A stretch of DNA of 64,000 nucleotides from Polaribacter sp. Hel1_33_78 (GTDB lineage: Bacteria; Bacteroidota; Bacteroidia; Flavobacteriales; Flavobacteriaceae): the NCBI RefSeq assembly GCF_900106075.1, contig NZ_LT629794.1:1220001-1284000 (forward strand). Reading direction: 5' to 3'. Positions 1 through 64,000 of the stretch are shown piece after piece. The stretch's first letter is position 1; each line of letters starts with the position of its first letter. The translations under genes and the position numbers were made by a program. The notes under the pieces are model-generated. The model had not been told where the DNA came from and made no database searches. It worked only from the letters and a program-made list of their open reading frames with translations.

Positions 1-1554
1 ATCTTTAAAGTAGATAATAATCCACCTTCATCAGCAGAAAGTCAATTTACAAATTATGAAGGCTTACCAAACGATTATTATTTATGGCTTACAGGTAAAG
101 CAGGCGAAGCTTTAAGAGGTGAAATTAATCTGACTTCAAACCAACCTTCTTATCCTAATTTACCAGATATAACAAATTATTATGTGGAAGAATTTGGAGA
201 TGACACCAATACAGGAACAAGTCTAGGAACGGCCGTTTCAACTGTTAAAAAAGCTTACAATCTTGCAAAAGAAGGAAGTACAATTAATATCTCTGGAGCT
301 GTAATACAGAATTCTAAAATTTCAGTTCAAAAAAGCATGAATTTTATGGGCACAGATAATGCCATAATTTCACCAGATGCAAATAAACAAGATACAGACC
401 GATTATTTCATATTAGCAAACCAAATCTTAATGTTTCTTTTTCAGATATTACCTTTAAAGGAAACAAGGAATCATCAATTAATGGTGGAGCAATAAATAT
501 GAATACGAACTCTAATTTAACTTTTACCAATAGCATATTTGATGATAATTCTACAGGAGGCGTAGATAAAGCTGGTGGAGGTCTATTTTTTAGTGAAGGA
601 AATGTAACGATTACAAACTCAATTTTCAAAAATAATTTAGCTAGAGGAAATGGTGGTGCAATTAGTGGTTCTGGAGACGGAACTTTAACCATAACTAATT
701 CTTTATTTATAAATAATACAGCAGCAAATATTAACAAAATTGATGGAAATGGAGATAGAGCCAATGGTGGTGCAATAAATATTTTTGGAGATGGCAGAAA
801 AGTAATAATGTCTAAAAATACATTTTATAATAACCAAGCAACTTTTCAAGGCGGAGGTTTATATTTTGGTGGTTTAAATGCTACCAGTAATTTAGAAAAT
901 ATAACTGTTTTTGGTAACAAAGTAATCTTAACATCTGCAGAAGCAGGAAAAGCTGGTGGAATTAGAATTGAAGGAAATAGAAATTTCGAGATTAAAAACT
1001 CCTTGATTTATGACAATCTTTTAGGGGATACCATGAACCCAGAATCTGATATAAATATTGCTTCCGTAGTCCAATTAAACTTTATAAATTCATTGTCTGG
1101 TGTTTCTAAAGGTTTTGGACCAGATGACATGTATAGCTCCTCTAAAATAAAAGCAGCTTTAACTTCTTCTAATTTACATTTTAATGAAACATCTGGAAAA
1201 GTAGAATATGATATTGCACCAAATGGAGATAATACTCCTGTAGATTTTGGAACTGATGGAAATGATGCGGGTGCTTGGGACTCAATGTTTGTCTTGTCAC
1301 TTGACGATAACCAAGTTCCAAATGAGAAATTTAGCATTTATTATGATAAAACTGTAAAAAATATACAGATCATAACATCATTCACGTCATTGATGAAGGT
1401 TACAATTTACAATATAAATGGAAGTCAAGTAGTACTCAAAAACCAAATGGATGCAAAAGATGAAATTGATATTTCATATTTAGAAAGTGGAGTTTATATC
1501 CTAAAAGCGAATATCGAAGGGAAATATTTTTCACGAAAGTTTATTCTTTATTAA
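1..1554 (+). CDS. GH99/GH71-like hydrolase fused to beta-helix and T9SS sorting domain (5' truncated by window)
   Basis: The reading frame is open from base 1, so the true start lies outside the window; the GTG at 184 is internal. The first ~45 residues match the C-terminus of the enzyme at 8988-10286 almost position for position (IFKVDNNPP against IFKIDNNPP, EGLPNDYYLW against EGLPSDYYLW). The missing upstream part is therefore probably a GH99/71-like catalytic domain. From about codon 60 follows a right-handed parallel beta-helix rich in GGAI/GGGL and TITNSIFKNN-type turns, typical of choice-of-anchor Q proteins. The last ~70 residues (VTIYNINGSQV, LESGVYILKA, SRKFILY) are a type A C-terminal sorting domain for type IX secretion. 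The product is probably secreted or surface-attached. The neighbouring paralogue lacks the beta-helix and sorting domain, so this is a modular fusion. The catalytic residues are not visible. Confidence 0.8.
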   Translation: MFKVDNNPPSSAESQFTNYEGLPNDYYLWLTGKAGEALRGEINLTSNQPSYPNLPDITNYYVEEFGDDTNTGTSLGTAVSTVKKAYNLAKEGSTINISGAVIQNSKISVQKSMNFMGTDNAIISPDANKQDTDRLFHISKPNLNVSFSDITFKGNKESSINGGAINMNTNSNLTFTNSIFDDNSTGGVDKAGGGLFFSEGNVTITNSIFKNNLARGNGGAISGSGDGTLTITNSLFINNTAANINKIDGNGDRANGGAINIFGDGRKVIMSKNTFYNNQATFQGGGLYFGGLNATSNLENITVFGNKVILTSAEAGKAGGIRIEGNRNFEIKNSLIYDNLLGDTMNPESDINIASVVQLNFINSLSGVSKGFGPDDMYSSSKIKAALTSSNLHFNETSGKVEYDIAPNGDNTPVDFGTDGNDAGAWDSMFVLSLDDNQVPNEKFSIYYDKTVKNIQIITSFTSLMKVTIYNINGSQVVLKNQMDAKDEIDISYLESGVYILKANIEGKYFSRKFILY

Positions 1555-1571
1555 TAATAAATAAGGTAGTT

Positions 1572-2738
1572 ATGTTTAAAAAAAGTAGTGTTGTTTATTT
1601 ATTTTTATTTTTAAGTTTAGTTTTTAATGCGCAAGAAACTATAAAAGTAGAGGGTTTAATAGTTGATAAGGACAAATACCCAGTACCTTATGCTGCCGTT
1701 AGTATTTTATCGAAATCTATTGGAACCGCAAGTAATGATGATGGTGGTTTTGTTTTAAAATTAATTCAAGATAATCTTAAGGATTCCATTACAGTTTCTG
1801 CATTAGGTTTTAAAACTTTTACAATTAAAGTAGAAGATTTTATAGGACTTGACGAAAAAATAATTACCCTTGTTGAAGATGTAGTTTCCTTAGATGAAAT
1901 TACGTTAGTAGATTATAAATCTTATGTAAAAGATGCACTTAAAAATCTAAAAAATACAACTCAAAGAAAAGGACATCAACTAAATATTTTATACAGAAGG
2001 TTTTCGAATGAAAATGGTACTTCAAGGTTTTTAGTAGAGCATTACTTAAAAGTGTATGATAGAGGTCCAACTTCTAGCGAATTTGAGGAGATAGAAGTTG
2101 CAGAGTCCAGAAAATCGAATGATTATAGATTTGCAAAAAAGAAACAAAAGTTTCATGCTGCTGTAATGATTGCAAAACAAAACCCGCTAAGAAAAGGAAT
2201 TTATAGAAATGATTATAAATGGGAAGTTATAGATGATACCTCTTATGATGGTGAAGATGTTATTGTTGTTGAAGGTAAGCAAAAAGAAAATCCAAAGAAA
2301 TGGATAAAACTATACATTGGTATTGACACAAAGGGAATATACAAATTAGAAAATTACAATCTAAAAGCTGTTTATATTTATAAAAAAAATAAAGAAGGAA
2401 AATTAGTTTTAAGTTATCATAATAGGGAATATGTTTTTAATGAAAAAGTGACTCCATACATGAAAAAACTCTTAAAATTGAAAAGTAATATGATCAAATT
2501 ATCATATCGACATGAGGCTATAGTATTAGGTGTTGAGAATAATGGGAAAAAAATAAGAGTTCGTGATAATATTATTAAAGGAAAAGATATAGGCGATTAT
2601 AACATCGAATACAATTCAGACTTTTGGAAAAATATTAACCTACCACCCGACTCTAAATTTTATAAACGAAGTGCGAAACAGCTTGAGGAATTATTTGGCA
2701 TTCCATTAGAAAACCAATTTAAATTAATAAAGTATTAA
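1572..2738 (+). CDS. Exported protein with carboxypeptidase-regulatory-like domain, function unknown
   Basis: This is a 388-residue protein with a signal peptide ending near residue 20 (LVFNAQ). A CarboxypepD_reg-like beta-sandwich follows at about residues 24-105 (GLIVDKDKYPVPYAAVSI, then SNDDGGFVL), the same module that precedes SusC barrels, but here without a plug or barrel. The remaining ~280 residues are rich in lysine and tyrosine and I do not recognise a catalytic motif. They resemble the shorter relatives of DUF5686-type envelope proteins, a weak impression only. The start lies 17 bp after the preceding T9SS gene, so the two are probably co-transcribed, and it ends 178 bp before SusC. 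A role in the envelope is inferred from the signal peptide. Confidence 0.75.
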   Translation: MFKKSSVVYLFLFLSLVFNAQETIKVEGLIVDKDKYPVPYAAVSILSKSIGTASNDDGGFVLKLIQDNLKDSITVSALGFKTFTIKVEDFIGLDEKIITLVEDVVSLDEITLVDYKSYVKDALKNLKNTTQRKGHQLNILYRRFSNENGTSRFLVEHYLKVYDRGPTSSEFEEIEVAESRKSNDYRFAKKKQKFHAAVMIAKQNPLRKGIYRNDYKWEVIDDTSYDGEDVIVVEGKQKENPKKWIKLYIGIDTKGIYKLENYNLKAVYIYKKNKEGKLVLSYHNREYVFNEKVTPYMKKLLKLKSNMIKLSYRHEAIVLGVENNGKKIRVRDNIIKGKDIGDYNIEYNSDFWKNINLPPDSKFYKRSAKQLEELFGIPLENQFKLIKY

Positions 2739-2826
2739 AACGCAATCTAAGTTGCTTTACTGTTTTTAAGGATTTCTTAAATTATTTTATTTTTTTTGAG
2801 TTAATGCCAAGAAGTTAAGAAAATAT

Positions 2827-2841
2827 TAATCCTTAATTAAT
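2827..2841 (+). promoter_or_regulatory. 15-bp sequence upstream of susC, repeated at 25130-25144
   Basis: TAATCCTTAATTAAT lies 75 bp upstream of the susC start and 10 bp before a TTCATTTG stretch that resembles the Bacteroidota -7 box TAnnTTTG. The identical 15-mer occurs upstream of the GH92 at 25209. It could be an operator for a PUL regulator encoded outside the window. AT-rich composition makes chance a serious alternative. Confidence 0.25.
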
Positions 2842-2916
2842 GAAATATACTTCATTTGTTTAAATAAGTCAGTATTTATATTCACCCAATAAATTAAATC
2901 TATCGAAATTAAAATT

Positions 2917-5900
2917 ATGGAGAAATTAAAACTAAGTTTAATACTTCTTTTTTTTCCTTTGATTATTTTTTCTCAAAAAAATATCATTAAAGGAAAAATA
3001 ACAGATAAGACAGGAGAACCTCTTTTAGGTGTTTCTATATTACTAAAAGATAGTCAAATAGGGACCACTTCAGACTTAGATGGTAATTATAGTATTAATA
3101 CAAAAGAAAAGACTGAAGGAGTATTGATTTTTAACTATTTAGGATTTGCAGTTAAAAATGTCAACTTTACAAAAAACACAAAAGATCTTACTGTCGTATT
3201 AATAGAATCTGCTGAGCAATTGGAAGAAATAGTGGTGACAGCTCTTGGTATTAAAAGAGATAAAAAATCATTGTCTTACTCCACTCAGGGAGTTAATACG
3301 GAAGACATGACGGAGGCTAGATCTTCTAATTTCTTAAATGCTTTATCAGGTAAGGCAGCTGGTGTGCAAATCACAAATTCATCGACTCCAACAGGTTCAA
3401 CGAGAGTAATTATTAGAGGCTTAACTTCTATAACAGGTAACAATCAGCCTTTATACATTTTAGACGGTGTCCCTTTAGATAGTTCATCGGGTGATGCAGG
3501 TGTTTCTGTTTGGGATGAAGGAGATGATATTGACTTAGGAAGCCCAATATCTGGTATTAATCCAGATGATATTGATTCTATTCAAATTTTAAAAGGTGCA
3601 AACGCATCTGCGCTATATGGTTCTAGAGCTTCTAATGGTGTAGTAATTATTACAACTAAAAAAGCTAAAAAGGGTACTAGTAAAATAAATGTAAATGTCA
3701 ATTCTAACCTATCTATTGTTTCAAACAGAGAATATCCAAATTATCAATATTCTTATGGTGCAGGTAATGGTGGACGATTGGTACAAAATACGGGACAACT
3801 AGATCCCACAACTGGATTGCCAATGGTTGGTTCCTACAATAGAGCTTATGGAGCACCTTTTTTAGGGCAGCAGGTACTAGATTATAATGGTACTGTTGGT
3901 ACTTATGCTCCAGATATAAATAATGTAAAAGATTTATATCAGACTGGTGTTGTAAATACCAACACATTTTCAATTAGCAGAGCAACAGATAAAAATACAT
4001 TAAGGTTTTCTTATGGTAAGACAATTGGAGATCATGTAATTAAAAGAATGGAAGAAATTAACAGAGATAATATTGCTCTGCGCATGTCACAAAATATTAC
4101 AGATAAGTTAACGGCTAATGTTAGTTTTATATATACGCATCAAAAAGTAAATAACAGAATGTATCAAAATGGGAGTAATAGAAACCCAGCCAATAACTAC
4201 ATGTATATGTTACCAAATATGTCTCAATCTAATTTACTTCCTTATATAAATGAGAATAATGAAGCTTTCCAATATGAGGGAGATTTTAATAACCCTTATT
4301 GGAATATATTTGAAAATAGTAATCAAGATATTACCAATAGAGTTGTAGCTAATATAACTTTAAATTGGACAATATTAAAAGGGCTAAAACTTAAAACTAG
4401 AATTAATGGTGCAATAAATAATGTAGATAGACAAGAGTTCAATAACAAAGGAGCCGATTATGACCCCAATGGTTTATATAGAGAAGTAAATATTTCAAGA
4501 GAAAATTGGAATTATGAAGCAATCTTAAATTATACAAAGAAATTTAACGATTTGTCATTAGTTTCTTTAATAGGCGTAAATCGATTTGATGTAAGAACAG
4601 ACGGAAATAGGTTAACTGCTATTTCGTTAGTTGAGAGAGATATTATGAGTTTATCAAATGGTGATGAATTTGCACCTGAAATTTTTATTAATAATAATAA
4701 AAGAATAAACTCAGTATATGGTTCCGTTTCTTTAGGATACCAAAAAACATATTTTTTAGATTTCACAGCAAGAAATGATTGGGCCTCAACTTTACCAGCA
4801 AGTAATAATTCTTACTTCTATCCTTCCGTAGGTGGTACAATATTATTTTCAGAATTTATTCCTAGAAATGATATTTTAACTTTCGGGAAAATTAGAGCTT
4901 CCTATGCACAAGTTGGTAACGATACCGGTTTTAATCAAATTAGAAATAGCTATGTCCAAGGAGGTAATTACAATAATACAGATTGGGTAGCATTAGAAAG
5001 AATAAGAAAAAATTTAGAGTTAAAACCAGAATTAACTTCATCAACAGAATTTGGTATTGAAGCAAAGTTTTTCAATAATAGAATTTCTTTTGATGGTACT
5101 TATTATAAATCATCTACAAACAATCAAATTATAAATGTTTCAACTACGCCAACATCTGGTTTTGTAGGGAAATTTTTGAATGCAGGAGAGATTCAAAATG
5201 AAGGAATGGAATTATTTTTATCTGCTAAACTATTTGACAAAAAGTTTAAATGGTCAACAGATATTAACTGGTCTAAAAACGAATCATTTGTAGCCTCACT
5301 TTTTGATGGTGTAGAAAGCAGATTAGTAAGAAGCTGGTTTAATGTAGGTGTATTTGCAGAGGTAGGGGAGCCTTTTGGTAATATTAGAGGAAATTCTCAA
5401 CTAGTTGACCCAGAAACGGGTACACCATTGGTGTTAGCTAATGGAAGGGCAGCTTGGGAGTCTAATCAATTATTAGGAAATGCACAACCAGATTGGATAG
5501 GGAGTATACGAAACTCATTTTCTTACAAAGGCTTCAGTTTAAATTTTTTAGTTGATGTTAAAATGGGAGGAGATTTATACTCCGGAACAATGGCCAAAAC
5601 CTATAATCATGGTGTGCACGCTGGCACTCTAGAAGGAAGAGAAGAGTGGTTATTATCAACATTAATACTAGGAGAGAATAATAACGAAAGGCAAGGAAGG
5701 GGTTTATTTGGAAATAACTATGCGGATTCCGATAGGCCAAAAGGTAGAATTTATGAAAATTCAGCTTTAGGAGTGCAAGATGCTGATGGAAACTGGGCCG
5801 CAGAAAGAGACGCTAATGGAGAAATTATTTACACACAAAGGTGGTTAAATCCACAAGTATATGGTTTTGATGGTCTTCAAGATCAAAGAAGGTTTGTCTA

Positions 5901-6150
5901 TGATGCTTCTTATGTAAAATTGAGAGAAGTTACTTTTGGTTACAACATACCACATAGATTAATTAAAAAAATAAAAATAAAGAATGCTAAAATTTCTGTT
6001 GTTGGTAGAAATTTATGGACTATTTATAGGAATACACCACAAGGAATAGACCCGGAATCAGGTACAACATCTGGTAATGGGCAGGGTATAGAATATGGTT
6101 CTTTCTTGCCTACAAGAACTTTTGGTGTTAATGTAAAACTAGTATTTTAA
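2917..6150 (+). CDS. susC: SusC-like TonB-dependent outer-membrane glycan transporter
   Basis: At 1077 residues this has the usual SusC size. A signal peptide (residues 1-20, ending IIFSQ) is followed by a carboxypeptidase-regulatory domain (about 23-98), a TonB-box-like segment EEIVVTALG (103-111), the plug with GVQITNSS and VIIRGLTS motifs and LYILDGVPLD, and a 22-stranded barrel ending in VNVKLVF. It imports oligosaccharides across the outer membrane using the TonB proton-motive coupling. The susD partner follows after 17 bp, which is the defining PUL arrangement. The 178-bp upstream gap holds the likely promoter. The specific ligand cannot be read from the sequence; alpha-mannan oligosaccharide is inferred from the neighbouring enzymes. 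Confidence 0.96.
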   Translation: MEKLKLSLILLFFPLIIFSQKNIIKGKITDKTGEPLLGVSILLKDSQIGTTSDLDGNYSINTKEKTEGVLIFNYLGFAVKNVNFTKNTKDLTVVLIESAEQLEEIVVTALGIKRDKKSLSYSTQGVNTEDMTEARSSNFLNALSGKAAGVQITNSSTPTGSTRVIIRGLTSITGNNQPLYILDGVPLDSSSGDAGVSVWDEGDDIDLGSPISGINPDDIDSIQILKGANASALYGSRASNGVVIITTKKAKKGTSKINVNVNSNLSIVSNREYPNYQYSYGAGNGGRLVQNTGQLDPTTGLPMVGSYNRAYGAPFLGQQVLDYNGTVGTYAPDINNVKDLYQTGVVNTNTFSISRATDKNTLRFSYGKTIGDHVIKRMEEINRDNIALRMSQNITDKLTANVSFIYTHQKVNNRMYQNGSNRNPANNYMYMLPNMSQSNLLPYINENNEAFQYEGDFNNPYWNIFENSNQDITNRVVANITLNWTILKGLKLKTRINGAINNVDRQEFNNKGADYDPNGLYREVNISRENWNYEAILNYTKKFNDLSLVSLIGVNRFDVRTDGNRLTAISLVERDIMSLSNGDEFAPEIFINNNKRINSVYGSVSLGYQKTYFLDFTARNDWASTLPASNNSYFYPSVGGTILFSEFIPRNDILTFGKIRASYAQVGNDTGFNQIRNSYVQGGNYNNTDWVALERIRKNLELKPELTSSTEFGIEAKFFNNRISFDGTYYKSSTNNQIINVSTTPTSGFVGKFLNAGEIQNEGMELFLSAKLFDKKFKWSTDINWSKNESFVASLFDGVESRLVRSWFNVGVFAEVGEPFGNIRGNSQLVDPETGTPLVLANGRAAWESNQLLGNAQPDWIGSIRNSFSYKGFSLNFLVDVKMGGDLYSGTMAKTYNHGVHAGTLEGREEWLLSTLILGENNNERQGRGLFGNNYADSDRPKGRIYENSALGVQDADGNWAAERDANGEIIYTQRWLNPQVYGFDGLQDQRRFVYDASYVKLREVTFGYNIPHRLIKKIKIKNAKISVVGRNLWTIYRNTPQGIDPESGTTSGNGQGIEYGSFLPTRTFGVNVKLVF

Positions 6151-6167
6151 CTAAAAAAATAAAGAAA

Positions 6168-7895
6168 ATGAGATTTTTAACCAAATTATTATTGTTTACT
6201 TTTTTGTTAACAATATTAGATTCATGCACAAACAAATTTGAAGAAATTAATACAAATCCAGATGCAATTTCAGTAGCCTCACCTGAAGAACTTTTTGCAG
6301 GCACTGTAAAAAAAGGATTAGATTTAATTGGTGGTACTTTGAACGACCAAATGTTTAATACGTATGCTAGTTATTATGGTGGTAAAGGAGGCCAATTTAA
6401 TAGATACTTTTATACAGAATCGGGGCTAGATAATTTTTGGAGGCAGTTTTATGTAGATGTTTTGAAAAATAATCAAGATATTATTGATAATTATAGTAAC
6501 GACCTAAGCTATACGAATAGAGTGTATATATCAAAAATATGGAAAAGTTATGTGTATTCAGTCTTAGTGTCAACTTTTGGAGCTGTTCCTTATGAAGATG
6601 CCTCTAAAGGTATGCTGGCAAATAGATATTCATCTGAAGAATTTATTTATACTGATATTTTAAATGTTTTAAAAGAAGCTGGAGAAAATATGGATCCCAA
6701 TGGAGATGCACTCTTGCAGGACCCAGTTTTTAATGGAGATAATACAAAATGGATAAAGTTTGCAAATTCACTTCGCTTAAAGATTGCTTTAAGAATTTCT
6801 GAAGGTTTCCCTGCTTTGGCTCAGCAACATGGTTCTGAAGCTATGGCAAATGAAAACAATCTTTTAAGCGAAAATTTAGATAATGTAGCTCTAAAGTGGG
6901 GTCTAGAAGAAGAAAATTGGTCGTTTAATTATCGGAGATATATATTTATAACTGCAAATCAAGATGTAGTTCCCTATATTAATCTAAATTATTTATTAAA
7001 CTTAAAAACATACAGAGACCCAAGATTAGTAGCGTTAATTGAACCATCTTTAAGTCCTTTAACTATTAGGGATGAGGTGTTTAAGTCTGGTTCTATAACA
7101 GAAAAAATTATTGTAGAATATGAGCTACCATATTTTGGAAGACCTCTTGGAGGTAATGCTACTGTAGATGGATGGGATTTAAATGGGAATGACAACATTC
7201 TTAACGGAGTTGAAACTAGAAGATATAGCAGGCCTAAAGTAGATGTGTTTATGGCTCAAGATATGAGCTATAATCTTATTACGTATGCAGAATTAAATTT
7301 TATAAAAGCAGAAGCTCAACTAAAAGGCTGGGGAGGCTCTAAAACAGCAGAACAATATTATTATGATGGTATTGATGCTTCTTTTCAACAGTATGGAGTT
7401 ACAGGAGAAAATGAGTACAAAAACAGAGATGGCATCAAATGGGGGACTTCAAGCACTGGTGATAGACATTTATTCGGTGTGGTAAACAGCGGTATTTCTG
7501 CGAACTCTTTAGATAAAATTACAAGACAACGTTGGCTAGCTAGTTTTAATCAAGGTCATGATATATGGTGTATGCAGAAAAGAACAAGACTGCTGCCTCT
7601 TATCGATCAATTTGCACCAGATGGAGCACTTGGATTAGATTATGCGTCCTTACCAGAAAGAATGGCATATCCACCATTTTCAGAAAGTGTATTAAATAAC
7701 GATGGTTTTCAAGAAGCCGTTTCCAACTTATCGCAAGGTAATTCATTATATAGTGAACTTAAAATTAACAAACCATATACACCAACAAAATGGGAAACAA
7801 TTATCCCTGAATTTAATCAAGAATTTGCAAATAATTTTTATGGAGACTCAGAGGATGATTTAATTGCCGCTGGAATAACCTATACAATACTATAA
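6168..7895 (+). CDS. susD: SusD/RagB-like surface glycan-binding lipoprotein
   Basis: The 575-residue lipoprotein has its lipobox cysteine at residue 20 (ILDSC). After it comes FEEINTNPDA, the typical opening of the SusD-like_2 branch. The helical TPR-like scaffold continues with YVYSVLVSTFGAVPYEDA and closes with DKITRQRWLASFNQGHDIW, both common in this family. It is expected to sit as a lid on SusC at the outer face of the outer membrane and to capture glycan. It is directly downstream of susC, and 7 bp before the GH99-like lipoprotein, so all are in one operon. Confidence 0.95.
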   Translation: MRFLTKLLLFTFLLTILDSCTNKFEEINTNPDAISVASPEELFAGTVKKGLDLIGGTLNDQMFNTYASYYGGKGGQFNRYFYTESGLDNFWRQFYVDVLKNNQDIIDNYSNDLSYTNRVYISKIWKSYVYSVLVSTFGAVPYEDASKGMLANRYSSEEFIYTDILNVLKEAGENMDPNGDALLQDPVFNGDNTKWIKFANSLRLKIALRISEGFPALAQQHGSEAMANENNLLSENLDNVALKWGLEEENWSFNYRRYIFITANQDVVPYINLNYLLNLKTYRDPRLVALIEPSLSPLTIRDEVFKSGSITEKIIVEYELPYFGRPLGGNATVDGWDLNGNDNILNGVETRRYSRPKVDVFMAQDMSYNLITYAELNFIKAEAQLKGWGGSKTAEQYYYDGIDASFQQYGVTGENEYKNRDGIKWGTSSTGDRHLFGVVNSGISANSLDKITRQRWLASFNQGHDIWCMQKRTRLLPLIDQFAPDGALGLDYASLPERMAYPPFSESVLNNDGFQEAVSNLSQGNSLYSELKINKPYTPTKWETIIPEFNQEFANNFYGDSEDDLIAAGITYTIL

Positions 7896-7902
7896 ATATA
7901 TT

Positions 7903-8976
7903 ATGAAAAATATAAAAAAAATATTACTACTAATAATCTTAATGATATCTTTTTCATGTACTGAAGATAATATTGCAATAGAAGATTCTTTTTTAAATTA
8001 TGACATCCCTATTGTATCTGTAACTTCAGACTATATTGTTGGAGCACAGTATAGTAGGTTTATTAGAAGAAGTACAGTCCCTGAGGAACCTACTATTGGT
8101 GTTTATAATCCTAATGTATCAGATCCTGCTGTCTATGAAGAACATGTAAAACAGGCACAAATAGCAGGTATAGATTTTTTTATCTTTCAATTTAGATCTG
8201 CAAATAATCAAAATCAAAACAATCAAGACACTACGTTTATTAATGAACTACAAGCGGCACCAAATGCAGGAGATGTAAATTTTGCACTATCCTATAATTT
8301 TGGGAACATGGGGTTAAATAACAATAATAGAATTGAATCAAAAGGTCTTGTTCAAAGGTTTATTGATGATTTTAAATTGATGACACCATTTTTTGATCAA
8401 ACTAATTATATGAAAGTTGATGGGAAAAATGTGGTGTATCTTTTAAATAGCCACAATTTACATTCTGATGATAATGCAGCTCTATATCAGCAAATGAGGG
8501 CAGAGTTAACTGATCTTGGTGTTGAGCTATATTTAATTGGTATGCAAAATGAATGGACACCAACTTTAAGATATGATTTTAGGTTTGTAAACGGAGTTGA
8601 CGCCGTTACACATGCAACCTATGCTGCAGTGAATAAGAATTTGTATGATAGAATAATTAATTTTCACAAATTCATGGATCAAGCATGGTTGTATCATAAA
8701 GAAACTTTTGAAAAATATAATATTGAATACATTCCTACAATATCTCCATCTATAAATTTAAAAATAATAAATGGAGGAAGTAATATTAATGTGTTTGATA
8801 AGGATGCGCCTTGGTTTAGAGCAAATTGCAACGTAGCAAGAAGAGCCGCTGGAACTAACAAGATTGTCTTAGTTGATTCTTTTAACGATTGGAATAGAGG
8901 AACACAACTTGAATCTGCAACTTCTTACGGAGAACAATATCTTCAAATATTAAGAGAAGAGTTTAAGACAAATTAA
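7903..8976 (+). CDS. GH99/WbsX-like surface lipoprotein with altered catalytic pair
   Basis: This is a 357-residue lipoprotein (Cys19 in ISFSCTEDN; the acidic residues after the Cys suit surface export in Bacteroidota). It follows the GH99/WbsX-like TIM-barrel pattern: IGVYNPNVSDPAVYEEH, then QAQIAGIDFFIFQF, and near the end SFNDWNRGTQLESA followed by YGEQYLQIL. In GH99 endo-mannosidases the corresponding motif is NEWxEGTxIE, where the two glutamates three residues apart are catalytic. Here they read D329 and R332. It sits in the slot after SusD usually taken by a SusE-type surface glycan-binding protein. It may be a binding protein derived from a GH99 enzyme, or an enzyme with a different mechanism. 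The fold call is moderate, and loss of activity is an inference. Confidence 0.72.
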   Translation: MKNIKKILLLIILMISFSCTEDNIAIEDSFLNYDIPIVSVTSDYIVGAQYSRFIRRSTVPEEPTIGVYNPNVSDPAVYEEHVKQAQIAGIDFFIFQFRSANNQNQNNQDTTFINELQAAPNAGDVNFALSYNFGNMGLNNNNRIESKGLVQRFIDDFKLMTPFFDQTNYMKVDGKNVVYLLNSHNLHSDDNAALYQQMRAELTDLGVELYLIGMQNEWTPTLRYDFRFVNGVDAVTHATYAAVNKNLYDRIINFHKFMDQAWLYHKETFEKYNIEYIPTISPSINLKIINGGSNINVFDKDAPWFRANCNVARRAAGTNKIVLVDSFNDWNRGTQLESATSYGEQYLQILREEFKTN

Positions 8977-8987
8977 TTCATTTTTAT

Positions 8988-10286
8988 ATGAAAATCAAAT
9001 CAATCTCATTTTTATCAATGCTAACGCTTTTCTTTTTTAATAGTTGTAAAAGCAATATTGAAAATATAAAGATTGATAATAAAACTAACGTTAAAATAAA
9101 CAATTCTATAGAAGGTAAAATTTTAGCAGGTTATCAAGGTTGGTTTAATGCAGAAGGTGATGGCGCTAATTTAAATTGGAAACATTATGCTAACAACAAA
9201 CAATTTAATCCCGGGAATACTTCTGTAGATTTTTGGCCAGATGTAAGCGAACTAGATAAAGATGAACTTTTTAAAACAGAATTTGTTTATAAAGATGGTG
9301 AACCTGCCTATGTATTTAGTTCTGCAAATGCAAAAACGGTAAATCGTCATTTTAAATGGATGAATGATTACGGAATTGATGGCGTTTTTGCACAGCGATT
9401 TGTTGTAGGCTTAACTAGAGGTCAAGAAAGAATAGATAATTACAATACTGTTTTTGATAACTGTTTTAAGGCTGCAAAAAATAATGATAGGGTATTAAGT
9501 TTAATGTACGATTTGTCTGGTACGACCAAAGATAATGTTGTAGAAACTACCAAAGAAGATTGGAAACAATTGGTTAGACGATATAAATTAAACGACCCAA
9601 CAAACCCAAATGTTTTAACCTATAAAGGAAAAGCGGTGGTATCTATTTGGGGTGTTGGCTTTAATAATAGAAAATACACTTTAGAGAATATTAAAGAGCT
9701 CATTAATTTCTTTAAAAATGATCCGAGATATGGCAATTGTGCAGTGCTTTTAGGTGTTCCAACTGGTTGGAGAGCATTAGAGAGAGATGCTGTCAGTGAT
9801 CCTAAATTACACGAAGTTATTAAGTTGGCAGATATTGTGCACCCTTGGACTCCAGGCCGGTACAACGATTTACAATCTGCAGACCAACACAAAGAAAATT
9901 ATACCATACAAGACCAAAAATGGTGTACTGAAAACGGAGTAATGTATATGCCTGTTGTTTTTCCTGGTTTCAGTTGGTATAACATGAAAAATGGTAAAGA
10001 TAAATTTAATAAAATACCACGTTTAAAAGGAGCTTTTTTATGGAGACAATTTTACAATGCAATTTCTTCGGATGTAAAAGCAATTTACGTGGCTATGTTT
10101 GATGAAATAGATGAAGGCACGAGTATTTTTAAAATAGATAACAATCCTCCTGTTGGAGAAAGTAAGTTTTTAACTTATGAAGGTTTGCCATCAGATTATT
10201 ATTTATGGCAAACAGGACAAGCAGCAAAAATGTTGCGTAAAGAAATCATTTTAACAAAAAAACAGCCAATTTATCCAACGAAATAA
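8988..10286 (+). CDS. GH99/GH71-like glycoside hydrolase lipoprotein
   Basis: A 432-residue lipoprotein (Cys20, FFFNSC). The catalytic domain begins at GKILAGYQGWFNAEGD (about residue 43) and runs to the C-terminus. NCBI-style naming for such proteins is glycoside hydrolase family 71/99-like. Near the end, MFDEIDEGTSIF carries E373 and E376, matching the E-x-x-E arrangement of GH99, so unlike the neighbour at 7903 it looks catalytically competent. A role as surface endo-acting alpha-mannan hydrolase is inferred from GH99 precedents and from the five GH92 genes nearby. Its C-terminal ~45 residues are very similar to the start of the truncated gene at 1-1554. It is 11 bp downstream of the 7903 gene, in the same operon. 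Confidence 0.82.
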   Translation: MKIKSISFLSMLTLFFFNSCKSNIENIKIDNKTNVKINNSIEGKILAGYQGWFNAEGDGANLNWKHYANNKQFNPGNTSVDFWPDVSELDKDELFKTEFVYKDGEPAYVFSSANAKTVNRHFKWMNDYGIDGVFAQRFVVGLTRGQERIDNYNTVFDNCFKAAKNNDRVLSLMYDLSGTTKDNVVETTKEDWKQLVRRYKLNDPTNPNVLTYKGKAVVSIWGVGFNNRKYTLENIKELINFFKNDPRYGNCAVLLGVPTGWRALERDAVSDPKLHEVIKLADIVHPWTPGRYNDLQSADQHKENYTIQDQKWCTENGVMYMPVVFPGFSWYNMKNGKDKFNKIPRLKGAFLWRQFYNAISSDVKAIYVAMFDEIDEGTSIFKIDNNPPVGESKFLTYEGLPSDYYLWQTGQAAKMLRKEIILTKKQPIYPTK

Positions 10287-10300
10287 AAATCCATTAATTG

Positions 10301-12553
10301 ATGAATTTAGTATTTAATAAACAACTTATTAATTGTATACAATTTCTAGTAATTTCTTTTTTCTTTTTTTCTTGTAGTAATTCAGAAAACAGAATATCAG
10401 AAAATCTTGACAATGTAAAATATGTAGACCCACAAATTGGTGGTGTTGCTCCTTTTTTACAACCAACAAGAACACGTATACATTTGCCAAATTCTATGGT
10501 ACGCATGTATCCTGAAAGAAAAGATTATAGAGATGATCAAATTACTTCATTTCCACTTACTACGAGAAAGCATAGGTCAGATTTACTTTTTAATATTATG
10601 CCAGTTTCTGGGAATGTTAACGAGACTAAAAAACCAATTTCAGCATGGGATCAAGATTTAGAAATTGCGCATCCACATTACTACTCAACTTGGTTAGAAG
10701 ATTATGATATTACTACAGAATTTACGCCTTCTGCACAAGCAGGTATTTTTAGATTCAGTTATCAAAATAAAAATACAAGAAAGTTATATTTAAGAGATTT
10801 ATCTGGTGATGATTGGCAATTAAATGATGATGGTTCTCTAACAGGAACAGAATCTTTTGAGGGTATGCAAGCTTATGTATACGCCATTATAAACCAAAAA
10901 GGAACTTTCAGTTCGACAAAATTTGTTGACGATAAAGTAAACTCATGGATTACTTTTAATGATACTACTAACGTTAAGCCAGTCCAGTTTAAATACGGTT
11001 TATCATTTATAAGTATAGCACAAGCAAAGAAAAATTTAGAGAGGGAAATACCAGATTTTAATTTTGAAACTGTAAAAGAAAAAGCGCACAAAAGATGGTC
11101 TGAAGTACTGAATCAAATTGAAGTTGAAGGAGGAACAGAAGCTTACAGAAGAACATTTTACACAGCTTTATATCGCTCTTACGAAAGAATGATAAATATT
11201 ACTGAGGATGGTACATATTATAGTAATTATGATAAAAAAATTCACGAAGGCGAACAAGATTTTTATGCCGATGATTGGGTTTGGGATACGTTTTTAGCAT
11301 TACATCCTTTACGTTATATTTTACAACCAGAAATGGAATCAGATATGATGGCTTCTTATGTAAGAATGTATGAACAATCTGGTTGGTTGCCTCAATTTCC
11401 TCAAATTCATGGCGATGCACCACCAATGAATGGTTTTCATTCTACCATCATGTTATTAGATGCGCATAGAAAAGGAGTTAAAAATTTTGATGCAGAAGTA
11501 GCTTTTGAAGCGATGAAAAAAAACGCATTAGAAGGCACAATGATTCCTTGGAAAATGGGCGCAGTTGCTCCATTGGACAAATTGGCTTTAAGATTGGGTT
11601 ATTTTCCAGGATTAAATCCAGGAGAAAAGGAAACTGAACCAAGAGTGCACGGTTTTGAAAAAAGACAATCTGTTGCAGTAACTTTAGCTCAAGGTTATGA
11701 TGATTGGGCTTTGGCGCAATTTGCAAAAGAATTAGGTAAAGAAGACGATTATAAATATTTTTCTAAAACTGCAGAGAATTACAAAAATTTATACTGGAAA
11801 GAAAAAGGATTTTTTATGCCTAAAGATGCCAAAGGAAATTGGATTGATATCGATCCAAAATTTGATGGCGGTATGGGAGGTCGGGATTATTATGACGAAA
11901 ATAATGGTTGGACTTATTTATGGAATCCGCAACAAGATATTTTAGGATTGCAAGAATTAATGGGCGGAAGAAAAACGTTTGAAGCACGTTTAGATCAAAT
12001 GTTTAGAGAAGATTTAGGAAGAAGCACGTATGCTTTAAATGCACGGTTTCCCGATTTTACAGGTATTGTTGGTCAATATTCTATGGGAAATGAACCAAGT
12101 TTTCATATTCCATATTTATATAATTTTACAGATTCACCTTGGAAAACTCAAAAGAGAATAAGAATGTTATTAAACACTTGGTTTAAAGACAATATTTTTG
12201 GTATTCCAGGAGATGAAGATGGTGGAGGAATGTCTGCATTTGTCGTCTTTTCTGCTATGGGTTTTTACCCTGTTACTCCTGGAATTCCAGTATATACTAT
12301 TGGAAGCCCATTATTTTCTAAAATCAGTATTAATTTACCAAATGGCAATAAGTTTACCATAAACGCACCAAATTGTAATGAAACCAATAAATACATACAG
12401 TCTGCAACTTTAAACGGAAAAGAACTAAAAGGTCCTTGGTTTACACATGATGATCTTATCAATGGAGCTACAATTACCCTAGAAATGGGGAAATATCCAA
12501 ATAAAAATTGGGGTACAGATCAATCTCTCATTCCAAACAATTTTAAAAATTAA
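10301..12553 (+). CDS. GH92 exo-alpha-mannosidase lipoprotein (GDEDGGG type)
   Basis: I start at ATG 10301 rather than the in-frame TTG at 10298. The 750-residue protein is a lipoprotein (Cys25, ISFFFFSCSN). The N-terminal beta-sandwich opens with YVDPQIGGVAPF, and the (alpha/alpha)6 domain carries FYADDWVWDTF, E533 in YDENNGW (the general-acid position of GH92), MGNEPSFHIPY and the calcium/base motif GDEDGGGMSAFVVF. GH92 enzymes are calcium-dependent, inverting exo-alpha-mannosidases. This GDEDGGG and ENNGW signature differs from the GNEDCGQ and EGNAW type of the next gene, but matches the paralogue at 25209. Linkage specificity cannot be read from the sequence. Confidence 0.93.
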   Translation: MNLVFNKQLINCIQFLVISFFFFSCSNSENRISENLDNVKYVDPQIGGVAPFLQPTRTRIHLPNSMVRMYPERKDYRDDQITSFPLTTRKHRSDLLFNIMPVSGNVNETKKPISAWDQDLEIAHPHYYSTWLEDYDITTEFTPSAQAGIFRFSYQNKNTRKLYLRDLSGDDWQLNDDGSLTGTESFEGMQAYVYAIINQKGTFSSTKFVDDKVNSWITFNDTTNVKPVQFKYGLSFISIAQAKKNLEREIPDFNFETVKEKAHKRWSEVLNQIEVEGGTEAYRRTFYTALYRSYERMINITEDGTYYSNYDKKIHEGEQDFYADDWVWDTFLALHPLRYILQPEMESDMMASYVRMYEQSGWLPQFPQIHGDAPPMNGFHSTIMLLDAHRKGVKNFDAEVAFEAMKKNALEGTMIPWKMGAVAPLDKLALRLGYFPGLNPGEKETEPRVHGFEKRQSVAVTLAQGYDDWALAQFAKELGKEDDYKYFSKTAENYKNLYWKEKGFFMPKDAKGNWIDIDPKFDGGMGGRDYYDENNGWTYLWNPQQDILGLQELMGGRKTFEARLDQMFREDLGRSTYALNARFPDFTGIVGQYSMGNEPSFHIPYLYNFTDSPWKTQKRIRMLLNTWFKDNIFGIPGDEDGGGMSAFVVFSAMGFYPVTPGIPVYTIGSPLFSKISINLPNGNKFTINAPNCNETNKYIQSATLNGKELKGPWFTHDDLINGATITLEMGKYPNKNWGTDQSLIPNNFKN

Positions 12554-12566
12554 CAACAGATTACCT

Positions 12567-14849
12567 ATGAAAAATATAAAAAATTACTTTTTACTGCTAT
12601 TACTTACTTTGATAGGTATTTTCTCTTTTGGTAAAATCACAAAAACAACAACTAAAAAAGTTGTTGATAATACAAAATATGTGAACACATTTATAGGTAC
12701 AGGTGGTCATGGACATACGTTTCCAGGAGCTACTACACCTTATGGAATGGTGCAATTAAGTCCGGATACAAGAACTTTAGGTTGGGACGCTTGTGGAGGA
12801 TATCATCATACAGATTCTTCAATTTTAGGATTTTCTCACACACATTTAAGTGGAACAGGAATTAGTGATTTAGGTGATTTTTTATTTATGCCTTTTTCAG
12901 GTGAAGCGAAAGTAATTCCAGGAACTTCAGAAGATCCGGATGCAGGATATCGTTCTAGATTTAGTCATGAAGATGAAGTTTCTTCTCCAGGATTTTATTC
13001 GGTTTTATTAAAGGATTACGATATTAAAGCTGAACTTACGGCTACTAAAAGAGCGGGTTTTCATAAATATAAGTTCCGTAAAGAAGGGAAATCGGGAATC
13101 ATTATAGATTTATCCCATACTATTTACCCAGATCATAAACCAAATCACCAATTTCAATTGATTTCTGATACTGAAATTTCTGGTTATAAAGGTTCTGGTG
13201 GTTGGGCTGTAACTCAAGATATTTTCTTTAAAGCAAAATTTAATAAACCTTTTACAGTTACTTTTTACGAAAATGGTAAAAAAATTGAGGCCTTACCAAA
13301 TAGAATGTCTAAAAAATTATTGGCTGTATTAACATTTAATACCAAAGCTGGCGAAGAAGTTTTAGCAAAAGTGGGTATTTCTTCTGTAGATTATGAAGGT
13401 GCTAGTAAAAATTTAGAAGCAGAAATTAACCATTGGGATTTTGATAAAGTTAAAAATGAAGCTCATGAAACTTGGAAAAAGGAATTATCAAAAATTAATG
13501 TAAAGGGAGGTACGGAAGATGAGAAAACAATTTTTTATACAGGACTATATCACACTTCTATAAGTCCAAATACATTTTCTGATGTAGATTTCAGATATAG
13601 GGGAATGGATAGAAAAATTCATCAATCTAATGAAGAAAAAATTTATACAGTGTTCTCTTTGTGGGATACTTTTAGAGCATATAATCCTTTAAAGACAATT
13701 ACTGACCCTGATAAAACTAACGAATTTATAAATACACTTTTAACAAAATACGATCAAGGTGGTATTTTACCAATGTGGGAATTACAAGGGAATTACACCG
13801 GTTGTATGATTGGTTATCATTCTGTGCCAGTAATTGTAGACGCCTATAATAAAGGAATTAGAGGTTATGATGTGAAGAAAGCCTATGAAGCAGTCGTTCA
13901 CGCATCAAAGTATGATACTACAGATATATTTTTTCCATCAAAACAAGTAAAAAACATTTTGATGCCGAAAGGTAAGCTCTATAATGAGACAATGGATTTT
14001 ATTCCTGCTGATTTAGAAAATGAATCCGTATCTAAAGCCTTAGAATATGCTTATAATGATTGGTGTATTGCACAAATGGCAAAAGATTTAGGCAAAACAG
14101 ATGATTACAATCATTTTATGAAACGCTCTAAAAAATACACACAATATTACGATACCAAATCAGGCTTTATGAGAGGGAAAAATCAAGATGGAAAATGGCG
14201 TGAGCCTTTTGATCCTCGTTTTTCTAAACATAGAAAAGATGATTATACTGAAGGAAATGCTTATCAATGGTCTTGGTTTGTACCTCATGATGTTGAAGGT
14301 TTGGTAGATTTAGTTGGCGGAAAAGAGACGTTTATTAAAAACTTAGATGTTTTATTTTCTACAAGTTCAGAATTAACTGGAGATGATGTTTCTGGAGATA
14401 TTTCAGGTTTAATTGGTCAATATGCGCACGGAAATGAGCCAAGTCATCATATTGCACATATGTATAATTTTGTGGGTCAACCTTGGAAAACACAAGAAGT
14501 TACAGACAAAATTATGAACGAGTTGTATTTTAATAACCCAAATGGATTGGCAGGTAATGAAGATTGTGGACAAATGTCTGCTTGGTACGTATTAAATGCG
14601 ATGGGTTTCTATTCTTTTAGCCCAGGAAATACGACATATTCTATTGGTCGTCCAATTTTTGATGAAGTAGAAATCAATTTACCAACAGGCAAGAAATTTG
14701 TGATTAAAGCAAAAAATAATAGTCGGGACAATAAATACATTCAAACAACTAAATTGAATGGAAAAAAATTAGATACTCCATTTTTTACACACGAGCAGTT
14801 AATTGCTGGAGGAAAAATGGAATTTAAAATGGGTAATTTACCTAAATAA
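12567..14849 (+). CDS. GH92 exo-alpha-mannosidase, periplasmic (GNEDCGQ type)
   Basis: This is a 760-residue protein with a Sec signal peptide (about residues 1-23, no lipobox). It shows the textbook GH92 opening FIGTGGHGHTFPGATTPYGM and WDACGGYHHTDSSILGFSHTHLSGTG. In the catalytic domain are SLWDTFRAYNPL, E562 in YTEGNAYQW, HGNEPSHHIAHMYN and GNEDCGQMSAWYV. All expected catalytic and metal-binding motifs are intact, so it should release mannose from alpha-linked oligosaccharide ends in the periplasm. It lies 13 bp after another GH92 of a different subtype, which suggests division of labour by linkage. The closest paralogue by motif in this window is at 35355. Confidence 0.95.
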   Translation: MKNIKNYFLLLLLTLIGIFSFGKITKTTTKKVVDNTKYVNTFIGTGGHGHTFPGATTPYGMVQLSPDTRTLGWDACGGYHHTDSSILGFSHTHLSGTGISDLGDFLFMPFSGEAKVIPGTSEDPDAGYRSRFSHEDEVSSPGFYSVLLKDYDIKAELTATKRAGFHKYKFRKEGKSGIIIDLSHTIYPDHKPNHQFQLISDTEISGYKGSGGWAVTQDIFFKAKFNKPFTVTFYENGKKIEALPNRMSKKLLAVLTFNTKAGEEVLAKVGISSVDYEGASKNLEAEINHWDFDKVKNEAHETWKKELSKINVKGGTEDEKTIFYTGLYHTSISPNTFSDVDFRYRGMDRKIHQSNEEKIYTVFSLWDTFRAYNPLKTITDPDKTNEFINTLLTKYDQGGILPMWELQGNYTGCMIGYHSVPVIVDAYNKGIRGYDVKKAYEAVVHASKYDTTDIFFPSKQVKNILMPKGKLYNETMDFIPADLENESVSKALEYAYNDWCIAQMAKDLGKTDDYNHFMKRSKKYTQYYDTKSGFMRGKNQDGKWREPFDPRFSKHRKDDYTEGNAYQWSWFVPHDVEGLVDLVGGKETFIKNLDVLFSTSSELTGDDVSGDISGLIGQYAHGNEPSHHIAHMYNFVGQPWKTQEVTDKIMNELYFNNPNGLAGNEDCGQMSAWYVLNAMGFYSFSPGNTTYSIGRPIFDEVEINLPTGKKFVIKAKNNSRDNKYIQTTKLNGKKLDTPFFTHEQLIAGGKMEFKMGNLPK

Positions 14850-14877
14850 TTAAAGAGTAACATCAACTAAACTTACA

Positions 14878-16194
14878 ATGAAAGATTTAAAAAAAATACC
14901 TGTAGTACCTAAAAAGAATTTAATTTCTTTTATTCTTGTTACCTCATTATTTGCATTATGGGGCTTTGCGAACGCAGTTACAGATCCAATGGTTCAGGCT
15001 TTTAAAAAAGTATTAGAATTATCTAATTCTGAAGCAGCTTGGGTACAAATGGCATTTTATGGTGGGTATTTTTGTATGGCTTTGCCAGCAGCAATGTTTA
15101 TGCGTAAATATTCTTATAAAGTAGGTATTTTAATTGGTTTAGCTCTATATGCAACAGGAGCATTATTATTTTATCCTGCAGCGCAATCAGAAAGCTTTAT
15201 GTTCTTTTGTTTGGGTCTATATGTATTAACATTTGGTTTGGCTTTTCTAGAAACAGCAGCAAATCCTTATGCATTAGCAATGGGAGCAAAAGAAACAGCT
15301 ACACAGCGTTTAAATTTAGCACAAGCCTTTAATCCTGTTGGATTAATTGCTGGATTATTTGTAGCCCAACAATTTGTTTTAAAGAACTTACAGTCTGATG
15401 ATATTGTTGATTTTAGTGCGCTTGAAGAAGCTTCTAAAACCCTTATTAGAACTACTGATTTATTGGTAATTAGAGATCCTTATGTAGTATTAGGATTATT
15501 TATTACAGTAGTTTTTGTGATTTTTTTAGTTAGTAAAATGCCGCAATCTAAAGCCGAGGGTGAAATGCCAAAAATTGGTGAAACTTTTGCGACTTTAGGT
15601 AAAAACTCTAAATATACATCTGGAGTATTGGCTCAAGTTTTATATGTTGGTGGGCAAATAATGTGTTGGACTTATATTTATCAATATGCAGAAGGCATAG
15701 GTATGGATAGTGTTACAGCAGGTTATTATCAAATGGCTGCCTTTGTTTTATTTACGTTTGGTAGAGCTATTGGAACATATTTATTACGTTTTATTAGTTC
15801 AGGAAAATTACTAATGTATTTTGCTGTTTTAGCAATGGTTTTTTCCTTAGGAACTATTTTTATTCAAGGTATTATTGGTCTATATTGTTTAGTGGGTATC
15901 TCTTTCTTTATGTCTTTAATGTTTCCAACCATTTATGGTATTGCTCTAGGAGGTTTGTCAGAAGAGCAATCTAAAGTAGGTTCTGCAGGTTTGGTTATGG
16001 CAATTGTTGGAGGTGCATTAATGCCAAAACTGCAAGGAATTATTATTGATGCTGGTGGAAATGGTGTTGCAGACACTTCGATTATGGGAGTTTCAGAAGT
16101 AAACTTTTCATTTATATTACCATTACTATGTTTCACTTTTATAGCTTGGTATGGTTTTAGAGTATTTAAAAAGTATGAATCTAGTAGCTCATAA
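14878..16194 (+). CDS. MFS sugar:proton symporter, FucP family
   Basis: The 438-residue integral membrane protein has about 12 hydrophobic segments. FucP/glucose-galactose-transporter hallmarks include SLFALWGFANAVTDPM in helix 1, GYFCMALPAA in helix 2 and FGLAFLETAANPYALAMG around helix 4. Members carry L-fucose, glucose, galactose or mannose with protons across the inner membrane. Here mannose released by the GH92 enzymes is the most likely cargo (inference). It follows GH92 by 28 bp and precedes a run of sulfatases in the same operon. Confidence 0.9.
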   Translation: MKDLKKIPVVPKKNLISFILVTSLFALWGFANAVTDPMVQAFKKVLELSNSEAAWVQMAFYGGYFCMALPAAMFMRKYSYKVGILIGLALYATGALLFYPAAQSESFMFFCLGLYVLTFGLAFLETAANPYALAMGAKETATQRLNLAQAFNPVGLIAGLFVAQQFVLKNLQSDDIVDFSALEEASKTLIRTTDLLVIRDPYVVLGLFITVVFVIFLVSKMPQSKAEGEMPKIGETFATLGKNSKYTSGVLAQVLYVGGQIMCWTYIYQYAEGIGMDSVTAGYYQMAAFVLFTFGRAIGTYLLRFISSGKLLMYFAVLAMVFSLGTIFIQGIIGLYCLVGISFFMSLMFPTIYGIALGGLSEEQSKVGSAGLVMAIVGGALMPKLQGIIIDAGGNGVADTSIMGVSEVNFSFILPLLCFTFIAWYGFRVFKKYESSSS

Positions 16195-16211
16195 TGATAT
16201 AAAAAACAAGT

Positions 16212-17666
16212 ATGCAAAGAAGTATAAAACTGTATTTGATAATTATAGTTTCTAGTTTTAGTAACTCAATAATTTTTTCACAATCAAAAAAACCAAATGT
16301 CATTGTATTTATTGCAGATGATTTTGGTTACGGTTCAACCAATATTTATGGTGCGCAAGAAGCATTAATAAAAACGCCAAACGTAAATAAATTAGCCAAA
16401 GAAGGCGTAAAATTTACAAATGCATATACAACAGGTTCTGTATGCACTCCTACTAGATATGCATTAATGACCGGTCAATATTCTTGGAGAACAAAACTTA
16501 AAAAAGGGGTTGTTAATATGAACGACCCAGCCTTAATTGATGTGAAAAGAAAAACATTACCAAAATATATGCAATCTTTAGGTTATAAGACAGCAATGGT
16601 TGGTAAATGGCATCTAGGTTTTAAAGAAAAAAAGTTCAATAATTTATTAGGAGATATTTATCCTGCTCCAACAGATTATGGGTTGGATTATAGTTTTGCA
16701 TTGCCTAATAATTTAGATGATGGACATAAAGTTTACATTGAAAATAACAAGATTTATGGATTGCGTTCTGATAAAATTTCTCCTTACGGAAAATCATTTT
16801 ATGGAAAACAATACAAAGGATATGATGCCCCACAAAGAGTTACTGAGCAAGTAACAGATGATTTAACAAATAAATCTATAGAGTGGATGAAAAGTTTGGA
16901 TAAAGACCAGCCATTCTTTTTATACTATGCAGCAGCTGCAGTTCATCATCCCATTGTCCCTAGTCCGCAAATGCGAGGTAAAAGTAACGCAGGTGCTTAT
17001 GGAGATTTTATTCAAGATATAGACCGTTCTTTAGGAGATTTAATTTCATTTTTAGAAGAAAGAGGTATTAGAGAAAACACCATTATCATTTTTGCGAGCG
17101 ATAATGGAGGAGATATTCCTAGAAAGAAAAATCTTGTAATGCCAGAAAATTTTGCCATTAATAAAGGCTTACAAATTAATGGAGATTATAAAGGAGATAA
17201 ACATACCATTTGGGATGGAGGTTTTAGAATTCCGTTTATTGTAAATCATCTAAATAAAATAAAAGAAAATAAAATTTCTGAGACAACAGTCTCAACTGTT
17301 GATATTTATGGGTTTCTGGCAGATTATGTTGGTAATGATAAGGGGTTAGATTTAGAAGATGCACCGGATAGTTATAGCTTTAAAAAGGCCGTTTTAAAAC
17401 CAGATCAATTTTATGAACGACCACCATTAGTGCATAGAGATGCGCAAGGTAGAAAAGCAATTCGTTTTGAAGGTTGGAAATTCATTGAAGAAAAAAATAA
17501 AGACACAAAGAAAAAGATGAATGCCGAAATGCTTTTTAGCTTAACTAAAGATAAAAAGGAATCTACAAATCTTGCTAAAACAGAAAAAGCAGTTGTTAAT
17601 AAAGCAAAAAACTATTTATCTAAAATTATAGAAAAGTCATCCAAAGAAATTTGGAAAAATAATTAA
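16212..17666 (+). CDS. S1-family sulfatase (CTPTR type), secreted
   Basis: The 484-residue protein has a signal peptide ending around residue 24 (IIFSQ). Metal-binding D36-D37 sits in FIADDFGYG. The C-x-P-x-R formylglycine motif is CTPTR with Cys78, followed by LMTGQYSW. GKWHLGF and FASDNGG complete the active-site set. It hydrolyses a sulfate ester on the glycan after Cys78 is oxidised to formylglycine; no maturase is encoded in this window. It is the first of three consecutive sulfatases, and the next gene starts 2 bp after its stop. The precise sulfate position is unknown. Confidence 0.93.
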   Translation: MQRSIKLYLIIIVSSFSNSIIFSQSKKPNVIVFIADDFGYGSTNIYGAQEALIKTPNVNKLAKEGVKFTNAYTTGSVCTPTRYALMTGQYSWRTKLKKGVVNMNDPALIDVKRKTLPKYMQSLGYKTAMVGKWHLGFKEKKFNNLLGDIYPAPTDYGLDYSFALPNNLDDGHKVYIENNKIYGLRSDKISPYGKSFYGKQYKGYDAPQRVTEQVTDDLTNKSIEWMKSLDKDQPFFLYYAAAAVHHPIVPSPQMRGKSNAGAYGDFIQDIDRSLGDLISFLEERGIRENTIIIFASDNGGDIPRKKNLVMPENFAINKGLQINGDYKGDKHTIWDGGFRIPFIVNHLNKIKENKISETTVSTVDIYGFLADYVGNDKGLDLEDAPDSYSFKKAVLKPDQFYERPPLVHRDAQGRKAIRFEGWKFIEEKNKDTKKKMNAEMLFSLTKDKKESTNLAKTEKAVVNKAKNYLSKIIEKSSKEIWKNN

Positions 17667-17667
17667 A

Positions 17668-19275
17668 ATGAAAAATAAAATAATATTACTAATTGTTGGT
17701 TTTTTATTGTTGATGTTTAACTGCAAGTCTAAAAACGAACTTGTAAATCAAACTCAAACCAAGAAGAAACCAAATGTGTTGTTGTTATTTTCAGACCAAC
17801 ATAATAAGAAAGTAATGGGTTTTGAAAATCATCCAGATGCAATCACCCCAAATTTAGACAAATTAGCTGGTGAATCTGCTGTTTTTGATAGAGCATATGC
17901 AACAAGGGGTATTTGTGTACCTTCAAGAATGTCTTTAATGACCGGTTTATATCCAAGAACTATGGGCTTAATGGATAATAAAGAAAAAACTACAATCACA
18001 AGAGATGCTGTTTCACTAGCAAGTATTTTTAAGTTTAATGATTATAACACTTACAGTTTTGGTAAAAGACATTTAGTTGGTGGTGGAGACAAAGGTTGGG
18101 ATGTGAAAAAAGAGGTACACGCAGAAGAAGGCGATAATGGAAACTATTTAAGCTGGATTACAAAACAAGGCTATCAAAGTGAATTTTCTTATGATTGGGC
18201 TGCAGAATTTGGGAAAGGTCCCAAAGGAAGTAACGATGCGAACGCCAAAATACCTATTGCTGATTTAGGAACAAGAATTTCTAAATTATCTTTTGGTTAT
18301 ACAATGGAAGCATACACAGCCTCAGAAACCATAAAAATGATTAATAAACAAAAAAATAGTGACAAGCCATTCTTTTGTTTTTCATCTTTTTACAGGCCAC
18401 ATCAGCCATATACTCCTTTAAAAAAATTCAGAGATTTATATAATGTTTCTGAATGGGGGGAAGGAACCAAATTAAAAAGCGGTATAAAAATACCAGCAAG
18501 TTTTTATCAACCAACTAAAGATTTACCCCCATTGTTACAATTTCAAAGAAATGGAGGTAATAAAGTTTGGAATATGGATAAAGCCTTTAAAGATGAGCAA
18601 ATCTGGAGAGATTTTATAGGCGGTTATTACGCTTTAGTTACAGAAGTAGATCATTATGTTGGTGAAATATTAGAAGCTTTAGACAAAGCAAATATGAAAG
18701 AAGAAACCATTATTATTTACACTACAGATCATGGAGATTTTGTAGGTAATCATGGTATGGTGGAAAAAGCTGCTGCTGGGCATAATGTATATGAAGATAT
18801 TTTAAATATTCCTTTAATTATAAGAATCCCTGAAAAAACAACCAATGGAAAACATACTGCAGAGTTAGTTACTCTAGTAGATATTATACCAACTTTAGTA
18901 GACGTTTTAGATTTAAAAGTACCAGTCTTAAAACATAATTTTGAAGGCCAGTCCCTTGCTAAGCTTTTGATAGAAAACAAACCTTTAAATAGAGATTATA
19001 TAGTTTCAGAAAGTTGGTTTCAAGCAACCGTAATTGGTAAAGACTCAAAATTAGGTATTATGGTAGAAAATAAAGTAAAACCTAGACAAGATTACAGAGA
19101 ATATGGAGACATGTATTTTGATAGAAATACAGATCCTTTAGAAATAAAAAATGGAATTAAGGAAGAAAAAAATCAAGCGTCTATATTAAAACTTCGTAAC
19201 TATTATGAAGAATTTAATAAAAAAATACCTGGGATTGGTAAACAAGAAACCGTACAAAATAAAATAAAAAAATAA
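17668..19275 (+). CDS. S1-family sulfatase lipoprotein (CVPSR, SDQ type)
   Basis: The 535-residue lipoprotein has Cys19 (LLMFNCK). The N-terminal metal site reads FSDQHN instead of the usual DD, a variant also common in choline-sulfatase-like members. The formylglycine motif is CVPSR with Cys83, then LMTGLYPR. FGKRHLVGG replaces the common GKWHLG, and TTDHGDFVGNHGM closes the active site. Its stop codon overlaps the next start by one base (TAATG), suggesting translational coupling. It belongs to a different S1 subfamily from its neighbours; the substrate is not deducible. Confidence 0.92.
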   Translation: MKNKIILLIVGFLLLMFNCKSKNELVNQTQTKKKPNVLLLFSDQHNKKVMGFENHPDAITPNLDKLAGESAVFDRAYATRGICVPSRMSLMTGLYPRTMGLMDNKEKTTITRDAVSLASIFKFNDYNTYSFGKRHLVGGGDKGWDVKKEVHAEEGDNGNYLSWITKQGYQSEFSYDWAAEFGKGPKGSNDANAKIPIADLGTRISKLSFGYTMEAYTASETIKMINKQKNSDKPFFCFSSFYRPHQPYTPLKKFRDLYNVSEWGEGTKLKSGIKIPASFYQPTKDLPPLLQFQRNGGNKVWNMDKAFKDEQIWRDFIGGYYALVTEVDHYVGEILEALDKANMKEETIIIYTTDHGDFVGNHGMVEKAAAGHNVYEDILNIPLIIRIPEKTTNGKHTAELVTLVDIIPTLVDVLDLKVPVLKHNFEGQSLAKLLIENKPLNRDYIVSESWFQATVIGKDSKLGIMVENKVKPRQDYREYGDMYFDRNTDPLEIKNGIKEEKNQASILKLRNYYEEFNKKIPGIGKQETVQNKIKK

Positions 19276-20915
19276 TGAATACATCAAATTTTAAAATCAT
19301 ATTTTTTGCTCTTTTATTAATGATAATTAATACTATTAAAACACGAGCCCAAAACACAAAAAAGCCAAACATCATCTTCATTATGACAGATGATCAAAGT
19401 GCTGTTGTTCCTTTAGATTCAGAAAAGAGAATTCAATCGCGTCCTTTTAGATTTAATGGGGATAAAGAAGTGCACACACCCATTATAGATGACTTGGCAA
19501 AGAACGGTATGATTTTTAACAGCGCATATGTATCAAGTTCTGTATGTGTGCCAAGTAGATACACAATGCTAACGGGACGTTATGCAGGAAGATCTGAAGG
19601 CCCTGCTTTTATGAGAATGCATCCTAAAGGAACGATGACAAGAGTAGAAAATAATACGGAAATAGAAAAAGACAAACCAAACTTACCAAGACTTTTACAA
19701 GAAGTGGGGTACAAAACAGGTTTTGTTGGTAAAAGTCATATTGTAGAACATAACATCGTTAACAATAAAAAAAATTGGACAAAAAATGGCTTTCAAACCT
19801 ATGCAAAAAATGCAGATCCAAATGACCCAGCAGTTTCTAAAAAAATGTATGAGAACCATCAAAAATGGACAGAAGTAATTAAAGAATATGGTTTTGATTA
19901 TGCAAACGGAGTTTATGCAGGAAATTTAAGAGAACAATATAATGATTCATTAAATGTTCATAATATAGAGTGGAAAAATAAGGCTGCTTTAGAATTCATC
20001 GATGAAAACAAAAAAGATCCTTTCTTTTTATATTATAGCGAAACGGTTCCTCATGGTCCAGCTCCATATAATATGAAAAATGGAAAATATTTTAGAGGTT
20101 TAGATTCAAATCCAAAATTTACGGGAGAAGGTCTAGTAGATGCAGATTATTCCTATTTACCCACTAGAGAAGAAATCAAAGAAGAAGTCAAAAACCTCGA
20201 TAAAAAAGTAGCACATGCTTGGTTGCGTTGGTTTGATCACGCAGTTGGTGCCGTGGTAGATAAACTAAAAGCAGAAGGAATTTATGAAAATACTATTATT
20301 ATAATTACTTCAGATCATGGGAACTACAACGGAGGAAAAACGAGCTTGTATGAAAGTGGAACAAAAGTTCCTTTGATGATGCATTGGCCAAATGGAATTA
20401 AACCAAACCAAGAGTATAACGAGTTAGTTCAAAATATTGATTTTACGCCTACTTTTTTAAATCTAGCAGGGATAAAATTAAAGACTGTAAAATCAAAATT
20501 AGACGGTGTTAGTTTAAAAAAAGTATTAAAAGGAACTAAAAAACCAGTGCATGATTATTTATTTTTTGAGATGGGTTACGCAAGAAGTGTGATGACTAAA
20601 GATTGGAAATACATTTCTGTGAGATATGATAAACAAAAACAGAATAGAATCAATAGAGGTCTAACATTTAAAGGATGGAAAGGTGCAGAACTTCAATACC
20701 CCTATTACACCAGAAATGGTCATTTGGGAAATATTGCATCAAAAAGCAGTGCTTTTTATTTTGATGCTGATCAAGTATTTGATTTAGTTAAGGATCCACG
20801 TGAAACGGAAAATGTTTTTAAAGACAACAAAGAAAAAGCAGAAGAACTTAAAAAGCTATTGACAAAAAGCTTAATGTTATTTCCTAATAGACCTTACGCA
20901 GAGTTTGTAAAGTAA
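19275..20915 (+). CDS. S1-family sulfatase (CVPSR, GKSH type), secreted
   Basis: The 546-residue protein has a signal peptide of about 25 residues (TIKTRAQ). Metal-binding D39-D40 occurs in IMTDDQS. Its formylglycine motif is CVPSR with Cys91, followed by MLTGRYAGR. VGKSHIVEHN takes the place of GKWHLG, and ITSDHGNYNGGKTSLYESG supplies the second metal-binding aspartate and the substrate-facing loop. It starts on the last base of the preceding stop codon. Probably periplasmic. The atypical GKSH and long insertion after MTDDQ separate it from the other seven sulfatases here. Confidence 0.92.
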   Translation: MNTSNFKIIFFALLLMIINTIKTRAQNTKKPNIIFIMTDDQSAVVPLDSEKRIQSRPFRFNGDKEVHTPIIDDLAKNGMIFNSAYVSSSVCVPSRYTMLTGRYAGRSEGPAFMRMHPKGTMTRVENNTEIEKDKPNLPRLLQEVGYKTGFVGKSHIVEHNIVNNKKNWTKNGFQTYAKNADPNDPAVSKKMYENHQKWTEVIKEYGFDYANGVYAGNLREQYNDSLNVHNIEWKNKAALEFIDENKKDPFFLYYSETVPHGPAPYNMKNGKYFRGLDSNPKFTGEGLVDADYSYLPTREEIKEEVKNLDKKVAHAWLRWFDHAVGAVVDKLKAEGIYENTIIIITSDHGNYNGGKTSLYESGTKVPLMMHWPNGIKPNQEYNELVQNIDFTPTFLNLAGIKLKTVKSKLDGVSLKKVLKGTKKPVHDYLFFEMGYARSVMTKDWKYISVRYDKQKQNRINRGLTFKGWKGAELQYPYYTRNGHLGNIASKSSAFYFDADQVFDLVKDPRETENVFKDNKEKAEELKKLLTKSLMLFPNRPYAEFVK

Positions 20916-20916
20916 T

Positions 20917-22092
20917 ATGGACAATGCTATAAAATCAATACTAGTAATTTTTACGTGCTGTTTTATTTTAAAGAGTGCTGCTCAAAAAACAATAGATACA
21001 ATAGCGACAAAAGCAAGTGGATATGATATTCCCATTCGAATAAAACTACCAAAAAAGACTACAGGCAAAAATCCTGTGTATTTCTTTGTGCATGGAGGTG
21101 GATGGAATGGAGGCACTGCAACTCGTGTTCCGCCAGCAAGATTGCACACAGATGCTAATTATCTAGCTGATCAATTAGGTGTTATTTATGTAGGATTAGG
21201 GTATAGATGCAAAGGAAACAACGCAACATTTGCAGATGCTATAAAAGACTTAAAAGCATCTGTTCAATGGTTTTTTGATAATGCAGATACATACAATGCG
21301 GACTTAACAAGAATTGGGTTTGGAGGAGCATCAGCAGGTTCAACATTGGCAGCTATGATGGCTCAAAAATATAAAAATTGTAAACTATTTGTTGGTGCAG
21401 AAGGCATGTATAATTTAGTAGATCATGATGCTAAAAAATCTCTTTTTCCCAGTCAAAAAGGAAGAGCATTATATGGATTAGCGACGGAAAAAGAAAGTAA
21501 AAAAGCATCTAGCTTTTATAATTTAAGAGAAGGTCCCCCAACCTCTTTATTGTTAAATGGAAAAGAAGATGTCTTATGTCATTATTCACAAACAGAAAAA
21601 TTTGCTGAACAAATCAAGAAAAAAGGAGGCAAAGTAAAAGCTGTTTTGTACGATAAAATTAATCACACTTGTTTAAGTGCATCCTACCCTGAAGTACTAA
21701 AAAATAGTGTTTTAGAAATTGCCAAATTGTTTATTGAAGAATTTCAACTAGAAAACACAAATATGAATCAAATAGAAGTCCTTTTAGATAAAAGGCTTCA
21801 AGGACAGTATACCAAAGAAAATATTAAGGAAAAAGAGATTTTAGGCACTTGGAAATTTAAGAATATTATCATCACTTTAAATGAAAATGGACAAGGTTAT
21901 TATTTAAATTCTAAAAATAATAGCACAAAAATATTCACATATACTTTAGAAAAAGATTCGATAACTTTCAAGGTTAATGGCAAAACTAAAATGTTTTATA
22001 TGCGCAAAAACAATAGAATTCTCTACGAATATGTTATTGCAAATACTAGAGCTAAACATAGACGTTTTAATTATATGAAAGTTAAAAAATAA
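20917..22092 (+). CDS. Secreted alpha/beta-hydrolase esterase with C-terminal lipocalin-like tail
   Basis: The 391-residue protein has a short signal peptide (ending LKSAAQ, residue 23). The alpha/beta-hydrolase domain shows the oxyanion loop HGGGWNGG (about 59-66), nucleophile Ser139 in GGASAG, a likely acid in NGKEDVLCHY, and His in INHTCL, all typical of the BD-FAE/carboxylesterase group. From about residue 285 a separate ~100-residue beta-rich segment begins (LGTWKFKNIIITLNENGQG) that looks lipocalin-like. It may remove acetyl or other acyl groups from the glycan, inferred from its place between sulfatases with a 1-bp gap to the previous gene. Confidence 0.82.
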   Translation: MDNAIKSILVIFTCCFILKSAAQKTIDTIATKASGYDIPIRIKLPKKTTGKNPVYFFVHGGGWNGGTATRVPPARLHTDANYLADQLGVIYVGLGYRCKGNNATFADAIKDLKASVQWFFDNADTYNADLTRIGFGGASAGSTLAAMMAQKYKNCKLFVGAEGMYNLVDHDAKKSLFPSQKGRALYGLATEKESKKASSFYNLREGPPTSLLLNGKEDVLCHYSQTEKFAEQIKKKGGKVKAVLYDKINHTCLSASYPEVLKNSVLEIAKLFIEEFQLENTNMNQIEVLLDKRLQGQYTKENIKEKEILGTWKFKNIIITLNENGQGYYLNSKNNSTKIFTYTLEKDSITFKVNGKTKMFYMRKNNRILYEYVIANTRAKHRRFNYMKVKK

Positions 22093-22114
22093 AAGCATCT
22101 ATTAAAAATCATTC

Positions 22115-23719
22115 ATGAAATATTTTTTATATACCTTATTAATAATTTTAACTTTCGGTTGTAAAACACAAGACACTGCTAAAAAGAAGATTGCTTTAAA
22201 TAGTCAGAAAAAGAATTTATTGTTTATTATAGTAGATCAACAAAGATATGATGCATTGAGTTATGCAGGCAATACTATTTTAAAAACTCCAAATTTAGAC
22301 AGATTAGCAAAACAAGGAGCATATTTTAAAAATGCGTACACTCCTGTTGCTGTTTGTGGACCTGCGAGATCTTCAATCTTAACTGGAACAACAATAAATA
22401 CACACCAAGTAACAACAAATGATAAAACCTACGATTATAACGATACCCCAGTAATGACCATGAAAACCTTTGATGAGATTCTGACAGAAAAAGGATATCA
22501 TGCAGAATATTATGGAAAATGGCATGTGTTAACTTCGCATTCAGAGGTCTATAAAAATCCAAAAAAGTATGCTGAAAATGGGAAATATATATTTGAACCC
22601 CAAGGTCAAAGACATTTGTATCTTGATTATTTAAACGACGTATTTCCCAAAGTGAAACCTCAAAAAGGAGAGCTTTTAGATCGATTTACTAATAGACCAT
22701 ACACTCCAGATCCCATAGATATAGATTATGGAAAAACTTACGATGACGTTAAAAAAGAAGTAAAACACCGTCATTCTCAGCCAAATTATCATGGTAAATC
22801 GAGCATCCCAAAAGAACATACGATAACTGCATATTATGCGAATAAAACCATTGATGCAATCAAGAGGTTAAAAAATAAATCTTTCAGCATAACGACCTCT
22901 TTTCACTTTCCGCATGCACCCATGATTCCATCCGAACCTTATTATAGCATGTACGATCCTGATAAGATGCCTATTCCCTCTAGTATTAAAGATAATATGC
23001 AAAACTCCCCTTATATTAATGCAAATGGTAGAAATAAGTTGACTGTTTTTGCAGATGAGGAAAAAATAAAATATATGATTTCTAATTATTATGGTTTAAT
23101 TACTGAGTTAGATGATTGGATTGGAAAAATAATGAAGACCCTTGAAGATGAAAGTATTGCAGAAAATACTATGGTGATTTTTACAAGCGATCATGGAGAG
23201 ATGTTAGGAGCGCACGGAATGCGCGAAAAAAATGTATTTTATGAAGAATCTTCTCACATCCCATTAATGATTAAAATGCCCACTGAAATTAAAAAAGAAA
23301 CTACAGTGAATGGTTATGTCTCTAATGTAGATTTATTTGCCACTATCCTGGATTATTTAAACATTGGAAATTATAAATCCGATGGCGAAAGTTTACGTGA
23401 TTTAATAGAACAAAAACAAACGAATCATGGGAACTATGTGGTGACCGAATGGGATTATAGAGGACCTATTCAACCAAATTATATGATTGTTAAAGACGGA
23501 TGGAAACTAATGATTCCATACACAGAAGATTCAAAAATATTAAATGTTTTATATAATTTGAATGATGATTCTCAGGAGATGAATAACTTATTAGGGAATA
23601 ACCCTGACAGAAGAAAATATAATGAGAAAGTAGAAGAATTAAGGATCAATTTACTAGAATGGTTGAAAAAAAATAACTCTAAACATTACGATGGTGTGTC
23701 AAAACGAAAATTAATTTAA
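22115..23719 (+). CDS. S1-family sulfatase lipoprotein (CGPAR, choline-sulfatase-like)
   Basis: A 534-residue lipoprotein with Cys16 (ILTFGCK). IIVDQQRYDAL gives a DQ metal site, CGPAR with Cys81 is the formylglycine motif, and YGKWHVLTS and FTSDHGEMLGAHGM complete the active site. FYEESSHIPLMIKMP is the usual loop in choline-sulfatase-like and related glycan sulfatases. It is the last sulfatase of the first operon and is followed after 10 bp by manA. The surrounding genes make a sulfated mannan the likely substrate rather than choline sulfate. Confidence 0.92.
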   Translation: MKYFLYTLLIILTFGCKTQDTAKKKIALNSQKKNLLFIIVDQQRYDALSYAGNTILKTPNLDRLAKQGAYFKNAYTPVAVCGPARSSILTGTTINTHQVTTNDKTYDYNDTPVMTMKTFDEILTEKGYHAEYYGKWHVLTSHSEVYKNPKKYAENGKYIFEPQGQRHLYLDYLNDVFPKVKPQKGELLDRFTNRPYTPDPIDIDYGKTYDDVKKEVKHRHSQPNYHGKSSIPKEHTITAYYANKTIDAIKRLKNKSFSITTSFHFPHAPMIPSEPYYSMYDPDKMPIPSSIKDNMQNSPYINANGRNKLTVFADEEKIKYMISNYYGLITELDDWIGKIMKTLEDESIAENTMVIFTSDHGEMLGAHGMREKNVFYEESSHIPLMIKMPTEIKKETTVNGYVSNVDLFATILDYLNIGNYKSDGESLRDLIEQKQTNHGNYVVTEWDYRGPIQPNYMIVKDGWKLMIPYTEDSKILNVLYNLNDDSQEMNNLLGNNPDRRKYNEKVEELRINLLEWLKKNNSKHYDGVSKRKLI

Positions 23720-23729
23720 TTCCTTCAAA

Positions 23730-24701
23730 ATGAAATTATACCCTTTACAATTTACACCACTTTACAAATACAGAATTTGGGGTGGAGAAAAATTAAAAAC
23801 TGAATTAAATAAACAATATACAGAAGAAAATATTGGAGAATCTTGGGAAATTTCTGATGTTTCTGGCGATGAAACTGTTGTAGCGGAAGGTGCTCTAAAA
23901 GGACAATCTTTAAGGGATTTAATTAAAGAATTTAAGGGCGACTTTGTTGGAAATGCTGTATATGAAAAATTTGGAGAAGAATTTCCACTATTAATTAAGT
24001 TTATAGATGCAAAAACACCATTATCTATTCAGGTGCATCCAAGTAATGAAGTGGCTAAAGAACGTCATAATTCATTTGGGAAAAATGAAATGTGGTATGT
24101 AATGCAAGCGGATAAAGATGCAGAATTGATTGTTGGTTTTGATGAAGAAATAAACACTGATGATTATAAAACACATTTAGAAAACAATACCATTTTAAAT
24201 GTAATGCATCATGAAAATGTGCAAAAGGGCGATACTTTTTATATTCCTACAGGTCGGGTACATGCTATTGGAGCAGGTGTTTTGTTAGCAGAAATACAGC
24301 AAACATCAAATATTACATACCGTATTTACGATTATGATAGAGTAGATTCTAAAACAGGTGCAAAAAGAGAATTGCATAACGAATTGGCAATTGATGTCAT
24401 AGATTATAAAGTGCACAAGAATTACAAAACGGATTATTCTATAGAAAAGAATGTGTCCAATACATTGGTGCATTCACCTTATTTTAGAACTAATATTTTA
24501 GACATCAATTCAACAGTAGAAAAAGATTATTCTGTCATAGATTCGTTTATTATTTACATGTGTGTAGAAGGTACAGTTAATGTTATTTCTGAAGGAGAAA
24601 CCTACACCATAAATAATGGTGAAACGCTTCTATTACCAGCTAGTTTAAAAAAAATCACTTTACAATCAGAAAGCGCAAGGGTATTAGAAGTTTATTATTA
24701 A
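23730..24701 (+). CDS. manA: Mannose-6-phosphate isomerase, type I, short bacterial form
   Basis: The 323-residue cytoplasmic cupin enzyme interconverts mannose-6-phosphate and fructose-6-phosphate. Visible are YKYRIWGGEKL at the N-terminus, the zinc-binding IQVHPS followed by GKNEMWYVM, and GRVHAIGAG; TYRIYDYDR is also typical. Its presence at the end of the SusCD operon is strong support for mannose as the released monosaccharide. No mannokinase or hexokinase is encoded in the window, so phosphorylation must be done by a gene elsewhere. Confidence 0.95.
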   Translation: MKLYPLQFTPLYKYRIWGGEKLKTELNKQYTEENIGESWEISDVSGDETVVAEGALKGQSLRDLIKEFKGDFVGNAVYEKFGEEFPLLIKFIDAKTPLSIQVHPSNEVAKERHNSFGKNEMWYVMQADKDAELIVGFDEEINTDDYKTHLENNTILNVMHHENVQKGDTFYIPTGRVHAIGAGVLLAEIQQTSNITYRIYDYDRVDSKTGAKRELHNELAIDVIDYKVHKNYKTDYSIEKNVSNTLVHSPYFRTNILDINSTVEKDYSVIDSFIIYMCVEGTVNVISEGETYTINNGETLLLPASLKKITLQSESARVLEVYY

Positions 24702-24783
24702 TAAATAGCGCTTAGTTAATTCAATATTAATAGTAAATTAATGTGAACCTCTTTTATTTGAATAAAATTATAAATTAAACAAC

Positions 24784-25113
24784 ATGAAAAAAATAATTGT
24801 ATTACTTCTTCTTTTGACGGTGTCAGTAGCTCAGGCTCAAAAAAATCAAAAAGCAGTTGCGTTAGCAGAAAAACTATCGAAAGTAATGGAGTTTGATGAA
24901 GATCAAAATGCAAAGCTTCTAGAATTAATTCTGGATAGAAACAACAAGAAAAGAGCTTTGAGAAAAGAATACGCAGATGATAAAGATACCTTTAAAGTAA
25001 AAGCTAAAGAAGTAGAAAAAGCATATAACAAAGATTTAAGAGTGTTAGCAGGTATCGAAAAGTTTAAGCTTTTAGTTGTCTATAGAAAAGCAAAAAGAGC
25101 AGCAAATAATTAA
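24784..25113 (+). CDS. Small secreted helical protein, function unknown
   Basis: A 109-residue protein with a clear signal peptide (about residues 1-18, SVAQAQ). The mature part is very rich in lysine and alanine and appears wholly helical (AEKLSKVMEFDEDQNAKLLELI, then KEVEKAYNKDLRVL). It loosely resembles Spy/CpxP-type periplasmic proteins in size and charge, but I see no LTxxQ pair. A TTTATTTG stretch at 24753-24760, 23 bp before the ATG, could be its -7 box. It lies between manA and a GH92. Confidence 0.65.
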   Translation: MKKIIVLLLLLTVSVAQAQKNQKAVALAEKLSKVMEFDEDQNAKLLELILDRNNKKRALRKEYADDKDTFKVKAKEVEKAYNKDLRVLAGIEKFKLLVVYRKAKRAANN

Positions 25114-25129
25114 ATTATTTAATAGGTTG

Positions 25130-25144
25130 TAATCCTTAATTAAT
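25130..25144 (+). promoter_or_regulatory. Second copy of the 15-bp susC-upstream sequence
   Basis: TAATCCTTAATTAAT is identical to 2827-2841. It lies 64 bp before the GH92 ATG at 25209 and 32 bp before a -7-like TTTATTTG at 25177-25184. The spacing to the putative -7 box differs from the susC case, which weakens the operator reading. Confidence 0.22.
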
Positions 25145-25208
25145 TGTTTATTAATCAATAATTAAGCCATTGATGTTTTATTTGTTAGCAGAACAGATTA
25201 TAATAAAA

Positions 25209-27449
25209 ATGGTTAAAAATTATTTAATAGCACTCCTATCGGTTTTAAGTTTTACAACTTCTTTAGCTCAAGAAACTGATGACAACACCAAATACATAGA
25301 TCCAACCATTGGTAATGTTTCCCGCTTTCTAGTGCCAACATATCCAACCATTCATTTACCCAATCAAATGCTGAGAATGTTTCCTGTAAAACAGGATTAT
25401 ATTTCAGACATGGTGCAAGCATTTCCTTTTCAAGTTCCCGCACACAGACGACAAGGAATTCTACAAATGAAAACTACTTTAGGAGATATGAAAAACAGTT
25501 CCTGGAATAAAGGAATGGCTATTGATCACGATTTAGAAATAATACATCCTTGGTTATATTCAACGTATTTAATAGAAGATGATATTAAAGTTAGCTTTAC
25601 CCCTTCTAAAAAATCGGCGATTTATAAGGTTGAATTTCCAGAGGGGAAACAAAAAAACTTTTTAATAAAAGGCACGAAAGATATGCAGTTTTCTGAAGGT
25701 AAAAATTCATTTACCATTCAAGAAAAAAGAAGCAAACCAACCAGAGGGGAACACGCTGTTATAAATACTGTAACCATTTATGTATATGGTAAGGTCGTAG
25801 ATGAGAATAACAAACCTATTGAAAACATCAACTATACATTTAACACTCACAAACTACAAATTACTGCAACAAAAAACACACCCACAACCTTGCTCATAAA
25901 ATATGCGATTTCTTATGTGAGTGCGGCACAAGCGAAAGAAAACTTCAATAAAGAAATTAAAAACAAATCGTTTGAGGATGTATATAAAGAAGGTAAAAAA
26001 GCTTGGGATACGGTAACGAATCAAATTCAAGTTGAGGGTGGAACAACGGCTCAAAAAAGAACGTTCTACACATCGCTATACAGAACGTATGAACGCATGG
26101 TGGATGTAAATGAATATGGACACTATTATAGTGGTTATGATAAACAAGTGCATAAAAGTAATCGTCCTTTTTATGCAGATGATTGGGTATGGGACACCTA
26201 TTTAGCACAACATCCGTTACGAACTATTTTAAACCCAGCCTTAGAAAACGAAATGCTGAACTCGTACACTTTAATGTATGAACAAAGTGGTTGGATGCCA
26301 ACATTTCCTCAAGTATATGGAAATCATTTGTGTATGAACGCCTACCATTCTTCTGCTATTTTTATTGATGGCTACAGAAAAGGGTTGAAAAACTATGATG
26401 TAGAAAAAGCATATGAAGGCATCAAAAAAAACTTATTGGAAGGCACATTTATTCCTTGGAGGCAAGGAAATCCGAGAGGTGCTTTAGATGATTTCTATCA
26501 CGAAAATGGCTATTTTCCATCACTTAAAAAAGGAGAACAAGAAACAATTGTAAATGTAGATGGTTTTGAAAAAAGACAACCTGTTGCTGTAACTTTAGGA
26601 GTTAGTTATGATTTTTGGGCAGTGTCCGAATTTGCAAAAGAATTAGGAAACACAGACGATTATTCAAAACTGTCCCCAAAAGGAAACGATTATAAAAATC
26701 TATGGCATTCAGAAAAAAGGTTGTTTATGCCAAAAGATGCAGAAGGAAATTGGGTAAATATCAATCCAAAGCTAGATGGTGGAAAAGGCTATAGAGAGTA
26801 CTATGATGAAAATAATGGGTGGACCTTTGCTTGGTCTGTACAGCATGATATAGCAGGACTCACCAGTTTGTTAGGCGGTAAACAGGCTGCTCAAAACAGA
26901 TTAGATCAGTTATTCAGAGAAAGTTTGGGCATTAGAAAAAGTGACTTTTTTGTCAATGGTTCTAATTCTACAGGGATGGTAGGTCAGTTTTCTATGGGCA
27001 ATGAACCCTCATTTCATATTCCATATTTATATAACTATTTTGGCGCGCCTTGGAAAACCCAAAAACGTACACGCTTCTTGTTAGACGTTTGGTTTAAAGA
27101 CAACATTTTCGGAATACCAGGAGATGAAGATGGTGGCGGCATGACTGCTTTTGTGGTATTCACTTCTATGGGTATCTATCCAGTAACACCAGGCTTACCA
27201 TATTATAACATCACAAGTCCAATTTTCGAAAAAACAGCTATCAAACTTCAAAATGGAAATACGTTTACGGTTGTGGCGGAAGGTTCTAGCAAGAGAAAAA
27301 AATACATTCAGAAAGCATTTATTAACGGGAAAGAGATTTTCTCGCCATTTATTTCACATCAGCAAATTATGGATGGCGCCACTTTAAAATTAGACTTGGG
27401 TGAGTTACCAAACAAAGAATGGGGTAAAAATGCAGTAATACCAAAATAA
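25209..27449 (+). CDS. GH92 exo-alpha-mannosidase, secreted (GDEDGGG type)
   Basis: I choose ATG 25209 because a clean signal peptide begins there (MVKNYLIALLSVLS, ending SLAQ); the frame also extends upstream to 25170 with no signal character. The 746-residue enzyme shows YIDPTIGNVSRF, FYADDWVWDTYLAQHPLR, general-acid E534 in YYDENNGWTF, MGNEPSFHIPYLYN and GDEDGGGMTAFVVF. It is a paralogue of the lipoprotein GH92 at 10301 but soluble, so the same chemistry may be placed in two cell locations. It heads a transcription unit with two GH3 genes and a sulfatase (17-bp gap to the first GH3). Confidence 0.93.
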   Translation: MVKNYLIALLSVLSFTTSLAQETDDNTKYIDPTIGNVSRFLVPTYPTIHLPNQMLRMFPVKQDYISDMVQAFPFQVPAHRRQGILQMKTTLGDMKNSSWNKGMAIDHDLEIIHPWLYSTYLIEDDIKVSFTPSKKSAIYKVEFPEGKQKNFLIKGTKDMQFSEGKNSFTIQEKRSKPTRGEHAVINTVTIYVYGKVVDENNKPIENINYTFNTHKLQITATKNTPTTLLIKYAISYVSAAQAKENFNKEIKNKSFEDVYKEGKKAWDTVTNQIQVEGGTTAQKRTFYTSLYRTYERMVDVNEYGHYYSGYDKQVHKSNRPFYADDWVWDTYLAQHPLRTILNPALENEMLNSYTLMYEQSGWMPTFPQVYGNHLCMNAYHSSAIFIDGYRKGLKNYDVEKAYEGIKKNLLEGTFIPWRQGNPRGALDDFYHENGYFPSLKKGEQETIVNVDGFEKRQPVAVTLGVSYDFWAVSEFAKELGNTDDYSKLSPKGNDYKNLWHSEKRLFMPKDAEGNWVNINPKLDGGKGYREYYDENNGWTFAWSVQHDIAGLTSLLGGKQAAQNRLDQLFRESLGIRKSDFFVNGSNSTGMVGQFSMGNEPSFHIPYLYNYFGAPWKTQKRTRFLLDVWFKDNIFGIPGDEDGGGMTAFVVFTSMGIYPVTPGLPYYNITSPIFEKTAIKLQNGNTFTVVAEGSSKRKKYIQKAFINGKEIFSPFISHQQIMDGATLKLDLGELPNKEWGKNAVIPK

Positions 27450-27466
27450 AAAAACAAACAAACTAA

Positions 27467-30079
27467 ATGAAAATAATTAGTAATAAACTTACAGTATACA
27501 TTGTGTTTTCTTTTTTTATACTACAAATTAATTCCATAAAAGCACAAGAAAAATTACCGTATCAAAATTCAAAGTTAAAAATAGAAGAACGAATTAATGA
27601 TTTGTTGCCTAGAATGACTTTAGAAGAAAAAGTTAATTATGTCACAGGAGGTGTTTTAAGCAATAATCAAGAATCTATTAATGGCATTGAAAGATTATCA
27701 ATTCCTGATTTTGTAATTGCACACGGTCCTTTTGGTATGAAAATGAGGAGAAGAAATAGAAATGGAGGCATCACTTTAGATGCAGGCACTTATTTCCCTG
27801 TTTCTATTGCGATGGCTGCAACTTGGGATGTAGATAAAGTAAAGGAAATCACTTCTACTATTGGTAAAGAAATGAATGCTGTAGGCGCAATGTCTAATGC
27901 AGGACCTGCAATGAATATTATTAGAGACCCAAGAACAGGTAGAAGTTTTGAGTATTTTACAGAAGATCCATTTTTAAACGGACAAATAGCAGCGGCTTAC
28001 ACAAAAGGAATTCAAAGCGAAAAAATTGCAGCAATACTGAAACACTATATCGTTAACAATCAAGAATTAAATAGACACAAAGTAGATGTTCAGGTTAGTG
28101 AAAGAGCGTTAAGAGAAATTTATTTTCCAGGTTTTGAAACTGCCATAAAAGATGCTGATGCCAAAGTTATTATGGGCGCTTATAATAAAGTAAATGGCGT
28201 GCATAGTTGCGAAAACGATTTTACTTTAAATCAAGTTTTAAGAAAAGAATGGGGTTTTAGTGGTTTTGTACTTTCAGATTGGTCTGGAACACAATCTACT
28301 GTTGCTTCTGCAAATAATGGTTTAGATGTAGAAATGCCAAGACCTAGATGGTATGGAGATAAATTATTAAAAGCTGTAAACGATAATAAAGTAAGCGAAG
28401 ATGTGCTTAACACAATGGTTGAAAATGTGTTGCGCGTTGTTTTTTGGAGTGGTGCTTTTGACCAAGGCCCAATGTATGATAAAAATATTGTGCGTTCTAA
28501 ATCACATTTAGAAATGGCAAGAACAGCTTCTTCTGATGCTATGGTTTTACTTAAAAACGAAAATAATACACTGCCTTTTAATCTTAATGATATTAAAAAT
28601 ATTGCTGTAATTGGCCCAAATGGAAATTATGGTGAGCATTTTAATAATGATAAATATGATATTGGTTTATTTCAAGGAGGTGGAAGTGCAAGAATAGCAT
28701 CAAAACAAGGAAGTATAATTACTCCATTTTTAGGGATTAAAAATAATGTAGGTAAAGATGTTAAAGTTAGCTATGAACCCGGTTGTTACGCGGAATCTGG
28801 TTATGGTTTAATACCAACCAAATATCTTTCAGTAGATAATAAAGAAGGTATTGAGTCTTCATATTATAATAATGTTGGTTTTAAAGGTGCGCCTTTTAAA
28901 AAAGAAGTAAACAAAAAATTAGCTTATAATTGGGGAAGAAGATTAGAAATTCCTGAAGCTGGTACTGCTAAGAATAATGATAAATATAAGTTTTCTGTAG
29001 CATTTAGATCAACATTAAAAGTACCAGCTACAAGAGGTTATTCTTTTGAAGTTAGAAATGAAGCTGGTAGCGCAAAGATTTTTATTGATGGAAAATTGAT
29101 TGCAGAAAATAAAAAAGGAAGCAGAATTGATTGGAATAATACAGGTAAAATTAAATTAGAAAAAGGAAAAGAATATGAACTAGAAGTAAAGTACGCTAGT
29201 TTTGGTGGCCGTATTTCAAATTTAAGAATTGGTTGGGATTATGAAAATATTCAATACCTAGAAAAAGCAAAAATAGCAGCCAAAAATGCTGATGCTGTTG
29301 TTTTAACAGTTGGGTTAAGTGCTAAAGTTGGCGAAACAGAAGCTGGAGATAGAAGAACATTAGCCTTGCCAGAAGCCCAAAAAAATTTAATCAACGAAAT
29401 ATCAAAAATAAACAAAAATCTTGCTGTAGTTTTAGTTGCAGGAAGCGCTGTAACTATGAATAGTTGGTTAGATAATGTGCCTGCTATTTTAGATGTTTGG
29501 TATCCAGGAGAACAAGGTGGAAACGCTATTTTTGATGTTATTTTTGGCAAAGTAAATCCTTCTGGAAAACTGCCAATAACATTCCCGAAATCGTATAGCC
29601 AATACCCTGATAATTTTTATTCTTATGATAGTAAAATAGAATATAAAGAAGATATTTATGTAGGTTATAGATATTTTGATAAATATAAAAAAGAGGTTTT
29701 ATTTCCTTTCGGACACGGTTTAAGTTATACAGATTTTAAATATTCAAAATTAAAAGTTAGTACCAAAAAGAACATAACCAACGTCTGTGTAAAAATAGAA
29801 AATATTGGAAACTCTGATGGTGCAGATGTTATTCAACTTTATGTTAGAGATTTAAAATCTTCAGTGGATAGACCTATAAAAGAATTAAAAGCTTTTAAGA
29901 AAATACATCTTAAAAAAGGAGAGAAAAAGACAATAGAATTTAAACTTACAGAAAGAGCTTTTGCTTTTTGGAATAGCGTTTCTAAAGATTGGAAATTAGA
30001 GCCTGGAGAATTTGAAATATTAATTGGTAAGTCTAGCAGAGATATTATTTTAAAGAAAATAATTAATGTTAAGAGATAA
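27467..30079 (+). CDS. GH3 beta-glycosidase with PA14 insertion (first of tandem pair)
   Basis: The 870-residue protein has a signal peptide ending near residue 26 (NSIKAQ). GH3 N-domain features include LPRMTLEEKV, HGPFGMKM and the nucleophile D271 in GFVLSDWSGT; the C-domain has MVLLKNENNTLPF and acid/base candidate E625 in ETEAGDRRTLALP. A PA14 domain (about residues 460-590) is inserted in the C-domain, and a fibronectin-III-like domain with FPFGHGLSYTDF and SVDRPIKELKAFKK ends the protein. Such enzymes are mostly beta-glucosidases or beta-xylosidases. A beta-linked side chain on the mannan is an inference. Its neighbour is a close tandem paralogue. Confidence 0.93.
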   Translation: MKIISNKLTVYIVFSFFILQINSIKAQEKLPYQNSKLKIEERINDLLPRMTLEEKVNYVTGGVLSNNQESINGIERLSIPDFVIAHGPFGMKMRRRNRNGGITLDAGTYFPVSIAMAATWDVDKVKEITSTIGKEMNAVGAMSNAGPAMNIIRDPRTGRSFEYFTEDPFLNGQIAAAYTKGIQSEKIAAILKHYIVNNQELNRHKVDVQVSERALREIYFPGFETAIKDADAKVIMGAYNKVNGVHSCENDFTLNQVLRKEWGFSGFVLSDWSGTQSTVASANNGLDVEMPRPRWYGDKLLKAVNDNKVSEDVLNTMVENVLRVVFWSGAFDQGPMYDKNIVRSKSHLEMARTASSDAMVLLKNENNTLPFNLNDIKNIAVIGPNGNYGEHFNNDKYDIGLFQGGGSARIASKQGSIITPFLGIKNNVGKDVKVSYEPGCYAESGYGLIPTKYLSVDNKEGIESSYYNNVGFKGAPFKKEVNKKLAYNWGRRLEIPEAGTAKNNDKYKFSVAFRSTLKVPATRGYSFEVRNEAGSAKIFIDGKLIAENKKGSRIDWNNTGKIKLEKGKEYELEVKYASFGGRISNLRIGWDYENIQYLEKAKIAAKNADAVVLTVGLSAKVGETEAGDRRTLALPEAQKNLINEISKINKNLAVVLVAGSAVTMNSWLDNVPAILDVWYPGEQGGNAIFDVIFGKVNPSGKLPITFPKSYSQYPDNFYSYDSKIEYKEDIYVGYRYFDKYKKEVLFPFGHGLSYTDFKYSKLKVSTKKNITNVCVKIENIGNSDGADVIQLYVRDLKSSVDRPIKELKAFKKIHLKKGEKKTIEFKLTERAFAFWNSVSKDWKLEPGEFEILIGKSSRDIILKKIINVKR
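27529..27634 (+). repeat. 5' segment shared with second GH3 gene, copy 1
   Basis: These 106 bp cover the end of the signal peptide and the first GH3 motif. By eye they differ from 30134-30239 at only two positions, whereas the proteins diverge much more downstream. Confidence 0.85.
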
Positions 30080-30083
30080 AGAG

Positions 30084-32669
30084 ATGCGTATGTTAACAAA
30101 AATAATGATGGTTATTTTTTTATTCATCATAACTAATTCCATAAAAGCACAAGAAAAATTACCGTATCAAAATTCAGAGTTAAAAATAGAAGAACGAATT
30201 AACGATTTGTTGCCTAGAATGACTTTAGAAGAAAAAGTTGAATTAGTAACAGGAGATAAAATTCCTGCAAAAGGTGTTATTGGCTCAGAAGGGATAAAGC
30301 GTTTAAACATTCCTGGGTTTAAAATAGAACATGGTCCTTATGCTTTTAAAGGTTGGTTTGGACCAAATGAAGCTAAAGAAATGGGAACGTATTTTCCTGT
30401 TTCCATTGCACAAGCGAGTACTTGGGATAGACCTTTAATACAAGAAATAAACGCTGCAATGGCATCAGAAATGAAAGCTTCTGGCGGACAAGCAAATGCA
30501 GGGCCAGCAATGAATATTATAAGAGATCCAAGAGGAGGCAGGAGTTTCGAATATTTTACAGAAGATCCTTTTTTAAACGGAGAAGTTGCCAAAGCGTACA
30601 CTTTAGGTTTACAAAGCCAAAAAGTAATGGCAAATTTGAAACATTATGTTTGTAATAATCAAGAATTTAATAGACACAAACTAAATATTATTGTAAACGA
30701 GCGCACTTTGCGTGAAATATATTTACCAGGGTTTAAAAAAGCAATACAAGAAGGTGGTGCTTGGAGTGTTATGGGTGCATACAATAAGGTAAATGATATT
30801 TACAGTTGCGAAAACCCTTTTTTATTAAATAAAATATTACGAGAAGATTGGGGTTTTAAAGGGTTTGTTTTATCCGATTGGTCTGGTACACATTCTACAG
30901 CTAATTCTGCAAATGCAGGCTTAGATATGGAAATGCCAAGAGAACGCTGGTATGGTAAAAAGTTAATAAAAGCTATAAAAAATGGAGAAGTAACAGAACA
31001 AACTATTAATAAAATGACGGGTAATTTGTTAAGAGGTATGTTTTGGTCCGGTGCTTTTGATACAAAACCATCTTTAGATAAATCCATCTTACACAATAAA
31101 AAACATTTAAAAATAGCCAGAGAAGCATCAGCAAAAAGTATGGTTTTATTAAAAAATGATGCTCAGGTACTACCATTTAATGCTGATAAAATTAAAAAAA
31201 TAGCAGTAATTGGTCCTAATGGTAATTATGGTATTCATTATAACAATGGCCAATATAATCCGCATTTATTACAGGGTGGAGGAAGTGCTTTTGTAGAAGT
31301 TAAAGAGCATTTAATGATAACGCCTTTTCAAGGAATTAAAAACAACGTAGAAAAAGATGTTAAGGTCACTTATTCTCCAGGAAGTTATGCAGAATCTGGT
31401 TGTGGAATTATACCTGTTAAGTATATTAAAACACCAAATGGTAAACCTGGGTTATTAGCAACCTACTTTAATAATAATTCTAAAAACCGTAAAGAAGTTA
31501 AAAGAGAAATTGATTTGGTTGTATCTAAAGTTTGGACCAAAGAATTAGATATCCCAGAAGCTGGAAATGAAAAAGATGATTTATCTAGATTCTCTGCACA
31601 ATGGTCTGGGATTTTAACAGCTCCAGCAACTAGAAATTATACTTTTAGTGTTAGAAACTCTGCTGGTAGTGCAAAACTATTTATAAATGATAAATTAATT
31701 GCTTCCAATAAAAACGGAAATTGGTTAGATTGGAATGGTATGGGTTCTATTGAATTAGAAGCTGGAAATCAATACAAAATTAGAGCAGAATATGCAAAAA
31801 TTGGTCCTCGTGCAGATTTTCGTTTAGGTTGGGATTTTGAAAATGTAGCTTGGTTAGAACAAGCAAAAAAGATAGCAAATGAAGCAGATGCTGTTATTTT
31901 AACAGTAGGTCTTTCTGGTCATATGGGAGAAAGAGAAGCTGGAGATAGAAATCATTTAAGATTATTTCCAGCTCAAGAAAACTTAATTAACGAAATTGCT
32001 AAAATTAATAAAAATACGGTAGTTACAATTATTGCAGGGGGTGCAATAGATATGAGAAATTGGTTGCCAAATGTATCTTCAGTTTTAATGGCCTGGTATC
32101 CTGGGGAACAAGGAGGTAATGGATTGGCAGATGTATTGTTTGGTAAAGTAAACCCAAGTGCTAAACTTACCATAACATTTCCTAAATCGTTAGAACAATA
32201 TCCAAAAGATTTTCATTCTAGAGGAGACAGAAACGAATATAAAGAAGGGCTTTATGTAGGTTATCGTTATTTTGATAAATTTAAAAAAGAAACTTTATTT
32301 CCATTTGGTCACGGCTTAAGTTATACCAATTTTAAATATTCTAAACTAAAAGTAGGTAAAAAGAAAAGCAGCACAAAAGTTTCCGTAAATATAGAAAACA
32401 CAGGTTTATTTGATGGTGCAGATGTAGTTCAACTTTATGTTAGAGATATAGAATCTTCTGTGGATAGACCTTTAAAAGAGTTAAAAGAATTTAAGAAAAC
32501 ATATCTTAAGAAAGGGGAGAAAAAAACAATCGAATTTAATCTTACAAAGAGTGCTTTTGCCTTTTGGGATAGCGTTTCTAAAGATTGGAAATTAGAATCT
32601 GGAGAATTTGAAATATTAATTGGTAAGTCGAGTGAAAACATCGCATTAAAGAAAGTAATCAAACTTTAA
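30084..32669 (+). CDS. GH3 beta-glycosidase with PA14 insertion (second of tandem pair)
   Basis: The frame is open from ATG 30066, inside the previous gene, but I start at ATG 30084, four bases after the upstream stop, because the signal peptide (MRMLTKIMMVIFLF, ending NSIKAQ) fits there. The 861-residue enzyme has nucleophile D265 in GFVLSDWSGTHS, acid/base candidate Glu in GEREAGDRNHLRL, a PA14 domain (ILTAPATRNYTFSVRNSAGS) and a C-terminal fibronectin-III-like domain. Compared with the first copy, HGPYAFKG and GGRSFEYF differ around the active site, hinting at a different substrate. Expected to be periplasmic and co-transcribed with the first copy. Confidence 0.93.
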   Translation: MRMLTKIMMVIFLFIITNSIKAQEKLPYQNSELKIEERINDLLPRMTLEEKVELVTGDKIPAKGVIGSEGIKRLNIPGFKIEHGPYAFKGWFGPNEAKEMGTYFPVSIAQASTWDRPLIQEINAAMASEMKASGGQANAGPAMNIIRDPRGGRSFEYFTEDPFLNGEVAKAYTLGLQSQKVMANLKHYVCNNQEFNRHKLNIIVNERTLREIYLPGFKKAIQEGGAWSVMGAYNKVNDIYSCENPFLLNKILREDWGFKGFVLSDWSGTHSTANSANAGLDMEMPRERWYGKKLIKAIKNGEVTEQTINKMTGNLLRGMFWSGAFDTKPSLDKSILHNKKHLKIAREASAKSMVLLKNDAQVLPFNADKIKKIAVIGPNGNYGIHYNNGQYNPHLLQGGGSAFVEVKEHLMITPFQGIKNNVEKDVKVTYSPGSYAESGCGIIPVKYIKTPNGKPGLLATYFNNNSKNRKEVKREIDLVVSKVWTKELDIPEAGNEKDDLSRFSAQWSGILTAPATRNYTFSVRNSAGSAKLFINDKLIASNKNGNWLDWNGMGSIELEAGNQYKIRAEYAKIGPRADFRLGWDFENVAWLEQAKKIANEADAVILTVGLSGHMGEREAGDRNHLRLFPAQENLINEIAKINKNTVVTIIAGGAIDMRNWLPNVSSVLMAWYPGEQGGNGLADVLFGKVNPSAKLTITFPKSLEQYPKDFHSRGDRNEYKEGLYVGYRYFDKFKKETLFPFGHGLSYTNFKYSKLKVGKKKSSTKVSVNIENTGLFDGADVVQLYVRDIESSVDRPLKELKEFKKTYLKKGEKKTIEFNLTKSAFAFWDSVSKDWKLESGEFEILIGKSSENIALKKVIKL
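30134..30239 (+). repeat. 5' segment shared with first GH3 gene, copy 2
   Basis: Near-identical partner of 27529-27634, direct orientation, about 2.6 kb apart. A pair like this could drive recombination that deletes or fuses the two genes. Confidence 0.85.
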
Positions 32670-32684
32670 ATAAAAGAATTAATT

Positions 32685-34271
32685 ATGAAAAAATATAGTA
32701 TAATATTAGTTTTATTGATGTCTTTTTTTAGCTGTAAAACAGTGAAAAAAGAAACCATTTCTCAAAAGCCAAACATTCTTTTTATAATGACGGATGACCA
32801 CGCGTTGGCTGCCATTAGTGCTTACAAAGGGTTTTTAGCAGAAGTGGCGCCCACTCCAAATATTGATAGAATAGCAAATGATGGTATGCGTTTTAATAAT
32901 ATGTTTTGTACCAATTCTATTTGCGGGCCTTCAAGAGCATCGATCTTAACAGGGAAATATGCGCACGTCAATGGATTTTTTAAAAATGAAGGTGGTGGCG
33001 ATTTTAATGGCGCACAACAAACGTTTCCAAAGCTATTGCAAAAAGCGGGTTATGAAACTGCTGTAATTGGCAAATGGCATTTAGGAACCGCACCAACGGG
33101 TTTCGATTACTATAAAGTACTGTTTAATAAAGAAGGACAAGGTTCTTATTTTGATCCTGTTTTTGAAATGGCAAATGATAGTATTGTTGAGGAGAAAGGA
33201 AAATTTTCTACAACCGTTATTAAAGACGATGCTATTAATTGGTTGAAAAACAGAAAAGACGATACAAAACCTTTTATGTTGATGTATCAATTTAAAGCAC
33301 CACACAGACCTTGGGATCCAGGACCTGGTTATGAAAATTATTTAAGTGATGTTACTTTGCCTTATCCTGAAACTTTTAATGATGATTATAAAGGCAGAAA
33401 AGCCGCTAAAGATTCTTGGATGCGAATTGATGGGCATATGAATAGAAAGGATGTGAAAATTAAACCACCATCAGGATTAACGGAGGAAGAATTAATTGCT
33501 TGGAACAAATACGGAAATAACGATGGAGAATTCTGGACTCCTAATCCAAAAATGACAGATCAAGAACGTAAAAACTGGAAATACCAGCGTTATGTAAAAG
33601 ATTATTTACGGGTTGTAAAAGGCGTTGATGATGCAATTGGTGAGATGTTAAATCATTTAGAAGTAAGTGGTTTAGCAGAAAACACAATCATTGTATATAC
33701 TTCAGATCAAGGGTTTTATTTAGGTGAACACGGATGGTTTGACAAGCGTTTTATGTACGAAGAATCAATGCACATGCCTTTATTGATAAAATATCCTAAA
33801 AAAATAAAAGCAGGAAGTGTCAACAACGATTTAATTTTAAATGTTGATTATGCGCCTACCCTGTTAAGTTTAGCGGGCGTCGAAACTCCAAATGATATGC
33901 AAGGAAAAAGCTTTGTCCCTGTGTTAGAAAACACCACAACGGCCCCTTTTAGAGACGCAGTGTATTACCATTATTACGAGTATCCTTATTGGCATAATGT
34001 GCAGCCGCATTATGGCATTAGAACAGACAGGTATAAATTAATACATTACTATTATGATATGGATGAATGGGAATTATTCGATTTAGAAAAAGATCCTAAT
34101 GAGACCAATAACATCTACGACACTAAAGAAAACAGTGCGTTGATTGCAACTTTAAAAACCCGATTAGCATCGCTTAAAAAAGAAAATAAAATGGATTTGT
34201 CTGATGAAGAATTAAAAGAAATGACAGACATCAGAATTAAAAGACGTTACAGAGTTGAGCCAGCAAATTAA
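32685..34271 (+). CDS. S1-family sulfatase lipoprotein (CGPSR, GlcNAc-6-sulfatase-like)
   Basis: The 528-residue lipoprotein has Cys17 (SFFSCK). D37-D38 lie in IMTDDHA, Cys80 in CGPSR, then ILTGKYAHVNGF, GKWHLGTAP and TSDQGFYLGEHGWFDKRFMYEESMHMP. The GEHGWFDKR and EESMHMP blocks are characteristic of the S1 group that includes N-acetylglucosamine-6-sulfatase-like enzymes and many marine glycan 6-O-sulfatases. It ends the GH92-GH3-GH3 unit (15 bp after the second GH3). It is most similar in motif layout to the sulfatase at 61203. Confidence 0.93.
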   Translation: MKKYSIILVLLMSFFSCKTVKKETISQKPNILFIMTDDHALAAISAYKGFLAEVAPTPNIDRIANDGMRFNNMFCTNSICGPSRASILTGKYAHVNGFFKNEGGGDFNGAQQTFPKLLQKAGYETAVIGKWHLGTAPTGFDYYKVLFNKEGQGSYFDPVFEMANDSIVEEKGKFSTTVIKDDAINWLKNRKDDTKPFMLMYQFKAPHRPWDPGPGYENYLSDVTLPYPETFNDDYKGRKAAKDSWMRIDGHMNRKDVKIKPPSGLTEEELIAWNKYGNNDGEFWTPNPKMTDQERKNWKYQRYVKDYLRVVKGVDDAIGEMLNHLEVSGLAENTIIVYTSDQGFYLGEHGWFDKRFMYEESMHMPLLIKYPKKIKAGSVNNDLILNVDYAPTLLSLAGVETPNDMQGKSFVPVLENTTTAPFRDAVYYHYYEYPYWHNVQPHYGIRTDRYKLIHYYYDMDEWELFDLEKDPNETNNIYDTKENSALIATLKTRLASLKKENKMDLSDEELKEMTDIRIKRRYRVEPAN

Positions 34272-34275
34272 GTTT

Positions 34276-34685
34276 ATGAAAAGAATAATTCTCTTACTAT
34301 AGTTAACAAGTTCGCAATTATTTTGGGCTTCATTAAAAGGCGCTTCTTTTTGGTTGGAACCGTCTGAAGAACCTTATCATTTAAATGGTGGTATTATTTT
34401 AAGAAATAATGTATCTCTAATTGGTGTTCACGGACCAACTTCTAGAGGAACAAAACATTCAATAAAGAATCAACCGGTTGGAAGTGTCTTTAAAATTACA
34501 GATCAAAATAATGTATTTATTACTGTAGAATCTGTAACACAGATAAAAAGTTAACCGTTTCTGTAATAGGAGGTAGATTTAGAAATTATATGAGCGATTC
34601 TCCAATTTTTATTGAAAATAAAAAAGCGGTTGTTCAGTTTTCTGCTTTTTTTGATAAAATGAAAACGTGTATTATGAAATTATAA
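34276..34685 (+). pseudogene. Remnant of a secreted beta-helix (pectate-lyase-like) protein gene
   Basis: ATG 34276 opens a signal-peptide-like MKRIILLL, broken by TAG at codon 9. The same frame resumes with LTSSQLFWASLKGASFWLEP and continues through NGGIILRNNVSLIGVHGP, TSRGTKHS and QPVGSVFKITD to a TAA at 34552. A different frame then continues with DKKLTVSVIGGRFRNYMS and IENKKAVVQ, stopping at 34683. Both parts look like pieces of a pectate-lyase-superfamily/GH28-related beta-helix. The join lacks the expected middle, so there is an internal deletion with frame change as well as the nonsense codon. A functional gene of this family is normally several hundred residues. It lies 4 bp after the sulfatase stop. 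Confidence 0.75.
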
Positions 34686-34701
34686 AACCTTCCAACTAAA
34701 A

Positions 34702-35271
34702 TTATTTAGAAAGCGGATAAAAATCTTCCTCCATTTTTATCGTATTTACAAGTGAATTTGGTTTTTTAAAAATTCTGATGGAAGCACCCCAAACATATCT
34801 TTTTTTCTGATACATTTTTGTTAAAATAGCTTTCATCGTTTCAAAAGGGATAATTTTAATAGCTCTTTTTATTGGAAACCAAGCTATATCTGTACATCCT
34901 GGGGGAATTTTTAATTTACCTGATTTGTATTTTGCACTGTAATAATTAAATAATATTGGGTATGTACCTTTATTATAATAAAAAGTAAATAAACCACGTA
35001 AACGTAAATCTTTGAACTTTATACCCAATTCATCTGCCATAAAACCTGTAAATTCAGAAATAGTTCTAGGATCAACATATTTTTTTCCAGCTAACTCCCA
35101 AATGCCATTGTACTTTACTAATAAAACTTCATTTTTTTTATTGGTTACACATAACTTAAAGTACGAAAAATTATTTTTTTGGGCAGGGAGGTAATAAGAG
35201 TTTAAAATAACAAGAAAAAATGAAAACAATATTTTGTTTAAAATACTAATATTAAGTTTTTTGAAAATCAT
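34702..35271 (-). CDS. Secreted Nudix-fold protein with degenerate Nudix box
   Basis: The frame extends to 35376, but I start at ATG 35271 because a signal peptide follows directly (MIFKKLNISILNK, ending YYLPAQ at residue 31). The 189-residue product has a Nudix-like core: FKLCVTNKKNEVLLVKYNG, WELAGKK, and FMADELGIKFKDLRL, then DIAWFPI. The canonical box Gx5Ex7REUxEExGU is not intact: the R-E pair is missing and only the D-E-x-G-I end is left. A secreted Nudix protein is unusual since typical substrates are cytoplasmic nucleotides. It is divergent from GH92 at 35355, with a shared 83-bp promoter region that includes the LacI-type operator. Confidence 0.65.
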   Translation of the reverse strand: MIFKKLNISILNKILFSFFLVILNSYYLPAQKNNFSYFKLCVTNKKNEVLLVKYNGIWELAGKKYVDPRTISEFTGFMADELGIKFKDLRLRGLFTFYYNKGTYPILFNYYSAKYKSGKLKIPPGCTDIAWFPIKRAIKIIPFETMKAILTKMYQKKRYVWGASIRIFKKPNSLVNTIKMEEDFYPLSK

Positions 35272-35304
35272 ATTTCGCAATTTAATTAATAAAATAACAA
35301 CTTT

Positions 35305-35320
35305 TATTACACGTGTAATA
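35305..35320. promoter_or_regulatory. LacI-type operator upstream of GH92 at 35355
   Basis: A perfect 16-bp palindrome, TATTACACGTGTAATA, with the central CG typical of LacI-family sites. Its inner part is identical to the longer palindrome at 46161-46188 next to the LacI gene. It lies just upstream of the -7 box at 35328, in the place where a repressor would block polymerase, and within the gap shared with the divergent Nudix-like gene. Confidence 0.78.
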
Positions 35321-35327
35321 TATTCAT

Positions 35328-35335
35328 TATATTTG
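35328..35335 (+). promoter_or_regulatory. Bacteroidota -7 promoter box for GH92 at 35355
   Basis: TATATTTG matches the Bacteroidota -7 consensus TAnnTTTG, with 19 bp between it and the ATG. The matching element for the aldehyde dehydrogenase gene (46192) has the same arrangement relative to operator and start, which supports both. Confidence 0.6.
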
Positions 35336-35354
35336 ATAATCAAATCATAAACTG

Positions 35355-37694
35355 ATGAAAAAAAGTATGTATGCAAGTTTGCTAATTCTTTTGATTGTTT
35401 TCAATCATCTAACAGCATATTCACAAAATAAATTAACCGATAAAGTAAATGTATTTATTGGTACAGGCGGTCACGGACATACTTTTCCACATGCAATGGT
35501 TCCTTTTGGTGCAGTTGCCGTAGGTCCAGATTGGGAAACCCAAGGGTGGGATGCTGCCGGTGGTTATCATTATGATGCAAAAAATATTTTAGGTTTTAGT
35601 CAAGTACATTTAAGTGGTACAGGCTTAATAGAAGGTGGTGATTTACTCCTAATGCCAACAGTAGGAAAGATAAAAGTAGACCCAGGAACTCATGAAAACC
35701 CCGATGCTGGTTATCGTTCACGCTTTTCTCATACGGATGAAAAAGCAACTCCTGGTTATTATCAAGTTCGTTTGTTAGATGATAATATCAACGCAGAAAT
35801 GACAGCTACAGAACGTGTAGGTTTTCATAAATACACCTTTCCGAAATCTGACAAATCACATGTTTTATTAGATTTGGTGCACCATATAAAAGGCGGAGGA
35901 AGTGGCGTAAAACAGGCTTATATTCAAATTAAAGATACGCAAACGGTTACTGGTTATAGAGTAACAAGTTCAGTTTGGGCAGCAAATAGACAATTGTATT
36001 TTGCTATCAAATTTTCAAAACCATTTATATCTAATGTAATATATGATCCTAGAGGATTGGTTTTTAATAAAAAGAAAAAATTCCTTTGGGATATGGTAGA
36101 TTATTCTGCTCCAAAAATTAAAACATTTTTCAATTTTAAGACTGAAGAGAATGAAGAAATAATGGTAAAAATTGCAATTTCTTCTGTATCAATGAAAAAT
36201 GCTTTAGAGAATTTAGAAACTGAAATTCCTCATTGGAATTTTACCAAAATTAAAAAAGAAGCTAGTCAAAAATGGGAGCAACAACTCCATAAAATAGTGG
36301 TAAAAGCAACGCCAGATATAGAAGCTAAATTTTATGCTGCTTTGTATCATAATAACATACATCCTACTATAAACCATGATGTAAATGGAGAATATAGGGG
36401 TATGGATCAAGAGGTTCATAAAACCAAAGATTTTACACATTACACCATGTTTTCTTTGTGGGATACTTTTAGAGCAGCACACCCACTTTTTACAATTATT
36501 CATCCAGAAAGAACAAAAGACATTGTGAGTACAATGCTTAATTTTCAAAAAGAAAATCCACGTAAAATGTTGCCTATGTGGTCTATGTATCAAAACGAAA
36601 ATACGTGTATGATTGGCTTACATGCATTACCTGTTATTGCTGATGCCTATTCTAAAGGATTGATAAAAGAGGATGCAAAAGATTTACTAAAATCAATGGT
36701 AATAAGCGCCAATCAACCCGGAATAGATAGTACAGCACACAGAAATATTTATCCATCTTATTATGGACAACAACACTATCTTAAAAAAGGATACCATCCA
36801 AATGATTTGGTAAGAACAGGCGTTTCTGTAACATTAGAACACGCTTATGATGATTGGGCTGTAGCTTTATTTTCTGATAAATTAGGTGATAAAAAAACCA
36901 CAGATACTTTTTTGAAAAGAGCACAATCCTTTAACAATGTTTGGGATGCTAATTCTAAATTTTTTCGGGCAAAACTCAATAATGAAAAATTTATAGAACC
37001 TTTTAATCCAAGAGCGTATCACAGAGAAGATTTTCATGATAGAGATTATACAGAAGGAAATGCGTGGCAATATTTATGGTTTGTGCCCCACGATGTATAC
37101 GGTTTAGCAGATTTATTAGGAGGCAAAAAAGCGATGAGTAAAAAGTTAGACAAACTTTTTACTTTACCAGAACAAGATTCTAAAGTTGGTGATGTTTCTG
37201 GTTTTATTGGCGATTATGCTCACGGAAATGAACCTTGTCATCACGTAGCGTATTTGTATAATTATGTTGGACAATCTCATAAAACACAAAAACTAATTCA
37301 TCAAATAGATAAAGAGTTTTATAAAGCTGCACCAGATGGATATATTGGTAATGAAGATGCTGGCCAAATGTCTGCTTGGTATGTGTTTAGTGCTTTAGGC
37401 TTTTATCCTGTAAATCCTGCTGGTGGAATTTATGTATTTGGTTCTCCTCTGGTTGAAGAAGCAACTTTAAATTTAGAAAATGGCAAAATATTTAGTGTAA
37501 GAGTAAAAAATTATGGAGATAAAAATATCTATATTAAATCTGTACAGTTAAATGGACAACCATATAACGAGGTATGGGTTAAACATGAAGATATTGTTAG
37601 AGGTGGGATATTAGAATTTACAATGTGTGCTAAACCTACAAAATGGGGTAAAAAATCAAAACCTGTGCCTTATGCAAACGGTAAAGTAAATTAA
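35355..37694 (+). CDS. GH92 exo-alpha-mannosidase, secreted, LacI-controlled
   Basis: The 779-residue enzyme has a signal peptide (about 1-23, HLTAYSQ). Motifs include FIGTGGHGHTFPHAMVPFG, WDAAGGYHYDAKNILGFSQVHLSGTG, SLWDTFRAAHPL, general-acid E567 in YTEGNAWQY, HGNEPCHHVAYLYN and GNEDAGQMSAWYV. All GH92 signatures are intact, and it groups with the 12567 paralogue. Unlike the other four GH92 genes it has its own operator and -7 box, and is followed after only 11 bp by a beta-propeller gene. It is thus tied to the LacI regulon rather than to the SusCD operon. Expected to remove terminal alpha-mannose in the periplasm. Confidence 0.95.
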   Translation: MKKSMYASLLILLIVFNHLTAYSQNKLTDKVNVFIGTGGHGHTFPHAMVPFGAVAVGPDWETQGWDAAGGYHYDAKNILGFSQVHLSGTGLIEGGDLLLMPTVGKIKVDPGTHENPDAGYRSRFSHTDEKATPGYYQVRLLDDNINAEMTATERVGFHKYTFPKSDKSHVLLDLVHHIKGGGSGVKQAYIQIKDTQTVTGYRVTSSVWAANRQLYFAIKFSKPFISNVIYDPRGLVFNKKKKFLWDMVDYSAPKIKTFFNFKTEENEEIMVKIAISSVSMKNALENLETEIPHWNFTKIKKEASQKWEQQLHKIVVKATPDIEAKFYAALYHNNIHPTINHDVNGEYRGMDQEVHKTKDFTHYTMFSLWDTFRAAHPLFTIIHPERTKDIVSTMLNFQKENPRKMLPMWSMYQNENTCMIGLHALPVIADAYSKGLIKEDAKDLLKSMVISANQPGIDSTAHRNIYPSYYGQQHYLKKGYHPNDLVRTGVSVTLEHAYDDWAVALFSDKLGDKKTTDTFLKRAQSFNNVWDANSKFFRAKLNNEKFIEPFNPRAYHREDFHDRDYTEGNAWQYLWFVPHDVYGLADLLGGKKAMSKKLDKLFTLPEQDSKVGDVSGFIGDYAHGNEPCHHVAYLYNYVGQSHKTQKLIHQIDKEFYKAAPDGYIGNEDAGQMSAWYVFSALGFYPVNPAGGIYVFGSPLVEEATLNLENGKIFSVRVKNYGDKNIYIKSVQLNGQPYNEVWVKHEDIVRGGILEFTMCAKPTKWGKKSKPVPYANGKVN

Positions 37695-37705
37695 TTTTTT
37701 TGTTA

Positions 37706-40369
37706 ATGAAGAATTTTAAACTAATTATATTTTTATTGCTTATTGTAGAAATATCTGCTCAAGGAATTATTGAAAATTCGAGTGGTGATTTGGAATTAGA
37801 TGAGATTCGAAAAGAAATAACTTCTAATATTACACAAAGAAAAACCTTTAAATTAAGAGCTATAAAAATGAAGTTATGGGCTGCTATGTTGCAACAACAA
37901 GGCATTCCTTTAAAAGAGTATGTTGCTATTGATAATAGGTTAAACAAAGTAACAAGATGGAATAATCTTTGGAGTGGAAATAAACCACAACAATTTTCAG
38001 ACAAGCAAATGCAAAAAGTTTGTTTAATTATTGATGCTGGTTATGCTATTTTAGAAAAATATCAAGTGATTGCTAATACTCGAAAATCAACAGATTTTAC
38101 CAGTAATCTAAATCTTTTAAACTACAACAAACAAAAAGAAATTCCTTGGACATCATACAAAGGAAATGAGGGTTTATCTGGTTATACAGGTGCTTTTGGA
38201 CCAACAAAAGGTGAGAAAGCTTGGAAATTCCCTATTGGTTTAGCTTGGGAATCAAAACCAGCTATAGAAGGAAGTCGTGTGTATATTTCATCACCAGGAA
38301 TTAGAACCAAGTTGTATTGTTTAGATTTAAATACAGGAAAAACAATTTGGAAAACCCAACAAGAAATAGAAATTATGGGTGATCAATTATACCACGCTCC
38401 TAATAACCAGTCAAGTCCAGTTATTTTAGAAAATTATATTATGTATAGAGAAATGGGTGCAAGAGGGAACAAAGGCCCAACAAAAGACGTGGTTTTGGTT
38501 GATAAAAAAACAGGGAAAATTACTAAAGAAATTGAAGTTGGTCATGTAGATTATAGAGCTGGTCATGCTCCTTTTACTGCTAATAATGATGTAGTTGTTT
38601 ACCCTTTTGGTGTGCAAGATATTCATACAACACCCCCTTTAACACAAGCTTTTGACAGGATGATCGCCAAGAATATAAAAACAGGTCAAAAGTTATATGA
38701 AATGTATATTGGTTACACGTTTTCAGAACCTCATTTAGATAAAGAAAATTGGGCATATCAAGGAACTGTAGAAGGGTATTTATATGCTTGGAAAGCTGAT
38801 GAAAGATTGCACAATAGGCCCAAGCCTAATTGGATGTTTAGAGCAGAAGGAGCTATAAATGATAAAGTAATTACCAGTGGAAACTTTGTTTTGTTTGGGG
38901 CAAATGATGGTGTTTTTTACTGCCTTAATAAAAGAACTGGTAAATTAATTTGGAAGCATAAAGTAGATATAATTGAAACTAACGCTTTCAGGCATTTTTC
39001 TGCACCTTATGTTGCAAACGGAAAAGTAGCTGTAGGTAGTGCAGACAAACATTTCTATGTTTTTGATATTAAAACTGGTAAAGTTTTAATCAATAAAAAG
39101 GCAGATGATTGGATTCGTTCAGCTCCAGTTGCATCAGAAAATAAATTCTTTTTTGCTACAATGAAAGGTACTTTATATGGTGTAGAATTTCATAAAAACA
39201 AATCCAAAGAATTGTTTAAAATACAAATTAGTCATCATCCTATTTTTGCTGATTTAAGCATAAAAGATGATAAAATTGTCATTAATGATTCTGATTTATA
39301 CACGCATTGTTACAATACAAAAGGTGATAAAATTTGGAAAATTAGCACCATAGATAGTTTTGTAAAAGATAATACAAGAATATTTTCTGATCAAATTGCA
39401 GGAGGTGCATATTACCAATCTAAACCAACAGCCGCAGATGATATGGTTTTTGTAGGTTCTCCCTCAAGGTTTATTTATGCTTTAGATGCTAAAACAGGAA
39501 AAGAAATTTGGAAACATGAAATTGGAGCATCTATTTCTGGAGCACCAACTTATTATCAAGGTAAAATTTATGTAGGTCAACAAGGAGGTGAAGATGATTT
39601 TTACTGCTTGGATGCAAAAACAGGTAAACTCATTTGGAAACAAAATGTAGATTGGGTTTGGGGTTCTGCTACTTGTTCTGATAATATGGTTTATATCCCA
39701 GGAATAGATGGTTATGCCTGGGCTTTAGATTCAAATACTGGAGCTATGATTTGGAAAAAACCATTTTCACGTTCAGTTTGTAGTGAACCAGCAGTAGAAG
39801 GAAATATCGTTATTTTTGGAAGTTGGGACGATTATTTAAAAGCGTTTAATAAAAAAACTGGAGAATTACTTTGGAAATATAATGGAGGAGGTACAGATTC
39901 TGGTGTAGCTGTCATAAAAGATGGCAAAGTGTATTTAAAAAATAAATGCCTCGATTTAAAAACCGGGAAATTGATTTGGGAGTTTAAAGATGGTAATAAC
40001 ATTTTTAATATTACACCAGCTGTTCACGATGGAAAAGTGTATATGTCTTGTTGGCATGGTCTGGGTTTAGGTGGCGTTTGTATAGAAGCAGTTGTGTATT
40101 GTATAGATGCAAAAACTGGTGATTTGAATTGGACACAATTAGGTGCAGGATTAAGCAGTCCTGTTATTGGTGAAAAAGGTAATGTATATTTCTCAAATAT
40201 TGCAGACCCATATTTTTACTGTGTTGACAGTGAAGGGAATTTTGATGGCACAACCAACATAAAATGGAAATATAAAATGGGTAATAAGGTAGAAGAATCT
40301 GCACCAGCTTTATATAAAGGAAGAGCATATATTATGTCTTCTGATGGATATTTACATGCTATTAAATAA
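37706..40369 (+). CDS. Secreted PQQ-type beta-propeller protein with N-terminal helical domain (paralogue A)
   Basis: I start at ATG 37706 (MKNFKLIIFLLLIVEISAQ signal peptide); a TTG lies six bases upstream. Residues ~20-120 form a helical region (ELDEIRKEITSNIT, KLWAAMLQQQGIP, LIIDAGYAILEKY) shared with paralogue B. The rest is a run of PQQ_2/tryptophan-docking blades: GKTIWKTQQ, GKLIWKHKV, GKEIWKHEIG, GKLIWKQNV, GELLWKYNG and others, 887 residues in all. PQQ-type here means the blade fold; no evidence of cofactor use was seen. It is translated 11 bp after GH92, so a role in glycan binding, sensing or oxidation is possible but unproven. Its last codons are duplicated as a fossil at 42253-42378. 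Confidence 0.8.
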   Translation: MKNFKLIIFLLLIVEISAQGIIENSSGDLELDEIRKEITSNITQRKTFKLRAIKMKLWAAMLQQQGIPLKEYVAIDNRLNKVTRWNNLWSGNKPQQFSDKQMQKVCLIIDAGYAILEKYQVIANTRKSTDFTSNLNLLNYNKQKEIPWTSYKGNEGLSGYTGAFGPTKGEKAWKFPIGLAWESKPAIEGSRVYISSPGIRTKLYCLDLNTGKTIWKTQQEIEIMGDQLYHAPNNQSSPVILENYIMYREMGARGNKGPTKDVVLVDKKTGKITKEIEVGHVDYRAGHAPFTANNDVVVYPFGVQDIHTTPPLTQAFDRMIAKNIKTGQKLYEMYIGYTFSEPHLDKENWAYQGTVEGYLYAWKADERLHNRPKPNWMFRAEGAINDKVITSGNFVLFGANDGVFYCLNKRTGKLIWKHKVDIIETNAFRHFSAPYVANGKVAVGSADKHFYVFDIKTGKVLINKKADDWIRSAPVASENKFFFATMKGTLYGVEFHKNKSKELFKIQISHHPIFADLSIKDDKIVINDSDLYTHCYNTKGDKIWKISTIDSFVKDNTRIFSDQIAGGAYYQSKPTAADDMVFVGSPSRFIYALDAKTGKEIWKHEIGASISGAPTYYQGKIYVGQQGGEDDFYCLDAKTGKLIWKQNVDWVWGSATCSDNMVYIPGIDGYAWALDSNTGAMIWKKPFSRSVCSEPAVEGNIVIFGSWDDYLKAFNKKTGELLWKYNGGGTDSGVAVIKDGKVYLKNKCLDLKTGKLIWEFKDGNNIFNITPAVHDGKVYMSCWHGLGLGGVCIEAVVYCIDAKTGDLNWTQLGAGLSSPVIGEKGNVYFSNIADPYFYCVDSEGNFDGTTNIKWKYKMGNKVEESAPALYKGRAYIMSSDGYLHAIK

Positions 40370-40396
40370 AAAATAACAACGACCATAAACAGCTAA

Positions 40397-41074
40397 CTAT
40401 TTTTCTAATGGTTGAAGCATTTTAATGATTTGTAATGTTTCCTGAACTATTTGTTTTAGTTTATCAAAATCTTTGTTTTGGATAATGTCCTTTGAAATCA
40501 GTTTAGACCCCACACCTACACAAGTAACACCAGCATCAAACCATCCTTTTAGATTTTCCTTTGTTGTTGACACGCCACCTGTTGGCATAATATTGGTCCA
40601 AGGTTGAGGACCTTTAATAGCTTTTATGAAGTTTGGCCCATAAGTATCTCCCGGGAATAATTTTACTATCTCACAACCCAATTCTTCTGCATGGGCTATT
40701 TCTGTTAATGAGCCACAACCTGCAGACCATAATACTTTTCGGCGGTTACAAACAATGGCAATATCCTCTCGTAATACGGGGGTTACAATAAAATTAGCAC
40801 CCAATGACATATATAAAGATGCTGCTGCCGCATCGGTTATAGAGCCAACACCTAATATCATTCCTGGTAATTCCTTTATTACATATTTGGTAAGTTCTCC
40901 AAAGACCTCATGAGCAAAATCTCCTCGTGCTGTAAATTCCAATAACCTGGCTCCTCCATCGTAGCAAGCTTTTAAAATGTTCTTACTTAATTCTATATCT
41001 TTATGAAAAAATAATGGGACTAACCCTGTACTTTTCATCACTTGTGCTACTTCTATTCGTGTGTATTCTGCCAT
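40397..41074 (-). CDS. eda: KDPG / 4-hydroxy-2-oxoglutarate aldolase
   Basis: A 225-residue class I aldolase that cleaves 2-keto-3-deoxy-6-phosphogluconate to pyruvate and glyceraldehyde-3-phosphate in the cytoplasm. E46 in LLEFTARG and the Schiff-base lysine K138 in EIVKLFPG are in place, as are GVGSITDAAAA and MPTGGVSTTKENL. EFTARG instead of the enterobacterial EVTLR is common among Bacteroidota members. The gene is 10 bp downstream of the KDG kinase on the same strand, making a complete lower uronate/Entner-Doudoroff step. It is convergent with the beta-propeller gene to its left. Confidence 0.94.
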   Translation of the reverse strand: MAEYTRIEVAQVMKSTGLVPLFFHKDIELSKNILKACYDGGARLLEFTARGDFAHEVFGELTKYVIKELPGMILGVGSITDAAAASLYMSLGANFIVTPVLREDIAIVCNRRKVLWSAGCGSLTEIAHAEELGCEIVKLFPGDTYGPNFIKAIKGPQPWTNIMPTGGVSTTKENLKGWFDAGVTCVGVGSKLISKDIIQNKDFDKLKQIVQETLQIIKMLQPLEK

Positions 41075-41084
41075 TGTATTTTGT

Positions 41085-42131
41085 TTATCGTGCTACGCGT
41101 CCAGAGGCATCACCTTCCATTAATTTTTCTACTTCTTCAATCGTTACTAAGTTGGCATCTCCTTTAATGGTATGCTTTAAACAAGAGGCTGCTACTGCAA
41201 AATCAAGTGCATTTTGGTTATCTTCTGGATATTTAAGTAATCCATATATTAAACCTCCCATAAAAGAATCTCCTCCTCCAACTCTATCCACAATATCTGT
41301 AATTTGATATTGGCGAGTATAGAACATTTTTTTTCCATCGTATAAAACACCAGCCCAAGTATTATGAGATGCAGAAATAGAACCTCTTAATGTTGTAATT
41401 ACTTTTTTTGCGCTTGGGAATTTTTTTATCATTTGCTTACAAACAGATAAAAATGCTTCTGCTTTAATATCATGTCCATGTTTGTGCACATCTAACCCTT
41501 CTGGATGAATACCAAAATGCTTTTCTGCATCCTCTTCATTTCCTAAAATGATATCGCAATAAGATGTAATTTCTGTCATTATTTTTTCTCTATGTGCATC
41601 ACCACAATACTTCCAAAGTTTAGCTCTATAATTTAAATCTGTAGAAATTGTAATTCCTTTTGCGCTTGCAATTATAACGGCTTCTAAACAAACATCTGCA
41701 GCTCCTTGAGATATCGCAGGTGTAATTCCTGTCCAATGAAACCATTCTACACCATCAAAAACTGCATCCCAATCGATCATTCCTGATTCTATTTCAGCAA
41801 TAGCAGAATGTGCTCTGTCATATACCACCTTAGATCCTCTAGACACAGCACCTTTCTCTAAAAAATATATTCCGAGGCGATTGCCACCCCAAATAATTTT
41901 ATCAACCCCAACGCCTCTTTTACGCATTTCCATCATTGCACTTTCACCGATATCATTTTTCGGTAAACGTGTTACAAAATCTACATCTACTCCATAGTTT
42001 GCTAGTGAAACTGCTACATTAGACTCTCCTCCTCCGTATATGACATCAAAACTTGACGCTTGCGAAAATCTTAAAAATCCTTGAGGAGCTAAGCGCAACA
42101 TGATTTCCCCAAATGTTACTACTTTTTTCAT
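41085..42131 (-). CDS. kdgK: 2-keto-3-deoxygluconate kinase (PfkB family)
   Basis: The 348-residue cytoplasmic sugar kinase has the PfkB signatures YGGGESNVAVSLANYG near the N-terminus and DRVGGGDSFMGGLIYGLL near the C-terminus; the latter holds the catalytic aspartate and anion hole. LRLAPQGFLRFSQASSF and YDRAHSAIAE are typical of KDG kinases. It phosphorylates KDG to KDPG for the adjacent aldolase. The substrate would come from uronic acids, consistent with the GH88-like gene at 50001. The 259-bp upstream gap must carry its promoter. UxaC/UxuA/UxuB-type enzymes are not in the window. Confidence 0.93.
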   Translation of the reverse strand: MKKVVTFGEIMLRLAPQGFLRFSQASSFDVIYGGGESNVAVSLANYGVDVDFVTRLPKNDIGESAMMEMRKRGVGVDKIIWGGNRLGIYFLEKGAVSRGSKVVYDRAHSAIAEIESGMIDWDAVFDGVEWFHWTGITPAISQGAADVCLEAVIIASAKGITISTDLNYRAKLWKYCGDAHREKIMTEITSYCDIILGNEEDAEKHFGIHPEGLDVHKHGHDIKAEAFLSVCKQMIKKFPSAKKVITTLRGSISASHNTWAGVLYDGKKMFYTRQYQITDIVDRVGGGDSFMGGLIYGLLKYPEDNQNALDFAVAASCLKHTIKGDANLVTIEEVEKLMEGDASGRVAR

Positions 42132-42252
42132 ATTAAAAATAATTAGATTTTAAATTTATAAATTAAATAATCTTGTTAAAACATTGATATTTCTGGAATA
42201 TAACTTACCAACATTAAAATAATTATTATTATCATCAGACTCGAACCTTTAA

Positions 42253-42378
42253 CATGGCAAAACCAACATAAAGTGTAAATATATAATGGTTAATAAGGTA
42301 GAAAAATCTACACTAGATTTATGTAAAGGAAGCGCATGTATTATGTCTTCTGATGGATATTTACATGCAATTAAATAA
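42253..42378 (+). pseudogene. Fossil 3' end of a beta-propeller gene (copy of paralogue A terminus)
   Basis: The + strand reads an ungapped 41-codon match to the end of the protein at 37706-40369: KVEKSTLDLCKGSACIM here against KVEESAPALYKGRAYIM there, and both finish SSDGYLHAIK then TAA. Flanking bases (ACCAACATAAA before, AAAAAATAA after) are also shared. There is no start codon or upstream coding sequence, so this is a dead fragment. It lies immediately beyond the 3' end of the oppositely oriented paralogue B. The region 42132-42252, before it, shows nothing I can name apart from the presumed kdgK promoter. Confidence 0.88.
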
Positions 42379-42390
42379 AAAATAAATTGC

Positions 42391-45108
42391 TTATTCTACA
42401 GCGTGCACATATCCATCACCAGCAAGCGCAAACACTTTATCTCTATAAATACAAAGGGTAGATTCTTCAATACGAGTTCCCATTTTATAATTCCATAATA
42501 ATTTTCCTGTTTCTTGATCTAAACAGTACAAATACGGATAGTTTCCAGAACCAATATACAGTCGTCCATTAGCTAAAGCAGGTGCAGATAAACCTCCTCC
42601 ATCAGGAAATGTCCAATTTACTTTGGCTGTTTTTGCATATACGCTATACACTTTTGAGGTTAAAGGAACTCCTTTTAAACCAATACCAACTCTTGCTGTA
42701 AAAAAGCCTTTTCCGTTATGAAAAGCCGGGCTTGCATTAAAATTTGTATACTTTCCTTTATCACTTTCATTTGTGTTTCCTTCAGTTAAAATTTCACCAG
42801 TTTTAGAGTTAAAACTCATAAAAATATTACTGTGATGAGGCAAATAAATTTTACCGTCTTGAGAGATAAGGGTACCAGAATCTAAACCAACACCATTGGC
42901 TTTCCATATAATTTTTCCAGTTTTTTTATTGAAGGCGTATAAAGATCTACTCCAAGATCCAAAATAGACAATATCCCCATCAATAGCAGGTTCTGCAGGA
43001 ACTGATTTTGCAGTTGGGTACATCCAAACAATATGGCCGGTTTTCCCGTCTAAACAAACTGCATAACCATTAACTGTGGGCACGTAAACTAAGCCGTCAT
43101 CTACTGTTGCAGAACCCCAAACCCATCCACCTGGAACAGTTTGCTTCCAAACCACTTCGCCAGTTTCTGCATCTAAACAATAGAAGAAGCGTTCTCCTCC
43201 TTGTTGACCGACATATACTTTTCCGTCCATAATTGCAGGCCCAACTGAAATGGCTCCTCCCATTTCAAATTTCCATTTTTCTTTGCCTGTATCAGCATCA
43301 ACAGCATATAAAAAACCAGCAGGATTTCCAAAAAATAATTTATTATTTGCTGCTGTAGGTTTAGATTGATAATAGGTGCCACCAGAAAGTACATCCGTAA
43401 AAATACGTTCTCCTTCGTTGTTCCAATAAGCTGATAAAATGCTGTGTTTCCAAATTACTTTTCCGTCTAAATTCAAGCAAAACGTTAATAAATTACTGTC
43501 GTTTAAAACAATTTTATCTTCAGAAATTGTTAAATCTGCAAAAATAGGATGCGTGCTAATTTGCTTGCACCAAACTTGTTTTCCGTTTTTCTTATACTTG
43601 TAAATATTTCCTTGTACATCAGCGAAATAAATGTGCTTTTTAGTAGCAACTGGTTTTGCTCTTATCCAATCTTTTGTTTCTTTTTTCCAAAGAATATCAC
43701 CTGTATTTACATCAATTGCGTATGCATTTTTATTTGCAGAACCTATGAATAAAACGCCATTATCAATTAACGGATTTGTAAAATGTTTACGCGCTCTTTT
43801 TTCAATTTTGTTTACTTTTTTAGACCAAAGTAATTTTCCATCAACTTCATTTAAACAATAGATAACACCATCATTTGCGCCAAAATACACTTTTCCATCG
43901 TCCAATAATACTTTTGTATTTATAGCACCTTCAGCTTTAAAATTCCAAGCAATTAATTTTTTTTCATTGGTTGCTTGTTCGTTGTTAAAGTTTTTTTGAC
44001 CCGAAACACCAGGCTTTAAGTTTAAAGCGTATAAATAACCTTCAGTAGTGCCTTGAAAAACTTGATATTTAGACAAAACAGGTTCTGCAAGTGCATCAAT
44101 ATCACCTACATTAAAATCCCACATTTGTTTTTTATTATTTTTATCTTTACAAATTAATCTATTAAAATTTTGACAAACAGGCGGATATTGGTAAATATCT
44201 GAAACTCCAAAAGGATAAACCACATAATCGTCATTACTTGCAACAGGTGCATTTTGCGTTCTATAATCTACATGACCTGCATAAGATTTTGAGATGGTTT
44301 TACCTGTGTTTTTATCAATATACACTAGGTTTTTTGCTTGTCCTTTATTTCCTCCGTGACTATTTACCTCACGTAAAATTATTTTATCACCTTGAATTAC
44401 AGGTGTTGACATCATTGCAGGATATTTGTAAATACCAAACAAAGGATGCTCTTGTGTTGATTTCCAAAGAATTTTCCCTGTTTTTAAACTTAGCTTAAAA
44501 CACGTAGTGTACATTCCTGGTGAAGTTACATAAACACTACCATTTTCAATAACTGGACGCACATACCAACCCAAACCTACGGGGAATTTCCAAGCAGTTC
44601 TTCCATATTTTGGACCTGGTGCCTCTGAATATCCATTGTTGTGTTTGTTGGATTGAAACATGGGCCATTCAGCATCCATATTTCCACCTTTTGGAAATCC
44701 TTTTCCATCACTTTCAAAAGGTTTAAAAATTGAACCATTTTTTAAATACTCATTGTGAATCTCTTCTAATTTTGCAAAACCTGCATCAATTAAAACAGTC
44801 ATTTTTTGAGTTGCTTCTATTTTTTCTTTTCCTTTTTTTCTATTTACTTGGTTTTCTAGCTGATAATATTTTTTATCAATATCATAAAATGAACGTAAAT
44901 CTGCACCTAAATGTTGCAATGTTCCTACCCACATATACATCAAAACAGAATGTTCTCTAAAATTTTCTTTGGTTGTTGAATTGATAACAATTTCTTTACG
45001 AACTCTATCTATATCTTCACTTCCACTTGTGGTAAATGAGTTTTGAGCATCTATAACAAAAGTTTGTGTTAAAAATAAGACTGTAAAAAATAGTTTTGAG
45101 GTTTTCAT
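42391..45108 (-). CDS. Secreted PQQ-type beta-propeller protein with N-terminal helical domain (paralogue B)
   Basis: The 905-residue paralogue of 37706-40369 has a signal peptide ending near residue 22 (TFVIDAQ). The N-terminal helical part (EDIDRVRKEIVINSTTKENFREH, then TVLIDAGFAKLEEI) aligns with that of paralogue A. Blades follow: GKILWKSTQ, GKLLWSKKV, GDILWKKETK, GKEKWKFEMG, GEVVWKQTV, GHIVWMYP, GKIIWKANG, and the ending GDGYVHAVE. Its start is 8 bp after the lacI stop, so the two genes are probably one transcript read from the 46161 operator region. Co-transcription with a regulator suggests a periplasmic accessory role; this is inference. Confidence 0.8.
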   Translation of the reverse strand: MKTSKLFFTVLFLTQTFVIDAQNSFTTSGSEDIDRVRKEIVINSTTKENFREHSVLMYMWVGTLQHLGADLRSFYDIDKKYYQLENQVNRKKGKEKIEATQKMTVLIDAGFAKLEEIHNEYLKNGSIFKPFESDGKGFPKGGNMDAEWPMFQSNKHNNGYSEAPGPKYGRTAWKFPVGLGWYVRPVIENGSVYVTSPGMYTTCFKLSLKTGKILWKSTQEHPLFGIYKYPAMMSTPVIQGDKIILREVNSHGGNKGQAKNLVYIDKNTGKTISKSYAGHVDYRTQNAPVASNDDYVVYPFGVSDIYQYPPVCQNFNRLICKDKNNKKQMWDFNVGDIDALAEPVLSKYQVFQGTTEGYLYALNLKPGVSGQKNFNNEQATNEKKLIAWNFKAEGAINTKVLLDDGKVYFGANDGVIYCLNEVDGKLLWSKKVNKIEKRARKHFTNPLIDNGVLFIGSANKNAYAIDVNTGDILWKKETKDWIRAKPVATKKHIYFADVQGNIYKYKKNGKQVWCKQISTHPIFADLTISEDKIVLNDSNLLTFCLNLDGKVIWKHSILSAYWNNEGERIFTDVLSGGTYYQSKPTAANNKLFFGNPAGFLYAVDADTGKEKWKFEMGGAISVGPAIMDGKVYVGQQGGERFFYCLDAETGEVVWKQTVPGGWVWGSATVDDGLVYVPTVNGYAVCLDGKTGHIVWMYPTAKSVPAEPAIDGDIVYFGSWSRSLYAFNKKTGKIIWKANGVGLDSGTLISQDGKIYLPHHSNIFMSFNSKTGEILTEGNTNESDKGKYTNFNASPAFHNGKGFFTARVGIGLKGVPLTSKVYSVYAKTAKVNWTFPDGGGLSAPALANGRLYIGSGNYPYLYCLDQETGKLLWNYKMGTRIEESTLCIYRDKVFALAGDGYVHAVE

Positions 45109-45116
45109 ATATGTGC

Positions 45117-46127
45117 TTATTTTTTTTCTGTACTTTCTCTAAAAATAATCTTACCTTCTATTAATGTGTTTTCTGTAATGGGTTTATTATTAATAAGAAG
45201 TAGTAAATTTTCTAAAGCTTTTTCTGCAGCTTTTTTTAAATTCAATTTCACAGTGGTTAAGGGAGGGTTTAAGAGGCTTGAAATTTTTACATGTCCAAAA
45301 CCACTAACAGCAATATCATCTGGAATTTTCAAATCAAATTTTTCACAAGCATTGTAAACTCCTATCGCAATAGAATCATTAGCGCAAATAACTACCTCTG
45401 GTAAATTGTTGTAGTTTTCAAGAAAAGTAGTAAAATCTTTTTCTGCATTAGTTTTATCTAATTTTGTAACTAGACACCATTCTTCAGGAACAGAAATATG
45501 AGCTTCTTTTACTGCTTTATTAAAACCATTTAATCGTTGCTCACTGATACTGATTTCTTGATTTCCGCTGATAAACATCAGCTTTGTAAACCCTTTATTA
45601 ATAATCTCTTTTGCAAGCTGATATGATAAATTCTCATCATCAAAAAATACACCAATAGCATTTTTTAAAGAAACAGGTTTTCGATCTAAATATATAAAAG
45701 ATTTGTTATGCTTATTTAATAATTTATGTACTTTGTGTTTTTGAGAAGTAGCTACAGAATCAATGATAATTCCATCAACATTCATAGAAAGTAAAGATTT
45801 TACATTATCCAATTCAGCCTCTTCATTTTCAAATGATACCATTAATATAATGTTGTAACCAACTTTTTTAGCATTACTGTATAATTCTTCTATTATTGTA
45901 GAAAAGAAAGAATGATTTATTTTTGGCACAATTACTCCAATAGTATTTGTTTTTTTTGTGGATAAACTTCTACCTACAATATTGGGTATATAGCCTAATT
46001 CGTCTGCAACTTTCTTTACTTTTTCTCTTGTGCTTAGAGCAATATCAGGATGATTTTGTAGAGCTTTGGTTACAGTAACTCTAGAAATATTAAGTAAATC
46101 TGCTATATATTTTTGATTTATTTTCAC
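45117..46127 (-). CDS. LacI-family transcriptional regulator
   Basis: The 336-residue regulator has an N-terminal LacI helix-turn-helix (INQKYIADLLNISRVTVTKALQ) and hinge helix region (LGYIPNIVGRSLSTKKTNTIGVIV). A periplasmic-binding-protein-like ligand domain follows, with VDGIIIDSVATS, LAKEIINKGFTKLMFISG, VVICANDSIAIGVY and IPDDIAVSGFG. It is divergent from the aldehyde dehydrogenase operon, with a 28-bp palindrome in between, and probably represses that promoter, its own, and the GH92 promoter at 35355. The inducer is unknown; a KDG-like or mannose-derived metabolite would fit the regulated genes. Confidence 0.94.
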   Translation of the reverse strand: MKINQKYIADLLNISRVTVTKALQNHPDIALSTREKVKKVADELGYIPNIVGRSLSTKKTNTIGVIVPKINHSFFSTIIEELYSNAKKVGYNIILMVSFENEEAELDNVKSLLSMNVDGIIIDSVATSQKHKVHKLLNKHNKSFIYLDRKPVSLKNAIGVFFDDENLSYQLAKEIINKGFTKLMFISGNQEISISEQRLNGFNKAVKEAHISVPEEWCLVTKLDKTNAEKDFTTFLENYNNLPEVVICANDSIAIGVYNACEKFDLKIPDDIAVSGFGHVKISSLLNPPLTTVKLNLKKAAEKALENLLLLINNKPITENTLIEGKIIFRESTEKK

Positions 46128-46160
46128 GGAACAATTTAATATGATTTTTGGCTAAGCTAC

Positions 46161-46188
46161 AAAATATATTACACGTGTAATATATTTT
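46161..46188. promoter_or_regulatory. 28-bp perfect palindromic operator between lacI and aldehyde dehydrogenase
   Basis: Every one of the 14 base pairs of this inverted repeat matches, centred on the CG of ATTACACGTGTAAT with AT-rich arms. It lies 33 bp from the lacI start and 29 bp from the dehydrogenase start. On the + strand it precedes the -7 box at 46192. On the - strand a TATATTTTG stretch overlapping its left arm could be the lacI -7 box, implying autoregulation. The core repeats at 35305-35320. Confidence 0.88.
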
Positions 46189-46191
46189 AAT

Positions 46192-46199
46192 TACATTTG
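46192..46199 (+). promoter_or_regulatory. Bacteroidota -7 promoter box for the aldehyde dehydrogenase operon
   Basis: TACATTTG fits TAnnTTTG and is 18 bp from the ATG. The operator occupies the place of the spacer and -33 element, so repressor binding should occlude RNA polymerase. Confidence 0.62.
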
Positions 46200-46217
46200 A
46201 TAAATATTTAAAAAAAA

Positions 46218-47705
46218 ATGAGCGAATACAAACTACCAAATAAACCATTTGAGTACCAAAACTTCATAAATGGTGAATATATAAATTCATTAAGTAATGA
46301 AATTTTTGAGAGAAAAAGTCCTGCTCACGGAAATTTAATAGGAACTTATCAATTAAGTAATAAACAAGACACAGAACAAGCTATTTCTGTTGCCAAAAAA
46401 GCTTTTAAAAGCAATTATTGGTCAGATATGTCAGGTTCAGGTCGTGAAAAAATAATCAGAAAAGCAGCTTCGATTATAAAAGAAAGAGCTCACGAATTAG
46501 CTTTAATAGAAACTTTAGAATCAGGAAAACCGATTAGTCAGTCATTAAATGAAATGGAATGGGCAGCAGGTATTTGGGGTTATGCCGCAACTTTAGCAAG
46601 ACATATAGCTGGAGATGTAAATACAAATCTTGGAAAAGATATGACAGTGATGTTGCAAAAAGTACCAATTGGTGTAGTTGCTATGATAACACCTTGGAAT
46701 TTTCCTTTGCTAATTATTTCTCAAAAACTACCAATTGCACTGGCTGCAGGTTGCACCGCTGTTATAAAACCATCAGAAATGACTCCTGGAACAACATTGT
46801 TATTGGGAGGTATTTTAAAGGAAGCAGGTTTGCCAGATGGTGTTGTAAATATTCTTGCTGGTTATGGTGATCCAGTTGGAATGACGCTTTCTGAAAGCAA
46901 TAATGTAGATATGATCACTTTTACAGGAAGTACAGATGTTGGAAAACATATTATGAGAGCTGCATCTGGGAATCTTAAAAAAGTAGCCCTAGAATTGGGT
47001 GGAAAAAACCCTCAAATTATTTTTCCTGACGCAAATATAGACGCGCTTATAGATGCTGTTGTATTTGGTGTTTATTTTAATATGGGAGAATGTTGTAATA
47101 GTGGAAGTAGAATTATTATTCATGAAGATGTTGTTGAAGAATTTCAAGAAAAAGTAGTAGCGCATTCTAAAAAAGTAAAACTGGGCGATCCCTTAGATCC
47201 AAGTGTGAAATTTGGGGCAATCATCAACAAAATGCAACTAGATAAAATTAAAAAGTATGTAGATTCTGGAACTGCTCAAGGAGCAAAACTATTGTTGGGA
47301 GGAAATCAAATAACCATAAATAATGGCAATTATTTTGAACCAACAATATTTACGAATGTAAAACCGGAAATGGAAATTGCTTGCGAAGAAATTTTTGGAC
47401 CAGTACTTTCTATACTAACTTTTAAAACAAGAAAAGAAGCCATAGAAATTGCAAATAGTACACAGTTTGGGTTGTCTGCTGGTGTCTGGACAAAAGATCT
47501 AGATACTGCAATAATTATGACTAGAGAGATTGATGCAGGTACAGTTTGGGTTAATAATTGGATGTCTGGTAATCCTGAAATTCCTTTTGGAGGTTTTAAA
47601 CAAAGTGGAATTGGTAGAGAGTTAGGTCCAGGTGCTATTGATGAATTTATGGAAACTAAATCAGTAATGATTAAAACAGAAGTTTCTAACGGAAGCTGGG
47701 TTTAA
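46218..47705 (+). CDS. NAD(P)-dependent aldehyde dehydrogenase
   Basis: The 495-residue cytoplasmic enzyme belongs to the betaine-aldehyde/general ALDH superfamily. Visible are TPWNFPLL, the cofactor loop FTGSTDVG, E259 in ALELGGKNP, catalytic C293 in GECCNSGSR, EEIFGPVLS and PFGGFKQSGIGRE. It oxidises an aldehyde to a carboxylate. As first gene of the LacI-controlled operon it is followed 12 bp later by a CoA-transferase. Candidate substrates include lactaldehyde, alpha-ketoglutarate semialdehyde or malonate-semialdehyde-like compounds; none can be chosen from the sequence alone. Confidence 0.92.
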   Translation: MSEYKLPNKPFEYQNFINGEYINSLSNEIFERKSPAHGNLIGTYQLSNKQDTEQAISVAKKAFKSNYWSDMSGSGREKIIRKAASIIKERAHELALIETLESGKPISQSLNEMEWAAGIWGYAATLARHIAGDVNTNLGKDMTVMLQKVPIGVVAMITPWNFPLLIISQKLPIALAAGCTAVIKPSEMTPGTTLLLGGILKEAGLPDGVVNILAGYGDPVGMTLSESNNVDMITFTGSTDVGKHIMRAASGNLKKVALELGGKNPQIIFPDANIDALIDAVVFGVYFNMGECCNSGSRIIIHEDVVEEFQEKVVAHSKKVKLGDPLDPSVKFGAIINKMQLDKIKKYVDSGTAQGAKLLLGGNQITINNGNYFEPTIFTNVKPEMEIACEEIFGPVLSILTFKTRKEAIEIANSTQFGLSAGVWTKDLDTAIIMTREIDAGTVWVNNWMSGNPEIPFGGFKQSGIGRELGPGAIDEFMETKSVMIKTEVSNGSWV

Positions 47706-47717
47706 AAAGGGAAGTAA

Positions 47718-49259
47718 ATGAGAAATAAAAAGTTTCAAATTGTAAGTGCAGAAGAGGCTGTATCTTATATTAAAGATAATGATACGGTGGTTTTTGGTGG
47801 TGCAGGTGCTGGTCATGCAGTTCCTGATAAAGTGATGGAACATTTAGGAAAACGTTTTGTAGAGACAAATTCACCTAAAAACTTAAAAACCATTCATCCC
47901 TGTGGTATTGGCGATAATGATACAAGAGGATTAAACCATATTGCTTTTGAAGGTTTAATAGATACAAATATTGGCGGTTTTTGGGGAAATGCACCAAAAA
48001 TGTCTGCTTTAGCAAAAGAAAATAAGATAAAAGGCTATAATTTACCTCAAGGAGTATTAAGTCACTTAATGAGAGCTTCTGCTTCAAAAAAACCAGGTGT
48101 TATTACAAAAGTTGGCTTAAAAACATTTGTAGATCCTAATGAAGAAGGCGGTAAAATTAATGCGATTACAACAGAAAATTTTGTTTCTCACTTAATGATA
48201 AAAGGTTCAGATTATCTTTTTTATCCTTCAGTAAATGTAGATGTTGCCATTATTAGAGGCACTTCTATTGACAGTGAAGGTAATTTAACTATGGAAGAGG
48301 AGGTAGGTTCTTTTTCAATGCTATCAATTGCGCAAGCAGCAAAAGTAAATGGCGGAATTGTAATTGTGCAAGTGAAGAACATCAACACTAATAATTGTAT
48401 TCCAGGTACTATAAAAGTGCCTGGAGTATTTATCGACTATGTGGTGCAAGACAAAACGCAAGGAATGACTTTTATTTCTGCTTTTGATAAAGCTTTAGTG
48501 GATAGAAAAGAACAATATACCTCTGATGATTTAAATTTAACAGGTTTAAAGCGCATTATTATGCGTAGAGCTTCTCTAGAATTAAAAGAAAATATGTTTG
48601 TTAATTTGGGTTACGGTATGTCTGATGGCGTTCCAATTGTAGCCCAAGAAGAAGGCATTGCAGATAAATTAATCTTTATGATAGAGCAAGGTTCTACAGG
48701 TGGTATACCAACATCAGGATTAAATTTTGGCGCGATGTATAATCCAACAGCTATTTTAGATGATGGTTATCAGTTTGATTTTTTTCAAGGTGGCGGTTTG
48801 GATATTGCTTATTTAGGATTTGCTCAAATAGATCAATTTGGCAATGTGAATTCTAGCAGATTTGGAAACATTTTAACAGGTTGTGGAGGTTTTATTGATA
48901 TTTCACAGAACGCTAAAAAGGTTGTTTTCTGTGGGTCGTTTGCTGTAAAATCGCAACAAGAAATTACACCAAATGGATTAGAAATAAGCAATTCTGGTAA
49001 GTTTACTAAATTTATAAATAAAGTAGAACAAATTACTTTTTCTAGTGAATATGCTTTAGAAAATAATCAAGAAGTGTTGTATATAACGGAAAGAGCCGTT
49101 TTTCAATTAACAAAAGAAGGATTATTTCTGAAAGAAATTGCACCAGGAGTAGATTTACAAAAAGACATTTTAGAGATGATGGACTTTGAGCCTATCATGA
49201 ATAAACCACTTTCTTATTTTGATTCCAACATCTTCAAACATTGCAAACTAGAATTATGA
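47718..49259 (+). CDS. Acyl-CoA:carboxylate CoA-transferase (family I, propionate CoA-transferase-like)
   Basis: The 513-residue enzyme is a fused alpha-beta family I CoA-transferase. It has SAEEAVSYIKDNDTVVFGGAGAGHAVPD at the N-terminus, the first-half block EGNLTMEEEVGS, and the catalytic glutamate E323 in MIEQGSTGG, followed by GGGLDIAYLGFAQID. It moves CoA from a donor acyl-CoA to a carboxylic acid. The upstream dehydrogenase would make the acid and the downstream hydratase would act on the thioester. Its stop overlaps the hydratase start (ATGA), so translation is coupled. Distinguishing acetate, propionate, lactate or 3-keto acid acceptors is not possible here. Confidence 0.88.
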   Translation: MRNKKFQIVSAEEAVSYIKDNDTVVFGGAGAGHAVPDKVMEHLGKRFVETNSPKNLKTIHPCGIGDNDTRGLNHIAFEGLIDTNIGGFWGNAPKMSALAKENKIKGYNLPQGVLSHLMRASASKKPGVITKVGLKTFVDPNEEGGKINAITTENFVSHLMIKGSDYLFYPSVNVDVAIIRGTSIDSEGNLTMEEEVGSFSMLSIAQAAKVNGGIVIVQVKNINTNNCIPGTIKVPGVFIDYVVQDKTQGMTFISAFDKALVDRKEQYTSDDLNLTGLKRIIMRRASLELKENMFVNLGYGMSDGVPIVAQEEGIADKLIFMIEQGSTGGIPTSGLNFGAMYNPTAILDDGYQFDFFQGGGLDIAYLGFAQIDQFGNVNSSRFGNILTGCGGFIDISQNAKKVVFCGSFAVKSQQEITPNGLEISNSGKFTKFINKVEQITFSSEYALENNQEVLYITERAVFQLTKEGLFLKEIAPGVDLQKDILEMMDFEPIMNKPLSYFDSNIFKHCKLEL

Positions 49260-49975
49260 CAAGAAAAAGTAGTAGTATGACAGATTTAATTTTATCATCC
49301 TTACACAATGGCGTTTTTACAATTACGTTAAACTATCCAACAAAAATGAATTGTATGGGTTTTGAAATGTTAGAAGGATTGAATGATGCTGTTAATTTTG
49401 CAAGAAAAAGTGATGACGTTAAAGTAATCGTAATTACAGGTGCTGGCGAAAAAGCGTTTTCGTCGGGTGCAAATATTAAAGAATTCAAAGCTTTAAAAGG
49501 CATTGAAATTACACGTTGGATAGAATTTGGAAATGGTATTAATAACAATATTGAAACGATTAGCAAACCAACAATAGCTTATATTAATGGCTATGCAATG
49601 GGTGGAGGGTTAGAATTGGCTTTGGCTTGCGATTTTAGATTGGCATCTAAAAATGCCATTTTAAGTACTCCAGAAGTTTCTAATGGATGGCTTCCTGGTT
49701 GGGGAGGAATGACGAGAATTAGACGTTTGGTTGGAGAAGCAAATGCAAAAAGAATAATTCTTCTTTCAGAAAAAATTGATGCAAATTCAGCACTACAAAT
49801 AGGATTAATTACAAAAATTTCTACAAAAGAAGAACTGCATATTTTCACAAATAATTTGCTAGAAATAAAACCTCAAGTGTATGCGATGGCAAAATCTGCA
49901 TTAATGGATGCTACCAGAACTACTTATGGATCTGATATAAATTTTGATGTATTAGCGGTAAAAATTTCTTCCTAA
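49256..49975 (+). CDS. Enoyl-CoA hydratase/isomerase (crotonase family)
   Basis: I start at ATG 49256, in a four-base ATGA overlap with the CoA-transferase stop; ATG 49295 is an alternative. The 239-residue crotonase has oxyanion-hole segments SSGANIKEF and GYAMGGGLELALACDFRLAS. Glutamates E120 (GGGLE) and E140 (STPEV) occupy the two catalytic positions of true hydratases with the same 20-residue spacing, so hydration of a 2-enoyl-CoA is plausible rather than only isomerisation. The product would be a 3-hydroxyacyl-CoA. No acyl-CoA dehydrogenase or hydroxyacyl-CoA dehydrogenase is nearby, so this is not an ordinary fatty-acid beta-oxidation cluster. Confidence 0.88.
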   Translation: MTRKSSSMTDLILSSLHNGVFTITLNYPTKMNCMGFEMLEGLNDAVNFARKSDDVKVIVITGAGEKAFSSGANIKEFKALKGIEITRWIEFGNGINNNIETISKPTIAYINGYAMGGGLELALACDFRLASKNAILSTPEVSNGWLPGWGGMTRIRRLVGEANAKRIILLSEKIDANSALQIGLITKISTKEELHIFTNNLLEIKPQVYAMAKSALMDATRTTYGSDINFDVLAVKISS

Positions 49976-50000
49976 TAAAAACCAAAGAATAACAGAATTT

Positions 50001-51359
50001 ATGATACTAAGTGATATAAATATTCAAGATTTAAAAAAACCTTTAGATACTTTTTGGAAGCTAGCGACTGAAAAAGCGTTGCTGTTACAAAAAGAATATG
50101 ATACAAACCAAGGTTCTCCTGTTTTTACGGTACATGGAAAATATACAACAAGAGGTTGGACAGAATGGACGCAAGGTTTTCAGTATGGAATTACATTATT
50201 AATTGCAGAAGCAACTTCAAATAAAGAGTTATTAAAAATCGGAAAAGAAAACACTTTTAATAATATGGCACATCATTTAAGTCATTTTGGTGTACACGAT
50301 CATGGTTTTAATAATTTAAGTACCTATGGAAACCTGCTACGTATGGCAAATCAAAATTTGTTTGATGCCAGCAAAGAAGAAAAAGAGTACTATAAACTGG
50401 CATTAAGTATGTCCGCTTCTGTGCAGGCTAAAAGATGGACAAACACAAAAGAGGGTGGTTTTATCTATTCTTTTAATGGACCACATTCCTTGTTTATAGA
50501 TACCATTCGTACTGCAAGAATAGTTCTTGCGGGTCATAAATTAAAACATCGTTCGCTAGATGAAAACGATACAAAAATAGATCTTTTACAACGTGCAATT
50601 GAACACGCCTTAACAACGGCAAAATATGCTGTTTTTTATGGAGAAGGTAGAGATATTTATGATGAATGGGGGCGTGTTGCACACGAATCTATTTTTAATA
50701 CAAATGATGGTAAGTATCGTTGTCCAAATTCACAACAAGGTTTTTCTGGTTTTACAACTTGGACTAGAGGTTTGGCTTGGGCAATGGTAGGTTTTTCTGA
50801 ATTTTTAGAATTTTTAGAAAGCGAGAAACTTTCTTTTGAAGGTCTTGAAGATGTAAAAGCAACACTTTTAAAAGCCGCAAAAGCAACTTGCGATTTTTAT
50901 ATAAAATATACTTCATCAAACGGAATTCCTTATTGGGATACTGGCGCGCCAAACATCAATAAACTAGGAAACTATAGCGAAAGAGAAGCAGAGATTAATA
51001 ACTCTTATGAACCGATAGATAGTTCTGCAGCAGCAATTGGGGCTCAAGGACTTTTAAGACTTTCTCATCTTTTAAAAGAAACAGAAGCAAAAGCTTCAAA
51101 AAAGTATATGCAAGCAGGTTTAGGAGTCTTACAAACTTTATTGTCTGATGATTATTTGGCAACAGAACCAACACATCAAGGTATCCTAAAACATTCTGTT
51201 TATCATTGGCCAAATGGATGGGATAATGTACCTAAAGGAAGTAAAGTTCCACAAAACGAATCTAGTATGTGGGGAGATTATCATTTGGTAGAACTCTGCT
51301 TTTTAGCAAAAAAAATATCCGAAGATAAATACTATACGTTCTTTGATATGATTCATTAA
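50001..51359 (+). CDS. GH88/GH105-like (alpha/alpha)6 hydrolase, cytoplasmic
   Basis: The 452-residue protein has no signal peptide. Its architecture follows unsaturated uronyl hydrolases: GVHDHGFNNLSTYG with D100, HSLFIDTIRTAR with D167, DEWGRVAHESIFN, GFTTWTRGLAWAMVGF, EPIDSSAAAIGAQGLLRL and SSMWGDYHLVELCFL. D100 and D167 fall where the catalytic aspartates of GH88 enzymes occur. It would hydrolyse a delta-4,5-unsaturated uronyl residue from an oligosaccharide, but no polysaccharide lyase is visible in the window, so the supplier of such ends is unknown. It ends the LacI-controlled operon, 25 bp after the hydratase. KdgK/Eda could process its product. Confidence 0.75.
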   Translation: MILSDINIQDLKKPLDTFWKLATEKALLLQKEYDTNQGSPVFTVHGKYTTRGWTEWTQGFQYGITLLIAEATSNKELLKIGKENTFNNMAHHLSHFGVHDHGFNNLSTYGNLLRMANQNLFDASKEEKEYYKLALSMSASVQAKRWTNTKEGGFIYSFNGPHSLFIDTIRTARIVLAGHKLKHRSLDENDTKIDLLQRAIEHALTTAKYAVFYGEGRDIYDEWGRVAHESIFNTNDGKYRCPNSQQGFSGFTTWTRGLAWAMVGFSEFLEFLESEKLSFEGLEDVKATLLKAAKATCDFYIKYTSSNGIPYWDTGAPNINKLGNYSEREAEINNSYEPIDSSAAAIGAQGLLRLSHLLKETEAKASKKYMQAGLGVLQTLLSDDYLATEPTHQGILKHSVYHWPNGWDNVPKGSKVPQNESSMWGDYHLVELCFLAKKISEDKYYTFFDMIH

Positions 51360-51430
51360 TTTAAAATCAAGAGTTATGTTTCATTTTTTACACATAACCA
51401 TAGATACTTTATATTGTAGTACTTAAATTA

Positions 51431-51448
51431 CTTTATTAAGTAATAAAG
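51431..51448. promoter_or_regulatory. Inverted repeat upstream of the metallophosphoesterase gene
   Basis: CTTTATTA and TAATAAAG form an 8+2+8 inverted repeat, with a further CTTTATTAA half-like copy at 51467-51475. It lies 63 bp upstream of ATG 51512 in a 152-bp gap. It could be an operator for the downstream unit. High AT content limits confidence. Confidence 0.3.
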
Positions 51449-51511
51449 GTTAATGTTTTATTAGTGCTTTATTAATGAGGACTCTTATTATTGTGTTACT
51501 AAAAATAGAAG

Positions 51512-53626
51512 ATGCAAAGACGAAATTTTATTAAAAGAACTGCGGTACTATCTGCTGCTGCATTTATATCTCCAAGAATATTCGCAACCGCAAATAGTTA
51601 CAATACTAAAAAAGAAATTTTTAAAGGATTTATAGTTTCCGATTCGCATTTTGGTTGGGCACATAAAATGCAACCCACCATTGAAGAGCAAGCAGCAGCT
51701 GTAAAAAATATTTTGAATAAATTTCCAGATTTAGATATTTTTTTAGATACTGGGGATGCTCATCATAACGATCATCATAACAATGCAAACCCACACAAAG
51801 CCCGAAAAGATTGGGTAGATATTATACAAGGTGGCTGTGGCCAACTTCCTTTTTATTACGTAATTGGGAATCACGAATTACGCTCAAATGAAGATGATGA
51901 TCCAGAAATGCGTTCAAATATTATGGGGAGTAATACCTGCAGACCCTATTATAGTTTTGATATGCAAGGCATTCATTTTATCTCTTTCCCACAACTGATT
52001 AGAGCTACCTATATTACAGAAGAAGCTTGGGATTGGTTGGATTTAGATTTGGCAATAAACAAAGACAAAACCATTGTAATGTTATCTCACAATAATATTA
52101 TTGGCACAACAATAGGAAATGAAAATGGGTATAGAGGTGTAATGGATAGTGATAAAATGGTCGATATTTTTAAGAAAAATAAAAATATTATTGCTTGGAT
52201 GCACGGACATAATCATAATTTTGAAGTCATAAATAGAGATGATATGTTATTCGTTTCTAATGGAAGAATTGGTGGTTTTGATCCTAGTAGAGGTAAATAT
52301 GGTATAGGAGGTGTTTATTTTGAAATCACAAAAGAGATGCTAACTGTAAAATGTTATTCCGCAGAAAAAGATATGTTTTTAGATTCTTTTGATGTGTCTT
52401 TAAGTCAAACACTTGATGTAAAAACTACATTTGATAACAAAGCAGATTTCGCTTACAGTTATGGAGTTGGTGGAGCAGTAAATGGCGAACGTATTCCTGC
52501 ATATCATCATCACTTTGGTGAAAATACCAAATCAGAATTATTTTTAACAGGTTGTGAAAATGCGGTTATTAACGATGATCACGCAATGACAAAATACACA
52601 GAACGAAAAGCGTATCATGGATTAGATAAAATTTTGTTTGCTGCAAAAGTGAATCACGGAAATGCTGGTTTTGAATATGCAAATCCAGGAATTCGTTTAA
52701 AAGCAAATGATAACTGGTGGACTACCTTAACAATGCCATCAGATAATTATGATAAATATTCATATTATAGATGTCCATTGGGTCAAAAGTACAAAGCGAG
52801 TATCGACTTAGATGTAAAAGGAATCAAAGGCACACAGCGTTTATGGTTTCGTTTGCATATTTATGATCTAAATGGACGAAAATTAAGAATTGTACAGTCA
52901 GATCAAATCATTTTAGGTGATGGAAGACAACAATTCGATTGTTTATTAGATGTGCCAAACTTGCCAGAATTTGATACGATTTATAGCAATCCAGAAAGCG
53001 ATAATTTAGTAAACATCGCTGTAGAAGCTTCTTTTACTGGGATGAATACAGATGTAGATATTATCTATCTAAAATTAGAACAAGAACATACTTCTTTAAA
53101 TACATTAGATGCTGGTGTAATTATTGATACAAAAAGCTACCAAACCTTTGGTGTTTTGGCAAAAGGGGATATTAAAAAGATTGATTTAGAGAAACCTTTA
53201 GAAACAAGAAGTGTCAATCAAATTTCAACATCAGGAAACAAAAGAGTTACCTATTTAGTTCGTCATTCAAATATGAAATGGCAAGTCAGAAATGCCACAG
53301 TAACGTATTTAGATAATCATATTAAAATAGGCAAAATAAGAAACCATATTTCGGATAAATTAGAGATTATTATCTCTCCACTTCAAAAAAATATAGGCCC
53401 TTATTTACATAGAGTTCGCTATGCAGAAAACATCAAATTAGTGCCTTATCAATCAAAAAACAGATCAATAAAAGCCACTATAGAAAATGTATTTCAAAAT
53501 GCAGAAGTAGATTTTTATCTTACTAAAAAGCCAAAAGTGGTTGCAGGTGTTACCAGTTGGATTTATAAAGACAATATAGTCACCGCAAAAATATCAAAAC
53601 CCACAACTGTTCTTGTTACGTTTTAA
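51512..53626 (+). CDS. Tat-exported calcineurin-like metallophosphoesterase with C-terminal beta domain
   Basis: The 704-residue protein starts with a twin-arginine signal (QRRNFIKR, then AVLSAAAFISPRIFA). The metallophosphoesterase core has D44 and H46 in VSDSHFG, D82 in DTGDAHHND, GNHELRSN, MLSHNN and MHGHNHNF, a full dimetal set. From roughly residue 290 onward there is an unassigned beta-rich region of ~400 residues. The Tat route fits export of a pre-folded metalloprotein. Next to GH92 and GH2 genes it could remove phosphate from a phosphorylated mannan or sugar phosphodiester; this is inference from position. Confidence 0.85.
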   Translation: MQRRNFIKRTAVLSAAAFISPRIFATANSYNTKKEIFKGFIVSDSHFGWAHKMQPTIEEQAAAVKNILNKFPDLDIFLDTGDAHHNDHHNNANPHKARKDWVDIIQGGCGQLPFYYVIGNHELRSNEDDDPEMRSNIMGSNTCRPYYSFDMQGIHFISFPQLIRATYITEEAWDWLDLDLAINKDKTIVMLSHNNIIGTTIGNENGYRGVMDSDKMVDIFKKNKNIIAWMHGHNHNFEVINRDDMLFVSNGRIGGFDPSRGKYGIGGVYFEITKEMLTVKCYSAEKDMFLDSFDVSLSQTLDVKTTFDNKADFAYSYGVGGAVNGERIPAYHHHFGENTKSELFLTGCENAVINDDHAMTKYTERKAYHGLDKILFAAKVNHGNAGFEYANPGIRLKANDNWWTTLTMPSDNYDKYSYYRCPLGQKYKASIDLDVKGIKGTQRLWFRLHIYDLNGRKLRIVQSDQIILGDGRQQFDCLLDVPNLPEFDTIYSNPESDNLVNIAVEASFTGMNTDVDIIYLKLEQEHTSLNTLDAGVIIDTKSYQTFGVLAKGDIKKIDLEKPLETRSVNQISTSGNKRVTYLVRHSNMKWQVRNATVTYLDNHIKIGKIRNHISDKLEIIISPLQKNIGPYLHRVRYAENIKLVPYQSKNRSIKATIENVFQNAEVDFYLTKKPKVVAGVTSWIYKDNIVTAKISKPTTVLVTF

Positions 53627-53636
53627 AAATTAGATT

Positions 53637-55979
53637 ATGACTAAAACAAAAAATAATTTCAAATCATTACTTGTTGTAAGTACACTTGCTGCCATTTTTT
53701 TCGCATCCTGTAATACTCAAGGACAAACAACAAACTCAAAAGACAAGACTTTTTTAGTAGATTATGTAAATCCTTTAATGGGTACAGATTCTAAAAAAAG
53801 TATGTCTAATGGAAACACGTATCCTGCAATAGCTAAACCTTGGGGAATGAACTTTTGGACACCAATGACTGCAGAAATGGGAAATGGTTGGGCTTATAAT
53901 TATGATGATGATAAAATTAGAGGAATCAAACAAACACATCAGCCAAGTCCTTGGTTAAATGATTATGCTGCATTTTCTTTTATGGCAGTTACAGGTGAAT
54001 TAAAGTATCAAGAAGATGAAAGAGCTTCTTGGTTTTCGCACAAGGCAGAAACTGTTACACCTTATCATTATAGTGTTTATTTAGCAGAATATGATGTTAC
54101 TGCAGAAGTTGCTCCAACTTCTAGAGCAGTACATTTTAAATTTACCTTTCCAGAGGCAGATTCTTCATACATTATGTTAGATGCTTTTTTCAAAGGTTCT
54201 ATGGTTAAAATTTTACCGAAAGAGCGTAAAATTATTGGCTATTGCAGAAACAATAGAGGCGGTGTGCCAGAGAATTTTCATAATTATTTTGTAGCAGAAT
54301 TTGATAAAGATTTTGAAATGACCCACACTTGGAAAGACAATTGGATACTTCAAAAAAACAACTTAAATAGCGAAGGAAAACACGTTGGAGCAATCATTGG
54401 TTTTAAAACCAAAAAAGGAGAAGTTGTAAACGTAAAAGTAGCATCGTCTTTTATAAGTCTAGAGCAAGCAAAAATAAATTTAGATAGAGAAATTGGAAAA
54501 GATTCTTTTGATGAAACAAAAGAGAAAGCAAAAAATGCTTGGGAAGAGGAGTTGAGTAGAATTAAAATTGAAGATGATAATATTAATAACATCAAAACTT
54601 TTTATTCTTGTTTATACAGAGTCTTACTATTTCCAAGAACATTTTATGAGTTTGATGCAGACAATAAAATGATGCATTACAGTCCATACAATGGAAAAGT
54701 TGTACCTGGTTATATGTTTACAGACAATGGTTTTTGGGACACCTTTAGGGCTGTTTTTCCATTTTTTAATATGATGTATCCAGAGCAGAATAATAAAATT
54801 ATGGAAGGTTTGGCAAACACCTATAAAGAATCTGGGTGGTTACCAGAATGGGCAAGTCCTGGACATAGAGCTGTTATGATTGGTTCTAATTCTGCACCTA
54901 TTATTGCAGACGCTTATTTAAAAGGAAACATTAAAAATGAAAAAACTGCAGAAATTTTATTTGAAGCCATTCTTAAAAACGCAACTGTAGAAGAAGGAAG
55001 ACCAGTAAGGTCTGTAGGCAGAGAAGGGTTACATTATTACAATACTTTAGGCTATGTACCTTTTGATGTAAATATTAGAGAAAATGCTGCCAAAACATTA
55101 GAATATGCTTATGCCGATTTTACGATTGGGCAAATGGCAGAAAAAATGGGAAAAGATGCTATTGCAAAAAAGTATTATGAGCAATCGCATCGTTATAAAA
55201 ATGTATTTGATCCATTAACAAATTTAATGCGTGGTAAAAATGAAGATGGTACTTTTCAAAGTCCTTTTGATCCTTTAAAATGGGGTGGTGCTTTTACAGA
55301 AGGAAATAGTTTACATTATACTTGGTCTGTTTTTCAAGATATAGATGGATTGATTAATTTAATGGGCGGAAAAGAAAATTTCATCAAACAATTAGATGGT
55401 GTTTTTACAATGCCACCAAAATATGATGCATCCTATTACGGAAAGGTAATTCACGAAATTAGAGAAATGGAGGTTGCAAATATGGGCAATTATGCACACG
55501 GAAATCAACCCATACAACATATGATTTACCTCTATAATTATGCAGGTGTTCCATTCAAAGCCCAAGATAAAATCAGAAAAGTTTTAACCAAACTATACAC
55601 ACCAACTCCAGATGGTTATTGTGGTGATGAAGATAATGGACAAACTTCTGCTTGGTACGTTTTTAGTGCTTTAGGTTTTTATTCTGTAACTCCTGCAACT
55701 GATGAATTTATTATAGGAAGTCCCTTGTTTAAAAAAGCAACATTACATTTAAGAAACGGAAATACCTTTATAATTGAAGCAAAAAACAATTCAAAAAATA
55801 ACTTTTATATTCAGTCTGCAAGTTTAAATAATTCTGATTACCAAAACAGTTTTATTAAATGTAGCGACATTCAAAAAGGAGGTTTTTTAGAATTTGAGGT
55901 ATCTAATACTCCAAATAAAAGTTGGGGAAGTAAAAAGCAAAACGCTCCTTTTTCTTTGAGTCTAAAAAAATACAAATAG
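53637..55979 (+). CDS. GH92 exo-alpha-mannosidase lipoprotein (GDEDNGQ type)
   Basis: The 780-residue lipoprotein has Cys25 (IFFASCNTQ). It opens YVNPLMGTDSKKSMSNGNTYPAIAKPWGM, differing from the GHGHTFPGA form of 12567 and 35355. Catalytic-domain motifs are GFWDTFRAVFPF, general-acid E555 in FTEGNSLHY, HGNQPIQHMIYLYN and GDEDNGQTSAWYV. HGNQP replaces the usual HGNEP, so the glutamate that contacts the +1 sugar in characterised GH92 enzymes is a glutamine, suggesting another linkage preference. It starts 10 bp after the phosphoesterase, so the two probably share a transcript. Confidence 0.93.
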   Translation: MTKTKNNFKSLLVVSTLAAIFFASCNTQGQTTNSKDKTFLVDYVNPLMGTDSKKSMSNGNTYPAIAKPWGMNFWTPMTAEMGNGWAYNYDDDKIRGIKQTHQPSPWLNDYAAFSFMAVTGELKYQEDERASWFSHKAETVTPYHYSVYLAEYDVTAEVAPTSRAVHFKFTFPEADSSYIMLDAFFKGSMVKILPKERKIIGYCRNNRGGVPENFHNYFVAEFDKDFEMTHTWKDNWILQKNNLNSEGKHVGAIIGFKTKKGEVVNVKVASSFISLEQAKINLDREIGKDSFDETKEKAKNAWEEELSRIKIEDDNINNIKTFYSCLYRVLLFPRTFYEFDADNKMMHYSPYNGKVVPGYMFTDNGFWDTFRAVFPFFNMMYPEQNNKIMEGLANTYKESGWLPEWASPGHRAVMIGSNSAPIIADAYLKGNIKNEKTAEILFEAILKNATVEEGRPVRSVGREGLHYYNTLGYVPFDVNIRENAAKTLEYAYADFTIGQMAEKMGKDAIAKKYYEQSHRYKNVFDPLTNLMRGKNEDGTFQSPFDPLKWGGAFTEGNSLHYTWSVFQDIDGLINLMGGKENFIKQLDGVFTMPPKYDASYYGKVIHEIREMEVANMGNYAHGNQPIQHMIYLYNYAGVPFKAQDKIRKVLTKLYTPTPDGYCGDEDNGQTSAWYVFSALGFYSVTPATDEFIIGSPLFKKATLHLRNGNTFIIEAKNNSKNNFYIQSASLNNSDYQNSFIKCSDIQKGGFLEFEVSNTPNKSWGSKKQNAPFSLSLKKYK

Positions 55980-56044
55980 GTATCAATAAATACTTTTTAA
56001 ATAAAGTAAAATTTAAATTCAAGTAATAATTAATAAAAAGTGAT

Positions 56045-59000
56045 ATGTTTCATTTTAGTCCATTTGTTTTATCATCTAATTCTAGATCCGCTTTAGTTCT
56101 TTTTAGTTTTTTATCGACTCTTTTTTTGAACCCTTTAAATGCCCAAGATAGGTTACTCTCTAAAGACTCTTTTAGTATTTCAAAACCACAATTTACTAAA
56201 GTAGGTAAAGGTCTATGTAAAGTGCAAGATGGCGTTCTTGCAACACGTGACTCCTATGCTTCTATTGGGAGCGCGGAATGGGAAAATTATACGATTAGTT
56301 TTGAGGCAAGAACCCCAAAAACTGAAGAACAAGTACAAATATGGTTTGGTTTTAGAGAACAAGGAAGAAACAACCGTTATTTAGTTGGTTTTAAAGGAGG
56401 GTTTCAAAATGATATTGAAATAGCTCGCATGGGGCTTATGGGGGATGATCGATTTTTGGGAATTAGAAACTTAGATTTTAACCCAACTTTAGGGGTGTGG
56501 TATGCTTTTAAAATAGAAGTATGTAAAAATCGTTTTAGAGTTTTTATAAATAATGAAAACACTCCAAGAATTGATGTAATTGATGATAAAGGAGATATTT
56601 TAACTAAAGGAAAAGTAGTGCTTGGTGGTGCTTGGATAAAGAATGAATTTAGAAATTTGGAAGTTACAAGGCTTTCAGATACTTACATGGATCCTATTAA
56701 GTCTAAAGAATACTCTTACTATTTAACCCCTAAGCAGAAAGTTGAAAAGCGAATAAAAGAAAGAAAACAATATAAAAAAGTAAAAATTTCTCATATAAAC
56801 CCAATACGAACAACAATTTCTTTAGATGGCAATTGGTTGTTTAAACCAGATCATGAGTTAATAAATAGAGAACAAGCAATTGACGCTAATTCATCTGATG
56901 ACGATTGGCATATTTTGGAAGTGCCAAATTTTTGGAACCCTTCTCGTATATGGTTACATGGTGAAACTTTTATGGATGAAGAACACCAAAAAGGGGCTTC
57001 TGATACTTATTTTCAAAAAGAAACTGACCGTTGTGAAAACTACACTTTCGATTATAAAAAAACAAATATTGGATGGTATAGGCAATGGGTTGATTTGCCA
57101 GATTCATTGAATGATAAAAATATAGAACTAAATTTTGATGCTGTTTCAAAAATGGCAGAGGTTTATGTTAATGGCAAACTTGCGGGAAACAACAAAGGCA
57201 TGTTTGGCGAAATTAAATTAGATATTACTAAATTCCTTAAACCAGGTAGTAATTTAATTGCCGTTAAGGTAATGAAGGATTATACTAAAGATATTAAAAA
57301 TGCTAATGAAATTGCTACAATAGCCGTTACTGTAGAGGTAACAAACCAAATGCTAAAAGATATACCTCACGGTTTTTTCCGTGATGAACCCGTAGGTATT
57401 TGGCAACCAGTGAAGTTAATAATTACAAATCCTGTAAAGATTGTAGATACTTATATTAAACCAAATTTGACTGGAGCACGTTTTGAAATACAACTAAGAA
57501 ATACAAGTAAATTAAAAAAGATATTTAATTTAAATACGTCTATAAAAGAAAAGGGGACAGATGATATTTTAATTGAAAGGGAATCAATAAAAAAAATCAT
57601 ACTAAAAGAGGGTGAGTATAAAACAGTCACTTTTGAAATTAATAATCTAAATCCCAAATTATGGTCTCCTGAAACCCCTAATTTATATAGTTTTAATTTT
57701 AATTTAAAAGAATCCAAAACTAATAAATTATTAGATTCAGAAACAATTCAATCTGGATTTAGAACATTTGAAACTAAAGGAGACTATTTCTATTTGAATG
57801 GAAAACAATATTGGCTACGAGGTGCGAATCATACGCCCCATGCGCTAGGTATTAATGATGCAGATTTGGCAAACAAAACGCTTCAAATGTATCATGATGG
57901 AAATATTGCAGTAACTAGAAGTCATACAATACCATATAGCGAAGTTTGGCTAAAAGCAGCAGACGAACAAGGGGTAGGAATAAGTTATGAAGGCACTTGG
58001 CCTTGGCTTATGATAGGGATTGGAGAAGAATCCATACCTAAAAAGGAACTATTGAATATTTGGTCTAATGAATGGATTCGATTAATGAAAAAATATCGAA
58101 ATCACCCATCTTTATTATATTGGACAATTAATAATGAAATGAACTTTACTCACAAAAAAGATAAATTATCTAAAATGGAACAGAAAATGCAAATTGTATC
58201 TGATGTGGTAAAGCAAATGCGTATTGCAGACCCAACTCGTCCAATATCTTTTGATTCAGGGTATACTAGAAAAGCAGTTAAGAATAACCCTAACGAGAAC
58301 TTTTTTCAAAAATACGATGATGGAGATATTGATGATGGTCATAATTATCAAGGATGGTATAATACCTCAGTATTTGATGTATTTGACAAAAAACAACTTC
58401 TAAACAGAAAAACGAATGGACGCCCTTTAATTTCGCAAGAATGGTCTTCGGGATATCCAAATACGGAAACTGGACACCATACACGTTCTTATTTATGGCA
58501 ACATCAAAATACACAAACCCATATAGGAAATCAAGCGTATCCTTTTGGAAACCCTTCCTACAGTTTAGAAAATAATGCTTTTTTAACTTCAGAATTAGTA
58601 GAAGCTGTTAGAAGAACGCATGATAAATTAGCTGGTATGCATAATTTCTCAAGCATCACATGGTTTCAGAATGTGTATGATGCAGAAAAAGTGAAACCAT
58701 ATCCAACGTATTACAGGATGAAAAACTCCTTAAACCCAATATTGGTCAGTGCTGAATTATGGGGTAGACATTATTTTACTGGAGATAAATTACCTACACG
58801 TTTTTGTATCGTTAATGATAAATTAAATGGAGAAGATTTAGAGGCATCTATTTTAGAATGGGAGATCACTTACGAAGATAATAGAATTGTTTCTTCTGGA
58901 GAATATTCTATTCCTAAAATTGCTCACTATTCACGTAAATGGTTAACTCCAAATATAATTTTGCCTGAAAATTTTTCAGGAAATAGATTAGATGGTAAAC

Positions 59001-59728
59001 TAAAACTGTATTTAAAACAAAATAGAAAAGTTGTTGCTAAAAATGAATATAATCTTCTCATAGCAAAAAAATCTTGGGTAAAACCTTTACATAATTCTAA
59101 AAAAATTATTGTCGTAGATTTTGATAATAATACAATACCTGTTTTAGATATGTTGAATTATAAATATAAAAAAGTAAATAACTTAAAGGAGGCCTTCAGC
59201 AAAAAAGCAGATATTTATATTGTCTCTGGTTTATCTGAAGTTAAAGAATTTGATGCTAAAAAAGCTAAATTAATTTTAGACAATGTAAATAAAGGAGCAA
59301 AAGTACTATTATTAAAAACTGGTGAAAAAGCTACTGCTATTTTTCCAAAGCATATTACTAAATACCTTAACAAAAAGATGGAAACAGCTCATATAGATAT
59401 AACAGAATCAAAAGTTTTTAAAGATTTAGAATATTTTGACTTACGTTATTTTTCAAATCTCAAAGCAGAAAAACCATTAGTTTACTCCGGTCTATATCAA
59501 ATTAATGAGAGTAAGTCAAATATAGTATGCATAGCATCTGGATGTCAACACAGATATGCCAGAGGCCAGGATAGAAGAAAAGAAATGTTAACTATGAAAG
59601 GGTTTCCGATAATCTCTATTACAAATAAAGGAAAAGCAGTATTTTCGGAAATGATGACTAATAAAGGTTTGTACGATCCTGTTGCTGCAAAATTAATAAT
59701 CAATTTAATTTCAGAAACATTAGAATAA
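56045..59728 (+). CDS. GH2 beta-glycosidase with N-terminal lectin-like domain
   Basis: The 1227-residue protein has a signal peptide ending near residue 34 (FLNPLNAQ). Residues ~40-225 form a concanavalin-like sandwich related to the DUF1080/3-keto-disaccharide-hydrolase or LamG type (WENYTISFEARTP, VQIWFGFREQGRNNRYLVGF). GH2 domains follow: sugar-binding jelly roll (about 255-440: NIGWYRQWVDLP, DAVSKMAEVYVNGKLAGN), an Ig-like domain, and a TIM barrel with acid/base E698 in WTINNEMNF and nucleophile E799 in SQEWSSGYP. The last ~300 residues are additional beta domains. GH2 covers beta-galactosidase, beta-mannosidase and beta-glucuronidase; which one applies is unknown. The 65-bp gap from GH92 leaves room for either co-transcription or its own promoter. 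Confidence 0.9.
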   Translation: MFHFSPFVLSSNSRSALVLFSFLSTLFLNPLNAQDRLLSKDSFSISKPQFTKVGKGLCKVQDGVLATRDSYASIGSAEWENYTISFEARTPKTEEQVQIWFGFREQGRNNRYLVGFKGGFQNDIEIARMGLMGDDRFLGIRNLDFNPTLGVWYAFKIEVCKNRFRVFINNENTPRIDVIDDKGDILTKGKVVLGGAWIKNEFRNLEVTRLSDTYMDPIKSKEYSYYLTPKQKVEKRIKERKQYKKVKISHINPIRTTISLDGNWLFKPDHELINREQAIDANSSDDDWHILEVPNFWNPSRIWLHGETFMDEEHQKGASDTYFQKETDRCENYTFDYKKTNIGWYRQWVDLPDSLNDKNIELNFDAVSKMAEVYVNGKLAGNNKGMFGEIKLDITKFLKPGSNLIAVKVMKDYTKDIKNANEIATIAVTVEVTNQMLKDIPHGFFRDEPVGIWQPVKLIITNPVKIVDTYIKPNLTGARFEIQLRNTSKLKKIFNLNTSIKEKGTDDILIERESIKKIILKEGEYKTVTFEINNLNPKLWSPETPNLYSFNFNLKESKTNKLLDSETIQSGFRTFETKGDYFYLNGKQYWLRGANHTPHALGINDADLANKTLQMYHDGNIAVTRSHTIPYSEVWLKAADEQGVGISYEGTWPWLMIGIGEESIPKKELLNIWSNEWIRLMKKYRNHPSLLYWTINNEMNFTHKKDKLSKMEQKMQIVSDVVKQMRIADPTRPISFDSGYTRKAVKNNPNENFFQKYDDGDIDDGHNYQGWYNTSVFDVFDKKQLLNRKTNGRPLISQEWSSGYPNTETGHHTRSYLWQHQNTQTHIGNQAYPFGNPSYSLENNAFLTSELVEAVRRTHDKLAGMHNFSSITWFQNVYDAEKVKPYPTYYRMKNSLNPILVSAELWGRHYFTGDKLPTRFCIVNDKLNGEDLEASILEWEITYEDNRIVSSGEYSIPKIAHYSRKWLTPNIILPENFSGNRLDGKLKLYLKQNRKVVAKNEYNLLIAKKSWVKPLHNSKKIIVVDFDNNTIPVLDMLNYKYKKVNNLKEAFSKKADIYIVSGLSEVKEFDAKKAKLILDNVNKGAKVLLLKTGEKATAIFPKHITKYLNKKMETAHIDITESKVFKDLEYFDLRYFSNLKAEKPLVYSGLYQINESKSNIVCIASGCQHRYARGQDRRKEMLTMKGFPIISITNKGKAVFSEMMTNKGLYDPVAAKLIINLISETLE

Positions 59729-59821
59729 TAATATCAATCTTGCATTTATAAAATGGAAAATTTGCTATTTTCTTTGAGTAGAACAAAATAGAATTATATC
59801 ACAGTATTAAATTGATTATAA

Positions 59822-61195
59822 ATGAAAGCTAAAAAAATATTTTTTTTAATGATTAGTATACTTTTTTTAGGATGCTTTTCATCGAAGTCACAGGTTGGTA
59901 ATCCCGAAAAAACAAAGAAAAACCAGAAGCCAAACGTTATTTTTATTTTAACAGATGATCAAGGCTCTATTGATGTAAATTCTTATGGAGTAAAAGATTT
60001 GGTAACTCCGAATATGAATTACATTATAGAAAACGGAGTCAGTTTTACTCAATTTTACGCCTCGCCTGTTTGTTCGCCTTCAAGAGCTGCTTTATTAACG
60101 GGTAAAACTCCTCAAAGAGCAGGTTTATCAGGAAATGCTGTGCCAAATTCAAAAGTAAAAAAAGGACTTCCTGGTACAGAATACACTATGGCAGAAATGT
60201 TTAAAGATGCAGGTTATGCTACAGCTCATATTGGAAAATGGCATTTAGGCGATGCTCCAGAAATGACTCCAAATGCTCAAGGGTTCGACCATTCTTTTGG
60301 TCATATGGTGGGCTGTATAGATAATTACTCGCATTTCTTTTATTGGAGTGGACCTAACAGGCACGATTTATTCAGAAACGGAAAAGAAGTCTATTATGAT
60401 GGACAATTTTTTCCTGACTTAATGGTCAACGAAGCTTCTAATTTTATTGAAGAAAATAAAAAGAATCCTTTCTTTATGTATTTTGCTGTGAATATGCCGC
60501 ATTATCCATATCAAGGCGATGCAAAATGGCTAGACTATTATAATGATAAAGGAGTTTCATATCCCCGAAATTTATATGCTGCATTTATTTCAACTTTAGA
60601 CGAAAGAATTGGTGCACTACTTAAAAAACTCGATGAATTAGGGATCAAAGACAATACTATTATTGTTTTTCAATCTGACAATGGTCATTCAACAGAACAA
60701 CGTGCGCATTTTGGCGGAGGAAACGCTGGGCCTTATAGAGGTGCAAAATCGAGTTTGTTTGAAGGGGGCATTCGAGTTCCTGCAGCCATCACTTGGCCAA
60801 ATAACATTCAAAAAGGAGCCATTAGAAATCAGTTTGGAGTAAATTCAGATTGGATGCCAACTCTAGCAGAATTATGTGGAATTAAACTTGATCAACAAGA
60901 TTTGGATGGTAAAAGTTTAGTTGACATCATCAATAATGAAAAAGAAAAAACTCGGCATACAGAGGGCTATTGTTGGCAATATCAAGATATGTGGGTGGCA
61001 CGCAAGGGAAATTGGAAATTGTTAGGGAACCCAAGAGATACCAGTCAGAAAACATATAAATTAAAGGAAAAAAGATTCTTGGTAAACCTTGATGATGATA
61101 TTGGTGAAACTATAAATATGGCTAAAAAACACCCCAATAAAGTTATTGAATTAGAACAACAGTATAGAAATTGGTTAAAAAAAAATAAAAACTAA
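59822..61195 (+). CDS. S1-family arylsulfatase lipoprotein (CSPSR)
   Basis: The 457-residue lipoprotein has Cys18 (ILFLGCFS). D45-D46 in ILTDDQG, formylglycine Cys84 in CSPSR, LLTGKTPQRAGL, GKWHLGDAP and FQSDNGHS, with GPYRGAKSSLFEGGIRVP, the arylsulfatase A-like substrate loop. It is the shortest complete sulfatase here. The 93-bp upstream gap may contain its own promoter. Substrate position unknown; the CSPSR and FEGGIRVP set is shared by many marine carbohydrate sulfatases. Confidence 0.93.
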   Translation: MKAKKIFFLMISILFLGCFSSKSQVGNPEKTKKNQKPNVIFILTDDQGSIDVNSYGVKDLVTPNMNYIIENGVSFTQFYASPVCSPSRAALLTGKTPQRAGLSGNAVPNSKVKKGLPGTEYTMAEMFKDAGYATAHIGKWHLGDAPEMTPNAQGFDHSFGHMVGCIDNYSHFFYWSGPNRHDLFRNGKEVYYDGQFFPDLMVNEASNFIEENKKNPFFMYFAVNMPHYPYQGDAKWLDYYNDKGVSYPRNLYAAFISTLDERIGALLKKLDELGIKDNTIIVFQSDNGHSTEQRAHFGGGNAGPYRGAKSSLFEGGIRVPAAITWPNNIQKGAIRNQFGVNSDWMPTLAELCGIKLDQQDLDGKSLVDIINNEKEKTRHTEGYCWQYQDMWVARKGNWKLLGNPRDTSQKTYKLKEKRFLVNLDDDIGETINMAKKHPNKVIELEQQYRNWLKKNKN

Positions 61196-61202
61196 AGTAA
61201 AA

Positions 61203-62780
61203 ATGAAAAATCTATCATCTACACTATTACTATCACTTATTTTAATTGGATGTTCTAGTGCTAAACCAAAACCCGTACAAGAAACGAAACAACCTAACAT
61301 TCTTTTTATCATGTCTGATGACCATACGAAGCAAGCTTGGGGAATCTACGGTGGGGTTTTAAAAGACCATGTACAAAATAGAAACATAGAAAGGTTAGCG
61401 AACGAAGGAGTTGTTTTAGAAAATTGTTTGGTTTCAAATTCAATTTGCACGCCAAGTAGAGCTACCATACTGACAGGACAATATAGCCATAGAAATGGTA
61501 TTACAACATTAGGAAAAGGGTTAAGTCCTACGTATAATAATATTGCTAAAGAAATGGGTAAAGGAGGTTATCAAACCTCTATAATTGGTAAATGGCATCT
61601 AAAACAAGAACCAAGTGGTTTTGATTATTATTGTGTCTTGCCAGGTCAAGGCTTGTATAATAATCCGATTATGAAAACCAAAGAAAATTGGAAAGACTAT
61701 AATAAAGGAGGAAAAATATACGAAGGTTTTAGTGCTGATATCATTGCAGATAAAACAATAAATTGGATTGAAAATAGAGATAAATCAAAACCATTCATGT
61801 CTTTTTGCCATTTTAAAGCGACACATGAACCCTATGATTATCCAGAACGTTTCTCACATCTATATCGTAATGAAACAATTCCAGAACCTACCTCTTTGTA
61901 TGATAAGGGACCCAATACTACAGGACGTTCACTAATTGGTCAGTCTATAGATAGTTTAGGAAATCGATATGTTTTTTCAACAAATAATCCTGATAAAAGG
62001 TCAGATTATATGCAATACCCAGAATTGCCTTTTTCTATTGATGGATTAAGTAAAAAAGAAGCAAGAAGTAAAGTATATCAAAAATTTGTAAAAGATTTTA
62101 TGCGATGCGGTGCGGCAATTGATGATAATATAGGTAAGCTTTTAGATTATTTAGAAGCGTCTGGTTTAGACGAAAACACGATCGTTATTTATACAGCAGA
62201 TCAAGGATATTTTTTAGGAGAGCATGGTTGGTTTGATAAAAGATTGATTTATGAAGAATCCATTCATATGCCATTTGTAATTCGTTACCCCAAAGAAATT
62301 CCCGCAGGAAAACGCAATAAAGATATTATAGAAAATGTAGATTTCTCTGCATTATTTGCAGATTATGCGGGGATAAAATATCCAGAAAATATGCAAGGTA
62401 AAAGTTTTAGAGAAAATTTAAAAGGCAACACTTCTAAAGATTGGAGACAATACGGGTATTACCGATATTGGCAACATCAAAAAGACAGACCAGGTCATTT
62501 TGGAATTCGTGGGAAGCGTTATAAATTAGCTTTTTACTATGGAAAAGGGTTTAAAAATAATCATAAACAAGCAGATGAAAATACGAAATTTTGGGATTTT
62601 TACGATTTACAAAAAGATCCTAATGAACTCCATAACGCCTATAAAGATTCAACATATCAAAAGGTTATAACAAAATTAAAAAAAGAACTTCTCAAACAGA
62701 GAGCGCTTTTAGGCGATACAGATAAAGATTCTAAAAAAATACAAAATAGTATCAAGACGTATTGGGATAGTAAATCTTAA
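61203..62780 (+). CDS. S1-family sulfatase lipoprotein (CTPSR, GEHGWFDKR type)
   Basis: The 525-residue lipoprotein has Cys17 (LILIGCSS). D39-D40 in IMSDDHT, Cys82 in CTPSR, ILTGQYSHRNGI, GKWHLKQEP and TADQGYFLGEHGWFDKRLIYEESIHMP make a full active site. The C-terminal YRYWQHQKDRPGHFGIRGKRYKLAFYYG and FYDLQKDPNELHN blocks also occur, in variant form, in the sulfatase at 32685, its nearest relative in the window. It starts 7 bp after the preceding sulfatase and is in the same unit. Confidence 0.93.
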   Translation: MKNLSSTLLLSLILIGCSSAKPKPVQETKQPNILFIMSDDHTKQAWGIYGGVLKDHVQNRNIERLANEGVVLENCLVSNSICTPSRATILTGQYSHRNGITTLGKGLSPTYNNIAKEMGKGGYQTSIIGKWHLKQEPSGFDYYCVLPGQGLYNNPIMKTKENWKDYNKGGKIYEGFSADIIADKTINWIENRDKSKPFMSFCHFKATHEPYDYPERFSHLYRNETIPEPTSLYDKGPNTTGRSLIGQSIDSLGNRYVFSTNNPDKRSDYMQYPELPFSIDGLSKKEARSKVYQKFVKDFMRCGAAIDDNIGKLLDYLEASGLDENTIVIYTADQGYFLGEHGWFDKRLIYEESIHMPFVIRYPKEIPAGKRNKDIIENVDFSALFADYAGIKYPENMQGKSFRENLKGNTSKDWRQYGYYRYWQHQKDRPGHFGIRGKRYKLAFYYGKGFKNNHKQADENTKFWDFYDLQKDPNELHNAYKDSTYQKVITKLKKELLKQRALLGDTDKDSKKIQNSIKTYWDSKS

Positions 62781-63004
62781 AAAAGAGTATTCAATAATTT
62801 AGTAAAGATCAATGATTCTATTGTAAATAGTATTGTTTTTAAGGGTGTTGTGTTTCGATACTTAAAAAGATAGGAAATTTTTGAGCTACCTAAATTCATG
62901 AGTTTTTTTGGAATATTACTCGCGATATAAGAATCTTGACCAATAAATACTTTATTGTGTGGCATTAAAGAAATCAATAATTAGTAAATAAAAAATGTAT
63001 AATA

Positions 63005-64000
63005 ATGAGAGTTGGAAAAAAGATAATATTTTTTTATGCTGTGTTATCTTTTCAAATGATAGCAAATTGTCAAAAAACACAAGTCACTCAAAAACCTAAT
63101 ATTCTACTCATTTGTGTGGATGACCTTCGCCCGGAATTGAAGAGTTTTGGAGCAGACTATATTAGCTCGCCAAACATTGATCATTTGGCAACAGAAGGAA
63201 TTAAATTTCAGAAGCATTTTGCAAATGCTCCTAGTTGTGGACCATCTCGATATACTTTATTAACAGGGCAGTATGGAACAGCAGGAAATAATGCACTTTT
63301 TCTTCGGGCAAATAAAATAAAAGAGGGCACAAAAATAATAAATCAAAGTATGCCGGAGTGGTTTAAAACACATGGTTATACAACGGTTTCAGTTGGGAAA
63401 GTATCTCATCATCCTGGAGGGAGAGGTGGTAAGGATTGGAATGATAGCACAAAAATAGAGATGCCAAATACATGGGATAGACATCTTATGCCGGTTGCGG
63501 AATGGGAGCATCCACGGGGCATTATGCACGGATTGGCTAACGGAGAGATTCGCTTAAAATCAAGTGATATGAACGTTTTTCAAACAGTAAAGGGAACTGA
63601 TAATATATATCCAGATGGGGCAATTACAGAGGAGGCATTGAAACAATTAAAAGAACTCACTACAATTAATAAAAATCCATTTTTTCTTGCCGTAGGAATT
63701 ATCAAACCACACCTGCCTTTTGGTGCGCCAAAATCTTATTTTGATCAATATGAAGGTGTTCAACTTCCTTCAATAGAACACCCTGGAAAACCAGAAGGGA
63801 GGAGCACATGGCATGGTTCTGGTGAATTTAAGCAATATAATCGTTGGGGTAAAAACGCGAATACAGATACCGTTTTTGCGGATGAAGTGCGTCGTCATTA
63901 TGCAGCTTGTGTTAGTTATGCGGATGCTCAAGTGGGGAAAATTCTCGCAGAATTAAAACGTACTGGAGCGGATGAAAATACCATCGTTGTCATTTGGGGT
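63005..64000 (+). CDS. S1-family sulfatase, iduronate-2-sulfatase-like (3' truncated by window)
   Basis: ATG 63005 opens a frame that stays open to the last base (332 codons seen). The N-terminus is a probable lipoprotein signal (Cys22, QMIANC). CVDDLRPELKSFG holds D39-D40 and is the iduronate-2-sulfatase-type opening; Cys78 sits in CGPSR, followed by LLTGQYG, VGKVSHHPGG, GIIKPHLPFGAPKSYFD and the beginning of the second metal site VIWG at the window edge. Members of this group (S1_7-like) act on iduronate or other 2-O-sulfated sugars; the actual sugar here is unknown. The 224-bp gap before it (62781-63004) shows no gene or clear terminator. Confidence 0.92.
   Translation, partial: MRVGKKIIFFYAVLSFQMIANCQKTQVTQKPNILLICVDDLRPELKSFGADYISSPNIDHLATEGIKFQKHFANAPSCGPSRYTLLTGQYGTAGNNALFLRANKIKEGTKIINQSMPEWFKTHGYTTVSVGKVSHHPGGRGGKDWNDSTKIEMPNTWDRHLMPVAEWEHPRGIMHGLANGEIRLKSSDMNVFQTVKGTDNIYPDGAITEEALKQLKELTTINKNPFFLAVGIIKPHLPFGAPKSYFDQYEGVQLPSIEHPGKPEGRSTWHGSGEFKQYNRWGKNANTDTVFADEVRRHYAACVSYADAQVGKILAELKRTGADENTIVVIWG

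Follow-up and report, generated by a model that had tools for sequence, protein, structure and literature searches.

PULs for type-A sulfated α-mannan have been described in Polaribacter and its relatives (PMC6298971, PMC13063451); they are rich in GH92 enzymes and sulfatases and carry GH2, GH3, GH88 and GH99-like genes. The window analyzed here, a 64,000-nt stretch of the Polaribacter sp. Hel1_33_78 genome (NZ_LT629794.1, positions 1,220,001 to 1,284,000), is of similar composition. Four enzymes suffice for C6-sulfated α-1,3-mannan, on which 18 others were inactive (Krull 2026, PMC13063451), and the terms 'dehydrogenase', 'hydratase' and 'GH88' are absent from the main text of that study. In the excerpts of Kappelmann 2018 (PMC6298971) available to us, GH88 is named and the CoA genes are not; the CoA module is left unexplained in these excerpts and in the main text of PMC13063451. 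The initial annotation had placed an aldehyde dehydrogenase (ALDH)–CoA-transferase–crotonase trio inside a glycan PUL; this membership is supported, and the PUL is of the published diatom sulfated α-mannan kind.

Hydroxyacid CoA-transferase and dehydratase pairs, e.g., propionate CoA-transferase and lactoyl-CoA dehydratase, activate an acid with CoA, dehydrate the thioester and recycle the CoA. The logic proposed for the present locus is the same, except that the dehydratase would be a crotonase and the acid a uronide. The ferulate trio Fcs–Ech–Vdh likewise combines CoA activation, a crotonase and an aldehyde dehydrogenase; it employs a ligase where the window encodes a CoA-transferase, and the window crotonase retains both hydratase glutamates. 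As the initial annotation had remarked, we know of no standard sugar pathway that employs the enzymes of this trio. Known GH88 unsaturated glucuronyl hydrolases (1vd5, 3wiw, 2zzr) resemble the GH88-like protein of the window in predicted fold and active-site residues. In contrast to them, this protein belongs to a clade of its own (23–26% identical to GH88-type proteins of plasmid records), is likely cytoplasmic and is tied to CoA enzymes, with no lyase partner seen in Pfam scans of the window.

The locus comprises the following features:

35305..35320, no strand: second exact copy of the likely operator, 34 nt upstream of the GH92 gene
35355..37694, + strand: GH92 α-mannosidase with the shared operator upstream (PF07971, E 3.6e-167)
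40397..41074, − strand: KDPG/KHG aldolase, Eda (NF005499, 375.6 bits, above the cut-off of 275)
41085..42131, − strand: PfkB kinase of the KDG kinase type (PF00294; NCBIfam KHG/KDPG aldolase-kinase fusion model, 484.5 bits, under the cut-off of 700)
42391..45108, − strand: PQQ-repeat β-propeller protein adjoining the LacI gene (PF13570, PF13360; putative signal peptide by eye)
45117..46127, − strand: LacI-family regulator, divergent from the ALDH gene (PF00356 and a periplasmic-binding-like domain)
46167..46182, no strand: likely LacI operator TATTACACGTGTAATA in the LacI/ALDH gap, within a 28-nt perfect palindrome
46218..47705, + strand: aldehyde dehydrogenase, accessory member, 495 aa (PF00171, E 6.5e-171)
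47718..49259, + strand: family I CoA-transferase of the Pct/YdiF type, 513 aa (PF01144, E 4e-31)
49256..49975, + strand: crotonase with a shortened C terminus and both hydratase glutamates (PF00378, E 5.5e-45)
50001..51359, + strand: GH88-like, unsaturated uronyl hydrolase-like protein (PF07470, 38.8 bits)

The three genes of the trio are consecutive on the + strand, as had been claimed, with 12 nt between the ALDH and CoA-transferase genes; a 4-nt ATGA overlap at the CoA-transferase/crotonase junction bears out the proposed translational coupling. Crotonase residues are numbered from the ATG at 49256, the ORF as listed beginning at TTG 49241. The gene directly 3' of the trio, separated from it by 25 nt, encodes the GH88-like protein and not the mannosidase.

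Judged by its domain and catalytic glutamate, the second protein of the trio is a family I CoA-transferase of the YdiF/Pct type, and 'propionate-CoA-transferase-like' was a fair label for this member of the Pct/YdiF/FadX family. Its best PDB match is E. coli YdiF (2ahu, 448 bits), with E323 aligned to YdiF E333 and invariant in 18 alignment rows; the FadX model scores 396 bits, under its cut-off of 750. The clade carries the motifs GAGAGHAVPD and GGFWGNAP. A remodelled pocket was considered as a strong sign of a sugar substrate and lost weight: the pocket motif position of E. coli YdiF reads GAGGG, so the motif change alone says little about a sugar-sized pocket. The host genome encodes a single close copy, the sole other match reaching 23% identity over a quarter of the length. 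Two rhizobial CoA-transferases (46–48% identity) lie in other contexts, one of them adjoining phaC. In the crotonase, E120 and E140, which we take to be the counterparts of the glutamate pair of the rat enzyme, are invariant in 16 of 16 alignment rows, in accordance with the initial annotation. The canonical C-terminal segment EGxxAFxEKRxPxF is absent from all 16 non-Desulfobulbaceae rows and present in the three Desulfobulbaceae ones.

Comparison of loci redefined the unit. A crotonase gene lies immediately 3' of the CoA-transferase gene in 16/16 non-Desulfobulbaceae loci with at least 58% identity and available downstream sequence. L028 and L030 stop within the CoA-transferase, leaving the downstream gene out of view, and L027 runs out at a contig edge; L024 (42%) lacks a downstream crotonase, L034 and L006 are one and the same locus, and L031 and L032 (25–28% matches) were excluded from every count. 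The ALDH, treated earlier as the core, was found in only six CoA-transferase loci, some loci being cut short, and was therefore rejected in that role; the crotonase and the GH88-like protein are steadier partners of the CoA-transferase. Conservation beside GH88, KdgK and Eda genes in other flavobacteria held in part: L033 has the trio and the GH88-like gene, with KdgK and Eda nearby on the opposite strand, and L005, L022 and L007 unite ALDH, CoA-transferase, crotonase and GH88-like genes in a single locus. The conserved unit is thus CoA-transferase, crotonase and GH88-like hydrolase, with the ALDH as an accessory. The lactaldehyde or acrylate chemistry suggested earlier is conceivable but leaves the GH88 link unaccounted for.

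The profile of the GH88-like protein matches the UGLs 1vd5 and 2ahf, and the ten best Foldseek matches of its AF2 model are all GH88 UGLs. Residues H99-D100-x-G-F, D167, H228, Q246, W254, R256 and W260 of the active site are retained, and the predicted structure has a GH88 fold. The protein is likely cytoplasmic, as a signal peptide is absent by eye. No close relatives were found in plasmid records (best 25.5% identity). Pfam scans of 36 window ORFs, in which β-helix proteins occur, detected no lyase family, Pfam covering PL families incompletely; a lyase beyond the window could supply the GH88-like enzyme.

The coupling extends to whole genomes. A GH88-like gene is present in 21 of the 25 CoA-transferase genomes; the four exceptions are two genomes with a distant transferase (42–44%) and two others. 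Where the CoA-transferase locus shows no GH88-like gene in view, one was found elsewhere for 11/15 genomes, 'elsewhere' being another contig or place in drafts, and in cut loci the two genes may yet adjoin. All 14 Bacteroidota-type CoA-transferase genomes (11 of the 25-genome set plus G000, G256 and G377) carry it, compared with 29/395 background genomes (Fisher p 1e-15, two shared genomes taken out). Among 93 genomes of the Desulfobulbaceae-type family it occurs in seven, which are seven of the eight known CoA-transferase genomes (p 8e-10); of the 86 without it, G786 has the CoA-transferase and the other 85 rest on a pattern-based scan. The reverse dependence fails, with the CoA-transferase in 2/395 background genomes, and such one-way dependence would be expected of a feeder step. 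In the tree of GH88-like proteins, the presence of the CoA-transferase switches seven times, at least five of these being forced. Even without a mechanism, this one-way coupling of the CoA-transferase to the GH88 clade spans Bacteroidota, Acidobacteriota and sulfate reducers and constitutes a specific, testable link.

As a control for lifestyle, GH92 was counted in the same sets (140/395 background, 12/14 Bacteroidota-type, 0/8 Desulfobulbaceae-type and 3/6 other CoA-transferase genomes). GH92 is also enriched in CoA-transferase genomes (p 2e-4), and the GH88-like gene occurs in 14 of the 140 GH92-carrying background genomes. The GH92 control is much weaker, and the idea that lifestyle alone accounts for the tie to GH88 was rejected.

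Regulation probably connects the trio to the mannosidase, as had been proposed. LacI homologues cluster in six distinct loci, the window included. With up to three mismatches allowed, two matches to TATTACACGTGTAATA arose in 12/100 shuffles and are not rare; both copies in the window are exact, and the expected number of exact copies is 2e-5. Exact copies of the palindrome are found between the LacI and ALDH genes, upstream of GH92 and again in four further loci of this kind, which supports co-regulation of the trio with the GH92 mannosidase through a shared operator. This common operator, together with the close genome-wide tie to the GH88-like gene in two unrelated groups, argues against ordinary salvage of short-chain acids (acrylate, 3-hydroxypropionate, 3-hydroxybutyrate) by genes inserted in the PUL and unlinked to the glycan. 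Such salvage, compatible with the broad specificity of the CoA-transferase family and the acrylate-rich marine habitat, appears improbable.

Taken as a whole, the locus is probably a LacI-controlled, cytoplasmic module for uronate-bearing fragments of a mannose-rich glycan; a diatom wall polymer with β-D-glucuronic residues is described in the excerpts of PMC6298971. As the likeliest of the mechanisms considered, we tentatively hypothesize that saturated uronides are opened in a CoA-dependent manner, followed by GH88 hydrolysis, KDG kinase and aldolase. As to the chemistry, it is possible, if doubtful, that bacteria open saturated uronic acid glycosides by converting the carboxylate of the sugar itself to a CoA thioester, which a crotonase then dehydrates to the 4,5-unsaturated sugar. 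This would be a CoA-dependent counterpart of polysaccharide lyases that acts on terminal uronates and passes its product to GH88. The CoA-transferase would transfer CoA to the carboxylate at C6 of a uronide, e.g., a terminal β-D-GlcA on mannose. The thioester would acidify H5, and the crotonase would take H5 and the 4-OH, which corresponds to the β-hydroxyl of a 3-hydroxyacyl-CoA, by syn elimination to give a 4,5-unsaturated uronoyl-CoA. By analogy with hydroxyacid CoA-transferase/dehydratase pairs, the CoA-transferase could then pass the CoA to the next uronide, freeing the 4,5-unsaturated uronide. The GH88-like enzyme, going by its active-site residues and predicted fold, would cleave this to 4-deoxy-5-keto-uronate (DEH) and mannose, and DEH would be converted to KDG by a reductase and processed by the kinase and Eda, whose families are present. 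The ALDH may have an accessory role, with DEH or another sugar aldehyde as its substrate. Crotonases hydrate in syn fashion. For one family of GlcA lyases, syn elimination is described in the excerpted text of PMC11848413.

The fate of DEH gives room to another order of events. Pfam searches of the host genome found neither UxaC nor KduI, so GlcA catabolism via UxaC and the KduI route were rejected there, and no enzyme converting DEH to KDG was identified in that genome. UxaC is present in the GH88-like loci L005, L076 and L077. Relatives of the SDR of the L005 locus gave four matches in the host genome (32–38% identity); the flank of one, L106, resembles acyl-CoA metabolism by its ORFs, and the flanks L107 and L108 gave no match by tblastn with six window proteins. 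With no KduI, no UxaC and no SDR closer than 38% to that of L005, another fate of DEH may be needed. The CoA enzymes might act downstream of the GH88-like hydrolase: the ALDH would oxidize DEH or the freed sugar, and the resulting sugar acid would be converted to a CoA ester for the crotonase to hydrate, dehydrate or cleave. Such an order resembles the aldehyde-to-acid-to-acyl-CoA idea of the initial annotation. It is favored by the nearest PDB relatives of the ALDH, 3u4j (506 bits) and L-sorbosone dehydrogenase 7w5l (494 bits), a sugar-aldehyde oxidizer; the ALDH scores under the cut-off of every NCBIfam model among 25 of the 44 matched, and those 25 include no L-sorbosone model. Moreover, oxidoreductase modules replace the CoA enzymes in other genomes, where a 386-aa Gfo/Idh/MocA protein module or an old-yellow-enzyme relative adjoins the GH88-like genes (L084, L085 and L087 were lost from the neighbor map through the clustering cut-off), and all three modules could therefore lie downstream of GH88. 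However, most CoA-transferase loci lack the ALDH, and KdgK and Eda in the window and L033 favor the usual KDG end. We consider this downstream role conceivable but rather unlikely.

The Desulfobulbaceae-type genomes retain both the CoA-transferase and the GH88-like gene. This crotonase type was not found in them, the best match per genome scoring 181–204 bits against 299–353 bits for genuine members withheld from the profile. An acyl-CoA dehydrogenase takes the place of the crotonase in 5/8 loci and is acryloyl-CoA-reductase-like (386 bits, cut-off 640). This dehydrogenase, the Pct/YdiF-like transferase and the proximity of the window crotonase to 3-hydroxypropionyl-CoA dehydratase 5zai and Nmar_1308 (among the matches listed) would suit a short acid or alcohol borne by the uronide, e.g., an ether- or ester-linked hydroxyacid, that is freed by the GH88-like enzyme and catabolized by the trio as a 3-hydroxyacid or enoate. 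Fusobacteria bacterium ZRK30 carries a comparable set of CoA-transferase, crotonase, MaoC, acyl-CoA dehydrogenase and EtfBA on a plasmid, but with a transferase of only 45% identity and a crotonase of ordinary C terminus. To our knowledge, no short-acid or alcohol substituent has been described for these polymers, and we regard this explanation as unlikely.

For CoA-dependent opening speak the one-way coupling to the GH88-like gene, the active-site residues, the lack of UxaC, KduI and a lyase family in the respective searches, the β-D-glucuronic residues of the diatom polymer, the syn stereochemistry and the operator shared with GH92; against it stand the Desulfobulbaceae-type genomes without this crotonase type, the role of the ALDH, the lack of an identified DEH-to-KDG enzyme in the host genome, the GAGGG motif of YdiF, the two oxidoreductase modules beside other GH88-like genes, the four genomes without the GH88-like gene, the GH92 enrichment and a conceivable lyase beyond the window. 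If true, CoA-dependent opening would add a means of breaking acidic glycans, and with it new sugar chemistry, alongside lyases and glucuronidases; it would account for lyase-less GH88 genes and assign a function to an uncharacterized intracellular portion of this abundant PUL for diatom mannan. Homologues of the PQQ-repeat protein also cluster in other CoA-transferase loci.

The initial annotation described an aldehyde dehydrogenase (ALDH), a propionate-CoA-transferase-like enzyme and a crotonase as consecutive genes inside a glycan PUL. The ORF listing of the window confirmed all three at the coordinates claimed, together with two neighboring genes:

45117–46127, LacI-family gene, divergent, upstream of ALDH
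46218–47705, ALDH ORF
47718–49259, CoA-transferase ORF
49256–49975, crotonase ORF, with a probable ATG start
50001–51359, gene with a GH88 match, fourth in the same direction, 25 nt past the crotonase

The suggested coupling of transferase and crotonase also held, as the probable ATG at 49256 overlaps the transferase stop as ATGA; this ATG is most likely the start, not the TTG 15 nt earlier where the listed ORF begins. The fourth gene encodes an unsaturated uronyl hydrolase-like protein (GH88-like), with a weak but clear match (38.8 bits vs. a cut-off of 26.6). Upstream and divergent of the trio there are also genes for a PQQ-repeat protein, a KDG-type PfkB kinase and Eda. PQQ-repeat beta-propeller proteins, each some 900 aa long, are encoded at two places (42391–45108 and 37700–40369); the N-terminal part of both lacks a Pfam match, and homologues recur in CoA-transferase loci.

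The remaining window forms a PUL that contains SusC/SusD-type genes, genes for two GH99-like proteins, five GH92, two GH3 and one GH2, together with eight ORFs for sulfatases and one for a PMI-like protein. It is of a published kind, a match that implies no strain identity with the papers concerned. Sulfatase- and GH92-rich Polaribacter PULs with GH2, GH3, GH88 and a GH99-like gene were described by Kappelmann et al. 2018 (PMC6298971), who suggested glucuronomannan as their target. Krull et al. 2026 (PMC13063451) converted C6-sulfated alpha-1,3-mannan to mannose and sulfate with four enzymes, 18 other putative enzymes being apparently inactive on it; dehydrogenase, hydratase, GH88 and KDG have zero occurrences in the main text of that article.

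The CoA-transferase clade was found to be rare: with a limit of E ≤ 1e-60 it occurred in 3 of 397 Flavobacteriaceae genomes, and with E ≤ 1e-150 in 2 of 395 Bacteroidota genomes, the window's own genome counted in both. A genome-contig scan yielded 28 loci, two of them unrelated (L031 and L032, 25–28% identity); because two short clade motifs served as patterns, motif-keeping members were favored. Outside Desulfobulbaceae, at ≥58% identity and with room downstream, the crotonase directly follows the CoA-transferase on the same strand in 16/16 loci (window, L005–L008, L013, L015–L022, L026, L033). The GH88-like gene shares the locus in 13 distinct places, seven in Bacteroidota and six Desulfobulbaceae-type, the latter being 49–50% identical to the window's copy. 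ALDH was detected in only six loci (window, L005, L007, L022, L030, L033). Given these counts, the conserved unit differs from the trio proposed earlier and consists of CoA-transferase, crotonase and GH88-like.

Genome-wide, a GH88-like gene was present in 21 of the 25 CoA-transferase genomes. Fifteen have a CoA-transferase locus without it, and 11 of these carry it on another contig or elsewhere. It was not found in G779 (L020), G786 (L029, 2.7 Mb), G782 and G784, the last two being Bryobacterales with a CoA-transferase at only 42–44% identity. All 14 Bacteroidota-type genomes (own genome, G256 and G377 added; Balneolaceae and Persicobacter taken in) carry GH88-like, versus 29/395 background genomes, which include the own genome and G557, whose matches equal those of G780 (the L021 genome); with the own genome and G557 removed, Fisher p is 1e-15. 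The same was true of the three Acidobacteriota genomes of L017–L019 (3/3). Among 93 genomes of the G794 family (records titled Desulfobulbaceae, Desulfofustis or Desulfobacterales), the seven with GH88-like are seven of the eight with a known CoA-transferase (hypergeometric p 8e-10). GH92 served as a lifestyle control: present in 140/395 background genomes, it occurs in 12/14 Bacteroidota-type, 0/8 Desulfobulbaceae-type and 3/6 other CoA-transferase genomes, and is also enriched (p 2e-4). Among GH92 carriers, GH88-like is found in 14/140, and in 12/12 where the CoA-transferase is also there. The relation is one-way, the majority of GH88-like genomes having no CoA-transferase. On a quick tree of 51 GH88-like sequences, in which one of the two G557 genes was labelled transferase-linked by choice, the CoA-transferase state changes seven times, at least five of them forced by well-supported branches, which suggests that the CoA-transferase was recruited repeatedly.

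Co-regulation with a mannosidase, also proposed initially, was supported by a palindrome, TATTACACGTGTAATA, at 46167–46182 in the LacI/ALDH gap; a second copy lies 34 nt upstream of the GH92 gene that starts at 35355. With three mismatches allowed, two matches arose in 12 of 100 shuffles; both copies are exact, and 2e-5 exact copies are expected in the window under a first-order model. The core TTACACGTGTAA has nine copies in 5 of 147 sequences compared (1.52 Mb with overlaps): window two, L007 two, L022 one, L030 three and L033 one. ALDH is present in all five, and a LacI gene in all except L033 in the stretch seen. An exact core was not found in L005 or L006, both with LacI. The exact shared palindrome and the recurrence of its core before GH92 in L030 and L033 support one LacI regulon joining the module to the mannosidase through a putative operator. 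At its 5′ end, a Nudix-like ORF (by eye; 34702–35376, minus strand), with a homologue in L005, overlaps both this operator and the start of GH92.

We tentatively hypothesize, at less than even probability, that the CoA-transferase and crotonase act in a lyase-like manner on uronides, the putative substrate, to feed GH88-like. GH88 enzymes require a 4,5-unsaturated uronide. Lyases generate it by eliminating the glycan attached at O4 of an internal uronate, so a terminal side residue of GlcA would not be attacked by a lyase. The CoA-transferase, with the hydratase in reverse, could yield this uronide from terminal GlcA, since in a uronoyl thioester C5 would be alpha and the 4-OH beta, as in a 3-hydroxyacyl-CoA. 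The subsequent GH88 step would pull the dehydration equilibrium, and KDG kinase and Eda would fit its product. Water addition by crotonases is syn. Syn elimination has been proposed for PL33 lyases acting on GlcA (PMC11848413), and PMC6796002 sets out the syn/anti terminology for alginate and pectate lyases. The open-access library searched contains no mention of uronoyl-CoA, glucuronyl-CoA or four related terms, nor, by title and abstract among the papers listed, any link of glycans or GH88 to CoA enzymes; absence from one library does not prove novelty.

Several points count against the lyase-like mechanism. This crotonase type was not found in Desulfobulbaceae-type genomes, where the best matches score 181–204 bits (members left out of the profile, 299–353 bits), and an acyl-CoA dehydrogenase follows the CoA-transferase in five of eight such loci (L010, L011, L012, L014, L029). 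The core scheme leaves ALDH without a role, and no own-genome enzyme is assigned to the conversion of 4-deoxy-5-keto-uronate, the proposed GH88 product, to KDG. The Desulfobulbaceae operon L011:9120–18287 encodes GntR, CoA-transferase, an acryloyl-CoA-reductase-like dehydrogenase, GH88-like, Gfo/Idh/MocA, and 3-hydroxyacyl-CoA dehydrogenase-like, SDR and AroE-like proteins, with a DctP-like gene next (by eye). Elsewhere (L067–L083), GH88-like genes mostly accompany an SDR plus a 386-aa Gfo/Idh/MocA protein (nine loci) or an old-yellow-enzyme relative (identified by eye; five loci). In the GH88-like loci mapped, neither of these two occurs with the other or with the CoA-transferase, and the three could represent alternative steps after GH88; the CoA enzymes would then act downstream, as a sugar-acid route, which we regard as only slightly less probable than the lyase-like mechanism. 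The points against keep the lyase-like mechanism itself doubtful.

Other genes also neighbor the CoA-transferase. An Nramp-like permease (PF01566), perhaps a carboxylate or metal carrier, lies beside it in six loci (L005:13723–14955, L006, L007, L015, L016, L033), and a MaoC-like hydratase, called by eye and backed by similarity to an annotated one, is near it in five (L011:18301–18738, L015:1–393, L017:6878–7420, L018, L025). In a Bacteroidota MAG from a vent, a glycyl-radical-enzyme-like ORF (by eye; L008:6046–8475) is located near the CoA-transferase. On a plasmid of Fusobacteria bacterium ZRK30 (L112:7992–15200), a CoA-transferase (45%), crotonase, GntP permease, MaoC, acyl-CoA dehydrogenase and EtfBA form what looks like an ordinary short-acid cluster.
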